Both the position numbers and the translations under genes were made by a program. Under the pieces are notes generated by a model. It saw only the letters and a program-made list of their open reading frames with translations. It was not told the DNA's origin and made no database searches. From Glaciihabitans sp. (lineage in GTDB: Bacteria; Actinomycetota; Actinomycetes; Actinomycetales; Microbacteriaceae), in assembly GCA_025465535.1 (NCBI GenBank), contig JAODMY010000027.1, positions 1 to 62,273 on the forward strand: a stretch of 62,273 nucleotides of DNA, given 5' to 3'. Of this stretch, positions 1 through 62,273 are shown in pieces (the stretch's first letter is position 1; each line of letters opens with the position of its first letter).

Positions 1-2
1 TG

Positions 3-383
3 ACACCGCGGCACGGGGTCGGCGACGGGATCGCGATCGCGGTCAGCGGCATTCTCGTGTTCGTGGTGGCCTGGCCGCAACGCGACGCACCGGCAGGCAG
101 CAACGAAACAGCCAGCGCCTGGACCCCGCGGATGCGTCGTGCCGCAACGCTCTGGGCCTGCGTCGGCATCGCCATCTGCCTGTGGGAACTGACCATGTTC
201 TTCCTGGGCGCCTACGTCGACCGGTACGCGTTCCCGGCGCTGTCCGACCTGCTCGATCCGCTGCTCAATAACCCGATCGGACGCATCCTGTTCGCCGCGG
301 CTTGGCTGATGGGCGGCGTCGCCCTCATGCGGCGCGGGCGGGGTCGCACGCAGGTGCACGAGCTGAGTCGGCGGATCCGGTGA
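3..383 (+). CDS. 5'-truncated small membrane protein
   Basis: The reading frame is open to the left edge of the window, so the real start is probably outside; the first internal start is GTG at 57. About 126 residues are visible with three hydrophobic stretches (around the edge, near the middle, and near the end before an Arg-rich tail), so it is an integral membrane protein. Its stop overlaps the GTG start of the next small gene by 4 nt (GTGA), so the two are probably translationally coupled. I do not recognise a specific family; a DUF6256-like small actinobacterial membrane protein is possible because of its neighbour, but that is a guess. Confidence 0.6.
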   Translation, partial: TPRHGVGDGIAIAVSGILVFVVAWPQRDAPAGSNETASAWTPRMRRAATLWACVGIAICLWELTMFFLGAYVDRYAFPALSDLLDPLLNNPIGRILFAAAWLMGGVALMRRGRGRTQVHELSRRIR

Positions 384-586
384 ACCTGTCATCCCTCGGC
401 TTCGCGCTCGAGTTGGCCGCGATCGTGACCCTGGTGATCCTCGGCGAGCGCGACAAGGACGGGTTCGCGACCCTCGCCGAGATCCTCGACCGGGTGATGG
501 CGACCCGGGCGGCGCGCATCTGCATCCTCACGTTTTGGTGGTGGCTCGGCTGGCACTTCCTGTTCTCGCAGACCGTCGCCCCGTGA
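380..586 (+). CDS. Small membrane protein, DUF6186-like
   Basis: A 68-residue protein starting at GTG 380, which overlaps the stop of the previous gene by 4 nt. It has an N-terminal hydrophobic helix (residues about 3-20), a short loop with a conserved-looking Arg-rich segment, and a C-terminal Trp-rich helix ending in WWWLGWHF. This layout and the Trp/His tail resemble DUF6186 proteins of actinobacteria; that is recognition from memory, not a search. Function is unknown. Longer upstream starts in the same frame would overlap the preceding gene extensively and were not used. Confidence 0.6.
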   Translation: MNLSSLGFALELAAIVTLVILGERDKDGFATLAEILDRVMATRAARICILTFWWWLGWHFLFSQTVAP

Positions 587-672
587 GCCGGCCCTCCGTA
601 GCCCTCCGCTTTTTATAGCCCTCCGCCGGCATCCGTGCTGGAATGAAGCATCGAGAATGCCGGAGGCCAGCA

Positions 673-1824
673 ATGCGCAAGCCCGTCGCGTTTGCCACGA
701 TCGCCGTCGCCCTCGTGCTCACGCTCGGCGCGTGCACCTCTCCCGGCGCGGGCGTCCCTGGAACGGGAACCGGGACCCCGCCCTCGGGCGCCCCGGCCGG
801 CGCGACTGGCGCGGCCGGCGCGACCGGCTCGCCGGTGCAGCCCGTCGGCACGCCGAGGGTGATCGCGACCGGGTTCGACGTTCCGTGGTCGATGCTGCGG
901 TTGCGCAGCGGGTCGACCCTCGTGAGTGAGCGGCAGACCGCGCTCATTAAAGAGGTGCGTTCGAACGGTGCTGTGCGAGTGGTCGGCAAGGTTCGCGGCG
1001 TTGTGCCGAACGGCGAGGGCGGCCTCCTCGGACTCGCGACGAAACCCGGCTACGACGGCTGGCTCTACGTCGACCTGACGACCGCCCACGACAACCGGGT
1101 GGTGCGCATCCGGCTCCTCGGCACGGCCGGCAACTACTCGCTCGGCGACGAAGAGACCCTGATCACCGGCCTGCCGACCGCCGGCAACCACGACGGCGGG
1201 CGCCTGAAGTTCGGCCCGGATGGCGACTTGTACATCACCGCGGGAGATGCCACCGACCGCGAACGCGCGCAGGATCTCGACTACCTGGGCGGCAAGATCC
1301 TGCGCATCGAACCGGATGGCAGCATCCCGCCGGACAACCCGTTCCCGAACAGCCCCGTCTGGTCGTACGGGCACCGCAATCCGCAGGGCATCGCGTGGGA
1401 TGACTCGGGTCGCATGTGGGCGTCCGAGTTCGGGCAGGACACCTGGGACGAGCTCAACATCATCACCGCAGGCAAGAACTACGGCTGGCCCATCGTCGAG
1501 GGCAAGGGCACCAATCCGCGATTCGTGAACCCGGTGCTGCAGTGGTCGACCGCGGATGCGAGCCCGAGCGGATTGCTCTACACCCACGGCACGCTCTTCC
1601 TTGCGGCGCTCCGCGGCGAGCGCCTGTGGGCGATCTATCCGACCGCCTCCCCCGTCGCCGCCGTGCCGTGGTTCACGGGCAAGTTCGGGCGGCTCCGGGA
1701 TGTCATCGACGGCCCGGCGGGCACGATCTGGATCCTGACCAACAACACCGCCCGCGGGGATCCGAGGCGCGGCGACGACCAGATCCTCCAGGTCCGCCTC
1801 GGCGCCGTGCAGAACTCGGGCTGA
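673..1824 (+). CDS. Lipoprotein PQQ-dependent sugar dehydrogenase (GSDH family)
   Basis: A 383-residue protein starting at ATG 673, chosen because GGAGG lies 6 nt upstream. It begins with a lipoprotein signal peptide ending LGAC (cysteine about residue 20), followed by a Gly/Ala/Pro/Thr-rich linker of about 35 residues. The rest is a six-bladed propeller of the glucose/sorbosone dehydrogenase family: VPWSMLRL near the start, a NHDGGRLKFGPDGDLYITAGD stretch in the middle, a GHRNPQGIAWD stretch, and a KNYGWPIVEG motif. Family members oxidise aldose sugars with PQQ at the cell surface; whether this one binds PQQ cannot be told. It converges on the HNH gene with only 14 nt between stops. Confidence 0.9.
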   Translation: MRKPVAFATIAVALVLTLGACTSPGAGVPGTGTGTPPSGAPAGATGAAGATGSPVQPVGTPRVIATGFDVPWSMLRLRSGSTLVSERQTALIKEVRSNGAVRVVGKVRGVVPNGEGGLLGLATKPGYDGWLYVDLTTAHDNRVVRIRLLGTAGNYSLGDEETLITGLPTAGNHDGGRLKFGPDGDLYITAGDATDRERAQDLDYLGGKILRIEPDGSIPPDNPFPNSPVWSYGHRNPQGIAWDDSGRMWASEFGQDTWDELNIITAGKNYGWPIVEGKGTNPRFVNPVLQWSTADASPSGLLYTHGTLFLAALRGERLWAIYPTASPVAAVPWFTGKFGRLRDVIDGPAGTIWILTNNTARGDPRRGDDQILQVRLGAVQNSG

Positions 1825-1838
1825 AGGAGCGACGGCAG

Positions 1839-2339
1839 CTACGCGGCGACCGACGCCAGGAACTCGTCCCACTGTGGCTCGGCACGCTCGACACCACGAA
1901 TTAGCCAGCTGGATCCGTGCGGAGGCCGGGGACGGATGCGCAGCGTCCAGCCCATCTCGCGCGGCGTCCGATCGCCCTTCGCGTTGTTGCAGCTGAGGCA
2001 GCAGGCCACGAGGTTCTCCCACGAGTCGGCTCCCCCACGCGAGCGCGGCTGCACGTGGTCGATCGTGCCGGCCGTACCGCCGCAGTATCCACAACGGTGG
2101 GCATCCCGGCGCAGCACTCCACGACGCGAGACCGGAACGGCCCTGCCGCTCGGGATGCGCACGTAGCGACGCAGGATGATGACGGACGGCCGATCCCACG
2201 ACCGATCCGAACCCCAGACCGGGTGCTCATCATCGCTCGCGATGATGGTCGCCTTCTCGTTCATCACGAGCACGATCGCTCGCTTGAACGACACCACGGC
2301 GAGCGGCTCGTACCCGGCATTCAGGACCAGTGTGCGCAT
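1839..2339 (-). CDS. HNH endonuclease family protein
   Basis: A 166-residue protein beginning MRTLVLNAGYEPL, a start typical of actinobacterial HNH proteins. ATG 2339 is preferred over ATG 2345 because GAGAGG sits 6 nt before it. The C-terminal half is an HNH/McrA-type domain with two Cys pairs (Cys83/Cys86 and Cys114/Cys117) expected to hold zinc, and the HNH core IDHVQPRSRGG, WENLVACC, CNNAKGD (His95, Asn109, Asn118/119). These proteins nick or cut DNA, but the cellular role of this conserved stand-alone type is unknown. Its mRNA probably begins upstream of a 33-codon ORF and a terminator (2422-2553), so expression may be attenuated. Confidence 0.88.
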   Translation of the reverse strand: MRTLVLNAGYEPLAVVSFKRAIVLVMNEKATIIASDDEHPVWGSDRSWDRPSVIILRRYVRIPSGRAVPVSRRGVLRRDAHRCGYCGGTAGTIDHVQPRSRGGADSWENLVACCLSCNNAKGDRTPREMGWTLRIRPRPPHGSSWLIRGVERAEPQWDEFLASVAA

Positions 2340-2357
2340 TGTCATCCTCTCGAAAGA

Positions 2358-2376
2358 GCCTGCACGGCTTGCAGGC
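2358..2376 (-). promoter_or_regulatory. Hairpin just upstream of HNH ribosome site
   Basis: A perfect 7-bp inverted repeat (GCCTGCA/TGCAGGC) with a 5-nt loop lies 6 nt before the GAGAGG ribosome-binding site of the HNH gene on the minus strand. In the transcript it would form a short stem beside the Shine-Dalgarno. Function is inference. Confidence 0.4.
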
Positions 2377-2421
2377 ATTCGAATGCACCCCGGGGTTACG
2401 AACGAGGAGTTAGCAGGCAAA

Positions 2422-2451
2422 CAAAAAGGCACCGCCGCAAACGACGATGCC
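2422..2451 (-). terminator. Rho-independent terminator/attenuator before HNH gene
   Basis: On the minus strand a 10-bp stem (two G-U pairs) with a 4-nt loop is followed directly by TTTTT and a further T-rich run. The stem begins at the base after the TAA of the small ORF 2452-2553 and ends 82 nt before the HNH start, so it either ends the small transcript or attenuates the HNH gene. Confidence 0.75.
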
Positions 2452-2553
2452 TTACCTGTTCCGCGCGCGATGGTGCACGCACGGCTGACTGCTGTGGCGT
2501 ATGTGGAAGATGGCGCGCACGTCCACGGTTTGGACGGTGCGTATCCTCAACAT
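2452..2553 (-). CDS. 33-residue small ORF, possible leader peptide
   Basis: ATG 2553 is preceded by AGGAGA at 4-nt spacing, and the ORF runs 33 codons to a TAA that touches the stem of a strong terminator. The peptide is basic and rich in His and Arg (MLRIRTVQTVDVRAIFHIRH at its start), with one Cys and two adjacent His near the end. A weak -10 (TGTAAT at 2584-2589) could drive it. I recognise no family. Either it is an independent small protein, or it is a leader peptide whose translation affects the terminator before the HNH gene. The ribosome site and the terminator placement argue that it is expressed; nothing shows what it does. Confidence 0.5.
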   Translation of the reverse strand: MLRIRTVQTVDVRAIFHIRHSSQPCVHHRARNR

Positions 2554-2639
2554 GCGCTCTCCTGGTGTTCGGTACTCCCAAGGATTACAGGGTAACGCAG
2601 AATCCGTTTTCGCCTCGGATTGGAACAGATTCGATACAC

Positions 2640-2656
2640 GTGCGACTTGGTCGCAC
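2640..2656 (-). terminator. Hairpin after NlpC/P60 gene
   Basis: A perfect 7-bp stem (GTGCGAC/GTCGCAC) with a 3-nt loop lies 4 nt past the stop of the NlpC/P60 gene on the minus strand. There is no T run, so it is a weak or factor-assisted terminator at best. Confidence 0.4.
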
Positions 2657-2660
2657 GCGA

Positions 2661-3476
2661 CTAGATGCCGAAACGCACGATGTAGTAGTCGGTCGTGTAG
2701 ATGGCACGCTCGCTGACGACGCGGCCGGGCATCGGCGCATCGATCATGCGTCCGCCGCCGAGGTAGATGCCGATGTGCGATCCACCGGACATGACGACGA
2801 CATCGCCTGGCTTGGCGGCTGCGGTCGAGATCCGGGTGCCAATCCTGGCCTGTGCGAGCGAGGAGTGCGGCAGCGAGATACCGAACTGCGCGTACACGTA
2901 CGCGACCAGCCCCGAGCAGTCGAAACCGGCCGGGCTCTCGCCGCCGAAGACGTACGGAACGCCCTGGTATTTCGCGGCGACCGCGGCGACGCTGGCGAGG
3001 TTGAAGTGCGGATACGGCGGGTTCGCCAGCAGCGAGCCGATCGATGCGCCGGAGGATGCCGGGCGAACCGCCTGCCTGCGAACCGTCACCGCACGGGCCG
3101 CCGCTACACGAGCCGCCGCCGCCTGCTGGCTAACCGCCTGCTGGTGCTGCAACGTCGCGACGCTGGTCGCGTGGAATGCATCCCGCTGCACATCGACCAC
3201 GAGGGTCACGGCGCCAGCCGAATACGACTGGGCATCCGCCTGCGCCGCAACGTGGCCAGGGGCTGCGGCCGCGGTTGGGCCCGGAGTCGTAGCCGGCTCC
3301 CCCGCGTAGGCGGGAATCGCCATTGTCGCGAAGAGGCCGGGAATGACGATTGCGCTGACCGCGACGCTGAGGAGCGTGGATCTGCGCCTCGATTTGGCCG
3401 GCCTGGCCAGCGCGGGTGGGAAAGCGCCTTCGGTTGAAGCTTTGTGAAAATCGGTTGAATGTGTCGGGTACTGCAT
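2661..3476 (-). CDS. Secreted NlpC/P60 peptidoglycan hydrolase
   Basis: A 271-residue secreted protein. ATG 3476 gives a twin-Arg/Lys N-region (KSRRR) and a hydrophobic core ending AYAG near residue 59, a normal though long signal peptide. A middle region (about 80-135) is Ala/Gln/Arg rich and probably helical. The NlpC/P60 domain fills residues about 160-271: VPYVFGGESPAGFDCSGLV with catalytic Cys187, GGSHIGIYLGGG with His234, then a DAPMPG turn. Family members cut the D-Glu-DAP/Lys bond of cell-wall stem peptides outside the membrane. No clear ribosome site lies before ATG 3476 (a GGGAGA is about 19 nt away), so the start is uncertain. A c-di-AMP riboswitch often precedes such genes but was not found. 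Confidence 0.85.
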   Translation of the reverse strand: MQYPTHSTDFHKASTEGAFPPALARPAKSRRRSTLLSVAVSAIVIPGLFATMAIPAYAGEPATTPGPTAAAAPGHVAAQADAQSYSAGAVTLVVDVQRDAFHATSVATLQHQQAVSQQAAAARVAAARAVTVRRQAVRPASSGASIGSLLANPPYPHFNLASVAAVAAKYQGVPYVFGGESPAGFDCSGLVAYVYAQFGISLPHSSLAQARIGTRISTAAAKPGDVVVMSGGSHIGIYLGGGRMIDAPMPGRVVSERAIYTTDYYIVRFGI

Positions 3477-3710
3477 GCTCAAGAGGAAATCTCCCGCGCC
3501 TCGGCAACGCTCGGTGCCTGAATTCCGCACCGGATGCCCCATCCGTTTCGTGTGTATGTTCACGTCCGGCGACAAGAGACGGGGGTTATGAGACGTCTTA
3601 CGCCGGGCCTGCGACCGGGCTGGGTGGCCGGCAGGACTCAACGAGGCTACGTGATTAAACGATGGTTGTCATATCAACCGATCGGTCTACCGGCTTAGCT
3701 GAGAATTAGC
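3477..3710. other. Intergenic region between NlpC/P60 and DtxR genes
   Basis: About 230 nt separate the NlpC/P60 start from the stop of the DtxR gene, both on the minus strand. It should hold the NlpC/P60 promoter and a long 5' leader. I see no ORF with a ribosome site and no ydaO-type riboswitch consensus; a GC-rich potential stem lies around 3600-3640 with no assignable role. Confidence 0.4.
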
Positions 3711-5577
<1,867 letters not shown>

Positions 5578-5590
5578 ATAGGCTGACGAC

Positions 5591-5824
5591 GTGAGACTGT
5601 GGCTCAAGGACAGCGAGCGTCGACCCGATCCGACGCCCGTCAAGACGGATGATCGCAAGGCCATCATCGTCGGGATGATCGCCTGGCTAGTCGGCCTGGT
5701 TGTTCTGCTGTTCTTTACTGGCCCGCTTGCGGCGGCGGGCCACCCGTGGTGGGTTTTCACTCCCGCTGTCGGACTCGGGCTCGGGATCCTCGCGCTCGGC
5801 TACCTGCACTGGAAGAAGCTCTAG
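5591..5824 (+). CDS. DUF2530 family membrane protein
   Basis: A 77-residue protein starting at GTG 5591, right after serC. The N-terminus (MRLWLKDSERRPDPTPVKTD) is the typical DUF2530 opening, followed by two transmembrane helices (about 23-43 and 50-72) and a short basic tail. Function is unknown. Its last 46 codons lie opposite the 3' end of the DUF3027 gene, a 138-nt tail-to-tail overlap. Confidence 0.8.
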   Translation: MRLWLKDSERRPDPTPVKTDDRKAIIVGMIAWLVGLVVLLFFTGPLAAAGHPWWVFTPAVGLGLGILALGYLHWKKL

Positions 5825-6373
5825 CTCCTCGACATCGACCGGCTGGCCGTCATCGAGCTGGGCATCGTCGAGCTGGCCGTCATCGAGTTCGGCATCGTCT
5901 AGTTCGGCATCGTCTAGTTCGTCGATGTCGACGCCGTCGAGGTCGCCCCCGTGCAGCAGTGCACTCCCGAGATCGTCGTCATCATCGTCATCGTCTTCGA
6001 TGTCGTCGTCGAGTTCGTCATCGCTGAGATCTTCGTCGTCGTCTGCAGCGCCGGCCTCGGCCATCGCCGCCTGCGCTGCGCGGTAATCATCCATGCGGTC
6101 GGACCACGGCACCCAGTCCGGAGCCAGCAGCGCACCCTCGGCCGGAGTGAGCTCGCTCTCGACCACGGTCGGCTCGGCGCCCGGGAGGTGAGCGATCGTG
6201 ATCGTCCAGTTCCAACCGGGATAGCCGGGCATGGTCGCCGCGAAGGCGTACGTGACTGCGTTGTCGCCGTTGTCGGTCTCGCCGACGAAGGCACCGACCG
6301 TCAGGACGGGCGTCTCCTCGAGCAGCGCCTTCAGCGCGAACTTCTGGTCGTCGGTCAAAATTGTGCTGTTCAT
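5687..6373 (-). CDS. DUF3027 family protein with acidic repeat tail
   Basis: A 228-residue protein; ATG 6373 gives MNSTILTDDQ, and the stop of the upstream cold-shock gene is 7 nt away, so they form an operon. Residues about 1-110 are the DUF3027 core (PGYPGWNWTITIAHLPGAEP, LLAPDWVPWSDR). The rest is a highly acidic low-complexity region, partly a 5-residue repeat (ELDDA/QLDDG) encoded by 15-bp DNA repeats, then a basic tail (RRRKR). The last 45 codons overlap DUF2530 on the other strand. Function is unknown; the acidic tail suggests a binding surface, by inference only. Confidence 0.85.
   Translation of the reverse strand: MNSTILTDDQKFALKALLEETPVLTVGAFVGETDNGDNAVTYAFAATMPGYPGWNWTITIAHLPGAEPTVVESELTPAEGALLAPDWVPWSDRMDDYRAAQAAMAEAGAADDDEDLSDDELDDDIEDDDDDDDDLGSALLHGGDLDGVDIDELDDAELDDAELDDGQLDDAQLDDGQPVDVEELELLPVQVAEREDPEPESDSGSENPPRVARRRKRASKEQQNNQAD
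5842..5931. repeat. 15-bp coding minisatellite, six units
   Basis: Six consecutive 15-bp units starting GCTGG or GTTCG and ending CGA or CTA encode the acidic pentapeptide repeat of the DUF3027 protein on the minus strand. Units 4 and 5 (5887-5901 and 5902-5916) are identical, which suggests recent slippage or duplication. Confidence 0.85.
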
Positions 6374-6380
6374 GATCGCC

Positions 6381-6761
6381 CTAGGCATCGAGATCGTCTG
6401 CGACCTTGCGCAGAACGGCGGCAATCTTTGAACCGTGGGACTTATCCGGGTAGCGACCGCGACGAAGGCTCGTGCCGATCCCGTCGAGCAGCTTCACCAG
6501 GTCCTCAACGATGATGGCCATGTCATCGGCCGACTTTCGGTTGAGCTTGGCCATGCTCGGCGGAGCGGAAATCACCCGGACGGACAGCGCCTGCGCGCCC
6601 TTCTTACCGTCGGCGATACCGAACTCGAGCTTGGAACCCGGCTTGACTGTGACGCCCGCGGGCAGCGCGGAGGCATGCAAAAAGACCTCCTGGCCATCAT
6701 CAGAACTGATGAAGCCGAAGCCTTTTTCGTCGTCGTAGAATTTGACCTTGCCGGTAGGCAT
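6381..6761 (-). CDS. Cold-shock domain protein with C-terminal extension
   Basis: A 126-residue protein; ATG 6761 is supported by AGAGG 8 nt upstream. Residues 1-65 are a cold-shock OB fold with RNP1 (KGFGFIS) and RNP2 (VFLHAS) RNA-binding motifs. A further ~60 residues (AKLNRKSADDMAIIVEDLVK and onward) are mostly helical and are absent from ordinary 67-residue Csp proteins such as the one at 18564-18767. It is the first gene of an operon with DUF3027. Likely an RNA chaperone; the role of the extension is unknown. A TTGACT lies upstream on the minus strand at 6798-6803, but no good -10 follows it. Confidence 0.88.
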   Translation of the reverse strand: MPTGKVKFYDDEKGFGFISSDDGQEVFLHASALPAGVTVKPGSKLEFGIADGKKGAQALSVRVISAPPSMAKLNRKSADDMAIIVEDLVKLLDGIGTSLRRGRYPDKSHGSKIAAVLRKVADDLDA

Positions 6762-6824
6762 CGAAAGTACCTCTTTCACGCCGAGCAGTTCTCGGTCAGT
6801 CAAGGATACGGGTGCGACAGCCCC

Positions 6825-6830
6825 TATCCT
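6825..6830 (+). promoter_or_regulatory. -10 box of leaderless membrane gene
   Basis: TATCCT is followed 7 nt later by GTG 6837, the predicted first base of the transcript and of the gene. No convincing -35 is seen. Confidence 0.4.
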
Positions 6831-6836
6831 TGGCAT

Positions 6837-7106
6837 GTGGCAAAGAAAAGAACCCCAGAGCCTGTCGCGACGCCAGTTTCGCGCCAGGAGCGCGTCATCG
6901 GCTACATGTTCGCGTCAATCCTGGTTCTCTCAATCGTCGCAATCATCGCGCTGTTCATCGGCAATGCGAGTGCAAAGGGCGGCTTCTGGCCCGTGGTCCA
7001 GATCCTGCCCCTGATCGGACTGCCACTGGCGATCCTGCTCCTCATCACGCTGCTGGTGTTGACCGCGATTCGTCGAGGCCGAGACGCACGGGATGCCGAC
7101 AAGTAG
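6837..7106 (+). CDS. Small two-helix membrane protein
   Basis: An 89-residue protein from GTG 6837, divergent from the cold-shock gene. A basic N-terminus is followed by two strong transmembrane helices (about residues 24-44 and 55-78) and a short Arg-rich tail. No domain recognised. The next gene starts inside its 3' end (14-nt overlap), so it is probably co-transcribed with the helicase-associated gene. The competing ATG 6835 reads another frame without good protein character. Confidence 0.7.
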   Translation: MAKKRTPEPVATPVSRQERVIGYMFASILVLSIVAIIALFIGNASAKGGFWPVVQILPLIGLPLAILLLITLLVLTAIRRGRDARDADK

Positions 7107-8952
7107 CACGTCCACTCTCTCGCTGGCTGGCCGCCTTCGAGATCTGGACGACGCCGAGCTCGTGGCGTTGCTGACTCTTCGCGAGGTTCGCGACGTGCGA
7201 CTTCACGACTTCTTCGACCTCGCCGACTCGATGCTGGATGCCGCATCCATCCAAAAAGCGCTGAGTCACCTCGACCGCACGACGCTTGCGGCCATTGCCG
7301 CCGTCGGGGCGCTCCCGGAATTTTCCACGACCGCGGAAGTGACGGCAAAGCTGGCCGACCTGGCTCCCGGAGCCGAGGCCGCGCTCGAAGCCGCCCGCTC
7401 GCTCGCTCTCCTGGATCGAACGGATGAGGGCTGGCTGTCATACACGCCCGTCGTCGACCAGCTGCGCACCTGGACCTCGCTCGAGAAGCTGGTCGCCGAG
7501 CCCGCCCCGGCGGCCGTCGCGGCCGCGAGTTCCGCAGACACACGCTTCACCGATCACATCGCCGGCGAGCGCGCCTTCAACTCGACGAATGCGATTGCCG
7601 CGCTGCTCTCCGAAATCCAGCGCGAGCCCGCCCGCGAGCTCGCTCGCGGCGGAATCGCCCTGCCCGAGAACAAGCGACTCGGCGCCGCCATGTCCGTCGA
7701 ACTCGATGGCGTCGCTCCGCTGGTCGAAATTGCGGAGCGAGCGGGTCTCGCCGCCCTCGACGGCGGTGTGTGGCTCCCCACCCAGGCAGCGACGGAGTGG
7801 ATGCTGCGGCCGAGCGGCGAGCGCTGGGCGCACCTGGCCGGCACCTGGTTTGCGCGACTGCCCGGCGACATCCGGGATCTGCTGTCATCGCGCGCGGGAG
7901 CGACCTGGGGTGAGCGTCTTGCCGACTACGTCCGCTGGCTGTATCCGGCCGGTGGAACCCGGATGCGCGAGCGGGCGCTCGACTACTCCCGCGACGCGGA
8001 ACTGCTCGGCATCACAGCGAACCACGCGCCATCGACCCCGGGCGCAGCCCTCCTCTCGTCCGGCGAAGACACGGCGGCCGAGACCATGACGGCGCTGTTC
8101 CCCCCGGAGACCGACAGGGTCTACTTGCAGCACGATCTCACGATAGTGAGCCCCGGCCCGCTGGTCCCGCGCCTCGATGCCCGGCTGCGCACCATCGCCG
8201 ACGTCGAAAGCCGCGCCCTCGCGACCACCTACCGCGTGAGTGAAGCCACCATCAATCGGGCGCTCGCCAGCGGGGAGACTGCGGACAGCATCCGCTCGTT
8301 CCTCTCGCAGATTTCGCTCACCGGAATTCCGCAGCCGCTCGAATACCTGATCGTGGGAGCGGCCGCCCGCTTTGGAAGCCTTCGCGTCGGTCGGATCATC
8401 GAGCCGACCGGTGCCGCGGACGAGCAGGGGGCGCAGAGCTACGTGACCGCGGAGGATGCGTCCCTCCTGTCGGCCGTGATGGTCGACCACGGACTCGGGT
8501 CGATCGGCCTCACGCGGGTGTCGCCGCTTCGTGCGGTCAGCCGCTTCGACCAGTCCGTCGTGTTCTGGTCGCTGAGTGAGGCGAGGTACCCGGTCGCGGC
8601 CGAGGATCACCGCGGCCGGATCGTGCTGCTCGAGCGCCGACGAGTCGCACGAACCGTCATTGTGGATGCCGAATCGAGTGCCGAGGCGATCGTGCGCAAG
8701 CTGCGGCTGGCCGGCGAATCGACCTCCGCCGAAACCGGCCAGGCCTGGATGGAACGGCAGATCGACACGGCCATCCGCGCGAAACTGGCCCTGACGGTCA
8801 CCGTCGCGATGCCGGACGGATCCTCGATCGACCTGCAGCTCGAACCCGCATCCCTCGCCGGCGGACGGCTGCGAGCGCGCGACCGGCGCTCCGACCTCGA
8901 ACGCACGCTGCCGCTTCGCAGCATCACCTCGGTGGGCCCGCCCCAGCTGTAG
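7093..8952 (+). CDS. Helicase-associated domain protein (XPB partner)
   Basis: A 619-residue protein of the actinobacterial type that carries a helicase-associated (Helicase_C_3, XPB/Ssl2-like) domain and sits directly before XPB, as does the Mycobacterium pair. The N-terminal ~120 residues are helical repeats; the C-terminal half (about 330-560), with PPETDRVYLQHDLTIVSPGP and onward, contains the conserved region. No Walker A or DEAD box is visible, so it is not itself a helicase. Its place before XPB suggests a partner or loading factor in DNA repair or transcription-coupled processes; that is inference from context. Confidence 0.8.
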   Translation: MPTSSTSTLSLAGRLRDLDDAELVALLTLREVRDVRLHDFFDLADSMLDAASIQKALSHLDRTTLAAIAAVGALPEFSTTAEVTAKLADLAPGAEAALEAARSLALLDRTDEGWLSYTPVVDQLRTWTSLEKLVAEPAPAAVAAASSADTRFTDHIAGERAFNSTNAIAALLSEIQREPARELARGGIALPENKRLGAAMSVELDGVAPLVEIAERAGLAALDGGVWLPTQAATEWMLRPSGERWAHLAGTWFARLPGDIRDLLSSRAGATWGERLADYVRWLYPAGGTRMRERALDYSRDAELLGITANHAPSTPGAALLSSGEDTAAETMTALFPPETDRVYLQHDLTIVSPGPLVPRLDARLRTIADVESRALATTYRVSEATINRALASGETADSIRSFLSQISLTGIPQPLEYLIVGAAARFGSLRVGRIIEPTGAADEQGAQSYVTAEDASLLSAVMVDHGLGSIGLTRVSPLRAVSRFDQSVVFWSLSEARYPVAAEDHRGRIVLLERRRVARTVIVDAESSAEAIVRKLRLAGESTSAETGQAWMERQIDTAIRAKLALTVTVAMPDGSSIDLQLEPASLAGGRLRARDRRSDLERTLPLRSITSVGPPQL

Positions 8953-8981
8953 CCCCATCCGCACCTGTCCACGATCCTCGT

Positions 8982-9077
8982 GTTCATAACTCAGCCTGGT
9001 TTTGCCCGAAGCCCAAATCGCCCGTGACTTTTCGCGGATTCGTGGCCGCGCGTCGGAATCCAGGCTGAGTTATGAAC
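8982..9077. repeat. 18-bp perfect inverted repeat, 60-nt spacer
   Basis: The arm GTTCATAACTCAGCCTGG at 8982-8999 recurs as its exact complement at 9060-9077. The 60-nt spacer contains a smaller stem (CGCGG/CCGCG). It fills most of the 198-nt gap between the helicase-associated gene and xpb, just upstream of the xpb start. It looks like a small non-autonomous palindromic element. Confidence 0.8.
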
Positions 9078-9150
9078 GAGTGAGGCCTGCGAGGTGCTGG
9101 CCGATGGTCGCGCCCACCCGCGTCCACACCCTCCGGGGTACGCTTTCCTG

Positions 9151-10806
9151 ATGACTTTGCCCGACGGCCCGCTCATCGTGCAGAGCGACCGCACCGTTCT
9201 CCTCGAGGTGGCACATCCCGCCGCCGAGGATGCCCGCCACGATCTCGCCGTGTTCGCCGAGCTCGAGAGGGCTCCGGAGCACATCCACACCTACCGCATC
9301 ACGCGGCTCGGCCTCTGGAACGCCCGCGCCGCCGGCCACAGCGCCGACGACATGCTCGCGACCCTCGAGCGCTACAGCCGGTTTCCGATCCCGCAGAGCG
9401 TCTCGGTCGACATCACCGAGACCGTCTCCCGCTACGGCCGACTCGTAATCGAGCGCGCGGAGGACAAGGTCCTCACGCTGACGGCGACGGATGCCGCCGT
9501 CCTCAGCGAGATCACCCGCGCCCGCAAGGTGGCCGGGCTGCTCTTCGAGAAGCGCGGACCGCAAACCTACGTCATCGAACCCTGGGCGCGCGGCCAGCTC
9601 AAACAGGAGCTCCTGAAGCTCGGCTGGCCCGCAGAAGACCTCGCCGGCTACACCCCGGGAACACCGCACAAGATCGACCTCATCGAGGATGGCTGGGCGC
9701 TGCGCGAATACCAGGTCAAGGCCGTCAAGAACTTCTTCGACCACGGAGACGGCGTGGTCGTGCTCCCCTGCGGCGCTGGTAAGACGCTCGTCGGCGCCGG
9801 CGCGATGGCGACCGCGGGCACCAACACGCTCATCCTCGTGACCAATACCGTGAGCGCGAGGCAGTGGCGCACCGAGCTCCTCAAGCGCACGACGCTGACC
9901 GAGGATGACATCGGCGAGTACTCCGGCCTGGTCAAGCAGGTCAAGCCGGTCACCATCGCGACCTACCAGATCCTGACCGCGCGGCGGAAGGGCGAATACA
10001 CCCACCTCGCGCTGCTCGACGCCCTCGACTGGGGTCTCGTGATCTACGACGAGGTGCACCTGCTCCCCGCTCCGGTGTTCAAACTGACGGCAGACCTGCA
10101 GGCGCGCCGACGACTCGGGCTGACCGCAACCCTGGTCCGCGAGGATGGTCGCGAGGGCGACGTCTTCAGCCTGATCGGGCCCAAGCGATTCGACGCTCCG
10201 TGGAAGGAAATCGAGGCGCAGGGGTTCATCTCGCCGGCATCCTGCTACGAAGTCCGCATCGATCTTCCCGAGCAGGAACGGCTCGAATATGCCGCCAGTG
10301 CGGATGACGAGCGCTACCGTCTCGCAGCGACCGCTCCGGCGAAACTCGGTGTCGTCAGGGCTCTCGTCAAGAAGCACGAGGGCGAGCGCATCCTGGTCAT
10401 CGGCCAGTACCTCGACCAGATCGACGAACTCGCGGAAGCGCTGAATGCTCCCAAGTTGACGGGTGCGACCCCCGTCGACGAACGCGAACGGCTCTACCAG
10501 GATTTCCGCGACGGAATCACGAAGGTCCTCGTCGTCTCGAAGGTCGCGAATTTCAGCGTCGATCTGCCGGAGGCGACCGTGGCCATCCAGGTGTCGGGAT
10601 CCTTCGGGTCGCGCCAGGAGGAGGCCCAGCGCCTCGGCCGCCTGCTACGCCCGAAGGAGAGCGGACTTCCGGCGAACTTCTACACGCTCGTCGCCCGCGA
10701 CACCGTCGACCAGGACTTCGCGCAGAACCGCCAGCGGTTCCTGGCGGAGCAGGGCTACAGCTACACGATCCTCGACCAGGACAACCTCGAGGCTGCCGCC
10801 GCCTAA
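9151..10806 (+). CDS. XPB-type DNA repair helicase
   Basis: A 551-residue SF2 helicase; ATG 9151 starts at the conserved MTLPDGPLIVQSDRTVLLEV. The N-terminal ~170 residues hold the XPB-specific damage recognition region. Helicase domain 1 has Walker A LPCGAGKT (about 205-212) and a DEVH box (about 300-303), and domain 2 ends with motif VI (QEEAQRLGRLLRPK). An RED-like element (REDGRE) follows domain 1. Bacterial XPB is a 3'-5' helicase shown in mycobacteria; its repair role is less clear than in eukaryotes. A palindromic repeat follows the stop. Confidence 0.93.
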   Translation: MTLPDGPLIVQSDRTVLLEVAHPAAEDARHDLAVFAELERAPEHIHTYRITRLGLWNARAAGHSADDMLATLERYSRFPIPQSVSVDITETVSRYGRLVIERAEDKVLTLTATDAAVLSEITRARKVAGLLFEKRGPQTYVIEPWARGQLKQELLKLGWPAEDLAGYTPGTPHKIDLIEDGWALREYQVKAVKNFFDHGDGVVVLPCGAGKTLVGAGAMATAGTNTLILVTNTVSARQWRTELLKRTTLTEDDIGEYSGLVKQVKPVTIATYQILTARRKGEYTHLALLDALDWGLVIYDEVHLLPAPVFKLTADLQARRRLGLTATLVREDGREGDVFSLIGPKRFDAPWKEIEAQGFISPASCYEVRIDLPEQERLEYAASADDERYRLAATAPAKLGVVRALVKKHEGERILVIGQYLDQIDELAEALNAPKLTGATPVDERERLYQDFRDGITKVLVVSKVANFSVDLPEATVAIQVSGSFGSRQEEAQRLGRLLRPKESGLPANFYTLVARDTVDQDFAQNRQRFLAEQGYSYTILDQDNLEAAAA

Positions 10807-10817
10807 GACCTAACGCC

Positions 10818-10883
10818 GTCTGCCCCCGGGTGATGCGTGTGCCCCCGTCCGTACGGGGGCAGACGCATCACCCGGGGGCAGAC
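10818..10883. repeat. Long palindrome, family copy 1
   Basis: Two 31-nt arms (10818-10848 and 10853-10883) pair with a single mismatch around a 4-nt loop. The sequence is built of GTCTGCCCCCG and GATGCGT blocks and is the same family as the palindromes at 57171-57240 and 62239-62273. It lies between the convergent xpb and reductase genes, so it could act as a bidirectional terminator. Confidence 0.9.
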
Positions 10884-10899
10884 AGGGGTTGAGGCCGGG

Positions 10900-11697
10900 C
10901 TACTCGGGCTCTCGGGTGTACCGCAGCAGCAGGGTGTCGTCGGAGCGCAGGACGCCGGCCAGCGACATCGCACGCGGGGCGGCCAGTGGCTCGTGTGCGA
11001 TGCGGCCGGCGGTACCCGCGGCAATCATCGGACTGACGGTGAGGCAGAGTTCATCGACGACATCGGCCGCCAGCAGGGTCCCGAACAGGGTCGGCCCACC
11101 CTCGCAGTGGATGCGCCCGAGCCCGCGCTCCCGCAGCGCTGCGACCATCGCGCCGGCGTCGACCTCGCCGTCGTTGAGTTCACCGTCGCCGCAGACCAGA
11201 ATGTCGGCGACATAACCGAGCCGCTCGCGCAGGATCGGATCGGCGGATGCCGTGGTCACGATGATCGGCTTCACCGGCGCGCGCTGGAAAATCGGCGACT
11301 CCGGGTCGAGGTCGAGCCTTCCCGAGACGATCACGAGAGCCGGCTGCGGCTTGAGCCCAAGGGCGACCCGAGCATCCACGGAGGCGTCATCCAGAATCAT
11401 CGGTCCGTAGCCCTCGATGCGCACCGTGCCGGCCCCGACCAGCACGGCGTCACAGAGCCTGCGCAGGATGTCGAACACGCGATGGTCGGCATCGTCGCCG
11501 AGTCCGCCTGACTTGCCGTCGACCGTCGCCGCGCCGTCGACGCTCGAGACGAAGTTGACGCGCAGCCAAAACGGTCCCGTGCCGGCCCGATAGTGGTCGA
11601 CAATCGCCGCATCGTCGAGCCCGGAGGTCGATCCGGAGGCCTGTCCGGAGCCAGGCCCGGAATCGAGCGCGGGAAGCAGCGAATCGATGGTCACCAT
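10900..11697 (-). CDS. RibD C-terminal domain pyrimidine reductase family protein
   Basis: A 265-residue protein; ATG 11697 lies 2 nt after the stop of the DHPS-like gene, with GGAG 7 nt upstream. It has the RibD_C/DHFR-like fold marks: LRVNFVSSVDGAATVDG near the start, DAVLVGAGTVRIEGYGP, ALVIVSGRLDLDP and HCEGGPTLFGTLLAADVVDEL. Such stand-alone proteins reduce a pyrimidine or pterin-like substrate with NADPH. Coupling to a FolP2-type gene hints at a role near folate or pterin metabolism, but no substrate can be assigned. A Gly/Ser-rich stretch follows the first 15 residues. Confidence 0.85.
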   Translation of the reverse strand: MVTIDSLLPALDSGPGSGQASGSTSGLDDAAIVDHYRAGTGPFWLRVNFVSSVDGAATVDGKSGGLGDDADHRVFDILRRLCDAVLVGAGTVRIEGYGPMILDDASVDARVALGLKPQPALVIVSGRLDLDPESPIFQRAPVKPIIVTTASADPILRERLGYVADILVCGDGELNDGEVDAGAMVAALRERGLGRIHCEGGPTLFGTLLAADVVDELCLTVSPMIAAGTAGRIAHEPLAAPRAMSLAGVLRSDDTLLLRYTREPE

Positions 11698-11699
11698 GA

Positions 11700-12560
11700 T
11701 CACTCCAGATTGTGCTTTGCGTAGGCCGGCTGGCGCAGGCCCAGGATTGCCTCGGTCATCCGAACCGCGGCGACGGATGCCGGCACGTCGTGAACACGCA
11801 GGATGCGCGCTCCCTTCATGATGCACACGACCGCGGCCGCGAGCGACCCCTCGAGACGATCGTTCTTGGGCCGATCGAGGGTCTCCCCGATGAAGTCCTT
11901 GTTCGACAGCGCCACAAGCATTGGCAGCCCGATCGAGGTCACCTCTTCGAGCCGCCGAGTGAGTTCGAGCGTGTGGAACGTGTTCTTGTTGAGGTCGTGG
12001 CCCGGATCGACGATCAGCCGCTCGAGCGGGACCCCGGCCGCGACGGCCCGCGCAATCCGGTCGCGCAGAAACTCAGCGACCTCCCCGACCACGTCTGCGT
12101 ACTCCGGCCGCGGCGGTTCGCTGCGCGGCGGCGCGAGGCTGTGCGTCAGCACGAGAGTCGCCGTGCTGGCCGCGACGACGGATGCCATGTCCGGATCCCA
12201 CAGGCCGCTCGTGTCGTTGATCACCGAGGCTCCGGCCTCGATCGATTGCCGCGCGACCTCGGCGCTCGTCGTATCGACGGAGATCACGACCTCGGACTGC
12301 GCCGCGATCGCGGACACCAGGGGAAGGATGCGGTCTAGCTCCTCGTCGAGCGAGACGGCGGGGCCACGACCGAACGGGACGCCGCCGACATCCACCCAGT
12401 CCGCGCCATCCTCGACCGCACGCAGCGCCGCGGCGACCGCCCGGTCGAGAGCGAAGGTCGAGCCCTGGTCGAAGAACGAATCCGGGGTGCGGTTGACGAT
12501 CGCCATGACGGCGACCTCGCGGTCGAAGTCAAAGCTACGAGCGCCGATCCGACGTATCAC
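11700..12560 (-). CDS. FolP2-type dihydropteroate synthase-like protein
   Basis: A 286-residue TIM-barrel protein starting at GTG 12560. The opening VMAIVNRTPDSFFDQG and the later NKDFIGETL match mycobacterial FolP2 rather than true FolP1. Two signature sites of active DHPS are changed: the GGESTRPG loop reads GGVPFGRGP, and the pterin-contact SRK motif reads LSNKD. Mycobacterial FolP2 lacks DHPS activity, so this protein probably does too, though it may bind a pterin. It is sandwiched without gaps between a flavin reductase and a RibD-like reductase, suggesting a joint redox task. Confidence 0.85.
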   Translation of the reverse strand: MIRRIGARSFDFDREVAVMAIVNRTPDSFFDQGSTFALDRAVAAALRAVEDGADWVDVGGVPFGRGPAVSLDEELDRILPLVSAIAAQSEVVISVDTTSAEVARQSIEAGASVINDTSGLWDPDMASVVAASTATLVLTHSLAPPRSEPPRPEYADVVGEVAEFLRDRIARAVAAGVPLERLIVDPGHDLNKNTFHTLELTRRLEEVTSIGLPMLVALSNKDFIGETLDRPKNDRLEGSLAAAVVCIMKGARILRVHDVPASVAAVRMTEAILGLRQPAYAKHNLE

Positions 12561-13805
12561 CTAGAGGCTCTTCAGCGGTACGTCGGGGTCCGCGAGGGCC
12601 GCAACATCCACGATGTTGCCGCGCCGGATGATGCCCTGCACATCCTCGTTGACGTCCCAGACGTTCACGTTCATGCCCGCAACGACCCTGCCGCCGAGCA
12701 TCCAGAACGCGATGAATTCGCGCTTGGCAGGGTCGCCGCGGTAGGCGAGCGTCGCGTCCCCGATCAGCGGAAGGTAGCCGGAAAACTCCATCCCGATCTC
12801 GAACTGGTCACTGTAGGCGTAGGGAATTTCGTCGTACGAGACGTCCTGCCCGAGCATGGTGCGCGCCGCGGCCGGCCCCTGGTTCAGCGCGTTGGCCCAG
12901 TGCTCGCTGCGGATCCTCGCCCCGATGGTCGGATGGAACGCGTTCGCGACATCGCCGGCCGCGAAAATGTCCGGGTCGCTGGTGCGGAGGGAGGCATCCA
13001 CGAGGATGCCGTTGTCCACCTCGAGCCCGGATGCGACCGCAAGCTCGACCGTGGGCGCGGCCCCAATCGCGACAACGACGAGATCGGCGGCGAGGACCGA
13101 TCGCTCTCCGACCCTGACGCCACCCACGACACCGTCGTCGGTCGGCACGATCTCCTCGACCGTCGTGCTTCGATCGAAAATGACGCCGTGCTCGGCCTGG
13201 ACATCGGCGAAGAACTGCCCGAGTTCGCCGCCGATCGCCTTGGTCAGCGGGATCTCGGAATTCAGGATGACGCGCACGTCGTTGCCGAGCTCGCGAGCGG
13301 TCGCGGCGACCTCCATCCCGATCCAGCCCGACCCGATGATGGCAACGGCCTTGCCGCCGTCCCGAAGTTCAGCGCGAAGCGCCGTCGCATCGGTCAGGCT
13401 GCGGAGGTAGTGGACGCCAGGGATCGTGGCGCCGGGAACCTGGAGTTGTCTCGGCGTCGATCCGGTGGCGATGAGCAGTTTGGTGTAGCTAATCGGCTCA
13501 GCATCAACCTGCTCCCCGCGCACGGTCACGGTGTGCTCGTTCCGGTTGATCGAGGTGACCTCGGTGCCCAGCTCAAGCTCGATCGAGTTCTCCTCGTACC
13601 AGCTCTCCGGATGCACGAATGCCTTGTCGGCCTCCTCCTTGCCCGCCAGAAAATCCTTGGAAAGCGGCGGTCGGATGTATGGATGCCGCGCCTCGCGACC
13701 GAACATTACGATCCGTCCGTCGAAGCCCTGTTTTCGGAGCTCCTCCGCGGCAGAAACGCCGGCGAGGGCCGCGCCGACGATCACGAAAGTATTGGAATTG
13801 GTCAC
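12561..13805 (-). CDS. FAD-dependent ferredoxin/rubredoxin reductase-type oxidoreductase
   Basis: A 414-residue flavoprotein starting at GTG 13805, with GGAAGG about 9 nt upstream. The FAD-binding start is VIVGAALAGVSAAEELR, PYIRPPLSK is the typical second motif of the BphA4/ThcD/rubredoxin reductase group, IIGSGWIGMEVAA is the NAD(P) site, and IFAAGDVA is the second FAD contact. The C-terminal domain (about 320-414) is the reductase dimerisation type. It passes electrons from NAD(P)H to a small iron-sulfur protein, none of which is adjacent. The next gene starts at the base after the stop codon, so the three-gene minus-strand run is one operon. Confidence 0.9.
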   Translation of the reverse strand: MTNSNTFVIVGAALAGVSAAEELRKQGFDGRIVMFGREARHPYIRPPLSKDFLAGKEEADKAFVHPESWYEENSIELELGTEVTSINRNEHTVTVRGEQVDAEPISYTKLLIATGSTPRQLQVPGATIPGVHYLRSLTDATALRAELRDGGKAVAIIGSGWIGMEVAATARELGNDVRVILNSEIPLTKAIGGELGQFFADVQAEHGVIFDRSTTVEEIVPTDDGVVGGVRVGERSVLAADLVVVAIGAAPTVELAVASGLEVDNGILVDASLRTSDPDIFAAGDVANAFHPTIGARIRSEHWANALNQGPAAARTMLGQDVSYDEIPYAYSDQFEIGMEFSGYLPLIGDATLAYRGDPAKREFIAFWMLGGRVVAGMNVNVWDVNEDVQGIIRRGNIVDVAALADPDVPLKSL

Positions 13806-13901
13806 GCCGCGGAACCTTCCGATCGAGGTCGTTCATGCATTCTTACGACTCTATGCACCCGAGTAGGCCATAGGTGTCAGAAACCTCACAGACAACACGC
13901 A

Positions 13902-13907
13902 GATACT
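13902..13907 (+). promoter_or_regulatory. -10 box before response regulator, leaderless
   Basis: GATACT ends 7 nt before ATG 13914, and no ribosome site is present, which indicates a leaderless mRNA for the two-component operon. Confidence 0.4.
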
Positions 13908-13913
13908 AGGCGC

Positions 13914-14606
13914 ATGAGTGATGGCCCCAAGATTCTTATCGTCGATGACGAACCCAACATCCGCGACCTTCTCACCACCAGCCTCCGGTTCGCCGGCTTC
14001 GCGGTGCGCGCGGTCGGAAACGGCGCGGGAGCAATTTCCGCCGTTCTCGAGGAAGAGCCCGATCTCATCATCCTCGACGTCATGCTTCCCGACATGAACG
14101 GCTTCGGAGTGACCAAGCGCCTTCGGGCATCCGGGTACACCGCGCCCATCCTCTTCCTCACCGCGAAGGATGACACCGAAGACAAGATCACGGGCCTCAC
14201 CGTGGGCGGCGACGACTACGTCACCAAGCCCTTCAGCCTCGACGAGATCGTCGCCCGGCTCAAAGCCATCCTGCGCCGCACCATGCACGATGACGAGGAA
14301 GCCGTCATCCGCGCCGGCGAGCTCAGCATGGACCAGGACACCCACGAGGTCACGGTCGGCAGCGACCAGATCGAGCTCAGCCCCACCGAGTTCAAACTGC
14401 TGCGTTACCTCATGCTCAACCCCAACCGCGTGCTGTCGAAGGCCCAGATCCTCGACCACGTTTGGGAGTACGACTTCAACGGCGACGCCGGCATCGTCGA
14501 GAGTTATATCTCCTACCTCCGCCGCAAGCTCGACCAGTATTCTGAGGAGCCCATCATCCAGACCAAGCGTGGCTTCGGTTACATGCTCCGAGCGGCGAAG
14601 GTTTAG
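13914..14606 (+). CDS. OmpR-type response regulator
   Basis: A 230-residue regulator with a receiver domain (1-120; acidic pocket Asp11/Asp12, phosphoacceptor Asp55 in LDVMLPDMNG, Lys in DDYVTKPFS) and a winged-helix DNA-binding domain (about 130-226, ending GFGYMLR). The sequence type (LIVDDEPNIRDLL, ILFLTAKDDTEDKITGL) is the common actinobacterial TrcR/PrrA-like group. The sensor kinase follows 12 nt after the stop. Signal and targets are unknown. Confidence 0.93.
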   Translation: MSDGPKILIVDDEPNIRDLLTTSLRFAGFAVRAVGNGAGAISAVLEEEPDLIILDVMLPDMNGFGVTKRLRASGYTAPILFLTAKDDTEDKITGLTVGGDDYVTKPFSLDEIVARLKAILRRTMHDDEEAVIRAGELSMDQDTHEVTVGSDQIELSPTEFKLLRYLMLNPNRVLSKAQILDHVWEYDFNGDAGIVESYISYLRRKLDQYSEEPIIQTKRGFGYMLRAAKV

Positions 14607-14618
14607 CCTTACCCACAA

Positions 14619-16283
14619 ATGCACAACAGGGTCACAGAGTGGTGGAGCGGGATTTCACTGCGAAGCAAGGTCACGGGCGTGACCGTGATGTTGCTGACCC
14701 TCGGGCTGCTCGTCGCGGGCGTTGGCACCATGAGCTTCCTGCGCGGCTATCTGCTCGGTAACGTCAACGAGACCCTGATGGCGAACTCTGCCGATCCGAG
14801 TGCCGCCCTTGCGCTCGCCTGCGACGACGTCAAGCTCGACAAATCCGACTTCTATGCCGTGATCAAGTCCAACGGCGGCATCATGTGCGAGAACAATCCG
14901 GCAGACAGCAAGGTGCCGGAGATCAGCGCGAAAACGCTTCCGTCGGTCATCACCCGCGGCCACACGTTCACGCTCGAAGACAAGGCTCGCACCACTCAGT
15001 GGACCGTGACCGGCATCCCGCTCAGCCGCTCCGTTCTCGGCGATCAGCCGGTCGCCGTCCTCGTCGGACAGAATCTCTACCTGACCAACGACACCGTCGG
15101 TCGATTCGCGCTGATCTTCCTGTTCTTCGCGCTGACCGTCGTCGTGCTCGGCGGTGCGCTGACCCGGCTTCTCGTGACTTCGACATTCACGCCGCTTCGG
15201 GAGGTTGAGGACACCGCGGCGCGATTTGCCGCTGGCGACTTCAGCCAACGACTCGAGCGGGTTCCGCACAACACCGAGGTCGGTCGGCTCAACGAATCCC
15301 TGAACGCCATGCTGAGCCGCATCGACGCGTCCTTCGCCGATCGGATGCGCACCCTCCAGCAGATGCGCCGTTTCGTCGGAGACGCGTCGCACGAGCTCCG
15401 CACTCCCCTCGTCTCGGTTCGCGGCTACGCCGAGCTGTACCGGATGGGCGCGCTCGGCTCCCCCGAGGAGGTCGCGCAGGCCATGGGCAGGATCGAGAAA
15501 GAGGCGATCCGGATGGGCGAGCTGGTCGAGGACCTGCTCGAGCTTGCCCGCATCGACGAGGCCAAGCCACTCAATCTCGTCGCCGTCGACCTCGTCCCCC
15601 TCGCCCACGACGCCGCGCTGGATGCCATGGCGTCCGCACCGGATCGACGCGTGACGGTGGTGGTGACCGAGCCCATCCGCGCGGCGGTCGTGCCGGTGGA
15701 TCCGGCTCCCCAAGTCACCCCGTCAACACCGCATCCGGTCTCAACGGCCACGCGGCCGTTCGCGTTCGCCGGGGCGACGCTCGCCCTGCTGCGCAATCGA
15801 AATCGTCGTCCACGACCCGTGGCAGAGCTCGCGGTCGAGACCGTGATCGAAGATGCGAGGGGCGATGCCGACGCCATTGTGCGCGCGGAGGAGAACAAGA
15901 TCCGCCAGGTCATCACCAACCTGATGGGCAACGCGCTGCGGTTCACCCCAGACAACACCCCGATCGAGATCGGCATCACGGTTGACCAGCCCGGGGACTC
16001 CGCCTACATCTCGGTCATCGACCACGGCCACGGTATCCCGCCGCAGATTCGCGAAAAGATCTTCCAGCGCTTCTGGCGCGCGGACGCTTCCCGCAACCGC
16101 GACACGGGCGGTAGTGGCCTGGGACTCGCGATCGTCGCGGGCATCGTGGCCTCCCACCAGGGCAGCGTGGATGTCGTGGAGACTCCCGGCGGCGGCGCAA
16201 CCTTCCGGGTGCGACTTCCGCTCCTGCACCGAACGCCTGAGGTGGGACCGGCTAACCCGTCAGCTCCCAAGGTCGGTGGCTGA
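14619..16283 (+). CDS. Membrane sensor histidine kinase
   Basis: A 554-residue kinase: TM1 about 18-42, extracellular sensor 43-160 with Cys68 and Cys90 that could pair, TM2 about 162-186, HAMP about 187-240, HisKA with His258 in DASHELRTPL, and HATPase ending near 540 (NLMGNALRF, DHGHGIPP, GSGLGLAIV). Between HisKA and the ATPase N-box is an unusual insert of about 80 residues (about 335-415), rich in Pro, Ala, Thr and Arg, that normal kinases lack. It forms a pair with the regulator just upstream. Confidence 0.92.
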   Translation: MHNRVTEWWSGISLRSKVTGVTVMLLTLGLLVAGVGTMSFLRGYLLGNVNETLMANSADPSAALALACDDVKLDKSDFYAVIKSNGGIMCENNPADSKVPEISAKTLPSVITRGHTFTLEDKARTTQWTVTGIPLSRSVLGDQPVAVLVGQNLYLTNDTVGRFALIFLFFALTVVVLGGALTRLLVTSTFTPLREVEDTAARFAAGDFSQRLERVPHNTEVGRLNESLNAMLSRIDASFADRMRTLQQMRRFVGDASHELRTPLVSVRGYAELYRMGALGSPEEVAQAMGRIEKEAIRMGELVEDLLELARIDEAKPLNLVAVDLVPLAHDAALDAMASAPDRRVTVVVTEPIRAAVVPVDPAPQVTPSTPHPVSTATRPFAFAGATLALLRNRNRRPRPVAELAVETVIEDARGDADAIVRAEENKIRQVITNLMGNALRFTPDNTPIEIGITVDQPGDSAYISVIDHGHGIPPQIREKIFQRFWRADASRNRDTGGSGLGLAIVAGIVASHQGSVDVVETPGGGATFRVRLPLLHRTPEVGPANPSAPKVGG

Positions 16284-16310
16284 CCCCTTCGCGGGCTTAC
16301 CGTCTACTGC

Positions 16311-16601
16311 ATGACGCGATATCAGGTAGACAGTGAAGCGGTACTCAGCGCGACCGGGTCGGTTCGGGCATCCATGGAACGGATCTCGGGAGAGGCCAGC
16401 GCGCTGCTCGGCCAGCTCGTGAACCTCCAGGGTTCCTGGAGCGGCCCGGCCGCGACGGCCTTCCAATCGGTGGTCACCGAGTGGCGGTCGACCCAGCAGC
16501 GACTCGACCAGAACCTCGGCTCAATCGGCCAGGCGCTGAACGTCGCGGGCCAGCAGTACGCCGAGATCGAGACGACCAACGCGCGGCTGTTCCAGGCGTA
16601 G
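16311..16601 (+). CDS. WXG100 family protein
   Basis: A 96-residue helical hairpin protein with the central Trp-Ser-Gly turn at residues 43-45 (QGSWSGPAA), the exact size and layout of ESAT-6-like type VII secretion substrates. No type VII secretion genes or partner WXG100 gene are in the window, so it would be exported by a system encoded elsewhere. A C-terminal YxxxD/E-like signal is present in a relaxed form (YAEIETT). Confidence 0.9.
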   Translation: MTRYQVDSEAVLSATGSVRASMERISGEASALLGQLVNLQGSWSGPAATAFQSVVTEWRSTQQRLDQNLGSIGQALNVAGQQYAEIETTNARLFQA

Positions 16602-16649
16602 GTGGGCGCGGATGCTCGCGGAGATTGCCAGCGGGCTGGTGGCGCAACG

Positions 16650-16683
16650 CAAAAGTGGCGGCCCCCGGAAGGGAGCCGCCACT
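16650..16683 (-). terminator. groEL terminator
   Basis: A 9-bp stem (AGTGGCGGC/GCCGCCACT at 16654-16662 and 16675-16683) is followed on the minus strand by TTTT, about 50 nt past the groEL stop. It also lies downstream of the WXG100 gene and may serve both strands. Confidence 0.75.
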
Positions 16684-16732
16684 CTGGTAAAGCCAGTGCT
16701 GGTGTATCTGGTGTAGCTGGTGCTGGTCCGGA

Positions 16733-18400
<1,668 letters not shown>

Positions 18401-18427
18401 TTAGCACTCAGTGGCGTCGAGTGCCAG
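18401..18427 (-). promoter_or_regulatory. CIRCE operator 1 (HrcA)
   Basis: TTAGCACTC, a 9-nt spacer, then GAGTGCCAG: the CIRCE consensus TTAGCACTC-N9-GAGTGCTAA with two changes in the last three bases. It lies 37 nt upstream of the groEL start codon. Confidence 0.9.
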
Positions 18428-18435
18428 ACATTATT

Positions 18436-18462
18436 CTGGCACTCTGCAGGGGCGAGTGCAAG
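18436..18462 (-). promoter_or_regulatory. CIRCE operator 2 (HrcA)
   Basis: CTGGCACTC, 9 nt, then GAGTGCAAG: a weaker second CIRCE 8 nt beyond the first. A minus-strand -35 candidate (TTGCAC, 18456-18461) lies inside it, so bound HrcA would block RNA polymerase. Confidence 0.75.
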
Positions 18463-18563
18463 ACGAGTGCACGGGCATCCGGAACCACAAGAGGCAGCAA
18501 AACCGACGTTCCCACATCCGCGGAAGTATCGGATCGCCGCCCCCTGGGGAAACGGTGAACGAT

Positions 18564-18767
18564 TTAGGCCAGGCGCACCGATTCGGCCTGCGGGCCCTTG
18601 GCCCCGCTGCCGACCTCGAACGTCACCTTTTGGCCCTCCTCGAGAACCTTGTATCCGCCCATGTCAATCGCGGAGTAGTGAACGAAAACGTCCTGACCTC
18701 CACCCTCGACAGTGATGAACCCGTAGCCCTTTTCAGCGTTGAACCACTTGACGGTTCCATTCGCCAT
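18564..18767 (-). CDS. Cold-shock protein CspA family
   Basis: A standard 67-residue single OB-fold protein starting [20 protein letters not shown] at ATG 18767, with GGGAG 7 nt upstream. RNP1 (KGYGFI) and RNP2 (VFVHYS) are intact. It binds single-stranded RNA and DNA as a chaperone in the cytosol. Its 5' leader has a 9-bp hairpin (18789-18813), and a TTGACA (18858-18863) lies farther upstream. Confidence 0.95.
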
Positions 18768-18788
18768 GATTACTCCCTGTGCTCACAA

Positions 18789-18813
18789 ATTGGCAGCGAT
18801 CATTGCTGCCAAT
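18789..18813 (-). promoter_or_regulatory. Hairpin in 5' leader of csp
   Basis: ATTGGCAGC and GCTGCCAAT form a perfect 9-bp stem with a 7-nt loop, 21 nt upstream of the csp start codon and probably within the mRNA leader. Structured leaders control cold-shock genes in other bacteria; here that is inference. Confidence 0.45.
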
Positions 18814-18937
18814 CCACAGATATTAGTCGAGCAAATACCTGCTTTGAAGAGTCGTTATGTCAACTTAACCGTGCGCTCGCGAGGATTAAACACAGCCGAA
18901 ACAGTCGGGGCCGGGCGCGGTCTGCGCCTGACGCGAT

Positions 18938-19495
18938 CTAGCCCTTGAAGTCGGCGCCGAGAACGACCGTGATCGGAGCGCCCGGGTAGGCATCCGTGAG
19001 CATCACCGTCTTGAACCCGAGGGCCTCCGCTACACCGAGCGCGACATCCTGATTCGTGGCGGACGAGTAGTACACAACCGACTTCTTGATGTTGGACTCC
19101 GAGGCCAGTGTCGCCGAGGTGACGTTCCAGTGCGCGGCCGTCAACTTGTTCCCGGCCTGCGTCTGCAGCCCTGCGGTCGGCGTGCCGTTGAGCACCGTAA
19201 TCGTGATGTTCCGGGCCTTGATGGTGCTCGGGTCGGTGATCGGAGTGATGACCGGGGTGGGCGACGTGCTTGGAGTGGCAGATGCGGACGGCCCCGCGGT
19301 GTTGCCGATGAAGTTGACCGATCCATCGACGACCTGCAGGACGAAGAGGCCCGCCGCTACAAGCACACCCGTGGCAAGCAGCGCCCACGCGAACGCGATC
19401 CAGCCACGCCCCTTGAGCTTGGGGCCGCGGTGCGCTCCAACACGGTCGAGGTCATCGGGCAGGTCGTCGAACTGGTCTGATGGGAAAGTCGCCAT
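18938..19495 (-). CDS. LytR C-terminal domain membrane protein
   Basis: A 185-residue protein with a cytosolic N-terminus of about 30 residues, one transmembrane helix (about 33-55), a Thr/Ser/Pro-rich linker (65-90) and a LytR_C domain (about 95-183: ITVLNGTPTAGLQTQAG, KKSVVYYSS, GAPITVVLGADF). This stand-alone domain is found in actinobacteria near the cell envelope; its biochemical role is unknown. It starts 2 nt after the stop of the DUF3263 gene, so they are coupled. Confidence 0.88.
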   Translation of the reverse strand: MATFPSDQFDDLPDDLDRVGAHRGPKLKGRGWIAFAWALLATGVLVAAGLFVLQVVDGSVNFIGNTAGPSASATPSTSPTPVITPITDPSTIKARNITITVLNGTPTAGLQTQAGNKLTAAHWNVTSATLASESNIKKSVVYYSSATNQDVALGVAEALGFKTVMLTDAYPGAPITVVLGADFKG

Positions 19496-19497
19496 AG

Positions 19498-19830
19498 CTA
19501 GTCGGTGGATTCCTCGCTGCGTGGGCGGGAATTCTCGCCGCCGGGGCCTGATCGTGTGAATGCTCGAGCCGCTCGCGCCTGCGTACGTGCTTCTCGTGCA
19601 CGCTGCAGGCGTTTGACAAGCATTGGATCATGGCGCAGGGCGCCGGGCAAATCGATCAACGCATTCAGAACCTGATAGTAGCGGGCGGCAGTGAGAGAAA
19701 ACTCCGAACGAATGGCTGCCTCTTTGGCTCCAGCGTGCTGCCACCAGCGGCGCTCAAACTCGAGGATGTCGCGATCGCGTTCGCTCAGGGGCGAGTCGAC
19801 AGACTCCTTCCGCCCCGGCTGCGCAGACAT
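19498..19830 (-). CDS. DUF3263 family protein
   Basis: A 110-residue protein starting at ATG 19830 (GAGAGG upstream) with the complete DUF3263 core: LSERDRDILEFERRWWQH, YYQVLNALIDLPGAL and HDPMLVKRLQR. The fold looks helical, possibly a helix-turn-helix, and the C-terminal 30 residues are polar and basic. It precedes and is coupled to the LytR_C gene, a frequent actinobacterial pair. Function unknown. Confidence 0.88.
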   Translation of the reverse strand: MSAQPGRKESVDSPLSERDRDILEFERRWWQHAGAKEAAIRSEFSLTAARYYQVLNALIDLPGALRHDPMLVKRLQRAREARTQARAARAFTRSGPGGENSRPRSEESTD

Positions 19831-19908
19831 CGTTCACCTCTCGTTGGCCGCAATTCTAGGGGCGCATCTCTCGGCCGACGCTCAGCAACACTGACGCTTA
19901 TGGGATCT

Positions 19909-20913
19909 TCAGGAAGCCGGCGCGAGCCAGTCGAGGCGCTGTCCATGCGGGCCGACCCAGGCCAGCGGATGCCCGTCGAGCGCGAGCAGGAACTCGTCCT
20001 TCTCCTGCGGCACTGCTTCGCCGACTCCCGCGAGCGCCGACGGGACGATGCCGGGGCCCTCGTTCGAGATCCAGCGCGCGTCCATTCCGGTCACCAGCTC
20101 GATGAAGTCGGCGCGATTTTCCGGGGTGAGGTAGACGATCGCGGCGGAGTTCTGGATGACGAGTGTCGCGTCCGTCGGCGCCTCGGCCGCGAGCGCGGCC
20201 AGGCCGGCGGTCGCGTCGCCCCGCACGATGCGCGGACGCTCGGCACGCACGATCTCCATGGCCGAACGGATGCGCGCGAGGCGATCGACCTGCTCCGGCC
20301 AGACGAGCGTCTCGAGCCAGTTGGCGGCATCCGGATCGGTCAGGTCGATGGGATTGAGGTCGAGCCCGGCGCGCCAGACGATCTCCGGCATCGCGGCCGG
20401 CAGCGGCGGGTTGCCCGTCGTCGCGCACTCGAGGAGGAGGGCGCTCCGGCCGTCGACCGGATCGAGCCTGGTGTGCTCGCCGGCCCCGGAAACCCAGTCA
20501 TAGCTGTACCGATCCGGGAAGAGGCAAAGCCCCCCGGATGCGCCGACCTCGAGCAGCGCAATCGGCCCGTCGATGAGCGCGAGCGCGGGGAGGAGGACGG
20601 CGCAGCGCCGAGGCTCGTTGGTCTGCGTGCTGCGGACGAGCGCCTCGGCGCGCACCGAATCCCAGTTCGCGACCAGCCATTCACGCCATGGGCCATAGGG
20701 ACCGAGGGGCGCTCCGAGCAGTCGCGCGCAGGCCAGGATGAGGTTGGGCTGCTGCTTGGGTCGGGGCAGCTGCGCGATCAGGGCGACGACATCCGGATCA
20801 TCCGCGACGCCGAACGACAGTCCCTCATAGATGGGCGAGTAACCGCCGACCCCGTGCGTCGCGAAGCTGCGGTACCAGCTCGCGGTGGAGGAGAAATCTT
20901 CCGCGGGCTTCAC
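19909..20913 (-). CDS. DUF2332 family protein
   Basis: A 334-residue protein starting at GTG 20913, which overlaps the GNAT stop by 4 nt. It matches the DUF2332 pattern (GYSPIYEGLSFGVADDPDVV, LLEVGASGGLCL, RAGLDLNPIDLTDPDAANWL). The GASGGLCL glycine motif resembles a methyltransferase-type nucleotide loop, but no reaction is known for the family. Confidence 0.85.
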   Translation of the reverse strand: MKPAEDFSSTASWYRSFATHGVGGYSPIYEGLSFGVADDPDVVALIAQLPRPKQQPNLILACARLLGAPLGPYGPWREWLVANWDSVRAEALVRSTQTNEPRRCAVLLPALALIDGPIALLEVGASGGLCLFPDRYSYDWVSGAGEHTRLDPVDGRSALLLECATTGNPPLPAAMPEIVWRAGLDLNPIDLTDPDAANWLETLVWPEQVDRLARIRSAMEIVRAERPRIVRGDATAGLAALAAEAPTDATLVIQNSAAIVYLTPENRADFIELVTGMDARWISNEGPGIVPSALAGVGEAVPQEKDEFLLALDGHPLAWVGPHGQRLDWLAPAS

Positions 20914-21371
20914 GATGTCGCCGCTCGATACATCGAGCGGTGCGGGATTCCCGCCTCCTGGTAGACCTCGCCGAACGGCTCGAAGCCGTACCGCGCATAG
21001 AGAGGGGCGATGTATTCCTGTGCGTGCAGCATGAGAGGTTCGCCACCGTGCCGCTCGATCACGGCTGTCATGAGCTGTTGCGCGAGTCCGTTGCCGCGGC
21101 GATCCGCGCGAACGACGACCCGTCCGACAACGCGCCGGGCGTCGCGGTGTTCGGGGACCTCATCGAGAAGCGTACGAAGATAGGCGGCGATGCCCGCCTC
21201 ATCTGCGATCCAGTAGTGCTCGGCCGTCGGCTCGCTGTCGCGGTAGTCGAGCTCGGTTTCATCGATCCGCTGCTCGAGAAAGAACACGTCGGTCCGAAGT
21301 TTCAGGATGCCGTAGAGCTGGTCGGTTGTGAGTTCACTCCACTTCACGGCCATCGCGGAACATTCGGGCAT
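20910..21371 (-). CDS. ElaA-type GNAT acetyltransferase
   Basis: A 153-residue acetyltransferase of the ElaA group: WSELTTDQLYGILKLRTDVFFLEQ at the start, VGRVVVRADRRGNGLAQQL as the acetyl-CoA loop, and LHAQEYIAPLYARYGFEPFGE at the end. ATG 21371 is used, as TAAACT lies 7 nt before it (leaderless); ATG 21353 is an alternative. Coupled to DUF2332. Substrate unknown. Confidence 0.88.
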   Translation of the reverse strand: MPECSAMAVKWSELTTDQLYGILKLRTDVFFLEQRIDETELDYRDSEPTAEHYWIADEAGIAAYLRTLLDEVPEHRDARRVVGRVVVRADRRGNGLAQQLMTAVIERHGGEPLMLHAQEYIAPLYARYGFEPFGEVYQEAGIPHRSMYRAATS

Positions 21372-21420
21372 GCGTCCGAGTTTAATAGGGAGCAATGATC
21401 CCCTGTGAAGGAGGGTTCTG

Positions 21421-21816
21421 ATGACCTACACCGTAGTGAAGACCGAAGACGAGTGGCGCAAGGAGCTCGGGCCGAAGTACGCCGTCCTGCGTGAGGCCGC
21501 CACCGAGCGTCCGTGGTCCGGCGCGCTTCTCGATGAGAAGCGTGAGGGCACCTATACCTGTGCCGCCTGTGGCAATGAACTGTTCAAGAGCGGTGCGAAG
21601 TTCGAATCGGGAAGTGGATGGCCGAGCTTCTTCGAGTCCGTCAATCCGGACGCCGTCGAGTTGAAGACCGACAGGGCGATGGGAATGGTCCGCACCGAGG
21701 TGCTTTGCGCCAACTGCGGCTCTCACCTCGGGCACCTGTTCGATGACGCGTACCAGACGCCGACCGGAGACCGATACTGCATGAATTCGCTCTCGCTCGA
21801 TTTCCACGAGGCATGA
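21421..21816 (+). CDS. msrB: Peptide-methionine (R)-S-oxide reductase
   Basis: A 131-residue MsrB with the zinc Cys pairs Cys47/Cys50 (CAAC) and Cys96/Cys99 (CANC), the GWPSFF signature, and catalytic Cys120 in RYCMNS. It repairs the R form of methionine sulfoxide in proteins using thioredoxin. The nitroreductase gene overlaps its stop by 4 nt, so both may answer oxidative stress. A GGAGG lies 8 nt before the start. Confidence 0.96.
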   Translation: MTYTVVKTEDEWRKELGPKYAVLREAATERPWSGALLDEKREGTYTCAACGNELFKSGAKFESGSGWPSFFESVNPDAVELKTDRAMGMVRTEVLCANCGSHLGHLFDDAYQTPTGDRYCMNSLSLDFHEA

Positions 21817-22415
21817 CGCTCGCCGCAGGTTCGCCTGATCCTTCGCGCCCTGCTGATTACCTGCCGATTGGACCGCTTCCCGCGGCGATTCGGCGTCGCC
21901 GCTCCTACCCTCGGGTGACCACCGACGCTCCGTCCACCGCCGAACTGTTGCCACTGCTGGATGCGGCGGCAACGGTCGCCGACCACGCCGCGCTGCGCCC
22001 CTGGCGCGTGATCGAGTTGCGCGCAGACGCGCGGGAGCGACTTGGCACGGCATTCGTCGAGGAGAGTGGCCTCAGCGACGAGGGTGCCGCACGACTCGCT
22101 GCCAAGCCGCTGCGGGCACCCCTGCTTCTCGCGATCGTCGCCGTCCACAAACCCAGCTTCAAGGTGCACGACTGGGAACAGGATGCGGCTGCCGCCGGCG
22201 TCGCACACCTCCTCACCCTTCTGCTCGACGACGCGGGCTGGGGCGTGATGTGGCGTTCGGGCGGGCACACGCGATCCGAGGCGGTCCGCCGCGTGCACCG
22301 GCTCGCCGAGAACGAGGTGCTGCTCGGCTGGCTCTATGTCGGCGGCAAGCCCGAGACGACGAAGGCGGATGCCCGGCAGACCTTCGATGTCACGAGCGCA
22401 ATTTCGACGCTGTAG
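21813..22415 (+). CDS. Nitroreductase family protein
   Basis: A 200-residue FMN-type nitroreductase starting at ATG 21813 inside the msrB stop. Seen motifs are AIRRRRSYPRV (FMN phosphate contact), DAAATVADHAALRPWRV, and GWGVMWRSGGHTRSEAVRRVH followed by EVLLGWLYVGG. It resembles the YdjA-like small nitroreductases. NAD(P)H-dependent reduction of an unknown substrate is expected. Confidence 0.88.
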   Translation: MTLAAGSPDPSRPADYLPIGPLPAAIRRRRSYPRVTTDAPSTAELLPLLDAAATVADHAALRPWRVIELRADARERLGTAFVEESGLSDEGAARLAAKPLRAPLLLAIVAVHKPSFKVHDWEQDAAAAGVAHLLTLLLDDAGWGVMWRSGGHTRSEAVRRVHRLAENEVLLGWLYVGGKPETTKADARQTFDVTSAISTL

Positions 22416-22430
22416 CCGCGGAACTCGCTC

Positions 22431-23414
22431 TTATTTCGACGCGGGAGCCGGGACCATGCGGCGGCGAATGGTCGCGACGGCAACTCCGACGAGCGTCAGC
22501 AGTGTTCCGAAGACGGTCGTCCACGCCAGCGTCTGTCCGCTGGTGGGGACGATCACGCTCAGCAGGAGTGACATCAGCAGCTGACCGGATACCGCGGCGA
22601 GGCTCTGCAGCAGGACGCCGATGATGGGCGTGACGATGGCGAAGATCGCGATGAACCCGACGCCGACCAAGCCGCCGAGGTAGAGCACGGGATTGGTCGG
22701 GAAGCCGTGCGGCCATCCGGCGAGCGCAACGTTGACGACCGCGAGGATGAGGAGCAGCGCCGTTCCGGTGAGGAAGTTGAAAAACGTCGCGGCGATGGCG
22801 GAGCCCGCGAGTGTTTTCACCTGGCCGTTGACCGCCTGCTGCCAGCCGAGGAAGAGCCCGAACACGAGCGGCATCAGGGCGATCCAGAACGGCACGGAGC
22901 TGGTGATCTGGGGGGCGACCGAAATCACGACCGCGATGAGGGCGATGATGGAGCCGACGATTCGAGCGGGGGTCACCCGCTTGGGCGCCACCGTGCCGAT
23001 CCCCCGTGCATCGATGATGAGCCCGCTGACGGTCTGGCCGGCGACCGCCGCGACCGTGAACAGGGCGACGCCGATGATGCCGACCGTGAGCCCCTGGGAC
23101 AGAACGAAGAGGCCTCCGGCGACTCCCCCGAAAATGAACCACCACGGCAGTTCGCGAGCGCGGATGGCGATGCGCACCTTCGTCACCCCCTGCCGCGCCT
23201 TCCGTGATACGAGCAGCGCGACCGTGATGATCACGAGGCCTACGCCAAATGAGACGAGCGCGGCGAAGAATCCGTCACCGAGGTCGCCGCCGAGCTGGCC
23301 GTTGACTCGCGACTGAAGCGCAACCAGCGCTCCGCCCACAACGGCGGCGAGCATGCAGAGCGCGACGGTGAGCCTCGACGAAGCGGATGGGTGATTGGGC
23401 TGTGGGGTCATCAT
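22431..23414 (-). CDS. DMT-family transporter with two DUF606 (YdcZ) halves
   Basis: A membrane protein of about 327 residues with roughly ten helices made of two related halves, each with the YdcZ motif (ALQSRVNGQLGG near residue 30 and GWQQAVNGQVK near 180). Substrate unknown. ATG 23414 is chosen because it puts the first helix where the family has it, and a TAACGT -10 lies about 8 nt upstream. ATG 23447 is an alternative: it has AGAGGG 7 nt upstream, but that ribosome site and the start codon are inside a 20-bp hairpin (23446-23507). Confidence 0.88.
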   Translation of the reverse strand: MMTPQPNHPSASSRLTVALCMLAAVVGGALVALQSRVNGQLGGDLGDGFFAALVSFGVGLVIITVALLVSRKARQGVTKVRIAIRARELPWWFIFGGVAGGLFVLSQGLTVGIIGVALFTVAAVAGQTVSGLIIDARGIGTVAPKRVTPARIVGSIIALIAVVISVAPQITSSVPFWIALMPLVFGLFLGWQQAVNGQVKTLAGSAIAATFFNFLTGTALLLILAVVNVALAGWPHGFPTNPVLYLGGLVGVGFIAIFAIVTPIIGVLLQSLAAVSGQLLMSLLLSVIVPTSGQTLAWTTVFGTLLTLVGVAVATIRRRMVPAPASK

Positions 23415-23445
23415 CAGTAAGAACGTTACTGGGATATTCAGCGCC

Positions 23446-23507
23446 ATCGAATGCCCTCTAACTGTCGGTGCTGGGACCGCACCATCAACAGTTAGAGGGC
23501 ATTCGAT
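23446..23507. repeat. 20-bp perfect inverted repeat, 22-nt loop
   Basis: ATCGAATGCCCTCTAACTGT at 23446-23465 pairs exactly with 23488-23507. It lies upstream of the DMT transporter gene, and one arm carries a possible ribosome site for that gene. It is unrelated in sequence to the repeats at 8982 and 10818. Confidence 0.85.
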
Positions 23508-23565
23508 CGCGAGTCGCTGGTTGCCGTCGGACCACAACCGGATCGGTAGACTATTTGCTCGGCAC

Positions 23566-23637
23566 GCCCCCTTAGCTCAGTGGTAGAGCACCGCTCTTGT
23601 AAAGCGAAGGTCGTCGGTTCAAATCCGACAGGGGGCT
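23566..23637 (+). tRNA. tRNA-Thr (TGT)
   Basis: A full cloverleaf can be folded: acceptor GCCCCCT/AGGGGGC, D stem GCTC/GAGC, anticodon loop CTTGTAA with anticodon TGT at 23598-23600, and T arm GTCGG-TTCAAAT-CCGAC. Only the outermost anticodon-stem pair is mismatched. CCA is not encoded. No integrated element is seen at either end. Confidence 0.95.
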
Positions 23638-23788
23638 CTTCACAAATGCGCGGCCGGGTGGTGGGCCTTGGGGCGCATCTGTAACATTGCTGGCCTGCGA
23701 TGAGCTCCGGTCGGTCGCGAGCCTCTTCTGGTGACATTCGTGGGACGTCGCACGACGCTGTGCGGCACGAGACACCATGGAGGACACC

Positions 23789-24601
23789 ATGACGACCACG
23801 ACGGATGACTCGAACACCGCGCCGCACGGCCGACCGCCCGTGGTCGACCTGGCCAGCTGGCAGGCCGCCCGTGACGAACTTCTGGTCCGGGAGAAGGCCC
23901 ACACCCACGAGGGCGATGCGATCGCCGCGGCCCGCCGTCGGCTGCCGATGGTGGAGGTCGACGGGACGGTCGAGGTTGTCGGACCCGACGGACCGGTTCC
24001 GTTCCTTGACCTGTTCCAGGGCCGCAACGAACTCGTCGTCTACAAGCACATGTGGTACGACGGCGCTCCACACCAGGGGCAGTGCGAGGGCTGCACCACG
24101 ACGGCCTGGCACCTGGACGACTCCGTCTATCTCAACGCCCGCGGCGTCTCGTTCGCCATCCTGACCACTGGTCAGTGGGACGAGGTCGCCCGCTACATCG
24201 GGTTCATGGGTTACACCCAGCCCTGGTATTCGGTGCGCGACGTCGAGGGACCGATCGGCGACCACATGGGATCCATCACCTGCTTCCTGCGCGACGGCGA
24301 GCGCGTGTACCTCACCTACTCCACGACAGGCCGCGGTAACGAGCGGGTCAACCCATCCATGGGACTGCTCGACATGACGCCCTACGGCCGCGACGAGGGA
24401 TGGGAGGAAAAACCCGAGGGCTGGCCCCAGGGGAGGAACTTCCAACCCACGGGTGGCCAACCGAACGGCGCGTGCTGGTACTGGCGCTCGGACGCCGACG
24501 GGAACGCCACCTGGGGCCCGACCAGTCGCCCCGCACCGCAGTGGACCCGCCCCGGCGCGACCCCCGTGGATACCCTCGGCCGGCGCGGCCAACAGCACTG
24601 A
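23789..24601 (+). CDS. DUF899 thioredoxin-like family protein
   Basis: A 270-residue protein; ATG 23789 is preferred to ATG 23777 because GGAGG then lies 6 nt upstream. It has the DUF899 pattern: PVVDLASWQAARDELLVREKA, LFQGRNELVVYKHMWYD, a CEGC motif in QCEGCTT, and GSITCFLRDGERVYLTY. The fold is thioredoxin-like, but the usual CxxC position is this CEGC. Function in the family is unknown; a redox role is plausible. Confidence 0.88.
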   Translation: MTTTTDDSNTAPHGRPPVVDLASWQAARDELLVREKAHTHEGDAIAAARRRLPMVEVDGTVEVVGPDGPVPFLDLFQGRNELVVYKHMWYDGAPHQGQCEGCTTTAWHLDDSVYLNARGVSFAILTTGQWDEVARYIGFMGYTQPWYSVRDVEGPIGDHMGSITCFLRDGERVYLTYSTTGRGNERVNPSMGLLDMTPYGRDEGWEEKPEGWPQGRNFQPTGGQPNGACWYWRSDADGNATWGPTSRPAPQWTRPGATPVDTLGRRGQQH

Positions 24602-24619
24602 CGCCGACGCCTCCGACCC

Positions 24620-24796
24620 TTACGGTCGGGGGAGGAGCCCGTGGCTGAGGGCGTTGAAGAGACGTTCGAGGCGTGCGCGGTGGTCATCAACCACAGCGCT
24701 CGGCGCCTGCCCTGCGATGAGGCGACGGGCCGTCTCCACCATTACGGAGCTGTACCCGGCGAGGAACAGGGCGGCGAGCAACGGCCCGCAAGGGGA
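24620..24796 (-). pseudogene. C-terminal fragment of a TetR-family regulator
   Basis: Right after the MATE stop codon and in the same frame, 58 codons run to TAA at 24620. The peptide (LAALFLAGYSSVMVETARRL, then IAGQAPSAVVDDHRARLERL and LFNALSHG) looks like the last ~55 residues of a TetR regulator. The DNA-binding part is missing, and no start with a ribosome site is evident. It seems a remnant left when the MATE gene was inserted or the regulator deleted. Confidence 0.55.
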
Positions 24797-26230
24797 TCAG
24801 GCCTCGGCCGGCTCAAGCACTTCCTCGGCGCGCTCCGGGCTGCCCTCGGCGAGGCCGCGATTGATCGCTGGGCGAGACGCGAGCCACATCACGACTCCGA
24901 CGAGGAACACGATGCCTTCGCTGACCGTCAGCGACCAGATGATGCCAGCCAACCCGAACCAGATGTTGCCGAGGATCACGATCGGGATGAATACGACGCC
25001 CTGCCCAACCGACATCACGATCGCCGGCACCGATCGCCCCGTCGCCTGGAACAGCGACGTGATCAGGCCGGCGAATCCGTTGAAGATCGCCGATACCAGC
25101 TGCGCCGTGAGAACGATGACACCGATGGCGAGGACGGAGTGGTCGGACGAAAACGCGGAGAAGACCTGTTCGCGGAATACGAACACCGCGGTGGAGAAGA
25201 CCAGCATGATGCCCCCCACCGTGATGGCTGACGCTCGCAGTGCCGACGTGAGACGGCTCCGATCTCCCTTACCGTACGAGTAAGCGAGGAGCGGCAGCAC
25301 GCCGATCGTGACGCCCATCACCAGGAACTCCGGCACCTGGGCGATGCGGACCGCGACGCCCATGGCCGCCAGCGCACTGTCGCCATAGATGACCGCGAGG
25401 TTGTTGAGCACCAGAGAGGTGACGATGAGGAAGGCCGACTGGAGCAGCTCGCCGACGCCCACACCGAACACCGGCTTCAGCACGTTGGGCGAGAGCGTGA
25501 ACCACCGCGGCGCGAGACTGGCGTGCTCGCTGTGCCGCTGCAGCCAGATGACGAAGTAGAGGACGACGCCGAAGTTCGCGAGGCCCATCGACAGTGCGGC
25601 ACCGGCGACACCCCAGTGCAGCACCAAGATGAACAGGATGTCGAACACGACGTTCGCGATCGTGGATCCGATGAGCCCGATCATCACCTGGCGTGCCGCA
25701 CCCTCCGCCCGCAGGAGTTGCTCGAGACAGAACGCCGCGGCAAGCACGGGGACGAACGCGAGAATGACGGCGATGTACGCACTCGTCGCGGGCACGGCGG
25801 AGGCGTTCGCTCCGAGCAGTGAGACGAGCGGGTGCAGCAGGAGCAGTCCGACGCCGCCGAGTACGGCGCCAGCGATCACGGCACCCCAGAAGGCGAAGGA
25901 TGCGACGTGCTTGATCTCGTCGGCCTTCGCCGGCTCGTGCTCCGACGCGCCGAGCATCCGCGAGATGAGAGCGCCGCCACCAGCGCCGAACACCCCGCCG
26001 ACTCCCATGACCAGACCGAGCAGCGGAGTGCCGAATGTGATCGCCGCAAGGAACGCGGTGTTGTGTTGCGAGCCGATGAAGCCGGCGTTGATGACGTTGT
26101 AGATGGCGCCGACGATCATCGCGGCGGCCATCGGCACGCAGAGGTGCACGAGGACGCGGACGATCGGGGCGGCGGAGAGATACCAGCGGTTGGTGCCGAC
26201 GGTGGTATCGACATTTGTTGTTGTACTCAT
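24797..26230 (-). CDS. MATE family efflux transporter
   Basis: A 477-residue transporter with about twelve helices in two pseudo-symmetric halves, typical of MATE drug/cation antiporters (VPMAAAMIVGAIYNVINAGF and GGVFGAGGGALISRMLG in the first half). AAGGAG lies 6 nt before ATG 26230. It is 80 nt downstream of the MarR gene on the same strand and is very likely co-transcribed and repressed by it. Substrate unknown; antibiotic or dye export is a family expectation. Confidence 0.92.
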   Translation of the reverse strand: MSTTTNVDTTVGTNRWYLSAAPIVRVLVHLCVPMAAAMIVGAIYNVINAGFIGSQHNTAFLAAITFGTPLLGLVMGVGGVFGAGGGALISRMLGASEHEPAKADEIKHVASFAFWGAVIAGAVLGGVGLLLLHPLVSLLGANASAVPATSAYIAVILAFVPVLAAAFCLEQLLRAEGAARQVMIGLIGSTIANVVFDILFILVLHWGVAGAALSMGLANFGVVLYFVIWLQRHSEHASLAPRWFTLSPNVLKPVFGVGVGELLQSAFLIVTSLVLNNLAVIYGDSALAAMGVAVRIAQVPEFLVMGVTIGVLPLLAYSYGKGDRSRLTSALRASAITVGGIMLVFSTAVFVFREQVFSAFSSDHSVLAIGVIVLTAQLVSAIFNGFAGLITSLFQATGRSVPAIVMSVGQGVVFIPIVILGNIWFGLAGIIWSLTVSEGIVFLVGVVMWLASRPAINRGLAEGSPERAEEVLEPAEA

Positions 26231-26310
26231 GACTGCTCCTTTCCGGGCAGGGTGAGACAGCGCTCCGACGGTGCCGTCGTGCCGTCGTGCCGAGAAGTTT
26301 GATGGACTAG

Positions 26311-26757
26311 TTACGGCCGCGTAGGTTGCGGCAGCGCTGATGTGACTTTGGTGAGCAGGGCGAGAAGAGCGTGGCGCTCGTCCGCATCAAGTGGGGCGAG
26401 GATGGTGTCTTCAGCGGCAAGCATTGCGTCGTCAAAACCAGCGATGAGCTCGCTGCCCGCCGACGTTGCATACACGCGCTTGCTGCGTTCGTTGCCTTCC
26501 TCGGTGCGGCGCTCGATGAGGCCGCGGCGCTCGAGCCCCTGCAGGAGGCTCGAAACACTTGCCGCACTCGTGCGGGTCATTTGCGCGATGTCGCGCTGGA
26601 TTGCGCCGGGGTTCTGCTCGAGAAAGCCAAGGGCGAACGCCTGCTCGTGACTGAGGTCGCGTTCGCGCACCCAGTCAAGGCCTGCCTGCATATGGGCCCA
26701 CCCGATCCAGCGCACCAACCCGAGGCTGGTGGTGAAATGGATCTCCGCTTCGTTCAT
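26311..26757 (-). CDS. MarR-family transcriptional regulator
   Basis: A 148-residue winged-helix regulator (MNEAEIHFTTSLGLVRWIGW at the start; DIAQMTRTSAASVSSLLQGL as the recognition helices; RRTEEGNERSKRVYATSAG as the wing). ATG 26757 is chosen because a near-consensus promoter places the transcript start exactly on it. It sits under a strong palindromic operator that it most likely binds itself, and it heads a marR-MATE operon. Confidence 0.93.
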   Translation of the reverse strand: MNEAEIHFTTSLGLVRWIGWAHMQAGLDWVRERDLSHEQAFALGFLEQNPGAIQRDIAQMTRTSAASVSSLLQGLERRGLIERRTEEGNERSKRVYATSAGSELIAGFDDAMLAAEDTILAPLDADERHALLALLTKVTSALPQPTRP

Positions 26758-26793
26758 AGTTAGAACTCTAACCATTAGAGTTCTAACTGTCAA
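26758..26793 (-). promoter_or_regulatory. MarR promoter with overlapping palindromic operator
   Basis: On the minus strand TTGACA (26793-26788), a 17-nt spacer and TAGAGT (26770-26765) are followed 7 nt later by the ATG. A perfect inverted repeat AGTTAGAACTCTAA/TTAGAGTTCTAACT (26758-26788, 3-nt spacer) covers the spacer, the -10 and the start site. Each arm contains a TTAGA-N2-TCTAA dyad, so two dimers may bind. Confidence 0.85.
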
Positions 26794-26856
26794 TGATCAA
26801 ACTGATTATTCTCGTTGGATGTGCCTGCCAGGCATGGGCTCTTCGAGCCCCGCGCT

Positions 26857-27051
26857 TCACAGCACCGTGAAGTGGCCGATCACTGGGGGCCCACCGCGTT
26901 GCGCCGCGATCGTCGTGCGGCCTCGGAAGCGTTCACCCGATTGGGGATAGTCGAGGATCGCGTCTTCGGAATACATGGCGTGTTCAGCCTCGGAATTCCC
27001 GCTTTCGGATGCCCGCCAGTGTTCCTCCAGTACCGCCCTGGTCAAATTCAT
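26857..27051 (-). pseudogene. Truncated NTF2/SnoaL-like protein
   Basis: ATG 27051 (AGAGG upstream) starts a 64-residue ORF (MNLTRAVLEEHWRASESGNS, HAMYSEDAILDYPQSGERFRG) that matches the first half of SnoaL-like proteins of about 125 residues. It ends GHFTVL where the family continues with four more strands. No continuing frame was found, so it is probably a decayed gene. Confidence 0.6.
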
Positions 27052-27140
27052 CCCGTTGCCTCTTCCGCGCGTGAGCTCCGTTGCGGGCTCGATGTCGGCT
27101 ATCAGAGGCATCGGCGAGACGCAGACGACACCACGAGAGC

Positions 27141-27175
27141 TTGACGTGACACCACTGTGGTGTCATCATGGTGAC
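27141..27175 (+). promoter_or_regulatory. Promoter and operator of the RHH/DUF4097/ABC operon
   Basis: TTGACG (27141-27146), 17 nt, CATCAT (27164-27169), then 6 nt to ATG 27176: a leaderless promoter. A perfect palindrome TGACACCAC-T-GTGGTGTCA fills 27147-27165, that is, the whole spacer. A second, imperfect dyad TGTCA-N6-TGACA lies at 27161-27176. The ribbon-helix-helix product of the first gene is a likely autorepressor. Confidence 0.7.
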
Positions 27176-27664
27176 ATGGAACTTGGACAGTATGTCGGCG
27201 ACTTACAGCGACAGTTGGTAGATGCCGCGGCGAACGGTGCGGAGGAGACCCGCACCGTAGCCGAGCGACTCGCCGTCGGACTGGATGCGGCGACGCGGCT
27301 CGTCCTGCTGGACGTACTGTCCGCCGCGGTCGGCGAGATCACCCGCGACCTCGCACCCGGCTCGGTCGACCTGCGGCTGCGCGGACGCGAGGTCGAGTTC
27401 GTCGTCACCCAGCCGAACACGGAACCTGACACCGACGACGCGCCCGCCGCAACCGCCGACCTCGACGACGCGAGCACCTCGCGCACGACGCTCCGCCTGC
27501 CGGACGCCCTCAAGGCTCGGGTGGACGACGCGGCAGCGGCCGACGGGCTGTCCGTCAACACCTGGCTGGTCCGCGCGATTGCGGCCGCTCTCCAACCCAA
27601 GCAACGACGATCGGCGCAGCGAACGCTGCGCACCGGCGACAACTTCGCAGGCTGGGCGCGCTAG
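27176..27664 (+). CDS. Ribbon-helix-helix (HicB-antitoxin-like) DNA-binding protein
   Basis: A 162-residue protein. The first ~80 residues (MELGQYVGDLQRQLVDAAAN onward) form an unknown helical/beta domain; residues about 100-140 are a ribbon-helix-helix motif (TTLRLPDALKARVDDAAAAD, GLSVNTWLVRAIAAAL), the class annotated as HicB-family antitoxin. No toxin gene is adjacent. Instead it heads an operon with DUF4097 and a DrrAB-type ABC exporter, an arrangement recalled from other actinobacteria. It probably represses this operon. Confidence 0.8.
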   Translation: MELGQYVGDLQRQLVDAAANGAEETRTVAERLAVGLDAATRLVLLDVLSAAVGEITRDLAPGSVDLRLRGREVEFVVTQPNTEPDTDDAPAATADLDDASTSRTTLRLPDALKARVDDAAAADGLSVNTWLVRAIAAALQPKQRRSAQRTLRTGDNFAGWAR

Positions 27665-27775
27665 GCGTAGTTCCCAGCAAGGGCGCCTCGCCCACCACAT
27701 CCACCAGCAACGCCGACCGGCGGGGCCGGACAACCGTGCCCATAAGACGCAAGCCCACAGAGAGGGAGCATCGGC

Positions 27776-28621
27776 ATGCCCACATTTCACACCCCCACCC
27801 CCATCGACCTCGCGATCAAGCTGCCGGTCGGCGCGATCGAGATCATCGCCGGCGACCTGGATGACACGATCGTGACGGTGTCGCCCACGAATCCGACGAA
27901 GGCCGTCGACGTCCGAGGCGCGCAGGAGACCAAGGTCGACTTCGACGGCCAGCGGCTCACCATCACCGGCCCTCGACCGCGCTTCAGCTTCATCGGTCCG
28001 TCCGAGTCTGTCGATGTAAAGGTCGAACTGCCGACCGGGTCGCGACTCACCGCCGAGATCTCCGCGGGCGCCGTTCGCAGCACCGGGCGCCTTGGCGCCA
28101 CCCGCGTCAAGAGCTCGATGGTCGATCTCGATCACACCGGCGATCTCTGGGTGCGCGCCATGAACGGCAACGTGACTGTCGCGAACGCGGATGGCGGGAT
28201 CGAGATCACCGCTGATCACGGCCAGATCCGGATCGGCACGGTCACTGGTGACGCGATCCTCAAGGCATCTCATGGCACCGTCACGGTCCGGGAGTCCGGC
28301 GGCGACCTCGACGCGAGACTCTCCTACGGCGACCTCGAGATCACCAGGGCGCTCGCCTCCGTTGCGGCGAAGACCGCCTACGGCAGCATCCAGCTGCGTG
28401 AGGTGTCGGGCGGCTCCATCCAGGTCGAGAGCGGGTACGGCCAGATCTCCATCGGCGTGCGGCCGGGAGTCCCCGCGTGGCTCGACCTGTCATCGAAGGA
28501 CGGGCGTGTGCGCAATGAAATGGACGGCGACCGCGCTCCTGACGAATCTGAACAGTCCGTCGCCGTGCGCGCGCGTACGCAGTACGGCGACATCACCGTC
28601 CAACGCGCGGTGGAGCTATGA
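27776..28621 (+). CDS. DUF4097 beta-helix protein
   Basis: A 281-residue protein with repeated short beta strands (GDLEITRALASVAAKTAYGS, VSGGSIQVESGYGQISIG) typical of DUF4097, which folds as a right-handed beta helix. There is no signal peptide or membrane helix, so it should be cytosolic. GAGGGAG lies before ATG 27776. Its stop overlaps the ABC gene by 4 nt. Confidence 0.88.
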   Translation: MPTFHTPTPIDLAIKLPVGAIEIIAGDLDDTIVTVSPTNPTKAVDVRGAQETKVDFDGQRLTITGPRPRFSFIGPSESVDVKVELPTGSRLTAEISAGAVRSTGRLGATRVKSSMVDLDHTGDLWVRAMNGNVTVANADGGIEITADHGQIRIGTVTGDAILKASHGTVTVRESGGDLDARLSYGDLEITRALASVAAKTAYGSIQLREVSGGSIQVESGYGQISIGVRPGVPAWLDLSSKDGRVRNEMDGDRAPDESEQSVAVRARTQYGDITVQRAVEL

Positions 28622-29598
28622 GGAACACCCCAGCGATCGAAGCCCACGGACTGAGGAAGTCCTACGGCGGAAACATCGTGCTCGATGACGTCGACCTCAG
28701 CGTGAACGCGGGCACCGTCACCGCACTGCTCGGCCCGAACGGCGCCGGCAAGACGACGACCGTGCACATCCTGTCCACGCTCGTGCGGCCCGACGGTGGC
28801 ACTGCTTTCGTGAACGGATGCGACGTCGTGCGCGACCCCGACGGCGTGCGCGCGATGATCGGCCTGACCGGCCAGTTTTCCTCAGTCGACAAACTGCTCA
28901 CCGGTGAGGAGAACCTCCTCCTGATGGCTCGGCTGCGCCACCTCGGCGAGAAGCGCTCGAGAACGCGAGTGGCCGAACTGCTTGGGCAGTTCGACCTCGT
29001 CGACGCCGCACGCAAGCCGCTCTCCACCTACTCCGGAGGGATGCAGCGCCGTCTCGACCTCGCAATGACCCTGGTCGCGACGCCGAGCGTGATCTTCCTC
29101 GACGAGCCAACCACGGGCCTGGATCCGCGAAGCCGCCACACCATGTGGGACATCGTGCGCGACCTCGTCGCGGAGGGCACGACCGTACTGCTCACCACCC
29201 AGCAGCTCGAGGAGGCGGACGAGCTTGCGGACCGCATCGCGGTGCTCGACGGCGGCCACATCGTCGCCGAGGGCACGCCGGCCGAACTCAAGCGCCTCGT
29301 ACCCGGGGGCCACATCCGGCTCCGGTTCGCGGATGCCGCGGCGCTCGACACCGCTTCCGGCCTGCTTGACGACTCCGACCGCGACGACGCCGGGCTCGCG
29401 CTCACCGTGCCGAGCGATGGCGGGGTCCGCGCGCTGCGCACCGTGCTTGACCGCCTCAATGCGGCCAGCGTCGAGGTCGACGACCTCAGCATCCACACTC
29501 CCGACCTCGATGACGTGTTCTTCGCCCTGACCGGCAAGAAGGACCAGTCCGGCCGAGCTGAATCGAACAGCACCGACACGAAGGGAACACAGTCATGA
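28618..29598 (+). CDS. DrrA-type ABC transporter ATP-binding protein
   Basis: A 326-residue ATPase with Walker A GPNGAGKTT, signature YSGGMQRR, Walker B VIFLDEPTTGLD and a C-terminal DUF4162-type extension (about 230-310), as in daunorubicin-resistance DrrA exporters. It overlaps both neighbours by 4 nt and pairs with the permease that follows. Confidence 0.93.
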   Translation: MRNTPAIEAHGLRKSYGGNIVLDDVDLSVNAGTVTALLGPNGAGKTTTVHILSTLVRPDGGTAFVNGCDVVRDPDGVRAMIGLTGQFSSVDKLLTGEENLLLMARLRHLGEKRSRTRVAELLGQFDLVDAARKPLSTYSGGMQRRLDLAMTLVATPSVIFLDEPTTGLDPRSRHTMWDIVRDLVAEGTTVLLTTQQLEEADELADRIAVLDGGHIVAEGTPAELKRLVPGGHIRLRFADAAALDTASGLLDDSDRDDAGLALTVPSDGGVRALRTVLDRLNAASVEVDDLSIHTPDLDDVFFALTGKKDQSGRAESNSTDTKGTQS

Positions 29599-30431
29599 CC
29601 GCCATCACGGCCCAGCGCAACACAGCCCAGGACGTTCGGCGACAGTCGCACGTCGTCGCCGACTCGGTCACGATGTTGCGCCGCAACCTTTTGCATATCC
29701 TGCGCTACCCCGGCCTTTCCCTGTTCACCATCCTGGGTCCGGTCGTGATCCTCCTGCTCGTCGTGTTCGTGTTCGGCGGCACGCTCGGCGCGGGCCTGCC
29801 CGGCGTTGACCCGGCCGGCGGGCGGGAGGCGTACCTCGCCTACGTCATGCCCGGCATCCTGTTGATCACCATCGCGGGCACCGCGAGCGGCGCCGCGATC
29901 ACCGTCGCCATGGACATGACCGAGGGCATCACGGCACGGTTCCGCACCATGGCGATCTCGCGCGCCGCGGTCCTTGCCGGGCACGTGCTCGGCAACACCA
30001 TCCAGGCGATCATCGCCGTCGCCCTCGTGCTCGGTGTCGGCCTTGCCGTGGGATTCCGTCCGACGGCCGGACCGATCGAGTGGCTCACCGCCGCAGGCCT
30101 GATCGTGCTCATCTCGTTCGCGGTCAGCTGGATCGGAATCGGGATGGGGATGCAGTCGAAGACGGTCGAGACGGCGAGCAACCTTCCGCTCATCCTGACC
30201 CTCCTTCCGATGCTCGGCAGCGGCTTTGTGCCGACCGACTCGATGCCAGGGTGGTTGCAGTGGTTCGCGCAATACCAGCCGTTCACGCCGTTCATCGAGT
30301 CCACTCGCGCGCTGCTGCTCGGTACCCCGCTCGGCTGGAACCCGCTGCTCGCGATCGGTTGGTGCATCGTAATCACGGTCGCCGGGTACGTCTGGTCGAT
30401 GGTGAACTACGAGCGGAAGTCGGTGCGCTGA
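29595..30431 (+). CDS. DrrB-type ABC transporter permease
   Basis: A 278-residue ABC-2 permease with six helices, including LSLFTILGPVVILLLVVFVF near the start and MPGILLITIAGTASGAAITV, and a MDMTEGITARFRTMAI coupling loop. With the ATPase just upstream it forms an efflux pump for lipophilic drugs or lipids. Confidence 0.92.
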   Translation: MTAITAQRNTAQDVRRQSHVVADSVTMLRRNLLHILRYPGLSLFTILGPVVILLLVVFVFGGTLGAGLPGVDPAGGREAYLAYVMPGILLITIAGTASGAAITVAMDMTEGITARFRTMAISRAAVLAGHVLGNTIQAIIAVALVLGVGLAVGFRPTAGPIEWLTAAGLIVLISFAVSWIGIGMGMQSKTVETASNLPLILTLLPMLGSGFVPTDSMPGWLQWFAQYQPFTPFIESTRALLLGTPLGWNPLLAIGWCIVITVAGYVWSMVNYERKSVR

Positions 30432-30598
30432 GCCGAGGATCGCACCGCCACGATCACGGGACCTGAATGAACTCTCAGCCCTTCTTGCAGGTCGCATCCG
30501 GACCGGTCATTTAGATTGTGGGCTGCACGTTATCCACGCGTCGCTCGTCGGCTTTGCCTGTCAGCTCGATGCACCCCAGCGGACAGGACCCCACCGAG

Positions 30599-31318
30599 AT
30601 GCAACCAACGCGAGCCGAGAACCTGAGGCGACCTTCGGGTCGGCGCTTCGTCACAGTCTTCGGGGTGAGCATCCTGATCATCGTTGGCGTGATCGCCTTC
30701 GGTTTCATCGCCCGAGGGTCCGGCTACACGACTGCGGAGACCCACCTCGTCAGGGCTATCGCCAACTCGCGTATAGCGAGCCTCGTGGACGTTTCCCTGG
30801 CGTTCAACTGGCTGTTTAGCCCGCCCATCGCCGCGGTCATCGGAGTCCTGAGCGCCGTCGGCGTCTACCTTGCTTCGCGGAAATGGCTGACGGTCCTGCA
30901 CTTCGTCCTGCTGGTCATGGGCACCTGGCTCGGAAGCGAGGTGGTCAAGCTCATCGTTCATCGCACGCGACCTGTCGCGTCGCTCGCCGACACGCTCGTG
31001 CCCAACCCCGACCCGGATAGCTACCCGAGCGGACACGTGTGCTTCGCGTTCGCGCTGGGCTTCGCATTTTTCGTGATTTTCGCCCGCTCCCGTGCGCGCG
31101 CGGTGATCGCTGTGGGTGCCGTCCTCCTTGTCCTCGTCACCGCAGCGACGCGCGTCTACCTTGGCGTCCACTTTCCGACGGATGCGGTCGCCTCACTCGT
31201 CTACTCGGCCGCCGCTTTTACCGCGATCGAAGCGCTCTGGCGGCGCTACTCCGTGGCCATCTTTCGAACCGAGCGTCCCGCAGAACCGGCACGTCGTCAG
31301 TCGCATTCGCGCGCCTGA
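30599..31318 (+). CDS. PAP2 family membrane phosphatase
   Basis: A protein of 239 residues with about five helices and the three phosphatase motifs: KLIVHRTRP (K-x6-RP), YPSGH, and TRVYLGVHFPTD (usually SR-x5-H-x3-D; here Thr replaces Ser). It removes phosphate from a lipid or isoprenoid phosphate at the outer membrane face. The start is uncertain: ATG 30599 has AGGA 9 nt upstream, while GTG 30518 or ATG 30569 would add up to 27 residues. Confidence 0.85.
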   Translation: MQPTRAENLRRPSGRRFVTVFGVSILIIVGVIAFGFIARGSGYTTAETHLVRAIANSRIASLVDVSLAFNWLFSPPIAAVIGVLSAVGVYLASRKWLTVLHFVLLVMGTWLGSEVVKLIVHRTRPVASLADTLVPNPDPDSYPSGHVCFAFALGFAFFVIFARSRARAVIAVGAVLLVLVTAATRVYLGVHFPTDAVASLVYSAAAFTAIEALWRRYSVAIFRTERPAEPARRQSHSRA

Positions 31319-31404
31319 AGCAGCCGTCGGCGTCGGGAGGCGACCTACCCAGTGGTCCCGTTTGGGGGCGAGACAGCGCTCCCGTGCAGTCGTACGTTGA
31401 GTGG

Positions 31405-32475
31405 ATGATGCGACGATCGATCGTTCTGCCGGCAATCCTTGCCGGACTCGTTGTCGTTGGTTCCGTCGTGATCGTCATCAATCTCGTGAACGGCAACTAC
31501 GGTCGCGTCGGGGCGCAGGCGACCGCGGACGTGACGAGCTTCAAGCAACTCGGGGCCGATGTTGCGGCGATCCGCAAGCTGAAAAGTGTGGCGCACGTCG
31601 AGTACTCCTTCAATCCCGTTCATCTGCCGCAGCCGACGGCAAGCATGTCCGTGGTCATGAAATCCAGCGCGGTCCCGGACGACCTGCTCGCTGTCGCGGA
31701 TTTTGTCGCCGGCTCCGCTACCACTAACCACGTCGGCCCCGGCCTACTGACGCTCCATCTCAAGAGCGGGAATCTGAGCGTCACCGAGACGACCTTCCAA
31801 TCCGGCGACCCGACACTTGGCGAGCAGCTCGCGGTGTGGAGCGCGATGCAATCGAGCGATAGCCCCCAGCTGACGGCGTCGATTGCAATGACAAATGGCA
31901 CCGGAATTCCTGCGAGCACTCTTACCGTGCAGACCCGGTCCGGGACCGCTTCGGATATCGCCAGTGTCGTCCAGAGCTATCCCGCATCGTTCGCGAAGTT
32001 GGCCGGCAAACCTGCCGGCCCCCTGTGGAATTTCCCGGGGATGAGCGGCAGCGGCAGTCTTCCACCGATTGCCGTGCTTCGATTGTTCGCAACTACCGCA
32101 ACCGAATTCCCCATCAGCGACCATCGCGGGAACCACGCTTCCGACGGTGCGTATCTTGACTCGTTCGGTGACACTTCGGTGGTCACGAACCTGTTTTTCG
32201 GGTATTTCGGAAAATCGGGACAAATGCTCGATCCGACTCTTCACCTCACAGCCGCATCCACCCTCGCCCACGAAGTAGCGCGTGCCGACATGGCCAACCT
32301 CAACTTCGACTATTTCGGAATGAGTAAAGGCAAACTGGTGGATTATCGGTTCTTCGCCCACACGTGCGACGGAAAGATCAATGCGGCGGAGGAAAATCAG
32401 GACACCCTCGCCATGTTCGGGCTCACTCCGCGAGACCTCAACGGAGGCTCGGCCGGGGCTTGCTCGCCTCGGTAG
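31405..32475 (+). CDS. Unknown membrane-anchored or secreted protein
   Basis: A 356-residue protein with one N-terminal helix (RRSIVLPAILAGLVVVGSVV) and an extracellular remainder with no recognised domain. It ends ATCDGKINAAEENQD and a Cys-containing tail (GACSPR); two Cys (HTCDG and GACS) could pair. Leaderless start: TACGTT ends 7 nt before ATG 31405. Ser/Thr-rich with many short strands. It lies between PAP2 and the macro-domain gene on the same strand. Confidence 0.7.
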   Translation: MMRRSIVLPAILAGLVVVGSVVIVINLVNGNYGRVGAQATADVTSFKQLGADVAAIRKLKSVAHVEYSFNPVHLPQPTASMSVVMKSSAVPDDLLAVADFVAGSATTNHVGPGLLTLHLKSGNLSVTETTFQSGDPTLGEQLAVWSAMQSSDSPQLTASIAMTNGTGIPASTLTVQTRSGTASDIASVVQSYPASFAKLAGKPAGPLWNFPGMSGSGSLPPIAVLRLFATTATEFPISDHRGNHASDGAYLDSFGDTSVVTNLFFGYFGKSGQMLDPTLHLTAASTLAHEVARADMANLNFDYFGMSKGKLVDYRFFAHTCDGKINAAEENQDTLAMFGLTPRDLNGGSAGACSPR

Positions 32476-32495
32476 CATCGCCGGAAAATAAGGTC

Positions 32496-33008
32496 ATGGC
32501 CGCGCTTCTCGCTTTCCAGGGTGACATCACCCGCTACCCGAGCGAGGTCATCGTCAACGCCGCCAACTCGAGCCTGCTCGGTGGCGGTGGCGTCGATGGT
32601 GCGATCCATCGCGCGGCGGGACCCGAGCTGCTCGAGGCCTGTCGCAAACTCAACGGTGCGCGCACGGGCGAGGCCAAGATGACGGATGCGTTCCACATCG
32701 GCAGTGCGCAGAAGATCATTCACACGGTTGGCCCGGTCTACACGGGGCGAGACCCGGAGCGCTCCGCCGAGCTGCTCGCCTCCTGCTATCGCAACAGCCT
32801 CGACCTCGCCTCTGGCTATCGTTCGGTCGCGTTCCCCGCGATCTCGACCGGCGCCTACCACTACCCGATCGAGGATGCGACGCGGGTGGCCGTGCGCACG
32901 ATCCGTGGCTGGCTGGCACAGCATCCGGAGACCGCGCTCGAGACCATCACGCTGATCGCGTTCAGCGACGCCGACTTCGCCGTGATCCGCGAGGCGATCG
33001 CGTTATGA
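32496..33008 (+). CDS. Macro-domain O-acetyl-ADP-ribose deacetylase
   Basis: A 170-residue single macro domain (GDITRYPSEVIVNAANSSLL, GGGGVDGAIHRAAG, and AISTGAYHYP) of the YmdB/MacroD type that hydrolyses O-acetyl-ADP-ribose or removes ADP-ribose from acidic residues. AAGG lies 4 nt before ATG 32496. Its stop overlaps the methyltransferase start by 4 nt. Confidence 0.93.
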   Translation: MAALLAFQGDITRYPSEVIVNAANSSLLGGGGVDGAIHRAAGPELLEACRKLNGARTGEAKMTDAFHIGSAQKIIHTVGPVYTGRDPERSAELLASCYRNSLDLASGYRSVAFPAISTGAYHYPIEDATRVAVRTIRGWLAQHPETALETITLIAFSDADFAVIREAIAL

Positions 33009-33772
33009 GCTTCGATGTCAGCGGGGACGCCTATGGGAGATTCATGGGCCGATTTTCCGAACCGCTGGCGGCCCGGTTCGTGGAGCTGATCGACGCGCAC
33101 GAAGGACAGAGCGCCCTGGATGTCGGATGCGGTCCGGGTGCGCTCACCCGAGAACTCGTCGATCGGCTTGGCGTGCCCTCCGTCGCGGCAATCGATCCCT
33201 CGGAATCGTTCGTCGAGACCGTGCGCGAGCGCTTTCCTGGCATCGACGTGCGTCGGGGCGTCGCGGAAGAGTTGCCGTACCCGGACCACCGCTTCGACCT
33301 CGTTCTCGCGCAACTCGTCGTTCATTTCATGTCCGACCGGATCGCTGCCGTGGCGGAGATGGCACGAGTGGCTCGAGCAAACGGCACGGTCGCGGCGTGT
33401 GTCTGGGATCACGGGGGCGACCGCGGGCCTCTGACGACGTTTTGGCAAGCCGTTCGCGACCTCGATCCCGACGCATCGGATGAGTCGAGCCTCCCCGGCA
33501 CCCACGAGGGCGATCTCATCCGGCTTTTCGAACAGGCCGGCTTCGCGGAGGTCGAACCGGCGACGCTGACCATCCGAGTCGATTTCTCGAGCTTCGACGA
33601 TTGGTGGGAGCCGTTCACCCTCGGCGTCGGTCCGGCGGGTGAATACGTCGCCCACCTCGACACGACGCGGCGCGACGACCTCAAAGCCCGCTGTGCCGAG
33701 TTGCTGCCGACCGGGCCATTCGCCCTGGACGCTTCCGCCTGGACAGCCATCGGCCGGGTCCAGGAAAGCTGA
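33005..33772 (+). CDS. SAM-dependent methyltransferase
   Basis: A 255-residue class I methyltransferase: motif I LDVGCGPGALT (about 38-48), an acidic ribose contact near IDPSESF, EELPYPDHRFDLVL, and a UbiE-like C-terminal cap. Substrate unknown. Coupled to the macro-domain gene. It converges on the Ser/Thr kinase gene with a 12-nt gap. Confidence 0.9.
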   Translation: MSFDVSGDAYGRFMGRFSEPLAARFVELIDAHEGQSALDVGCGPGALTRELVDRLGVPSVAAIDPSESFVETVRERFPGIDVRRGVAEELPYPDHRFDLVLAQLVVHFMSDRIAAVAEMARVARANGTVAACVWDHGGDRGPLTTFWQAVRDLDPDASDESSLPGTHEGDLIRLFEQAGFAEVEPATLTIRVDFSSFDDWWEPFTLGVGPAGEYVAHLDTTRRDDLKARCAELLPTGPFALDASAWTAIGRVQES

Positions 33773-33784
33773 TCTCTCGACCGA

Positions 33785-35062
33785 CTATCCGCCGCCGTGC
33801 TTGCGGTCTTTCCCCGGGTCTTTTCCTGGCCCGGGCCCTTTGGTAGGCGGCCCCGGAGGTCCGGTGGGTCCGGTGGGTCCTGGAAGAACTGTTGGCGTCG
33901 GTGCGACGACCGGGGCCGTCGTTGCAACGGGTGTCCGAGTGGTCGGAGCAGGCGTGTGCGGAACGGCGGTGGGCCCCAGGTTTCCCACGGCAAACCCCAC
34001 CCACACGATGAGGCCGATGGCAACCAAGGCTCCCACAACGATCAGCGCCAGACGTCGTGGCCTGCCGGACTGCGCCGGCTCCGGCTCCGGCTCCGGCTCC
34101 GGGGATACGGGCAGAACCCGGGTCGCCGCAGTAGCGGCGGCCGTTGGCAGGACCCGAGTCGGGGCAGGCATGGGCACGGTGACCGCAGTCGCGACGCCAG
34201 AATCGTCTGCCGGGATCTGCCAGCCGTCGAGCTGATCCCCGATGCGAGCGGCCGTCTCAGCAACAACGAGCGCTTCGGGCCGACCCGCGGGCTCGCGATC
34301 GAGCATTGCTGCGAGGAGAACTCTCCAGTCCGACGGCAGGGCGGCCGGAATCTCCGGGTCGCGGGACAACCGAGCGCTCAGCGATTCTGCGACGTTGCCG
34401 GGATACTCCAGCTCGCCCGTGAGACCTTCGAGCAGAACGAGGCCGAGCGAGTACACGTCTGAGGCCGTCGTCACGTCGTGGCCGAGCGCCTGCTCCGGGC
34501 TGAGATAGCCAGCCGTCCCGACGATCGTGCCAACCTCCGTGGACCTGGTTGAGCCGAGCGCGCGGGCGATCCCGAAGTCCGCGAGCTTCGCGCGAATCGG
34601 CACCGGAGGCTCGCCGACGTGTTCGAGCAGGATGTTGGCCGGCTTCACGTCGCGGTGCGCCACCCCGGCGCTATGAACGACCGCGAGAGCCTGGCCGATG
34701 TCCGAGGCGATCATCGCGACCAGGGATCCGGTCACCTCGTGATCGTCGAATGCGGCTCGAAGCGTCGTGCCGTCGACGAGTTCCATGACCAGGAAACTCG
34801 GGCTCGGATCCCCCGGCTTGGTGAGAAATGCGTCGTGCACGGTGACGAGGTTTGGATGATTCAACCCCGACAGAAGTCGCACCTCGGTCGCGAGACGCGC
34901 ACTCTCGTCCGCGGTTTCTTCCCTGAAAACCTTGATCGCCACCTCGCGGCCAAGGACCGAATCCTGGGCGCGAAAGACACTCGCCATCCCGCCACGACCG
35001 ATCAACGACTGGATGAGGAATCGTCCGGCGAGGGTGTCGCCGACCTGTGGTTCGTCGCTCAC
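33785..35062 (-). CDS. PknB-type Ser/Thr protein kinase
   Basis: A 425-residue kinase starting at GTG 35062 (GAGGGG upstream). Kinase domain 14-270: Gly loop GRGGMASV, Lys44 in VAIK, HRDVKPAN with Asp138, DFG Asp162. A juxtamembrane Pro/Thr region carries an EPEPEPEP run, one transmembrane helix lies at about 336-358, and an outside tail of about 60 residues is Pro/Thr then collagen-like Gly-Pro (GPTGPTGPPGPP) and ends Lys/Gly rich. It lacks the PASTA repeats of PknB, so the outer tail is unusual. Confidence 0.93.
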   Translation of the reverse strand: MSDEPQVGDTLAGRFLIQSLIGRGGMASVFRAQDSVLGREVAIKVFREETADESARLATEVRLLSGLNHPNLVTVHDAFLTKPGDPSPSFLVMELVDGTTLRAAFDDHEVTGSLVAMIASDIGQALAVVHSAGVAHRDVKPANILLEHVGEPPVPIRAKLADFGIARALGSTRSTEVGTIVGTAGYLSPEQALGHDVTTASDVYSLGLVLLEGLTGELEYPGNVAESLSARLSRDPEIPAALPSDWRVLLAAMLDREPAGRPEALVVAETAARIGDQLDGWQIPADDSGVATAVTVPMPAPTRVLPTAAATAATRVLPVSPEPEPEPEPAQSGRPRRLALIVVGALVAIGLIVWVGFAVGNLGPTAVPHTPAPTTRTPVATTAPVVAPTPTVLPGPTGPTGPPGPPTKGPGPGKDPGKDRKHGGG

Positions 35063-35131
35063 CGTTGCCCCCTCGGTCGCAGTTTCGTGCCCAAGCAGAT
35101 TACCCGGATCAGGTTCATTTAGGAGACCGGA

Positions 35132-35551
35132 TCAGACGCGCTTTCGAAGGCTGGATGCGCGGAACGACAACCACGCCGTCAGACCGAAGATGATGAATGC
35201 GAGTGGCACGTGGACCCCGATCCACCCGTCGATGTGGCCCTCGGTGATCAGGTGGCCAATGATCGTCTGGAACACGGTGAGCACGAAGAGCACGACGGTC
35301 AGCCACATCAGAACCGGGCTGGCCTTGCGAATCGCGACGACCGCGAAGATGCCGGTGGCGAGCGCGAGTACCACCGCGACGTTCGCGATCATGCTGTGCG
35401 CGTCGATCCAACTGTGCTTGTGCGACTGCGACACGAACTGCCCAGCGGTGATCGCCTGGACGAAGATGGCGAGTGACGTGAGCCCCGTCAAAATCGCGAA
35501 GGTTCGTACCTTGCCGGGCGTGACCAGGGGCTGAGTAGCGGTGGTTGACAT
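35132..35551 (-). CDS. Four-helix membrane protein, DUF6220-like
   Basis: A 139-residue protein with four helices (about 18-38, 50-70, 78-100, 108-130) and histidines at helix ends (SHKHSWIDAHSM, IIGHLITEGH, GVHVPLA), a pattern of DUF6220 and of b-type heme proteins. Heme binding is a guess. It may be co-transcribed with the downstream Ser/Thr kinase gene. Confidence 0.65.
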   Translation of the reverse strand: MSTTATQPLVTPGKVRTFAILTGLTSLAIFVQAITAGQFVSQSHKHSWIDAHSMIANVAVVLALATGIFAVVAIRKASPVLMWLTVVLFVLTVFQTIIGHLITEGHIDGWIGVHVPLAFIIFGLTAWLSFRASSLRKRV

Positions 35552-35582
35552 GTGTTTCTCCGATCGTGGACCACCTCAAGTC

Positions 35583-36347
35583 TCACATGTGCGGGAGAAA
35601 GGATGCGCGGTTCATTGCGCTCACCGCGCCCGGCGTCATCCGCAGCGCAGCGGCCGCATCAACCGTGATCACGTCAATCGGCCAGCGGCGGCAGGCGAGA
35701 TCGAGCGTTTCCGCTCCCCCCGCGATGATCGCCGTCGCGAGGACGTCGGCCGTAACAATGTCGTTGGCCAGGACGGTTGCCTGCACGAATTCGCTGCGCC
35801 CGTGCGCCCGCCAGATGTGATCGCCACGCTCCGAGACGCCGGATGTGGCGCATGCGCGGCGATCGCCCTCGAGCGCGACGGAGGTGAGGAATTCGGTGCG
35901 ATCCTGGGGATCCACAATTCCGACTCTCCACGGATCCACTCCGCCGGATGTCGGGGAGATTACGATGTCGCCGCCGACATTGATGGCCCAGTTCCGGGCA
36001 CCGGCCGACTCCAAGCCGTTCGCCGCCGCGTCCATCGCCATCGCCTTCACGACGCCGGAAAGATCCAGCACGCCATCCGGCCGATGCGGGGTAAACGCCC
36101 CTCCGGTAGATGATCGCCACTCGAGCGCGAGCTCGTAGGTCGAGCGAAGGTGCGCGGATGCATCGAGGAGGCTGACTTCGCCGGACGCCAGCCGAGACAG
36201 CTCAGTCTCGGGTCTGTAGAGGCTGTAACGGTCGTCCCACTCGCGGAATTCGCGCTCGATCCCGTTCAGGATGGCGCGGTCGGGCAGCCCGTCGCGGAAG
36301 CTCGCCGATACGACGGTGCCCATCGTCTCGAAGACGTGCGACGCCAC
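35583..36347 (-). CDS. apbE: FAD:protein FMN transferase (ApbE)
   Basis: A 254-residue flavin transferase starting at GTG 36347. Motifs: FETMGTVVSASF, LDLSGVVKAMAMD (FAD site), WAINVGGDIVI, and NDIVTADVLATA (the Mg/Thr-Ala-Asp motif). It attaches FMN by a phosphoester bond to Thr in SGAT-like sites of partner proteins. The adjacent FMN-binding protein is an obvious client; no signal peptide is seen, so it may act inside or after export by another route. Confidence 0.92.
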   Translation of the reverse strand: MASHVFETMGTVVSASFRDGLPDRAILNGIEREFREWDDRYSLYRPETELSRLASGEVSLLDASAHLRSTYELALEWRSSTGGAFTPHRPDGVLDLSGVVKAMAMDAAANGLESAGARNWAINVGGDIVISPTSGGVDPWRVGIVDPQDRTEFLTSVALEGDRRACATSGVSERGDHIWRAHGRSEFVQATVLANDIVTADVLATAIIAGGAETLDLACRRWPIDVITVDAAAALRMTPGAVSAMNRASFLPHM

Positions 36348-36349
36348 GC

Positions 36350-36859
36350 CTACAGGCCCGCTTTGTCCAGTGCCGACTGGAGCGACGACAGGTATCCCTG
36401 GCTCGTGTAGGTCGCGCCGCCGACCGAGCTCACGTTCGCCGACTGCGCCGCCAAGACCTCGGAGCGGAGGATCGGAGCCGCATAGTTACTGATCTGGACA
36501 GACCGACCGCCATCGGTCGTGAGCTGCAACGGGGTGACATCGGTCAGCTTCCCTGCCTTCACCGTGATCTTGACTTGCACGGGACCGAACTGGGTGTTGA
36601 CGGTGTCGCCGGTGAAGGTCCCGCTCTTCCCCGACGACGTCGGGCTGCTGCCCGTGGATGTTGGCGAAGGCGAGGGCGTTGTTGCTGTCGGAGGCGTTAT
36701 CGACTGGTCCGACCCGGAGGACGAGTTGTCCGTCTGGACGGGTGCGGCCGGTGAGGCCTCGGCCGAAGCGTTGTGCGCCGCGGCGGCGCCGGCCTGCCAT
36801 CCGATAGCGAGGACAGCTACCGAGCCAAAAATGCCGCCGAGTACGGCGCGAGTTCTCAC
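36350..36859 (-). CDS. FMN-binding domain protein, ApbE client
   Basis: A 169-residue protein with a short N-terminal signal/anchor helix, a Ser/Thr/Pro linker (about 33-80) and an FMN_bind domain (about 80-166) whose flavinylation site is GGATYTSQGY: usually SGAT, here Gly replaces the first Ser, with the acceptor Thr kept. It should carry a covalent FMN outside the membrane. Overlaps the flavocytochrome gene by 4 nt. Confidence 0.9.
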   Translation of the reverse strand: MRTRAVLGGIFGSVAVLAIGWQAGAAAAHNASAEASPAAPVQTDNSSSGSDQSITPPTATTPSPSPTSTGSSPTSSGKSGTFTGDTVNTQFGPVQVKITVKAGKLTDVTPLQLTTDGGRSVQISNYAAPILRSEVLAAQSANVSSVGGATYTSQGYLSSLQSALDKAGL

Positions 36860-38268
36860 CAGTCAAACCTTTCCGTGTGGATTTGATGCGAGGGAACGCC
36901 CTTCGACTTCGCGTCGGCGACGACCACATCCGTCCAGGCCTGCGGTCCGCAGATGTAGAGATCTGAGCTTGCCAGATCGGGAAAAACGGACTTCAGCGTC
37001 ACCCTCCGGCTGACGTCACTCGCCGACAACCAGTTGCCGGCTCCCCTCGGCCGATGCCCGATCGAGGTGTAGAGACGAGCGCCCCGATCGGCGGCAAGCT
37101 GCTGCATCTCGTCCCAGAGGTAGGTCTCGGTGTCGGTGGAACCGCGAAGCAGAATGGTGGTTTCACCCGGCGCAAGGCGGGAGTCCTCCAAGAGCGCGCG
37201 CACCGGGGTCACCCCGATCCCGGCCGCGATGATCGCCAGCTTCGGAGAGGTGCGCGCGGCATCGGTGAACAGACCGTACGGTCCCTCGATCCACACCCTG
37301 GCCCCCGGCCGGATCCGACCGAGTCGAGTGGAACCGTCGCCGAGAGCGCGCACAGTGATTCGGGCGGCCGTGTCGGTGGGCACCGCGGACAGCGAGATGG
37401 GGTGCGAATGCCACCAGGTCTTTCCTGTCCAGAACCGCCAGACGAAAAATTGGCCGCCGCTCGAACCGAGTTCCCGCAGGTTCTTGCCCGTCAGGTGAAT
37501 GGATGCGACCCCCGGAGCCACCGCCTCGATACGCGAAACCCTGATCTGGTGTTGGAAGCTCTTCACGATCGGCTCGACGAATCGGAAGGTGAGAATTGCG
37601 CCGAGCGCCACCACGTACAACGCGATCCAGTAGATCCGCTGGAGAGTGCCGGTGGCCAGCATTCCGCCGACACTCAACTGGTGCGGCAGCGCGGTGAGGA
37701 CTGCCGCGTAGCTGAGGAGGTGAACCACGTGCCAGAACTCGTACCGGAAGCGCCTGCGCACGGCGACGAGCGAGGTGATCACGACCGCGAGCATTAGCCC
37801 GGTTCCGATGAAGGCCAGCGGCATGTCCGGAATCTCGAAGATGGAGACGGTTTCGGCGATCGGATTAAGACCCGCGGTGATTCCATATCCGATCGTCAGC
37901 AAGACGACATGGGCAAGGATCAGGTACAGGGCGGGCTTGCCGAGTGCACGATGGGTCGCCATGGCCCGGTCGTGGCCGAACACGCGATCGATGGCCGGGA
38001 TGCGCGCGGCAAGGATCAGCATGATGAGGATCAGGTTGGTGCCGATCAGACCCGCGACGATCCCGAAACTGGTTACAGCAGCGCCGATCGTGCCGAAGTC
38101 TCCGGCGCCACCATAACCGAGGTAGAGAGCAACCGCGGCGGCATTGGAGGTGACTGCGGCCGCTGCGAGGAGGTCAGCCGCACGCAGCCGGCGACGGAAT
38201 CGTTCGCGCCGCGTCGTTGGCGCGGTGGGTGCCAGTGCCCAGGCGTGCTGGTTCGAATTGACGGTCAT
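36856..38268 (-). CDS. Ferric-reductase-like membrane flavocytochrome
   Basis: A 470-residue protein from ATG 38268 (AGGAGG 6 nt upstream). The N-terminal six-helix heme domain (about 30-235) has paired His on helices (THRALGKP, LAHVVLL, EFWHVVHLLSY); residues about 240-470 are a FAD/NAD(P)H reductase half with HSHPISLS, IEGPYGLF, AIIAAGIGVTPVRALL and a final DLYICGPQAW. It moves electrons from cytosolic NAD(P)H across the membrane, here most likely to the FMN-binding partner. First gene of the redox operon. Confidence 0.92.
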   Translation of the reverse strand: MTVNSNQHAWALAPTAPTTRRERFRRRLRAADLLAAAAVTSNAAAVALYLGYGGAGDFGTIGAAVTSFGIVAGLIGTNLILIMLILAARIPAIDRVFGHDRAMATHRALGKPALYLILAHVVLLTIGYGITAGLNPIAETVSIFEIPDMPLAFIGTGLMLAVVITSLVAVRRRFRYEFWHVVHLLSYAAVLTALPHQLSVGGMLATGTLQRIYWIALYVVALGAILTFRFVEPIVKSFQHQIRVSRIEAVAPGVASIHLTGKNLRELGSSGGQFFVWRFWTGKTWWHSHPISLSAVPTDTAARITVRALGDGSTRLGRIRPGARVWIEGPYGLFTDAARTSPKLAIIAAGIGVTPVRALLEDSRLAPGETTILLRGSTDTETYLWDEMQQLAADRGARLYTSIGHRPRGAGNWLSASDVSRRVTLKSVFPDLASSDLYICGPQAWTDVVVADAKSKGVPSHQIHTERFDW

Positions 38269-38367
38269 CACACACCTCCTGTGCGGTCATTGTGGTTTGG
38301 ACACGGTCCACGCTCCTCCTGCCGCCTATGTAGCCGCCGCAAAACCAGACAAGGCTCGTGTGTTTCC

Positions 38368-39720
38368 TTACATGTTCGGGATGCGAACGGTTGCGATCGC
38401 GCCACGCTCAGCATTGGCCAGTTCGGCCGTGCCTCCGGCTGTCTCGGCGATGGCACGCACGAGGGCCAGACCCAGCCCGCTTCCCCCTGCCGCCGCCGAC
38501 CGGGATTCGTCGGGGCGACTGAATCGGTCGAACGCGACGGCGAGGAATCCCGGCGGAAGGCCGGGCCCGTCGTCTCTCACTTCGACCTGCAGGCCGCCTG
38601 CGATCGGCTGGACCGACAGGGCCACCGATCCTTCAACATCGACCGCGGCGACGGCGTTGGAGAGCAGATTGTCGATCACTCGCGCAAACGCGTCCGGCTC
38701 GACGGCAAACTGTGCCGCCTCATCGAAGTCCCCGACATCGAAAGCGACGTCGACCTTTTTCGCGAGGGCGAGCATCCGGGCGCGATCGACAGATCCCATC
38801 GCTTCATCGATCAGCTCGGCTGCCACAGTTGGGCCCGATCCGACCGTGTCACCCTCGAGCCTCGACAGTTCGAGCAGGCCATCGGCGAGCGCGGTCAACC
38901 GGATGACCGAGGTCTCCGCTTCGAGGATCTCGCGGGCGAGGGCGTCGGCATCACCGAATCCGTCGTGCGCAAGCTCGAGCTGGGTGCGAAGAGCCGCGAG
39001 CGGCGTCCTCAACTCGTGTGCCGCATCCGACACCATCCGTTTCTCGCGCACGGTCGATGCATTGACTCGATCGAGGAAGGCATTCAGCGTCGACGCCAAA
39101 GCCGCGATTTCGTCACCGGCAGGCCCAACCGGAAGGCGTTCGTCGTCGCCGGCACCGCTGAGAGTCTCGGCGCGTCGGCGCATTGCCGAGACGGGACGCA
39201 GCGAAAACGTGGCGAGGAGCCAGGAGGCCGCAGCGAACGCGAGCAGCACCAGCGCGCCGCCGACGAGCAGGGTGCCATCGAGTCCGTGGAGCGCCAGGTT
39301 CGATGAGGCACTGCTTCGAGCGGCCCACAGCCCCCAGGTACCCGACCTCGTCCTCACCGTCTGCGCGACAACGACGTAAGGAGTGCCATCCTCGGACGCG
39401 CTGAAGACCTCGTGGCCCGGCGCCCGGCGCTCGACCGCCCGCCGAACGTCATGGGGCAGCGTGTCGACGGCGATGCTCCCGTCGGGCGCTCGAACCAACA
39501 CGAGGACACCCGCTCCCGGTGGATCGACGGATTCGCCGGGATTCATGATGAGGTCTCTTTCGAATGACGCGAGGTCTGTCGTCGCGAGACTGACGTTGGA
39601 CGAGTGCAGGATGCTCTCGACGTTGACCCGAATCGCGAACACCGAAATAGCGACGACGACGAGCGCGACGACGGCACTGCCGATCGTGATTCGAGACCGT
39701 ACAGAGAGCGCGCTCCTCAC
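38368..39720 (-). CDS. Membrane sensor histidine kinase
   Basis: A 450-residue kinase: TM1 11-32, extracellular 33-148, TM2 150-172, HAMP to about 220, HisKA with His235 (DAAHELRTP), HATPase to 450 (DNLLSNA, DDGPGLPPG, GGSGLGLAL). It overlaps the response regulator by 4 nt. The redox operon beginning at 38268 lies just downstream on the same strand and is a possible target, by position only. Confidence 0.93.
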   Translation of the reverse strand: MRSALSVRSRITIGSAVVALVVVAISVFAIRVNVESILHSSNVSLATTDLASFERDLIMNPGESVDPPGAGVLVLVRAPDGSIAVDTLPHDVRRAVERRAPGHEVFSASEDGTPYVVVAQTVRTRSGTWGLWAARSSASSNLALHGLDGTLLVGGALVLLAFAAASWLLATFSLRPVSAMRRRAETLSGAGDDERLPVGPAGDEIAALASTLNAFLDRVNASTVREKRMVSDAAHELRTPLAALRTQLELAHDGFGDADALAREILEAETSVIRLTALADGLLELSRLEGDTVGSGPTVAAELIDEAMGSVDRARMLALAKKVDVAFDVGDFDEAAQFAVEPDAFARVIDNLLSNAVAAVDVEGSVALSVQPIAGGLQVEVRDDGPGLPPGFLAVAFDRFSRPDESRSAAAGGSGLGLALVRAIAETAGGTAELANAERGAIATVRIPNM

Positions 39721-40400
39721 GAGGGCGTCTCCGTTTTCAGCGAATAGCCCGACCCGCGGACGGTGATGATCTCGACACCACTGTTGAGGGGTTGCAGCTT
39801 GCGCCGCAGATACCGCACGTACTGGTCAACGATGGTCGGATCGATGTGGCGCGTGGTGCCCCAGACCTCCTGGAGAATCTCCGATCGCGTCGTGACCGCG
39901 CCGTTGCGACTTGCCAGCATCCTCAGCAACGAAAATTCCTTGGTGCTGAGCGGCACGATCCTTCCGCCCAAACTTGCCCGAATCGCCTGGACATCGAGTT
40001 CGAGGCTGCCGACCGACATCACCGGTTTGGGCATCGCGTTGTCGCGACGAACGAGGGCACGGATCCTGGCGCTCAGTTCGGCGAAGGCGAAGGGTTTGGT
40101 GAGGTAGTCGTCGGCTCCCGAATCCAGGCCGTGAACCCGATCATCGATCGAATCCCGAGCGGTCAACAGCAGGACCGGGAGTAGGTTGCCCTGATTGCGC
40201 AGGTGGCGGCAGATCTCGTAGCCGCTCATCTCCGGGAGCATTACGTCGATTGCCGCGGCCGAAAAACTGTCATTGGAGACCGCGATGAGCGCGTCAATTC
40301 CGTTTTCGACCCGAACGACCTCGTACCCCTCATCCCCGAGTCCCCGCTCCAGGAGCGCCCCCATCGTCGGGTCGTCCTCGACAATCAGGATTTTGGTCAT
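39717..40400 (-). CDS. OmpR-type response regulator
   Basis: A 227-residue regulator: receiver domain with Asp9/Asp10 pocket, phosphoacceptor Asp52 (AIDVMLPEMSG) and Lys in DDYLTKPFA; winged-helix domain 130-225 ending GSGYSLKTE. ATG 40400 starts MTKILIVEDD. Divergent from the membrane gene at 40555, with an ATGTGA-N4-TCACAT dyad between them. Confidence 0.94.
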   Translation of the reverse strand: MTKILIVEDDPTMGALLERGLGDEGYEVVRVENGIDALIAVSNDSFSAAAIDVMLPEMSGYEICRHLRNQGNLLPVLLLTARDSIDDRVHGLDSGADDYLTKPFAFAELSARIRALVRRDNAMPKPVMSVGSLELDVQAIRASLGGRIVPLSTKEFSLLRMLASRNGAVTTRSEILQEVWGTTRHIDPTIVDQYVRYLRRKLQPLNSGVEIITVRGSGYSLKTETPS

Positions 40401-40444
40401 GGCTAAGCAAACCATTCGTTACCACGACCGCGATGCGCTGACGG

Positions 40445-40460
40445 ATGTGAAAACTCACAT
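40445..40460. promoter_or_regulatory. Palindrome between response regulator and membrane gene
   Basis: ATGTGA-AAAC-TCACAT is a perfect 6-bp dyad in the 154-nt divergent intergenic region, 45 nt upstream of the response regulator start. It may be an operator, possibly for the regulator itself. Confidence 0.4.
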
Positions 40461-40554
40461 AAGGATGGCGCCCCGGCCCACATCTTCGAGACCTAGCCTC
40501 GGATTGAGTGCGCCCGGCCGGATGCTCGTCGCATCCTGATGAAAGGACCAGCAG

Positions 40555-41049
40555 TTGCAACCGCAGGGAAACACCGATCTTCCGTCTCGTGAGTTGTTCG
40601 GAACGATTCGAGGTTGGTTGGCGCTCGACCTGCCCGCCGGTCGCGCCCAGCCCGGAGCTGTGCGATGGGTGGTGGCGACGATCCTCGCGATCGGCCTTTC
40701 CCTCGCGGCCTGCCGGTTGCTCGTGATCGCGGGAGTCGCTCTCTTCCCCTCGACCGCGGGCTACGGCCACTTCCAGTTTGGCGACTACGCGAAACTCACC
40801 ATCATCGGCGTGCTCGGCGCCTCGATCGCCTGGCCGGTCGTGACGTTTCTGACCACTCGGGGTTCGCGACTCTACCTGTGGCTGGCGATTGCAGTCACGG
40901 TCGTCGGCCTCGCCCCGGACGTCTGGATCCTCCACCAGGGGCAGCCCCCCGCCGGCGTCGCCGTGCTCGTCGCGATGCATTTTGCCCTCGCCGTCATCAC
41001 CTATCCGGTGCTCGTGTTCATTGCACCCCAGTCGCGACGCGCCAAGTAA
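40555..41049 (+). CDS. Four-helix membrane protein, DUF6069-like
   Basis: A 164-residue protein from TTG 40555, supported by AAAGGA 8 nt upstream. It has a polar N-terminus of about 35 residues, then four helices (about 40-62, 78-98, 105-125, 135-155), with VAMHFALAVITYPVLVF at the end resembling DUF6069. Function unknown; its divergence from a two-component system suggests it may be controlled by it. Confidence 0.65.
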   Translation: MQPQGNTDLPSRELFGTIRGWLALDLPAGRAQPGAVRWVVATILAIGLSLAACRLLVIAGVALFPSTAGYGHFQFGDYAKLTIIGVLGASIAWPVVTFLTTRGSRLYLWLAIAVTVVGLAPDVWILHQGQPPAGVAVLVAMHFALAVITYPVLVFIAPQSRRAK

Positions 41050-41128
41050 CTAGGGCTTCAGCGCCCGCATCGTGCCAGAGTGGGACTCCGGGATGGATGC
41101 GTGCCTCCCGCGGGCAAAGGAGCCGACC

Positions 41129-41638
41129 ATGAACACAGACCGCCGTCACATTGTCGTTGGTGTTGTTGCCGGGCAGCCCCCGGCGGTGCTCGAACAGGCG
41201 GCATACTTCGCGCGCCAGTTCGATGCCGATCTCATCTGCGGCACCGTCGATGCCAACCGCTACGTCGTGGAGGAGAAGGAGGATGGGACGATCGTCTCGC
41301 TGTCCATCAATCCTGATCTCGTCGACCTTCGAGAAGAAACACTGGATCCTCGGGTCGAGGAAGAAATCACTCGTGGCCTCGCGGGATCGAAGGTGGACTG
41401 GAGCGCTTGGGCTCTAGCCGGCGATCCGGCCGAGGCACTTGCCCACCTTGCGGACAGGTACGACGCCATTCTCATTCTCGTCGGCACGCGGAAATCCGGC
41501 GTCCGAAGAAGTGTCTATGAGTTCTTCAATGGATCAGTTGGGGCACGCCTGGCACACCGGCAACATCGCCCTGTGGTGATCATTCCCCTGAGCCCGGTGT
41601 CTCACAATTCGGAACTGCCATGGGCGAGCGACTCCTGA
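41129..41638 (+). CDS. Universal stress protein family
   Basis: A 169-residue UspA-fold protein starting at ATG 41129 (AAGGAG 8 nt upstream). It begins RRHIVVGVVAGQPPAVLEQA and ends with the nucleotide loop GTRKSGVRRSVYEFFNGSVG then HRPVVIIPLSP. The loop has the G-x2-G-x9-G-S shape of ATP-binding members, with small insertions. Role under stress is unknown. Confidence 0.88.
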   Translation: MNTDRRHIVVGVVAGQPPAVLEQAAYFARQFDADLICGTVDANRYVVEEKEDGTIVSLSINPDLVDLREETLDPRVEEEITRGLAGSKVDWSAWALAGDPAEALAHLADRYDAILILVGTRKSGVRRSVYEFFNGSVGARLAHRQHRPVVIIPLSPVSHNSELPWASDS

Positions 41639-41674
41639 TGCCGAGCGACTCCTGACCCGCCTGATCTCCGGCGA

Positions 41675-41872
41675 CTAGACGAGCGCGTACAGGTTTCGCA
41701 GTGCGGCATCGGCATTGGGGAACGTGCCGATGAATCGCGAATCCTGATCCCGAAGCACGAGGCCCTGCGTCGTTCGCATCAGTCGACCCGCGAACTCGTT
41801 TGTGATGGCGTGCCTGATCTCCCAGCGGCCCTGGCCGGCGTCGACCAGGTAAAACAACTCGGCGTAGTTCAC
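41675..41872 (-). CDS. Small hypothetical protein
   Basis: About 65 residues from GTG 41872, which has GAGGAG close upstream; TTG 41893 would add seven residues. The sequence (VNYAELFYLVDAGQGRWEIR then ITNEFAGRLMRTTQGLVLRD) predicts a small alpha/beta domain. No family recognised. It stands alone between the stress gene and the liv operon. Confidence 0.55.
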   Translation of the reverse strand: MNYAELFYLVDAGQGRWEIRHAITNEFAGRLMRTTQGLVLRDQDSRFIGTFPNADAALRNLYALV

Positions 41873-42022
41873 CGTCTCCTCATTTCCTTGCAAGCAGCCT
41901 TTACGTACCGTTCAAGCTTGTGCCGGGCACAAGGCGCCGCAATTGTTACGAGGTAAACGTCAGATTAACCTTCCCCGCCACACGGTCGCGGCGCGCCGAG
42001 GCAACGTGGGGAAGCGACCTGG

Positions 42023-42796
42023 TCAGACGACTTTGGCAAGCGTCTCCGCCGGGCCGGCAGCACTGGCCCCGAGGTAGAGGCGAGCAACTTCGGGATCGGT
42101 CAACAGCGCCTCACCCGTTCCCGTCAACGCGACGACACCGGCCTCCAGGACCGCCGCCTGGTGTGCAACGGCGAGACCTGAACGGGCATTCTGTTCGACA
42201 AGCAGAACCGTCCGACCGTCGTTCGCGAGAGTCGAGATGCTCGCGAACACTGAGGTCCGCGAACGCGGGTCGAGGCCGATCGACGGCTCGTCAAGGAGGA
42301 TGAGCGCCGGATCGAGCATGAGCGATCGAGCCAGCTCCACCTGTTTCTGCTCGCCACCGGAAAGCGACCCCGCAGCGGAAGACCTGCGCTTGGCGACGAT
42401 CGGGAACAAGGCCGCGACCTCATCCAGCCGTCGGCGAACCAGGGCCTGGTCCTTGAGGATGAAAGCGCCCATCATGACGTTCTCCCACACCGTCATCGCG
42501 GGGAAGAGACTTCGATCCTGGGGGACGTGAACGATGCCCCTCGCGAGGCGATCGCGCGAACTCATCCTGCTGATGTCTTCTCCGGCAAATGTCACGGTGC
42601 CGGATTGCGGCTGAAGCAATCCGCTGACGGTCTTGAGGACTGTCGACTTGCCCGCGCCGTTCGGCCCGATGAGACAGATGATTTCGCCGCGCGTCGCCGT
42701 GAGGTTGACACCCTTCAGTATCAGCCCGGCGCCATAGCCGGCAGTGACACCGGATAATTCGAGCAGCAGTTCTCCTGGGGAGATTTCAACCACCAA
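42023..42796 (-). CDS. livF: Branched-chain-type ABC importer ATPase LivF
   Basis: A 257-residue ATPase with Walker A GPNGAGKS, signature LSGGEQKQ, Walker B LILLDEP and the LivF start (LSGVTAGYGAGLILKGVNL). TTG 42796 is used because GGAGG is 6 nt upstream; it overlaps livG by 11 nt. Last gene of the minus-strand operon livKHMGF. Confidence 0.93.
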   Translation of the reverse strand: MVVEISPGELLLELSGVTAGYGAGLILKGVNLTATRGEIICLIGPNGAGKSTVLKTVSGLLQPQSGTVTFAGEDISRMSSRDRLARGIVHVPQDRSLFPAMTVWENVMMGAFILKDQALVRRRLDEVAALFPIVAKRRSSAAGSLSGGEQKQVELARSLMLDPALILLDEPSIGLDPRSRTSVFASISTLANDGRTVLLVEQNARSGLAVAHQAAVLEAGVVALTGTGEALLTDPEVARLYLGASAAGPAETLAKVV

Positions 42797-43520
42797 GGTA
42801 TGCCTCCAAAACGAGCGGGTCGGACTGGACTTCGAGCGGGGTACCGAACGCGATCTTCGAACCCTGGTCGAGGACGATCACCGGGTCACACAGGCGCATG
42901 ACCAGTTGCATGTCGTGCTCGACGATGAGGAACGTCACGCCCGCGGCGTTTCGCTCCCGAATGTGCCGTTCCATGGTGTCGATCATCACCGGGTTGACCC
43001 CGGCGGTCGGCTCGTCGAGGAGCACCAGTTTGGGGTTGCTCATCAACACAGCGGCGAACTCGAGGAGCTTGCGCTGGCCATAGGAGAGATCCGCCGCGGG
43101 TAGTTCGAGCAGCGACTCGAGCCTGAACTCCGCGAGGATCTGCCTTGCCCGGTCCTGGTCGGCCCGTGACACCCGTCGTCCGAAGAGCTGTCGCCACGAA
43201 TAGCCAGCCGCGATGACGAGGTTCTCCTCGACGCTCAACTCGGGGAAGATCCTCGCTTGCTGAAATGTTCTCGAAAGACCGCGGCGATACAGGTCGGCGG
43301 GGCGGGGTCGTTCGATCAGATCCCCCCGAAACCGGATGTGCCCGGAGTCGGCTTTGAGGTAACCGGTGATCATGTTGAACGCTGTCGTCTTACCCGAACC
43401 GTTCGGACCGATGAGGGCCGTAATCGAGCCCTCCTGCACCTCGAACGAGCACTCGTTGACCGCGGTCACACCACCGAATCGTTTGGTGAGGTGATCGACC
43501 TCCAGAAGTATCGCGCTCAT
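42786..43520 (-). CDS. livG: Branched-chain-type ABC importer ATPase LivG
   Basis: A 244-residue ATPase from ATG 43520: Walker A GPNGSGKT, signature LSYGQRK, Walker B LVLLDEPTAGVNP, and the LivG-specific GLSRTFQQARIFPELSVEEN. It overlaps livM by 4 nt. With LivF it powers the LivHM channel. Confidence 0.93.
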   Translation of the reverse strand: MSAILLEVDHLTKRFGGVTAVNECSFEVQEGSITALIGPNGSGKTTAFNMITGYLKADSGHIRFRGDLIERPRPADLYRRGLSRTFQQARIFPELSVEENLVIAAGYSWRQLFGRRVSRADQDRARQILAEFRLESLLELPAADLSYGQRKLLEFAAVLMSNPKLVLLDEPTAGVNPVMIDTMERHIRERNAAGVTFLIVEHDMQLVMRLCDPVIVLDQGSKIAFGTPLEVQSDPLVLEAYLGG

Positions 43521-44551
43521 GCTTTGACCTCCTCGGGTGTGACTGCGTCGGCTGTGTGTGCCTCGGCATCTCGGGCCGCGCCGAGAGCGGCCGCCCTGCG
43601 ACGACGGAGTCGATCCGAAATCGACGGGAGAATTCCGCGCGGGAGGAACAGCATGATCACGAGGAAGACTGCCGCATAGGCGAGGAGGTACAGCTGGCTC
43701 GCCCCGAACGACTGCGCGAAGAATTGCTGGGCTGGGACGAGGATGAAGGATCCGAGCACCGGGCCCCACAGTGTCCCGCGCCCGCCGAGAAATGCCATCA
43801 GGACCATCCCGATGGTGATGAGCGGGTCGACCGCGAACTGCGGATAGATGAAGCCGATGTAATACGCCCACACCCCTCCGACCATGGCGACCATGCCGGC
43901 GCTCACCGCGAAGGCGATGAGTTTCACCGCCGTGACTCGAACGCCGACGCCGTGAGCCTTGTCTTCGTCCGCGCGAACTGTGGAGAGGGAAAGCCCGATT
44001 TTCGAGCGGCTGAAGTAGAACGAGATCCCCATTGCGATTGCCAGCAGCACGATCATCGCGTAGTAGAAGGGCCAGTCATAGGTGGCTGGATCGAACGGCG
44101 GAGCGGCCACGCTCGCACCCTGAGCACCGCCCGTAATTTTGGTGAGGTTGAACGCCAGGGTCTGCGTGATGAACAAGAACGTGATCGTCACGATCGCGAA
44201 GACGTCAGCCCGCGTTCTCATCGAGACCCACCCGATTGGCAGGCTCAGGAGCCCGACCGCGATACCGATCACGGGAAGCACCAGGAACGGGGAATACCCA
44301 TCCCCGACGCTCCCGGAGAAGGTCAGTGCGAACGCGTACGCGCCGATCCCGAAGAAGGCGACATGTCCAAGGGACGGATAGCCGGCGAGCCCGCCGAGCA
44401 GGTTCCAGGAACTCGAGAGGGCGGCGTACATGACCGTGAAAATGAGGAGGTTGAGCAGCCAGACCGGCCCGCCAAGAATCGGAACGATGATGAGAAGCGC
44501 GAAGAACACACCAGCGCGAATCAGACCCGCCCGAGTAATCATGCGCTTCAC
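43517..44551 (-). CDS. livM: Branched-chain-type ABC importer permease LivM
   Basis: A 344-residue permease with about nine helices, starting at GTG 44551 in a GTGA overlap with livH. It has the LivM-type EAA loop (VRADEDKAHGVGVRVTAVKL) and a polar C-terminal extension of about 25 residues. Pairs with LivH. Confidence 0.92.
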   Translation of the reverse strand: MKRMITRAGLIRAGVFFALLIIVPILGGPVWLLNLLIFTVMYAALSSSWNLLGGLAGYPSLGHVAFFGIGAYAFALTFSGSVGDGYSPFLVLPVIGIAVGLLSLPIGWVSMRTRADVFAIVTITFLFITQTLAFNLTKITGGAQGASVAAPPFDPATYDWPFYYAMIVLLAIAMGISFYFSRSKIGLSLSTVRADEDKAHGVGVRVTAVKLIAFAVSAGMVAMVGGVWAYYIGFIYPQFAVDPLITIGMVLMAFLGGRGTLWGPVLGSFILVPAQQFFAQSFGASQLYLLAYAAVFLVIMLFLPRGILPSISDRLRRRRAAALGAARDAEAHTADAVTPEEVKA

Positions 44552-45426
44552 AGTGAACCTCGCGTCTTCGCACCGAACAGGCCCCGTGGACGAATCAGAA
44601 GCACCAGGAGCAACACGATGAAGAATGTAAAGTCCGACCAGATCGGGGAAGCCAGCGCCGAGACCACGGATGATCCGACGCCCATGACGAGGGCGGCGAC
44701 GACCGATCCACCGATGCTTCCAAGGCCGCCGAGAACCACGATTGTCAGCAATCGGCTGATCAGGTCATAGTGGCTGCCCGGGTTGAAAGAGTTCAACATC
44801 CCGAAGACGGAGCCGGCGGCGGCAGCAGTCGCGGCCCCCAGCCCAAAGCCGAGCGCGGAGACACGCTGCGAATTGACTCCGAGCAACTGTGCCGACATCG
44901 GATTCTGCACGGTTGCCCGAACCGACCGACCGAACTTCGTGCGCTGAAGAATCAGGTACAGGACTCCGAGCATCACAAGGGAGAGAACGAACGCCACAAG
45001 TCGCACGAGGCTGATCTGGTATCCGAGTACGGTCCAGCTGAAGTTCGCGTACGTCGGCTGGACGTTCGTCAGTGTCGCCCCGTAGACGAACGACAGCGCG
45101 CCCTCGAGTCCCAACGCCACGGCGAAGGTCACGAGGAGAGAGAGTTGCCCGATGTCATCGCCGTGCAGCGGGCGCAAGAGCACCCACTGCACGCCGACGC
45201 CGACCGCGAACAGGATCGGCGTGGTGATCAGGATCGAGAGGAAGGGATCGATACCGAGCGACGTGAACAGCGAGTAGGTGAGATACGCGCCCAGGACGAC
45301 GAGGGCACCCTGCGCGAGGTTCACCACCTTCATGACGCCGAAGATCAGCGTCTGTCCGCTCGCCATCAGCGCATAGACGCCGCCGGTGAGGATCCCGAGA
45401 ATAATTGCCTGAATGAGAGCGTGCAT
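44548..45426 (-). CDS. livH: Branched-chain-type ABC importer permease LivH
   Basis: A 292-residue permease from ATG 45426 with eight helices and the conserved LivH regions (GQTLIFGVMKVVNLAQGALV near the start; VRATVQNPMSAQLLGVNSQR in the coupling loop). It follows the binding-protein gene by 17 nt. Substrates of this family include branched amino acids, amides, urea and aromatic acids. Confidence 0.93.
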   Translation of the reverse strand: MHALIQAIILGILTGGVYALMASGQTLIFGVMKVVNLAQGALVVLGAYLTYSLFTSLGIDPFLSILITTPILFAVGVGVQWVLLRPLHGDDIGQLSLLVTFAVALGLEGALSFVYGATLTNVQPTYANFSWTVLGYQISLVRLVAFVLSLVMLGVLYLILQRTKFGRSVRATVQNPMSAQLLGVNSQRVSALGFGLGAATAAAAGSVFGMLNSFNPGSHYDLISRLLTIVVLGGLGSIGGSVVAALVMGVGSSVVSALASPIWSDFTFFIVLLLVLLIRPRGLFGAKTRGSL

Positions 45427-45443
45427 TGTTAAGCGACCCCGAC

Positions 45444-46700
45444 CTATCCGGCCCAGTTGGGCTTAGGTGCCAACGGAGACGCCTGGGCGGTCTTTGCCGG
45501 ATAGACAGTGGTCAGCTTGTTGTTGATCCACTGAACTAGCAGGTAGGCACCCTTCGGCGCCCCGTACTGATTCCAGCTGAGGTTGCCGACGAGCGTCGGC
45601 CACGTGCCGGAGTGCAGGGTCTTGATGATCGTCGCGTTGTCGACCTTGCCGGTCTTCTTGGCGACCTGCTGGACGAGCATCCCAGCCGAATACGCTTCCG
45701 CCGATGTCGGGTCGATCTGCTGGGCGGTTCCGCCGTACTTCGCTGTGTAGGCGGCGATGAACGCCGAGCTGCCGGCGACGGTCGAATCCGCGTACCAGTC
45801 AGCGCTCGAGAACACGCCGGCCGTGTTGGCCAGGCCGACGGCCGCGGGGAAGTCCCCCGGCGAGTTGGCACCGTTTGCCTCGTAGAGCCACTTCGGGCTG
45901 AACTTCAGCTGGATCATGGCCTTGACCTGGGCGAAGGCGTCGGCCTCCTGCGTGCCGCCGATGACGACATCCGGATTCTTCGCTGCGATCGCGGAGATGA
46001 TCGGAGTCATGTCGGCCGTCTCAGCGGGGTAGGTCTGGTCGTAGACCGTCTTGATCCCCGCGGCCTCGAAGCGCTTTTGGATGTTCGCAGCGATCGGCGC
46101 GGAGAACGGATCATCCAGCTTGGCGTAGGCCGCGGTCTTGGGACGCTCAGACGCCGGGAGGGAAAGGATGTAGTCGGCGAACACATCGCCGCCCGCCGTA
46201 GTTGGAGCGGGCTGTACGAAGAACAGGTTCTTCAGCTTCTGCGCGAAGACCGTTGGCCCGCCGCCGGCCGACTCGATGAACGCGTATCCGTAGCGATTCG
46301 CGACGCGGGAGGACGGCACAGTCAAGAGGCTTGAGAACGGCCCGAAGACGAGATTCACCTTGTCCTGGGTGATCAGCGTCGTGTAGTTGGTGACCACCTG
46401 GTCGGGACTCGACGCGTCGTCCACAATCGTGAGCTGGACCTTGCGGCCGAGTATGCCGCCCGACTTGTTGACGTCGCTGGCCCACAGGTCGTACCCGCGC
46501 TGCGCTGCCTTTCCGGAGTCAGAGAAGTCGCCCGTAAGGGAGAGCGAGATACCAATTTTCAGCGGACCGGCCGAGGTAGTTTTGCCGCTCGTTCCGGCGG
46601 TGCACCCGGCCAGGGCCACGGTTGCGGCGAGCACAGCGCCGATTGTGATCAAGCGGCGGGGATGCCGCGCTGCTGACTTGCGAATTCGTAGATGCATCAT
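45444..46700 (-). CDS. ABC importer substrate-binding lipoprotein (LivK/Leu-binding type)
   Basis: A 418-residue type I periplasmic-binding-fold protein with a lipoprotein signal (VALAGC, Cys about 33). Mature part: KIGISLSLTGDFSDSGKAAQ, GILGRKVQLTIVDDASSPDQ, VFGPFSSLLTVP, and so on. AGGAG precedes ATG 46700 or 46697. The pocket cannot be read as leucine-specific; amide, sulfonated or aromatic acid ligands are possible. First gene of the liv operon; its promoter carries a LacI-type box. Confidence 0.92.
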   Translation of the reverse strand: MMHLRIRKSAARHPRRLITIGAVLAATVALAGCTAGTSGKTTSAGPLKIGISLSLTGDFSDSGKAAQRGYDLWASDVNKSGGILGRKVQLTIVDDASSPDQVVTNYTTLITQDKVNLVFGPFSSLLTVPSSRVANRYGYAFIESAGGGPTVFAQKLKNLFFVQPAPTTAGGDVFADYILSLPASERPKTAAYAKLDDPFSAPIAANIQKRFEAAGIKTVYDQTYPAETADMTPIISAIAAKNPDVVIGGTQEADAFAQVKAMIQLKFSPKWLYEANGANSPGDFPAAVGLANTAGVFSSADWYADSTVAGSSAFIAAYTAKYGGTAQQIDPTSAEAYSAGMLVQQVAKKTGKVDNATIIKTLHSGTWPTLVGNLSWNQYGAPKGAYLLVQWINNKLTTVYPAKTAQASPLAPKPNWAG

Positions 46701-46772
46701 TGCTCCTAACGGACGGACAATCGCTTAGACCTGGCGAGAGCGCTTGCTACATTGCAAACTCCGGTAGAAACC

Positions 46773-46784
46773 GCAATCGTTTGC
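46773..46784 (-). promoter_or_regulatory. LacI-type operator at liv promoter
   Basis: GCAATCGTTTGC (minus strand GCAAACGATTGC) abuts the predicted -10 of the liv operon and covers its start site. Box 1 of five fitting GCAAnCGnTTGC. Confidence 0.75.
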
Positions 46785-46816
46785 ATTACATTCCCACCAG
46801 ATTGCTAGCGTGTCAA
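46785..46816 (-). promoter_or_regulatory. liv operon promoter
   Basis: On the minus strand TTGACA (46816-46811) and TGTAAT (46790-46785) are 20 nt apart; the -35 is consensus, the spacer is long. The LacI-type box follows at once. Confidence 0.55.
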
Positions 46817-46935
46817 GAGATTCCGGGTCGCTGACCATGAGAAATCCCGATTTCTGTGAGCCCTTTCAGAATTGAACTGAGCAAAACCGAGGTTTCCCCG
46901 CGGATAACCGTCTCGGCGTGAAACTCGTTGATCAC

Positions 46936-46947
46936 GCAACCGATTGC
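46936..46947. promoter_or_regulatory. LacI-type operator 2
   Basis: GCAACCGATTGC, with matching flanks (CGCAA-N4-TTGCG), lies 163 bp upstream of box 1 and 43 bp past the lacI-type stop. The spacing allows looping with box 1. Confidence 0.7.
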
Positions 46948-46990
46948 GCTTACTTAGTCAGTTCTCGATGCCACGGCGGGCGGATCCTGA

Positions 46991-48043
46991 TTACAAGGAC
47001 GTCGGGAAATCGACAGCCGACCCGCCACTGACGGGCCCCGTCGACGAGCGCACGATGAGCGACACCGGCAGGGTGATCCGCACCTGCTCCTGCACTCCGG
47101 CCTCAATACTGCGCAGCAGAAGCCGAGCGGATTCTGTTCCCATGTCGAAGGTTGGCACCCGCACTGTCGTCAGCGGCGGAGCGAAATCCTCGGCGAAGAT
47201 CATGTCGTTGAAACCAATGACCGAGACATCTTCCGGGCAACGGAGCCCGTGCGACTTCATCGAACGCAGGGCTCCGAGGGCCAGAAGGTCATTACCGCCG
47301 ATGACGGCCGTGGGGCGCATCCCATTCTCGGCGAGGACGTCATCCATCGATCGCTGCCCGGCCTCGATGCTCAGCGACGCGGCCTCGATGACGCGGCCTC
47401 GCACTCCACGGATGCTGTCGCAGCTCGTGGTGAAGGCCTCCGAACGAACGACGCTTGTCGAGAGGTTGAACGGACCCGCGATGTGCAGGATCTCGCGATG
47501 TCCGAGCTCAACCAGATGATTGACGGCCGCCGCAATCCCGCTCGCGTCGTTACCGGTCACGAGCGGATACGGGATCGACTCCGCCTCGCGGTTGAGCATC
47601 ACAGCCAGGACATTCGCCTCAAATGCGCGCGCGACGACGGTCTGGTCGCCGTGGCGTCCAGTCGCGAAGATGAACCCGTCAACCCGCCGCTCAAGCAACG
47701 ATTCGAAAGCGGCAACCTCAATGGCGTCGTGGCCGTCGGTGTTGGCGAGCAGCGCCGTGTATCCCCTCGGCTGCAGGAAGTTCTCGATACCGCGGATGAC
47801 CGGAGGGAAGAAGGGATTCGTGAGGTCGGGGATGATGACGCCGATCGTCATCGACAGGCTCGTGCGGAGCCCGCGTGCCATCACGTTCGGGACGTAGCCG
47901 AGCTGACGGGCAGCGCGCTTGATGCGCTTCGCAGTCTCAGAGCTGACCTGATGCTCCGTCAGGGTGTTGAGCGCGCGGGAGACCGTCGCCTTGTGCACAT
48001 TGGCGAGTTTGGCAACATCGTCAATCGTGGTCCGCCTGTTCAT
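46991..48043 (-). CDS. LacI-family transcriptional regulator
   Basis: A 350-residue regulator from ATG 48043: LacI helix-turn-helix (TIDDVAKLANVHKATVSRAL) and hinge helix (residues 1-62), then a periplasmic-binding-type effector domain (IGVIIPDLTNPFFPPVIRGI onward). It overlaps the MFS gene by 4 nt and sits directly before the liv operon. Boxes GCAAnCGnTTGC, the usual LacI/GalR shape with central CG, lie at the liv, aldehyde dehydrogenase and beta-propeller promoters, so it is the likely master regulator of this island. Confidence 0.93.
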   Translation of the reverse strand: MNRRTTIDDVAKLANVHKATVSRALNTLTEHQVSSETAKRIKRAARQLGYVPNVMARGLRTSLSMTIGVIIPDLTNPFFPPVIRGIENFLQPRGYTALLANTDGHDAIEVAAFESLLERRVDGFIFATGRHGDQTVVARAFEANVLAVMLNREAESIPYPLVTGNDASGIAAAVNHLVELGHREILHIAGPFNLSTSVVRSEAFTTSCDSIRGVRGRVIEAASLSIEAGQRSMDDVLAENGMRPTAVIGGNDLLALGALRSMKSHGLRCPEDVSVIGFNDMIFAEDFAPPLTTVRVPTFDMGTESARLLLRSIEAGVQEQVRITLPVSLIVRSSTGPVSGGSAVDFPTSL

Positions 48044-49137
48044 TCCCTGACACGATAGCGGGATCGGGCCGCCGAGGCGACGATCGCGAAAACCGCCGCG
48101 CCGAAAGCCGCGCTGCCGAACAGTACCGGGAATTGCCCATCCGAGGCAGCGATACCACCGAGCGCGGCACCAAGCGATCCCCCGGCGAACAGCGCGATTG
48201 AGAAGAATGACATTCCGATCGCGCGACCATCGTGAACCGCATCCGTCATCCAGGTCTGGATTGTGGTGTGCCCGAGCGTCCACGCGAGCCCCAGAAGGGC
48301 GGCGGCACCGAGCACACTGAACGGCGAAACGACCAGTGTCAACACCACGTATCCTGCGCACCCGGCGCACCCCGCGAGAAATAGAAGCAGCCACGACGGC
48401 CATCGGCCAAGCACCAGTTTCATGAGCTGGCTCACCAGCACGACGGTGATGCCGAATGCCGCAGTAACCAGACCCGCGATGAGCACGCTCGTGCCGCTGG
48501 CCTGCAGTGCGATGGGCAGCGACGCGAAAACCCCAACGAGCAGAACTCCCTCGAGAACTGTGAATGCGAGTACCCCGAGCGCCCACCCGTTTCGCCCGAG
48601 TCGGCGGATTGAGGGCAGAACGCGCTCCCCCGGCGGGGGCGGCACCGCGGGCAGGCGCGCGAGGATGATCGCAAGCACGACGGATGCGACCGCGACTACC
48701 GCGTAGACCCAGCGCCAGCTCGAGAGTTGGGCGATGAGCCCCGCGCCGATCGTGCCAGCGGCGAGTCCGAGCGACACCGCGCCGGCGAGGTTCGCCGTCG
48801 CGACGGCGCGCTGTTTCATCGTCATGGTGTCGCCGAAGTGAATGAGCACCGCGGTAAACGTCGCAGCGAACGCTCCCCCGGCGATACCGCGCGCGACGAG
48901 GAAACCGACAGGGTCAGGGGCAAGCGCACTCGCCAGATCTGCAAGCCCCGCGATCCCGGTCGAGATCGCGAGAAGTCGAACGCGGCTGTGACGCGTCGCG
49001 AGTGCACTCCAGACCAGTTGCAGACCGGCATACGCAAGCGAATAGATGGTGACCGCCGCGGCGATCAGCGCCAACGACGTACCCATGTCTTTCGCGACGA
49101 CCGTTACCAGTGGCGGCGTCACCGAGCGATCGACCAT
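48040..49137 (-). CDS. MFS transporter
   Basis: A 12-helix carrier of at least 365 residues (DRSVTPPLVTVVAKDMGTSL; QLMKLVLGRWPSWLLLFLAG in the second half). The first possible ATG (49137) is inside the first helix: the same frame continues upstream as an Ala/Ile/Val-rich stretch (ALIAAAFVS) with no ATG, GTG or TTG before the aldehyde dehydrogenase frame. Either a rare start is used or the N-terminus has been lost. Coupled to the LacI gene, 50 nt after the dehydrogenase stop. Confidence 0.82.
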   Translation of the reverse strand: MVDRSVTPPLVTVVAKDMGTSLALIAAAVTIYSLAYAGLQLVWSALATRHSRVRLLAISTGIAGLADLASALAPDPVGFLVARGIAGGAFAATFTAVLIHFGDTMTMKQRAVATANLAGAVSLGLAAGTIGAGLIAQLSSWRWVYAVVAVASVVLAIILARLPAVPPPPGERVLPSIRRLGRNGWALGVLAFTVLEGVLLVGVFASLPIALQASGTSVLIAGLVTAAFGITVVLVSQLMKLVLGRWPSWLLLFLAGCAGCAGYVVLTLVVSPFSVLGAAALLGLAWTLGHTTIQTWMTDAVHDGRAIGMSFFSIALFAGGSLGAALGGIAASDGQFPVLFGSAAFGAAVFAIVASAARSRYRVRE

Positions 49138-49187
49138 GGAGACGAACGCTGCGGCGATGAGGGCCGCGCTCCCCGCCGAGGCGGGGC

Positions 49188-50699
49188 CTACGCGCGCGGC
49201 GGCCAGGATGGGATCTCGCCTCGGCGGGAAGGAAACCGCACGTTCTTCGACCAGACGAATTCGTGCAGGGTCTCGACCGCGTTCTCTCGGCCGAATCCGC
49301 TTCCCTTGATTCCGCCGAACGGGGCTCCGAGAAACGAGCGACGCATGTAGTTGTTAACGAAAATCATCCCGGCCTCGAGACGCTGCGCTATGTGCCACGC
49401 CTCGCCCTCATCGCGGGTACAGATCGCGGCCGTAAGCCCGTACTCCGTGCCGTTGGCGATCTCGATGGCTTCGTCGATCGTGGAATAGCGCATGATCAGC
49501 GCGATCGGTCCAAAGATTTCTTGCTGGCCGACCGTCGAATCCGGCTTCACATCCGCAAGCACAGTCGGGGGGACCCAGTAGCCGTCCCTGTACTTCTCGT
49601 CCGTCGGCACTGTGCCCTGGCCCACGATCCGAGCACCCTCGTCGAGAGCGGTCTGCAGGAAGCCGACGACTCGATCGCGCTGCTTCTCATCAACCATCGG
49701 ACCGATGTCGGTTGCGGGATCCAGTCCGTCACCAACGACGAGGCCCGTGGCGATCTTCGTGAACCGTTCAAGGAACTCGTCATAGATGTCGTCGTGCAGC
49801 AGGATGCGCGCGGTCGATGTGCAGGCCTCGCCCTGGTTGTAAAACATTCCTTCGATCGCGACGCGCAGGGCGTCGTCGAGGTCGGCATCCGGGAGGACCA
49901 TGAGCGAGTTCTTGCCGCCGAGCTCCATGGTTGAAAAGGTGAGGTTTTCGGCTGCCGACGCGAGAACGCGGCGACCCGTGGCTGTGGCCCCCGTGAACGT
50001 GATCCGCCTGACGTCCCGATGAGAGGCGAGCGCGGCACCGGCGGCAATCCCAGGGACCGCGTTGAGGACACCGGGCGGAAGCACCTCGTTCGCGATCTCG
50101 ACGAGGCGAAGCACCGTCAGAGGAGCCTGCTCGCCCGGCTTGATGACGACCGTGTTACCGGTTACGAGGGCGGGCGCCGACTTCTTGGAGAAGTGAATCG
50201 GCGGCCAGTTGAACGGCAGGATCGCTGCGACGACTCCGTACGGCTCATATATAACGCGAGCCTCGATCGGTCCCTGGTCGATGATCTCACCGGGAAGCGT
50301 GTCGGCGAGGCCGGCAAAATAGTCGAACGCCGAATGGCTGAACACGATGTCGTTAAGGCTCGCATCGCGTCGAGGCTTGCCGTTTTCGCGGGACTCCAGC
50401 GTGCCGAGCTCATCCAGGTGCTCACGGATCGCCGCGGCTACCTTGCGAAGGTAAACGCCACGCTCACGAGGGGAGAGTGCGGCCCAGGCCGGCTGCGCCC
50501 TGCGAGCCGATTGCACCGCCTGGTCGACGAGCGCGTCATCCGCGGCGACCACCCTGGCGAGTAGCGCTGCGGTCGACGGTTCCCTCACCTCGAACGTCGG
50601 CGATGACCCGACATCGATGAACTTCCCGTCAATGAATGCACCCCAGACCTGGCGATCGAGGGGCGGGTGGTCAGCCGATTCGGCCTTTGGCAGCGTCAT
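49188..50699 (-). CDS. Aldehyde dehydrogenase (NAD(P)+)
   Basis: A 503-residue enzyme with catalytic Cys293 (GEACTSTARIL), general-base Glu259 (MELGGKN) and Asn164 (LPFNWPP). The C-terminal GGIKGSGFGRENAVETLHEF is typical of benzaldehyde/vanillin-type and related ALDHs. It oxidises an aldehyde to an acid in the cytosol; substrate unknown. GGGAG precedes ATG 50699, and a perfect LacI-type operator lies 25 nt upstream. Followed by the MFS and LacI genes in one transcript. Confidence 0.93.
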   Translation of the reverse strand: MTLPKAESADHPPLDRQVWGAFIDGKFIDVGSSPTFEVREPSTAALLARVVAADDALVDQAVQSARRAQPAWAALSPRERGVYLRKVAAAIREHLDELGTLESRENGKPRRDASLNDIVFSHSAFDYFAGLADTLPGEIIDQGPIEARVIYEPYGVVAAILPFNWPPIHFSKKSAPALVTGNTVVIKPGEQAPLTVLRLVEIANEVLPPGVLNAVPGIAAGAALASHRDVRRITFTGATATGRRVLASAAENLTFSTMELGGKNSLMVLPDADLDDALRVAIEGMFYNQGEACTSTARILLHDDIYDEFLERFTKIATGLVVGDGLDPATDIGPMVDEKQRDRVVGFLQTALDEGARIVGQGTVPTDEKYRDGYWVPPTVLADVKPDSTVGQQEIFGPIALIMRYSTIDEAIEIANGTEYGLTAAICTRDEGEAWHIAQRLEAGMIFVNNYMRRSFLGAPFGGIKGSGFGRENAVETLHEFVWSKNVRFPSRRGEIPSWPPRA

Positions 50700-50723
50700 T
50701 GCTACTCCCTTAGTTATTCGTGT

Positions 50724-50735
50724 GCAACCGGTTGC
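50724..50735 (-). promoter_or_regulatory. LacI-type operator at aldehyde dehydrogenase promoter
   Basis: GCAACCGGTTGC is a perfect 12-bp palindrome 25-36 nt upstream of the ALDH start. A TATTAG -10 (50753-50748) puts the transcript start about 6 nt before it, so a bound repressor would block elongation or initiation. Confidence 0.8.
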
Positions 50736-50806
50736 GGTGGAAGTACTCTAATATCGCGAATCCCGGTGAGCAGCGCACCGCGAGCGGCCATTCACCAGCT
50801 CGGAAG

Positions 50807-52144
50807 CTAAATCAGGATCGACAGCGGGTTCTCGATGCGCTTCACGAATGCCGCCATCCACGCCGCCGCGACGGCTCCGTCAATCACGCGATGATCCGCC
50901 GACAACGTCACGGTCATGACGGTCGAAACAGCGAGTTCGCCGTCGCCGTCAACCACCGGCCGCGGCTTCGCTGCGCTGACAGCGAGGATGCCGGACTGCG
51001 GCGGATTGAGGATGGCCGAGAACTCGTCGACCCCGTACATCCCGAGATTGGAGATCGAGAAGGCACCACCCTCGAGCTCCTCCTGGCGAAGTCGGCCGGC
51101 TCTCGCGCGCTCCGCCAGTTCGGCGACTGTGGCGCTGATCTGGCCGAGTGTCGCGTTGCCCGCATCCCGAACGACCGGGGTCAGGAGCCCGTCGTCGACC
51201 GCGACGGCAACCGCGATGTCGACTCGATCGAACCGACGGATGTGGTCACCGCCCCAAATCGAGTTCGCGGCGGGAATCTCCACCAGCGCACCAGCGACGG
51301 CCTTGATCACGAAGTCATTGACCGAGATCTTGCGTGGCGCGGTCTCGTTGATCTCGCGACGCAGCGCGAGCAGCTTGTCGACGACGGGGTTGGCCGTCAG
51401 GTAGAAGTGCGGAACCGTGGTCTTGCTCTCGGTGAGCCGTCTCGCGATGGCTCGCCGCATCCCGGTCAGCTTGATGTCGGTGAATCCCGCGTCGGCCGCG
51501 GCTGAAGCTGGCGCCGACGGTGTTGTCGCCGGAATTGATGTCGCTGGTGTTGATGTCGCCGGAGTCGCTGCCTCCGGTGCCACCGCGGTGACACCGTCGA
51601 GGTCGCGTCGGACGATGCGCCCGCTCGGACCGCTGCCGACGATCGAGCCGAGGTCGAGCCCGCGCTCCTTCGCCAGCCTGCGGACGATCGGGCTCGCGAA
51701 GAGGCGACCGTCGGTGTTGACCAATTCGGTGCTGGTGCCGGATGGCGCGGTGCCAGCCGGAACGGCGGTTGGCGCAGCAGCTGCGGATTCCGGCGCAGGC
51801 TCGGAAACGGGGGCAGCCTCGACCGGCGCGGGCGCGGCAGCGGCGTCATTCCCGACGGCAACTCCCGCGGCTTCGAGCGCCGGACCGATCTGGTCCTGCC
51901 CTTCGCCTACGGCCAGGATCACGGCAATCGGCGTTCCGACGACGAGGTTGTCGCCCTCCTGCGCGAGCAGTTTTCCGACCGTTCCCTCGACCTCGGCCGC
52001 GTACTCGACGATGGCCTTCTCTGTCTCGATCTCGACGAGGGGATCACCGATGCTGATGCTCTGGCCCTCGGTGGCGAGCCAGGTCTGGATGGCACCCTCG
52101 TTGGCGTTGGCCATCACCGATGGCATCCGCACGACGGTGGCCAT
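50807..52144 (-). CDS. Dihydrolipoamide acyltransferase (E2) of a 2-oxoacid dehydrogenase
   Basis: A 445-residue E2: lipoyl domain 1-78 with Lys43 in ETEKA, Ala/Pro linker, E3/E1-binding domain about 147-182 (ASPIVRRLAKERGLDLGSIV), a second Ala/Thr/Pro linker, and the catalytic domain 220-445 with SADHRVIDG (His/Asp active site). It carries one lipoyl domain. Start ATG 52144 overlaps the E1 stop by 1 nt (TGATG). The acyl group made is unknown (acetoin, pyruvate or branched acid type). Confidence 0.94.
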   Translation of the reverse strand: MATVVRMPSVMANANEGAIQTWLATEGQSISIGDPLVEIETEKAIVEYAAEVEGTVGKLLAQEGDNLVVGTPIAVILAVGEGQDQIGPALEAAGVAVGNDAAAAPAPVEAAPVSEPAPESAAAAPTAVPAGTAPSGTSTELVNTDGRLFASPIVRRLAKERGLDLGSIVGSGPSGRIVRRDLDGVTAVAPEAATPATSTPATSIPATTPSAPASAAADAGFTDIKLTGMRRAIARRLTESKTTVPHFYLTANPVVDKLLALRREINETAPRKISVNDFVIKAVAGALVEIPAANSIWGGDHIRRFDRVDIAVAVAVDDGLLTPVVRDAGNATLGQISATVAELAERARAGRLRQEELEGGAFSISNLGMYGVDEFSAILNPPQSGILAVSAAKPRPVVDGDGELAVSTVMTVTLSADHRVIDGAVAAAWMAAFVKRIENPLSILI

Positions 52145-54333
52145 CAGTGTCCTCCCATTGCGGCGCGCACGACTTCGAGGCCGGCGACGACCTCTTCCGT
52201 CTTCGCGATCGCGGCCCGCTCGAGCACCTTCGAGATGCTGGGCGACGCCTCTCTCCCGGTCACCCGCTGGATCGGTTGGTCGAGCCAGTCGAAGAACCGG
52301 CGCTGGATTTCATCCGCAAGCCAAGCTCCGTACGACGTGCCGCGCTGGCCCTGCTCCACGATCAGAACCGCGTTGGTCTTCTTGATGCTCGCGCCGATGG
52401 TGTCCCAGTCCAGCGATGCGCGGTCGAGCCAGCGCAGGTCGATGAGTTCGGCATCCATCCCGGTCTGCTCGATGGCTTCGAGCGAGTGGCCGACCATCGA
52501 GAGGTAGCTGATGACCGTGACGTCCGACCCCTCGCGCCGGATCGCGGCCTTGCCGGGCGGAAGGATGTAGTCGAGGTCGCCGTCTGGAACCTTGTCAGCC
52601 TGGCTGTAGAGATCCACGTGTTCGATCACCAGCACGGGGTCCTGCAGGGCGAGTGCCGCGTTCATGAGCCCGACGTAGTCGGCGGCGTTCGATGGGGCGA
52701 TGATCCGCCATCCCGCCGCGGTTGCGAAGATGCCGGCCGGATCCATTAGGTGCTGGGATCCGTAGCCCGACCCCATCGCGACCTTGGTTCGCAGGACGAG
52801 AGGCATGTCGTTATCGCCGCCGAACATGTGCCGCGCCTTGCCGATCTGGTTGAAGACCTGGTCGGCGGCGACCCACATGAAGTCCGGGTACATGAACTCG
52901 ACCACCGGGCGGAACCGGCCGTCGAGCGCGAGCCCGCCGCCGAGGCCGACGAACGCGTTCTCACTGATGGGTGTGCCCATGATGCGATCGGGTCCGTACT
53001 TCTTGACGAGTCCCTTTGTCGCACCGTTCGTGCCACCGTTCAGCCGGTGGACATCCTCGCCCATGACGACGATTCGCTCGTCCTGCTCCATCCGGCGGTC
53101 CATCACGGCAGCAATGGCCTCCACGAACTTGGTCTCGCGCCAGGCACCCGTGTGTTCGGTCGGATCGAGCACGGTCAACGACTCGAGCTCGCTCCCGTCG
53201 CTGCGGATGCCGACATCCACGAATCCGGGATCGGGCCACAGCTCCGGGCGGATGCGCCGCTTGCCGGTGTTGTCCGGGTCGGCCTCGACGAGGGCCGCGA
53301 CCGCGAGCTCCATGGCGGCCTGTGCCTGCTCGCGGACTCCGTCGGCCTCCTTTTCGCCGAGGAGTCCGAGCTTGCCCATCTCCGTGGCGACGCGCGTGAG
53401 TGGATCGCGCTTGCGCCACTGCGCCTCCTCGTCCTTGCTGCGATAGCCGAAGGCGCTGCCGGGGTAAGGGCCGTTCTGGTGGAAGAAGCGGTAGACCTCG
53501 GCCTCGACGACCGCCGATCCCTCGCCCGAGCGCAGGCGCTCGCCGGCCTCGAGCATCGCGAGGTGAACGGCGAGCGGATCCATGCCGTCGACCCGCCAGC
53601 CCGGAATGCCGAAACCCTGCCCGCGCACCGACAGGCGCGTGTCCGCAACGACCTCCTCGACGTTGGTCGACACGGCGTAGAGGTTGTTCTCGATGAAGAA
53701 GGCGAGCGGCAGCTTCCAGGCCGCTGCGAGGTTCATGGTCTCGAGAACGGATCCGATCTGGCTCGATCCGTCACCGAAATAGCTGACCGTCAGGTCTTTC
53801 GTGCCGGCGTGCTTTTGCGCCCAGGCATTGCCGGCCGCGAACGGAACGCCACCACCGACGATCGCGTTGGTGCCGAGTGCGCCGGCCTCGAGCCACTGGA
53901 GATGCATCGACCCACCGCGGCCACCTGAGAAGCCCTGCGAGAGGCCGAGGATCTCGGCGAGGGTCCGCTGGAGCAGCGCCTGGACGTCATCGGTCACGAG
54001 CTTGCCGAGGTCGAACTTTCCGTCGGTGACGTGGGTGAGCGCCTTCGCGAGGAACTGGTGGTGGCCGCGATGCGACCCGGTCACGCCGTCCGCTGTGCCG
54101 AGTCCGATGATCGAACCGACGGCGCCGCCCTCCTGGCCGATGCTCGAGTGCGCCGGGCCGTGCACGAGGCCCTCGCCAGCCAGCTCGAGGACGCTCTCCT
54201 CGAAGGCGCGAATCAGGTGCAGTTCTGCGAGCATTCCGGCGAGCAGCGCAGGGTCGGCACCCTTCCAGTCCGCGGCGGTGGTCGAGAGCTCGATCCAGTC
54301 CGCCCCAGTTTCCAAACGGCGTCGTTTTGGCAT
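52144..54333 (-). CDS. Fused E1 alpha-beta subunit of a 2-oxoacid dehydrogenase
   Basis: A 729-residue fusion. Residues about 25-380 are the thiamine-diphosphate alpha part (GHHQFLAKAL; ThDP motif GDGSSQ at 187-192 to NN at 216-217), and about 395-729 the beta part (VVMGEDVHRLNGG, GTPISENAFVGLGGGLALDG, PSNAADYVGLMNAALALQDP). Separate alpha and beta chains are the norm. It decarboxylates a 2-oxo acid or cleaves a diketone/acetoin and loads E2. No E3 or lipoate ligase is in the window. First gene of the minus-strand run, divergent from the VOC gene. Confidence 0.93.
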   Translation of the reverse strand: MPKRRRLETGADWIELSTTAADWKGADPALLAGMLAELHLIRAFEESVLELAGEGLVHGPAHSSIGQEGGAVGSIIGLGTADGVTGSHRGHHQFLAKALTHVTDGKFDLGKLVTDDVQALLQRTLAEILGLSQGFSGGRGGSMHLQWLEAGALGTNAIVGGGVPFAAGNAWAQKHAGTKDLTVSYFGDGSSQIGSVLETMNLAAAWKLPLAFFIENNLYAVSTNVEEVVADTRLSVRGQGFGIPGWRVDGMDPLAVHLAMLEAGERLRSGEGSAVVEAEVYRFFHQNGPYPGSAFGYRSKDEEAQWRKRDPLTRVATEMGKLGLLGEKEADGVREQAQAAMELAVAALVEADPDNTGKRRIRPELWPDPGFVDVGIRSDGSELESLTVLDPTEHTGAWRETKFVEAIAAVMDRRMEQDERIVVMGEDVHRLNGGTNGATKGLVKKYGPDRIMGTPISENAFVGLGGGLALDGRFRPVVEFMYPDFMWVAADQVFNQIGKARHMFGGDNDMPLVLRTKVAMGSGYGSQHLMDPAGIFATAAGWRIIAPSNAADYVGLMNAALALQDPVLVIEHVDLYSQADKVPDGDLDYILPPGKAAIRREGSDVTVISYLSMVGHSLEAIEQTGMDAELIDLRWLDRASLDWDTIGASIKKTNAVLIVEQGQRGTSYGAWLADEIQRRFFDWLDQPIQRVTGREASPSISKVLERAAIAKTEEVVAGLEVVRAAMGGH

Positions 54334-54407
54334 GCGTTAGGTCTTTTCGTGTTCGCGGCGCGCTGCGATGCGCACAGGGTGGCTTTCCGGAAAAGCTACC
54401 CCACGAT

Positions 54408-54420
54408 TGAATCCAATACA
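54408..54420. promoter_or_regulatory. Putative GntR box 1
   Basis: TGAATCCAATACA lies in the 200-nt divergent region between the E1 and VOC genes. It shares TGnATCCAAT with box 2. Confidence 0.4.
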
Positions 54421-54469
54421 AGTGGAATGGAGCGTTTTCACTGGCATTTGCCCGCTAGTTACGCGATGA

Positions 54470-54482
54470 TGTATCCAATCAA
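54470..54482. promoter_or_regulatory. Putative GntR box 2
   Basis: TGTATCCAATCAA is a direct repeat of box 1, 62 bp away (about six helix turns). GntR/FadR boxes often have an ATnGGATnCA half-site; the GntR protein at 55082 is the likely binder. Inference only. Confidence 0.4.
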
Positions 54483-54533
54483 GGTATTTTCGATAACGTC
54501 TGTTCTGAGAGAAACACGACAAGGAGGTCACTC

Positions 54534-55064
54534 ATGGCTCACGGGATCCCCGGGTTGCGAGGCACGGATCACATCGGCGTCACGGTGCCAGATCTTGACG
54601 AGGCCGAGCGGTTCTTCGTGGACGTCCTCGGCGCAGAGTCGATCTATACCCTTGGCACCAAACGGGCCGACGACGACTGGATGCACGTCCACATCGGGGT
54701 CGACCCGCGCACGATCATCCGCGAGATCCGCTTCTACCGACTCGGCAACGGCACGAACTTCGAGGTGTTCAAGTACGAGGCCGCCGACGGACAAAAACCC
54801 CAGCCGAGCAACAGCGACATCGGTGGCCACCACGTTGCCCTCTACGTCGACGACATGGCCGCGGCGATCGCCTATCTGCGCACGCACGGCATCGAAACCA
54901 TGGGCGATCCGACCGCGAGCAAGCAGGCCGCGGAGGGCCAGTACTGGGTGTACTTCCGCAGCCCGTGGGGCATGCAGTTCGAGCTCGTGAGCTTCCCCGC
55001 CGGCAAGGCCTACGAGGCGACCGCAGCAGTGAAACTGTGGCATCCATCCCACCCGGCCGAGTGA
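54534..55064 (+). CDS. VOC superfamily (glyoxalase/dioxygenase-fold) protein
   Basis: A 176-residue two-module VOC protein with metal-ligand candidates His13, Glu77, His99/His100 and Glu150 (TDHIGVTVPDLDEAERFF; GGHHVALYVDD; MQFELVSFPAG). AAGGAGG lies 8 nt before ATG 54534. It may be a lyase, isomerase or small dioxygenase acting before the 2-oxoacid dehydrogenase or dehydrogenases. GntR follows 17 nt later on the same strand. Confidence 0.85.
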   Translation: MAHGIPGLRGTDHIGVTVPDLDEAERFFVDVLGAESIYTLGTKRADDDWMHVHIGVDPRTIIREIRFYRLGNGTNFEVFKYEAADGQKPQPSNSDIGGHHVALYVDDMAAAIAYLRTHGIETMGDPTASKQAAEGQYWVYFRSPWGMQFELVSFPAGKAYEATAAVKLWHPSHPAE

Positions 55065-55081
55065 GAGGCACGCACGGCAGA

Positions 55082-55753
55082 ATGGATGACATGACCCTCA
55101 ATTCGCCTACGCACGGAGCGGCGGGCGCGCGCATCGCCGCCGAGTTGCGCGAGGCGATCCTCACGGGCGAGCACCCGCCGGGCGCACGCATCCGCCAGGA
55201 AGATCTCGCCGGTCGGCACGGCGCGAGCAGGCTTCCCGTGCGCGAGGCCCTACGGATGCTCGAGGCCGAGGGCCTCGTCACCCTCGTCGCGAACACCGGC
55301 GCCTGGGTCGCGCAGCTCAGCCTCGCCGAGTGCGAGGAGATGTACCAGATCCGTGAGCGCATCGAGCCGCTGCTGCTGAGGTTCAACATCCCGCTGCTCA
55401 GTGAGGAGTCGATCGACAATCTCGAGGTCCTCGCCGACGCTATGGAGGTCTCGGAGGACGTCGAGCAGTTCCTGCGCCTCGACCGCGAGTTCCACCTCTC
55501 CTGCTACACGGCCGCGCAGACGAGCGTGCTCGGCGATACCGTGCTGCAACTCTGGAACCGCACGCAGCACTACCGCCGCGCGTTCACCCGGGTATTCCGG
55601 TCGGAGGGCGACCGGAGCGTCCACCACGAGCACCAACTGATGGTCTCCGCCATCCGCCGCCGCGACGTCGACGAGGCCGAGCGGATCCTGGCCGGCCACA
55701 TCCGCCGCACCCGCCTCGAGCTGGTCCGGCATCCCGACGTATTCGAGAACTGA
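55082..55753 (+). CDS. GntR/FadR-family (FCD) regulator
   Basis: A 223-residue regulator: winged helix with IRQEDLAGRHGASRLPVREALRMLEAEGLV (about 35-65; shown here only as its class motif) and an all-helical FCD domain with metal-site residues in LDREFHLSCY, HEHQLMVSAI and AGHIRRT. It follows the VOC gene by 17 nt and precedes the dehydrogenase gene by 24 nt, so it likely controls this operon and the divergent E1/E2 genes. ATG 55082 or 55091 is the start. Confidence 0.92.
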   Translation: MDDMTLNSPTHGAAGARIAAELREAILTGEHPPGARIRQEDLAGRHGASRLPVREALRMLEAEGLVTLVANTGAWVAQLSLAECEEMYQIRERIEPLLLRFNIPLLSEESIDNLEVLADAMEVSEDVEQFLRLDREFHLSCYTAAQTSVLGDTVLQLWNRTQHYRRAFTRVFRSEGDRSVHHEHQLMVSAIRRRDVDEAERILAGHIRRTRLELVRHPDVFEN

Positions 55754-55777
55754 AACACCACAACGAAGGAGCACGCA

Positions 55778-57154
55778 ATGGCCATCGCGACCATCAATCC
55801 GACCACCGGCGAGACCGAGAAGGAGTTCGCCGCACACGACGCCGCCGAGGTGGATCGCCGAATCGGCGAGGCCGTCGCCGCCCACAGGGCGCTGCACGAC
55901 ACCACCTTCGCGCAACGGGCAGAGTGGATGCGCGCCTCGGCCGACATCCTCGAGAAAGAAGCCGACGAGACGGCGAGGATGCTGGTCGTCGAGATGGGCA
56001 AGCCGATCGCGCAGGCGAAGGCCGAGGTCCTGAAGTGCGCGAAAAACCTGCGCTTCTATGCCGAGAACGCCGAGCAGTTTCTCGCCGACGAACCGCTCGC
56101 CGATCCCTCGAGCGTGACCGCTTCCGCGGCGTACGCGCGCTACCAGCCGCTCGGCGTCGTGCTCGCGGTCATGCCGTGGAACTACCCGCTCTGGCAGGTC
56201 ATCCGCTTCGCCGCACCCGCGCTCATGGCCGGCAACACGGGCATCCTGAAGCACGCCTCGAACGTGCCGCAGTCGGCGCTGTTCCTCGACACGATCTTCG
56301 AGCGGGGCGGATTCCCGGTCGGATCGTTCCGCGCTCTGCTCATCGGTTCGCGTGAGGTGAAGGCTGTTCTCGAAGACCCGCGGGTCAAGGCCGTCACACT
56401 GACCGGTTCGGAGCCGGCCGGGCGATCCGTCGCCGCGATCGCCGGCGAGCAGATCAAGAAGAGCGTGATGGAACTCGGCGGGTCCGATCCATTCATCGTG
56501 ATGCCGAGCGCCGACCTCGAGAAGGCTGCGACCACCGCGGTCAAGGCGCGCATCAGCAACAATGGCCAGTCGTGCATCGCGGCCAAGCGCTTCCTCGTGC
56601 ACACCGACATCTACGACGCGTTCGCGAAGCTGTTCGCCGAGAAGATGTCCGCCCTCGTCGTCGGCGACCCCCTGGACGAGAAGACCGACGTCGGTCCGGT
56701 CGCGACCGCGTCCGGACGTTCAGACCTCGCCGAGCTGGTGGATGACGCCGTCGCCAAGGGCGCGAAGGTCCTGGCCGGCGGCAGTGCGATCGAGGGACCA
56801 GGATTCTTCTACCAGCCGACCGTCCTCAGCGAGCTGACCGACTCCATGCGCATCGTGCTCGAGGAGACCTTCGGCCCGGTCGCATCCCTCTACCGCGTCG
56901 CCGACCGTGAGGAGGCGATCCGCATCGCCAACCAGACCACGTTCGGGCTCAGCTCCGCGATCTGGACGCAGGATGCCGACGAGGAGGCGTACTTCGTCAC
57001 CGAGCTGGATGCGGGCGCGGTCTTCGTCAACGGCATGACGGTCTCCTACCCCGAACTGCCCTTCGGCGGCATCAAGGCGTCAGGCTACGGGCGCGAGCTC
57101 GCCGCCGCCGGCATCCGCGAGTTCACCAACCTGAAGACGGTCTGGAAGGGCTAA
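55778..57154 (+). CDS. NAD(P)-dependent succinate-semialdehyde-type dehydrogenase
   Basis: A 458-residue ALDH of the GabD/Sad group: Asn135 (MPWNYPLWQ), Glu232 (MELGGSDPF), Cys266 (NNGQSCIAAKRF), C-term GGIKASGYGREL. The start MAIATINPTTGE is typical. It oxidises succinate semialdehyde or a like aldehyde, giving a path into the TCA cycle. AAGGAG precedes ATG 55778. A palindromic repeat follows the stop. Confidence 0.93.
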   Translation: MAIATINPTTGETEKEFAAHDAAEVDRRIGEAVAAHRALHDTTFAQRAEWMRASADILEKEADETARMLVVEMGKPIAQAKAEVLKCAKNLRFYAENAEQFLADEPLADPSSVTASAAYARYQPLGVVLAVMPWNYPLWQVIRFAAPALMAGNTGILKHASNVPQSALFLDTIFERGGFPVGSFRALLIGSREVKAVLEDPRVKAVTLTGSEPAGRSVAAIAGEQIKKSVMELGGSDPFIVMPSADLEKAATTAVKARISNNGQSCIAAKRFLVHTDIYDAFAKLFAEKMSALVVGDPLDEKTDVGPVATASGRSDLAELVDDAVAKGAKVLAGGSAIEGPGFFYQPTVLSELTDSMRIVLEETFGPVASLYRVADREEAIRIANQTTFGLSSAIWTQDADEEAYFVTELDAGAVFVNGMTVSYPELPFGGIKASGYGRELAAAGIREFTNLKTVWKG

Positions 57155-57170
57155 AGCCCCACAAAAAACG

Positions 57171-57240
57171 CTGTCTGCCCCCGTGTGATGCGTGTGCCCC
57201 CGTACGTACGGGGGCACACGCATCACACGGGGGCAGACAG
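57171..57240. repeat. Perfect 70-bp palindrome, family copy 2
   Basis: Left arm 57171-57205 and right arm 57206-57240 are exact reverse complements with no loop. The arm is built of CTGTCTGCCCCCGTG, TGATGCGTGTG and CCCCCGTAC blocks. It follows the succinate-semialdehyde-type gene. Confidence 0.97.
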
Positions 57241-57309
57241 GGATCCCATAGGACGGATGACGGTCCCGCGCGAGACTCCGCGGACTTTCGGGCGTGTCCG
57301 GCTGATTCA

Positions 57310-57321
57310 GCAACCGTTTGC
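57310..57321. promoter_or_regulatory. LacI-type operator, distal
   Basis: GCAACCGTTTGC lies 90 bp upstream of the box at 57400, in front of the beta-propeller/ABC operon. A looping pair with that box is plausible. Confidence 0.65.
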
Positions 57322-57363
57322 GGTCGGAAATTGGATTGCGCGCCGCGAATTGCATAAGTGCCG

Positions 57364-57392
57364 TTGACAAGCTGGCCGAATGGCGGTTAGCG
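57364..57392 (+). promoter_or_regulatory. Promoter of beta-propeller/ABC operon
   Basis: TTGACA (57364-57369), exactly 17 nt, TTAGCG (57387-57392). Transcript start would be near 57399, at the edge of the LacI-type box 57400-57411. Confidence 0.6.
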
Positions 57393-57399
57393 TCACAAT

Positions 57400-57411
57400 G
57401 CGAACGGTTGC
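57400..57411 (+). promoter_or_regulatory. LacI-type operator at beta-propeller promoter
   Basis: GCGAACGGTTGC fits GCAAnCGnTTGC with one mismatch and starts at the predicted first transcribed base. The same 12-mer also occurs inside the kinase gene at 38383-38394, so a single hit alone is weak evidence. Confidence 0.6.
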
Positions 57412-57452
57412 AGTTTTGCAGCAAATTTTCTTCAACGTTGAGGAGCTAGTCA

Positions 57453-58625
57453 GTGTCGACACCCGTCCCATCAGCGCGTGACCTTATTCAGGTCGCTCAC
57501 CATGATCTCGGCGGTCGTTCTGACGGCATGCAGGTGGTGCGAAATGGCAACGCGCTCTACATCGGCCACACGGGAACGACCGGTGCGGGTACCTCGATCC
57601 TCGACGTCACCGACACGCGCAACCCGCGACTTGTCACGCAGTGGGATGCTCCGGCCAACACTCACACGCACAAGGTGCAGGTCGCCGAGGGCCTTCTGCT
57701 GGTCAACCACGAGAAGTTTCCTTACCGCGTTCCGCCGAAGGGTCCGGTCTCGACGGGCGTTGCGATCTACCGCCTCGACGACCCGCTTGCCCCCGAGCAG
57801 ATCGCGTTCTGGGACTGCGGCGGCCTCGGAGTGCACCGCATCGTCTGGACCGGTGGGCGATACGCCCACATGTCGGCGACGCCGGCCGGGTACCGAGACC
57901 GCATCTGGGTCGTGCTCGACCTCGCGGACCCGGCGCATCCGGTCGAGGCCGGCCGTTGGTGGTGGCCGGGCCAGGCCGAGGACGAGACACCCGAGTGGCC
58001 AACCAGCCAGCGCTGGGCCGCACACCACGCACTGATCGACGGCGACCGCGCCTACCTCGGTTTTGACGACGCCGGCATGGTCATCCTTGATGTCCGCGAC
58101 CTGTCGAAGCCAAAGACCATTGCCCGTCTGAGCTGGGATGGCGGCGCGACCCACACTTGCATGCCGCTGCCGAGCCGCGGCGTCGTGATCGTGACCGACG
58201 AGCAACAACACGATGGCCCGCACGCGCCAGAGCGCACCATCCGGGTCATCGACGTCACTGCGGACCCGCGGGTGATCGCCAAGGTTCCCGCGCCCGAGGG
58301 CAATTTCGATGAACTTCCCATGCGCTACGGCGCACACAACCTGCACGAGAACCGCGCGGGTTCCTATCGCAGCGACCGGCTGATCTTTTCCACCTGGTTC
58401 AGCGCAGGCGTTCGCGTCCACGACCTCAGCGACCTTGAACAGCCGCGCGAAATTGCGCACTGGGTCGGCGAAACGCCTGCCGGCCAGCAGGCTCCCCAGT
58501 CCAACGACCTGTGGGTGGATGACGATGCCAATATCTGGGTTACCGACCGGATCGGTGGCGGCCTCGCCGTCCTCGAGCCGGACCAGGCGCTCAGGAACCA
58601 GATGGAAGAGCTGCGGGCCGAATGA
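57453..58625 (+). CDS. LVIVD-type beta-propeller protein
   Basis: A 390-residue protein from GTG 57453 (GAGGAG 8 nt upstream) made of repeated four-strand blades (STGVAIYRLDDPLAPEQI, AGMVILDVRDLSKPKTIARL, AGVRVHDLSDLEQPREI) with many conserved His and Asp (NTHTHKVQV, AAHHALIDG, GGATHTC, GAHNLHENR). The His pattern could hold a metal, as in some metallo-propellers, but this is a guess. It has no signal peptide and is coupled (4-nt overlap) to an ABC permease, so it likely processes or senses the imported compound. Confidence 0.82.
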   Translation: MSTPVPSARDLIQVAHHDLGGRSDGMQVVRNGNALYIGHTGTTGAGTSILDVTDTRNPRLVTQWDAPANTHTHKVQVAEGLLLVNHEKFPYRVPPKGPVSTGVAIYRLDDPLAPEQIAFWDCGGLGVHRIVWTGGRYAHMSATPAGYRDRIWVVLDLADPAHPVEAGRWWWPGQAEDETPEWPTSQRWAAHHALIDGDRAYLGFDDAGMVILDVRDLSKPKTIARLSWDGGATHTCMPLPSRGVVIVTDEQQHDGPHAPERTIRVIDVTADPRVIAKVPAPEGNFDELPMRYGAHNLHENRAGSYRSDRLIFSTWFSAGVRVHDLSDLEQPREIAHWVGETPAGQQAPQSNDLWVDDDANIWVTDRIGGGLAVLEPDQALRNQMEELRAE

Positions 58626-59401
58626 GTGAAGTAATGAACCGTAGGACGACGCGGCACCGCCTGCGCGTGCTGTCCGGATACGTTGGCGGAGTCCTCCTCG
58701 GCGCCGTCCTCTGGCAGGTCATCGGCACGATCGCGCCGCACGAGGTCTTCGACTCGCTCAGTGACACGCTCGCGCGGCTGTGGCAGATCATCCTCGACGG
58801 GACGCTGGGAACGGCGCTCTGGACATCGTTCCAGACCTATCTGGTCGGCATGGTGTTCGCACTGATCATCGGCGCATTCGGCGGCCTGCTCCTTGCACGG
58901 CGCCAACTGTTGCGCATCGCGCTGGAGCCGTACGCCATCGCGCTGTACGCGACGCCGATGGTCGGCATCATCCCGTTCCTGCTCGCGCTGCTGGGGTTCG
59001 GATTCTGGCCGAAGGTCGTCGTGATCATCCTGTTCGCGTTCTTCCCTGTGCTTCTGAACACGCAACGCGGCGCCCAGAGCATCTCACCGGAACTCCTCGA
59101 CGTCGCCCGCGTCTACCGAACGCGCGAGCGCGATATCTGGAGGCACGTCATCCTCCCGTACACGCTCCCATTCCTGATGACGGGCGTGCGGCAATCACTC
59201 GCCCGCGGCCTGGTCGGGATGATCGCTGCCGACTTCTTCCTCAGCTCTGACGGCCTCGGAGGTTTGCTGATCACCGCCTCCGAGCGCTTCGATACCGCCG
59301 AGATGCTCGCAATCACGCTGGTTATCACGGTGATTGGCCTGGCACTCATGGCCATCGGCCGCGCCCTCGAGAACCATTTCGCACGCTGGAGGGTCGGATG
59401 A
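58622..59401 (+). CDS. NitT/TauT-type ABC importer permease 1
   Basis: A 259-residue permease with six helices and the EAA loop (SPELLDVARVYRTRERDIWR) of nitrate/sulfonate/taurine and pyrimidine-precursor importers. Overlaps the propeller gene and the next permease by 4 nt each. Confidence 0.92.
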   Translation: MSEVMNRRTTRHRLRVLSGYVGGVLLGAVLWQVIGTIAPHEVFDSLSDTLARLWQIILDGTLGTALWTSFQTYLVGMVFALIIGAFGGLLLARRQLLRIALEPYAIALYATPMVGIIPFLLALLGFGFWPKVVVIILFAFFPVLLNTQRGAQSISPELLDVARVYRTRERDIWRHVILPYTLPFLMTGVRQSLARGLVGMIAADFFLSSDGLGGLLITASERFDTAEMLAITLVITVIGLALMAIGRALENHFARWRVG

Positions 59402-60234
59402 CGACAAACACTAAAACTGCGACCCGAACCCGGATCGCACGGGTGAGCTCGACACCACAGGCGAGCACGACACCGAGTCGTCGCAAGAAGATCACGCTGT
59501 GGGCGTCGGCCGGCCTTGGGATCCTCGTGGTGTGGCAGGTAGGGTTCACGCTCTTCGCGCCGGCATATATCGCGACACCCATCGGTGCGATCCTCGCGAT
59601 ACCGACCGTTTTTGCCGACCCGATATTCTTCCCCGACGTTGCGAGCACGCTCGGTGCCGTATTCGAGGGACTGCTGATCGCGATCGTCGCCGGGACGATC
59701 ATCGGGCTGGCAATGGGACGCCTGCCCGACGTCAACCGGGTACTCGGGATGTACGTCGGTGCGTTCTACGCCATCCCGCTCATCGCGATCGTGCCTCTCT
59801 TCACGGTCTGGTTCGGGTATACCCCGCAGGCCCGGCTCGCGATGATCGTTCTCGAGGCCGTACTGCCGATCATCTACAACGTCGCGGAGGGATCGCGAAT
59901 TGTCTCTGCGACCTACCTCGATGTCACCCGCATCCACCGGGTCGCCTGGTGGAGGGTCTGGACCGGCGTGGTCCTGCCGAATGCGCTGCCGTACGTGCTC
60001 GCCGGCCTTGACCTCGCGATCGGCCGCGCGCTGATCGGCGCGGTGGTCGCGGAGTTTGTAACCGCCATTGACGGCCTCGGAACCTACATCCTGTTCAACG
60101 TCCACTCTTTCCACCAGAACGAGGCCGTGATCGCGCTCATTGTTGTCGTCATCTTCGCCCTCGTAATCAGGGCTCTAATCAACCTCGCCGTCCGGCGCGG
60201 ACTGCCCTGGTACCAACCCGTCAAGGAGGCCTGA
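59398..60234 (+). CDS. NitT/TauT-type ABC importer permease 2
   Basis: A 278-residue second permease (SRIVSATYLDVTRIHRVAWW is its EAA loop) with a basic N-terminus of about 30 residues. Two different permeases in one NitT/TauT operon form a heterodimeric channel. Confidence 0.92.
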   Translation: MTTNTKTATRTRIARVSSTPQASTTPSRRKKITLWASAGLGILVVWQVGFTLFAPAYIATPIGAILAIPTVFADPIFFPDVASTLGAVFEGLLIAIVAGTIIGLAMGRLPDVNRVLGMYVGAFYAIPLIAIVPLFTVWFGYTPQARLAMIVLEAVLPIIYNVAEGSRIVSATYLDVTRIHRVAWWRVWTGVVLPNALPYVLAGLDLAIGRALIGAVVAEFVTAIDGLGTYILFNVHSFHQNEAVIALIVVVIFALVIRALINLAVRRGLPWYQPVKEA

Positions 60235-60236
60235 CG

Positions 60237-61091
60237 ATGCCAACCGTCACCGAAGTAGAGCCGATGATTCACGTTGATCACCTCGGCAAGCAGTACGGGG
60301 AGCGGACCGTCTTCTCAGACATCAGCTTCGATGTGAACCCGGGCGAGATCGTCTCGATCGTCGGGCCGTCCGGGTGCGGCAAGACGACGCTCCTGCGTTG
60401 CGTTGTCGGCCTGATGAAGCCGAGCCATGGCACCGTGCTCGTCTCGGGAACACCGGTGGTCGACCCGCCAGAGGGCGTCGCCATGGTCTTCCAGCACTTC
60501 GGGCTGTTCCCGTGGAAGACCATCGCCGCAAACGTCGCCTACGGACTGACTGCCAAGGGCGTCTCAATGAAGGATGCCGCTCCGCGCGTCCATGAGCTCA
60601 TCAAACTGGTTGGACTCGAGGGCTTCGAGAAGTCCTACCCGTACCAGCTCTCCGGCGGGATGCAGCAGCGCGCCGGACTCGCACGAGCCCTCGCCGTCGA
60701 GCCGGGCGTGCTCGTCATGGACGAACCATTTGCCGCACTCGATGCCCAGACCCGCGACATCCTGCAGCTTGAACTCCTGCGGATCTGGGGCACCAGAAGC
60801 GCAGCGATGATGTTCGTGACGCATTCCATCGACGAGGCCGTTTTGATGGGGGATCGAATCGTCATCCTGCGCGGTCGCCCGAGTTCGATCTTCGACATCG
60901 TGGATGTCGGAATCCCCCACCCAAGGGGGCGCGAAACCGTCGACACCGACCGCTTTCGCACGGTGCGTGACTATGTCTGGCGTGCGGTGATGCACGACGA
61001 GGCAGACGACACGCCCCTTCCCACAGATGCGGACGCCGTCCGCATCGAGCCTCAATCACACAGAAACATGAACGGACATGATCATGGCTAG
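60237..61091 (+). CDS. NitT/TauT-type ABC importer ATPase
   Basis: A 284-residue ATPase: Walker A GPSGCGKTT, signature LSGGMQQR, Walker B VLVMDEPFAALD. AGGAGG precedes ATG 60237. The C-terminal 35 residues beyond the normal end are acidic and polar. The binding-protein gene starts inside its 3' end. Confidence 0.93.
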   Translation: MPTVTEVEPMIHVDHLGKQYGERTVFSDISFDVNPGEIVSIVGPSGCGKTTLLRCVVGLMKPSHGTVLVSGTPVVDPPEGVAMVFQHFGLFPWKTIAANVAYGLTAKGVSMKDAAPRVHELIKLVGLEGFEKSYPYQLSGGMQQRAGLARALAVEPGVLVMDEPFAALDAQTRDILQLELLRIWGTRSAAMMFVTHSIDEAVLMGDRIVILRGRPSSIFDIVDVGIPHPRGRETVDTDRFRTVRDYVWRAVMHDEADDTPLPTDADAVRIEPQSHRNMNGHDHG

Positions 61092-62133
61092 AAAACTGTT
61101 CTCCCGTCGCATCCTGGCGGCGATTGGCGCTGTAGCCATCGCCGGCACGGTGTTGGCAGGCTGTAGCTCGACGTCGAGTTCCAGCTCGGGCGGATCTGCG
61201 GCACTCACCAACCTGACCCTCGGTTCGCCGGGCATCCCACCCGTCATTTCGGGCCTCCTCCCCTACATCGCGAGCAAGCAGGGCTTCTACAAGAAGTACG
61301 GCCTCAACGTCACGATCAAGAGCTTCGCGACTGGCACCGATGCCACTCGAGCCGCCGCAACCGGGCAGATCGACGTTGCCATCATGCCTCCGGCCCAGAT
61401 CGTCCAGCTGGCCGCGGCTGGTTCGCAGCTCGTCGGGATTCAGGGCCAGGAGTTTCCCGACTGGGTCGTCGTCTCGACCGATCCGTCCGTCAACTCTTGC
61501 GCATCGTTGAAGGGGCAGAGCATCGGGGTGGATGCAATCGGCGGCATCCGCTACATCGCACTGTTGCAGATGCTCCGCACCTGCAACCTCGCCATCACCG
61601 ACGTGCACCCGCTGGCCTTCGCTGGCAACGCGAACCCCGCGGCTCTCGTCGCCGGGCAGCTGAAGGTGTCGGTGCTGCACCTCAACGAGGTCTACTCGGT
61701 CGAGTCCCAGGGCAAGACGCTGACGACGGCCATCAAGATGTCGACGGCCGTGCCGAACACCATGTATGAGATGTACGGAACGACGAAGGCAGCACTGGCA
61801 AAGAACCGTCCGGCGTACGTCAAGCTTGTCGCCGCGCAGATCGCAGCGATCAACTGGATGAACAACCCGAAGAACGCCGCGGCTGTCGCCCAGTATGCGA
61901 CGGTCACCGGTGGCACGAAGTCCGACCTCACGAAGGCCATGGCGCAGTACCGCGCGCTCGACTTCTGGTCGACCAAGGACGCATCCATGCCAGAGCTGAA
62001 TGTCAACAACATGATCCAGAGCCAGATCAAAGCGGGCAACATCACGGCAGCGAAGGCTCCGACGTACGCCGCCATCACCGACCTCACGGTGTTCGCCGAC
62101 GCGGAGAAGCTCGTCGCGAAGAACGGCGACTAA
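61078..62133 (+). CDS. NitT/TauT-type substrate-binding lipoprotein
   Basis: A 351-residue binding protein with lipoprotein signal (AGTVLAGCSS, Cys about 29), a Ser-rich linker, and the SsuA/TauA/NMT1-type fold (GFYKKYGLNVTIKSFATGTD, ATGQIDVAIMPPAQI). Ligands in the family include sulfonates, nitrate, thiamine precursors and aromatic acids; not assignable here. Start ATG 61078 or 61084. A terminator follows the stop. Confidence 0.92.
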   Translation: MIMARKLFSRRILAAIGAVAIAGTVLAGCSSTSSSSSGGSAALTNLTLGSPGIPPVISGLLPYIASKQGFYKKYGLNVTIKSFATGTDATRAAATGQIDVAIMPPAQIVQLAAAGSQLVGIQGQEFPDWVVVSTDPSVNSCASLKGQSIGVDAIGGIRYIALLQMLRTCNLAITDVHPLAFAGNANPAALVAGQLKVSVLHLNEVYSVESQGKTLTTAIKMSTAVPNTMYEMYGTTKAALAKNRPAYVKLVAAQIAAINWMNNPKNAAAVAQYATVTGGTKSDLTKAMAQYRALDFWSTKDASMPELNVNNMIQSQIKAGNITAAKAPTYAAITDLTVFADAEKLVAKNGD

Positions 62134-62155
62134 CCGCTAACGCAAGGCACGATTC

Positions 62156-62185
62156 GGCCCCGCTCCCCATCAAGGGAGCGGGGCC
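62156..62185 (+). terminator. Terminator of the beta-propeller/ABC operon
   Basis: A perfect 12-bp stem (GGCCCCGCTCCC/GGGAGCGGGGCC) with a 6-nt loop lies 22 nt past the stop. There is no U run, but the stem is very stable. Confidence 0.75.
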
Positions 62186-62238
62186 GTATCTGTGTGCGGT
62201 CCATGCAGTGCGCGGGTGGGTCCGAGGCACCGAGATAC

Positions 62239-62273
62239 CTGTCTGCCCCCGTGTGATGCGTCTGCCCCCGTAC
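62239..62273. repeat. Palindrome family copy 3, cut by window edge
   Basis: These last 35 nt equal the left arm of the 57171-57240 palindrome with one base change (GCGTC for GCGTG). The other arm must lie outside the window. Confidence 0.85.

Follow-up and report, generated by a model that had tools for sequence, protein, structure and literature searches.

A predicted LacI regulon joining two importers to oxidative and hydrolytic genes in Glaciihabitans sp.

Introduction

The LacI-family repressor gene considered here lies among operons for two dissimilar importers and several oxidative enzymes, which raises the question of whether one repressor governs these operons and how far its regulon extends. 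LacI regulators are mostly sugar sensors: of the 182 LacI groups to which a survey (PMC4052901) assigned a pathway, 176 govern carbohydrate use. A widely conserved subfamily guarding two importers and amide-, acid- and ring-type enzymes would widen the sensing range of the LacI fold. We examined the window (the whole 62,273-base stretch of DNA that was analysed), the rest of its genome and related genomes for the repressor and its putative operators. Features are listed in Table 1.

Table 1. Genes, boxes and other features of the window
Feature	Position	Strand	Remarks
livK-livH-livM-livG-livF, branched-chain-amino-acid-type ABC importer	42023..46700	-	livH, livM, livG and livF named by gene order and similarity
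livK	45444-46700	-	Profile match and solved relatives
Box GCAATCGTTTGC, predicted proximal liv operator	46773..46784		3 bp after weak -10
Box GCAACCGATTGC, distal	46936..46947		163 bp from liv box, 43 bp past lacI stop
lacI, 350-aa LacI-family repressor	46991..48043	-	PF00356, PF13377
MFS transporter	48040..49137	-	Between ALDH1 and lacI
ALDH1, aldehyde dehydrogenase	49188..50699	-	Closest to the curated BADH and HpaE models, but under their cut-offs
Box GCAACCGGTTGC, predicted operator of ALDH1-MFS-lacI	50724..50735		9 bp after TAGAGT
E2 and fused E1 alpha-beta, 2-oxoacid dehydrogenase	50807..54333	-	In span, unboxed
VOC protein, GntR/FCD regulator, ALDH2	54534..57154	+	Unboxed
Box GCAACCGTTTGC, distal	57310..57321		90 bp from propeller/ABC box
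Box GCGAACGGTTGC, predicted proximal propeller/ABC operator	57400..57411		One mismatch
LVIVD1, LVIVD-repeat (beta-propeller-like) protein	57453..58625	+	PF08309 just over cut-off; first gene in operon of second importer
Two permeases, ATPase and NMT1-type binding protein, NitT/TauT-type ABC importer	58622..62133	+	
41 bases at right end of contig	62231..62271		Identical to start of contig C86

Results

The earlier note had placed five 12-bp boxes at three promoters, and all five were found there, with the distal boxes at the spacings that it gave. Perfect matches to GCAAnCGnTTGC were present in the window only at 46773, 46936, 50724 and 57310, and the box at 57400 matched with one mismatch. 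Two further one-mismatch sites, at 29683 and 38383, lay outside this cluster. The same placement directly after the -10 had been claimed for all three proximal boxes. This was borne out at the liv promoter (minus strand, TTGACA-17-GAATGT) and at the propeller/ABC promoter (TTGACA-18-TAGCGT), where the box began 6 bp past the -10, but applied only loosely to ALDH1, with its longer gap and poor -35. By their coordinates, the three proximal boxes stand 73, 25 and 42 bp ahead of the start codons.

Promoter geometry was then analysed in 50 zero- or one-mismatch boxes beside recognised genes, picked and oriented by eye; this set left out boxes lacking recognised neighbours (e.g., L087, L090, L095-L097 and L099-L102) and most boxes of the more distant loci. 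A TTGACA/G was detected 28 to 37 bp before the box in 18 cases, compared to a shuffled mean of 0.19 and none in the opposite orientation, and was absent at this distance from the other 32. The central CG was present in 50 of 50, but the selecting pattern (one mismatch or fewer) itself contains CG. Searching the genome for TTGACA-N24-31 followed by a relaxed box gave five hits, all of them at promoters belonging to the set, and the reversed control gave none.

The number of boxes was less informative. The whole genome (3,097,585 bases) contained 8 perfect GCAAnCGnTTGC sites versus 14 for the reversed pattern, and counts were likewise not above the control in many relatives. There were 131 genomic sites at up to one mismatch, and 47 sites in the window at up to two, against 38 ± 6 expected. 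Box number was therefore dropped as evidence in favour of box position. Half of the eight perfect sites fell inside approximately 10.6 kb of the window, for which the binomial chance is about 1e-8. The other four preceded an HIBDH-M24 operon, an alpha/beta hydrolase, a second beta-propeller and a FAD oxidoreductase. The next boxes were carried by contig C86 (L009:2355, 3497 and 4828, and 4961 with one mismatch), and with the one-mismatch boxes at 57400 and L009:4961 the predicted set amounts to at least 10 boxes in the genome. A genome-wide scan, as the earlier note had proposed, put the boxes at the background rate, an outcome that the note had named as refuting its idea, and yet all eight perfect sites preceded genes found together in one cluster in relatives. 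A chance grouping of a frequent palindrome would agree with the genome-wide count, but is contradicted by the clustering, the promoter geometry and the conservation at orthologous promoters described below, and we regard it as scarcely credible.

No box with one or fewer mismatches occurred between 50736 and 57309, so that the E1, E2, VOC, GntR and ALDH2 genes are unboxed despite lying within the span. The E1-E2 and VOC-GntR-ALDH2 operons, the latter ending in an ALDH2 of the succinate-semialdehyde type that scored above the curated cut-off, were rejected on this ground as direct targets in the window, and a regulon covering the whole span, as formerly suggested, has to be trimmed accordingly. 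In three relatives (G037, G088 and G035), the same module, made up of E2-E1, VOC-GntR-ALDH2 and M24, was located away from any perfect box. The start of lacI and the stop of the MFS gene share 4 bp. ALDH1-MFS-lacI behind the box at 50724 looks like one operon, and predicted autoregulation of lacI is likely for this reason.

In order to examine conservation, 199 genomes, including the window's own, were searched at a threshold of E ≤ 1e-60, which identified LacI orthologues in 12 others; L025, L026 and L027 duplicate G027, G048 and G078, and each of these genomes was counted once. For 11 of the 12 relatives the stretch retrieved around lacI contained a perfect box, and the twelfth (G103) had only one-mismatch boxes. 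Among the 51 perfect boxes of these 12 genomes, 20 fell in lacI stretches, compared to 0.38 expected; two of the 20 were near a second lacI of G002 (46%). The liv operon was found in the lacI stretch of 10 of the 13 lacI genomes, each time preceded by a box (8 perfect and 2 with one mismatch), and the 12-mer at 46773 was identical before liv in G027, G001, G002, G107, G058 and G179. Perfect boxes preceded ALDH1 orthologues in G027 (L078:7216), G048, G103 and G058. HIBDH orthologues occurred in 11 of the 13 genomes and all had a promoter box (7 perfect and 4 with one mismatch). Recurrent targets were the liv importer, HIBDH, ALDH, the propeller, the TauABC-like importer and the hydrolase. Some perfect boxes in lacI genomes were near no recognised target (G027:C34, G027:C97 and G107:C2).

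A draw of 396 genomes across the phylum detected 17 loci with lacI homologues of 39 to 47% identity in 15 other genomes. A perfect box lay within approximately 1.5 kb at 12 of these loci and a one-mismatch box only at the other 5, with neighbours including HIBDH, livK/livH, LVIVD, tauB, hydrolase and E1. The M24 protein co-occurred with lacI, being present at ≥68% identity in 11 of 13 lacI genomes versus 4 of 186 others (Fisher 2.8e-13; 15 genomes at this identity, and 20 of 199 at E ≤ 1e-120). In G027, SBP1 adjoins M24-HIBDH (L091). M24 can also occur apart from the system: no perfect box accompanied it in G037, G088, G085 or G108, or at its remote locus in G035. G037 does, however, have a LacI relative (38%) and a liv operon close by. 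Overall, these comparisons indicated the behaviour of a regulog, in which the same box stands at orthologous promoters and tracks the regulator, and they carry out the conservation check that the earlier note had called for, finding boxes at liv, ALDH1, HIBDH and other promoters and also near the more distant homologues.

The paired boxes before liv and the propeller are separated by 163 and 90 bp, and those before liv in G048, where the second box has one mismatch, by 135 bp; there was no common helical phase. DNA looping between paired boxes is a guess that gained no support here. The lack of a shared phase would fit an origin of the boxes at 46936 and 57310 as leftovers of rearrangement. 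In G001, G002 and G107, a lacI gene sits between the liv box and an HIBDH box, G027 retains a broken lacI remnant between two boxes (L089), and in the window perhaps nothing but the two boxes is left. Against such an origin, blastn of the window interval produced clear similarity only around the liv box and not the distal box, G048 retains two boxes before a much diverged liv operon, and nothing comparable emerged for 57310. Neither blastn nor a translation of the interval revealed where the distal liv box came from. We consider leftover boxes a serious, if tentative, possibility.

The LacI protein scored 54.6 bits against PF00356 (cut-off, 27) and 117.7 against PF13377 (cut-off, 26.5), which places it in the LacI family. 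All 19 named NCBIfam equivalogs listed (RbsR, CcpA, GntR, PurR, UriR and others) were below cut-off, the best being RbsR with 235.9 bits versus 382. CcpA and RbsR were the best PDB relatives, with the same domain order and a full-length alignment (E, ~3e-42). CcpA shares an Ala in the recognition helix and binds sites of the AAnCGnTT type. The LacI protein differs from both relatives in having VH rather than VS at the start of this helix (VHKATVSRALN) and ND rather than DN or DD in the effector pocket (GFND). Residues were counted in the query and the 120 best of 2214 homologues, from 7999 candidates scored. His17, which is Ser in CcpA and RbsR, was present in 118 of 121 sequences, and Asn279, which is Asp in those proteins, in all 121. 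VH was found in 14 of the 16 distant helices read, and the Asn in 15 of the 16 distant sequences read, the exception being L142; the effector motif of L129 was left out of this reading. Two distant helices were missed by the search patterns, and one of them was then read.

As the genome encodes 14 LacI proteins, the boxes could be real LacI operators bound by a different paralogue, or by several. Paralogue L020 has a similar helix (VSIATVSRAL). At least one perfect GCAAnCGnTTGC match occurred in 150 of the 199 genomes, only 13 of which hold this LacI (E ≤ 1e-60), and the core motif must therefore be common to other LacI proteins. However, the other 13 lacI loci (~3 kb each) lacked a perfect box, with a one-mismatch site at two, whereas boxes with at most one mismatch were near this subfamily in 12 of 12 relatives and 17 of 17 distant loci (perfect in 11 and 12). 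The helices of other LacI proteins in the genome begin VS in the 11 of 13 that were read, those of L022 and L024 (G000) not being read by the patterns. Binding by another paralogue is accordingly judged improbable.

Discussion

We are confident that the boxes define a LacI regulon in which the LacI protein encoded in the window likely binds and represses and the effector is probably not a sugar. This reading draws on the boxes and where they lie, on the way they recur beside orthologous lacI and target genes, and on the subfamily's own recognition helix. We infer that this LacI is the protein that binds the boxes and that it represses from there, that ALDH1, MFS and lacI share one autoregulated transcript, and that induction comes from the imported compound or from something formed in its breakdown. 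LacI bound near the start site would block RNA polymerase, and a probably non-sugar effector would release it from the boxes. In this way a single oxidative or hydrolytic pathway and two unlike importers would be tied together by one repressor.

The proposal of a single repressor for both importers, MFS, ALDH and itself is supported by the conserved boxes, but was too narrow: the regulon is wider than the first reading, and spans at least eight predicted promoters on three contigs. The predicted targets are the liv importer, ALDH1-MFS-lacI, LVIVD1 with the TauABC-type importer, HIBDH-M24, an alpha/beta hydrolase (L009:2401-3495) resembling 2,6-dihydroxypseudooxynicotine hydrolase, LVIVD2, a second binding protein and, least certain, a CrtO-like FAD oxidoreductase whose box lies ~230 bp before the gene. 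The boxes yield a list of genes predicted to be co-regulated, which outlines an uncharacterised pathway; orphan families are on this list, LVIVD propellers and M24 proteins among them.

Two matches gave hints of the pathway. The best match of the hydrolase was 2,6-dihydroxypseudooxynicotine hydrolase (PDB 2jbw; E, 1.7e-45), although no nicotine genes were seen here. The best NCBIfam model for the M24 protein was the M24-family DMSP lyase DddP, and chains 4s01, 4rzy and 4b28 ("Peptidase M24"), which we take to be of the DddP type, aligned over residues 23-407. The M24 protein was not assigned as DddP, as it scored 100 bits against a cut-off of 600 and prolidases had higher PDB scores over its C-terminal half. 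Protein families, solved relatives and literature searches did not name the substrate. In the portions of text that the literature searches returned, no publication naming the regulon or pathway was found, and a term search of the available text of the Pontimonas genome paper gave no passage on a LacI regulator.

A sugar-acid pathway would conform to the predominance of carbohydrate regulons in the survey cited above. The top-scoring model for HIBDH, although under its cut-off, was tartronate-semialdehyde reductase, and the FAD-oxidoreductase box on C121 has an HpcH/HpaI aldolase next to it. However, this aldolase has no perfect box before it in the fetched stretch, the genes linked to boxes in the genome included no recognisable sugar-type importer, kinase, isomerase or glycosidase, the importers are of Liv and NitT/TauT types, and Asn279 replaces the Asp of CcpA and RbsR. 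We judge a role in sugar-acid use to be the less likely reading.

We lean towards a broader proposal, in which this subfamily, spread over the phylum (helix VHx[AG]T[VA]SRALN and pocket GFND), serves as master repressor for an uncharacterised network that breaks down non-carbohydrate compounds. The network would couple a Liv-type and a TauABC-type importer to M24, hydroxyacid dehydrogenase, C-C hydrolase, beta-propeller and FAD-oxidoreductase enzymes and might act on N-heterocycles or related small amides, and the operator map would reveal the pathway members. The system is apparently present in cultured strains, so that direct inducer screens are possible.

The predicted regulon resembles local LacI catabolic regulons, as described in the available passages of the survey (PMC4052901), in its even palindromes with a central CG, a general feature of LacI operators there, in boxes a short way before start codons, in a repressor gene beside its targets and in several boxes per promoter. 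It differs in having no recognisable sugar genes, two importers of non-sugar type and about eight promoters. In G453 (L149), two box pairs, each of one perfect and one one-mismatch box, are spaced 13 bp, a distance at which that survey (PMC4052901) describes a peak.

Distribution of the box in the window and the genome

Five boxes had been placed at the liv, ALDH1 and LVIVD1 promoters by the earlier note, and a scan of the window confirmed all five positions, with four perfect GCAAnCGnTTGC matches, the only ones in the window, and a single mismatch in the fifth. The complete genome (3,097,585 bases) contained eight perfect sites, comprising these four, three on contig C86 and one on contig C121. 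The location of four of the eight within 10.6 kb had a binomial chance of ~1e-8, and the 13 remaining lacI loci (~3 kb each) contained no perfect box. Genome-wide frequency, raised as a check in the earlier note, showed no excess over the control, with 8 boxes versus 14 occurrences of the reversed pattern; the control count was also above the box count in many of 199 relatives. Allowing up to one mismatch gave 131 sites in the genome. As the total was not enriched and relaxed matches were this numerous, the argument is one of position and conservation, in which a one-mismatch box by itself counts for little.

Coordinates of the boxes and of associated features
Feature	Location	Match	Context
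Box	window 46773	perfect	liv importer operon
Box	window 46936	perfect	distal, liv
Box	window 50724	perfect	ALDH1-MFS-lacI
Box	window 57310	perfect	distal, LVIVD1-TauABC
Box	window 57400	one mismatch	LVIVD1-TauABC
Boxes	C86: 2355, 3497, 4828	perfect	before HIBDH-M24 operon, alpha/beta hydrolase and second LVIVD propeller
Box	L009:4961 (C86)	one mismatch	before second substrate-binding protein
Box	C121: 13697	perfect	~230 bp upstream of FAD oxidoreductase
Box	L010:8476 (C121)	one mismatch, GCAATCGATCGC	222 bp upstream of FAD-oxidoreductase box
lacI	window 46991-48043 (-)		LacI-family repressor
Fused E1 alpha + beta	window 52144-54333		729-aa protein
M24 gene	L009:141-1388 (C86)		behind HIBDH
Palindromic repeat	window 57171-57240		downstream of ALDH2
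Palindromic repeat	window 62239-62273 + L009:9-75		C93 (window contig)/C86 break
lacI remnant, G027	L089:2106-2434 (C42)		between two boxes beside liv
Split or stop-containing lacI, G014	L076:9542-10538
Split or stop-containing lacI, G103	L083
Split or stop-containing lacI, G001	L074
Box pairs, G453 (C15)	L149:2551/2564 and 7938/7951	one perfect + one one-mismatch each	near tauB-like and liv-like genes

Conservation of the boxes in relatives

Among the 199 genomes searched, LacI was detected at E <= 1e-60 in 12 besides our own, and stretches of 5.8 to 19.9 kb were fetched around their lacI genes. A perfect box was present in the lacI stretch of 11 of these 12 relatives, while G103 had one-mismatch boxes only. 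Twenty of the 51 perfect boxes of the 12 genomes fell in lacI stretches, including that around a second lacI of G002, versus 0.38 expected. The conservation at orthologous promoters on which the earlier proposal depended was borne out, with boxes recurring before liv, ALDH1 and HIBDH (a hydroxyacid dehydrogenase gene). Of the 13 genomes with lacI (our own included), 10 had a liv operon within the stretch around that gene, always preceded by a box (8 perfect; one-mismatch in G014 and G103), even where the liv genes were only ~30 to 50% alike; in the sister genome G027, liv was on a separate contig from lacI and also had a perfect box (L089). HIBDH was detected in 11 of these 13 genomes, each time with a promoter box (7 perfect, 4 one-mismatch), and ALDH1 followed a perfect box in G027, G048, G103 and G058. 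Yonghaparkia sp. Root332 (L027 = G078) carried consecutive lacI, liv, amidohydrolase, RidA and HIBDH-M24 genes together with two boxes, one perfect and the other with a single mismatch, and a Pseudonocardiales MAG (L029) had a perfect box between divergent lacI and liv, with HIBDH at the end of the liv operon. In three relatives lacI was split or had an in-frame stop, owing to either sequencing error or decay.

Contig C86 most likely continues the window, as judged from its first 41 bases, which are identical to window positions 62231-62271 within a palindromic repeat, and from G027 (L091), in which SBP1, the substrate-binding protein gene that ends the window, adjoins M24-HIBDH-box-hydrolase. 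This repeat (CTGTCTGCCCCCGTGTGATGCG plus its complement) occurs at two places and may have stopped assembly at the contig break. The FAD oxidoreductase of C121 was 91% identical to one adjoining liv and lacI in G058 (L081). Together with the C86 target genes and join, this places all eight perfect sites before genes that are clustered together in relatives.

Orthologues of the M24-family protein (at least 68% identical) were present in 11 of 13 lacI genomes versus 4 of the remaining 186 (Fisher 2.8e-13). The M24 surroundings of those four genomes, covering 19.9 kb (G037, G088), 11.2 kb (G085) and 4.2 kb (G108), yielded no perfect box. This control was not perfect, given that G037 had a LacI relative (38%) as well as a liv operon in the M24 vicinity, the latter with a one-mismatch box ~180 bp upstream of livK, and that in G035 M24 was distant from lacI and no box was found beside it.

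An even draw of 396 genomes of the phylum yielded 15 genomes besides our own with 17 lacI homologues at 39 to 47% identity. Within ~1.5 kb, 12 of the 17 had a perfect box and 5 a one-mismatch box only. Their neighbours included HIBDH, livK/livH, LVIVD, tauB, hydrolase and E1 genes, and parts of the same gene set recurred in wider maps of eight distant stretches. In each of two box pairs of G453 the two boxes were 13 bp apart, matching a spacing peak for LacI sites reported in a survey (PMC4052901).

Promoter geometry

Fifty boxes were chosen by eye. In the orientation set by the target gene, 18 of them had TTGACA or TTGACG 28 to 37 bp upstream, versus a mean of 0.19 and a maximum of 3 in 2000 trials with shuffled upstream sequence; the opposite orientation gave 0. 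A search for TTGACA-N24-31 plus a relaxed box returned five sites in our own genome, all at promoters of the boxed set (control, 0). Most boxes with a TTGACA-type -35 begin 3 to 6 bp past the best -10, where they would cover the transcription start; the remaining 32 of 50 had no such -35. The box lay between the -35 and -10 in three relatives (G023, G078 and G014). Both arrangements are classic blocking positions. Across the 50 boxes, position 5 was never G, position 8 was never C and the flanks preferred T and A, giving TGCAAnCGnTTGCA.

The candidate regulator and its possible effector

A profile search identified the lacI product as a full-length LacI-family protein, scoring under every NCBIfam cut-off shown; its nearest PDB relatives were CcpA and RbsR. 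A tree of 18 LacI rows grouped it with G027 and G048, with G001, G002, G058 and G107 as the sister group. The recognition helix starts with VH, and this His was present in 118 of 121 sequences (the query and the best 120 of 2214 homologues), in all 13 other rows of the subfamily, and in 14 of the 16 distant helices that were read. All 11 helices read from the other 13 LacI proteins of our own genome start with VS. In the effector-domain motif GFND, Asn279 was found in 121 of 121 close sequences (the same set) and in 15 of 16 distant ones read, whereas CcpA and RbsR have Asp. This position contacts the ligand in LacI, RbsR and PurR. The substitution and the predicted target list suggest a non-sugar effector. 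If true, this would be unusual for LacI: among the 182 LacI groups assigned to a pathway in PMC4052901, 176 regulate carbohydrate pathways.

The boxed hydrolase was closest to 2,6-dihydroxypseudooxynicotine hydrolase. DddP was the best NCBIfam model for the M24 protein, yet its score (100 bits) was far below the cut-off of 600; conserved behind HIBDH and a box, this protein represents an orphan M24-fold enzyme. The clusters of relatives also carry an amidohydrolase and a RidA-type protein. On these hints we speculate that the substrate is a small nitrogenous acid, amide or heterocycle; a sugar-acid route is also possible.

Proposed regulation

Without inducer, LacI would likely occupy the start-site regions of the boxed promoters and keep the genes off. 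The predicted targets are liv, LVIVD1-TauABC, ALDH1-MFS-lacI, HIBDH-M24, the hydrolase, the second LVIVD propeller, the second binding protein and the FAD oxidoreductase. Import of the compound would lead to formation of an inducer and release of the LacI-held promoters. Since lacI lies downstream of ALDH1-MFS, with a 4-bp overlap with MFS, LacI would cap its own amount.

The distal boxes at 46936 and 57310 could be auxiliary operators, and the one-mismatch box of C121 is perhaps another distal box. The boxes at 46936 and 57310 could also be remains of lost genes: the broken remnant of a second lacI in G027, lying between two boxes, shows a possible route to box pairs. No trace of a lacI remnant, however, turned up in the sequence flanking the distal liv box of the window.

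No box was found at the E1-E2 (2-oxoacid dehydrogenase) and VOC-GntR-ALDH2 operons inside the window's box span, and these may be controlled by the GntR protein encoded between them. This module also lacked perfect boxes in G037, G088 and G035, and fused-E1/VOC-GntR is a separate module able to occur without lacI boxes (L154, L155 and L157). The E1 alpha and beta subunits are fused into one protein in the window, and the fused gene adjoins VOC-GntR in several relatives too.
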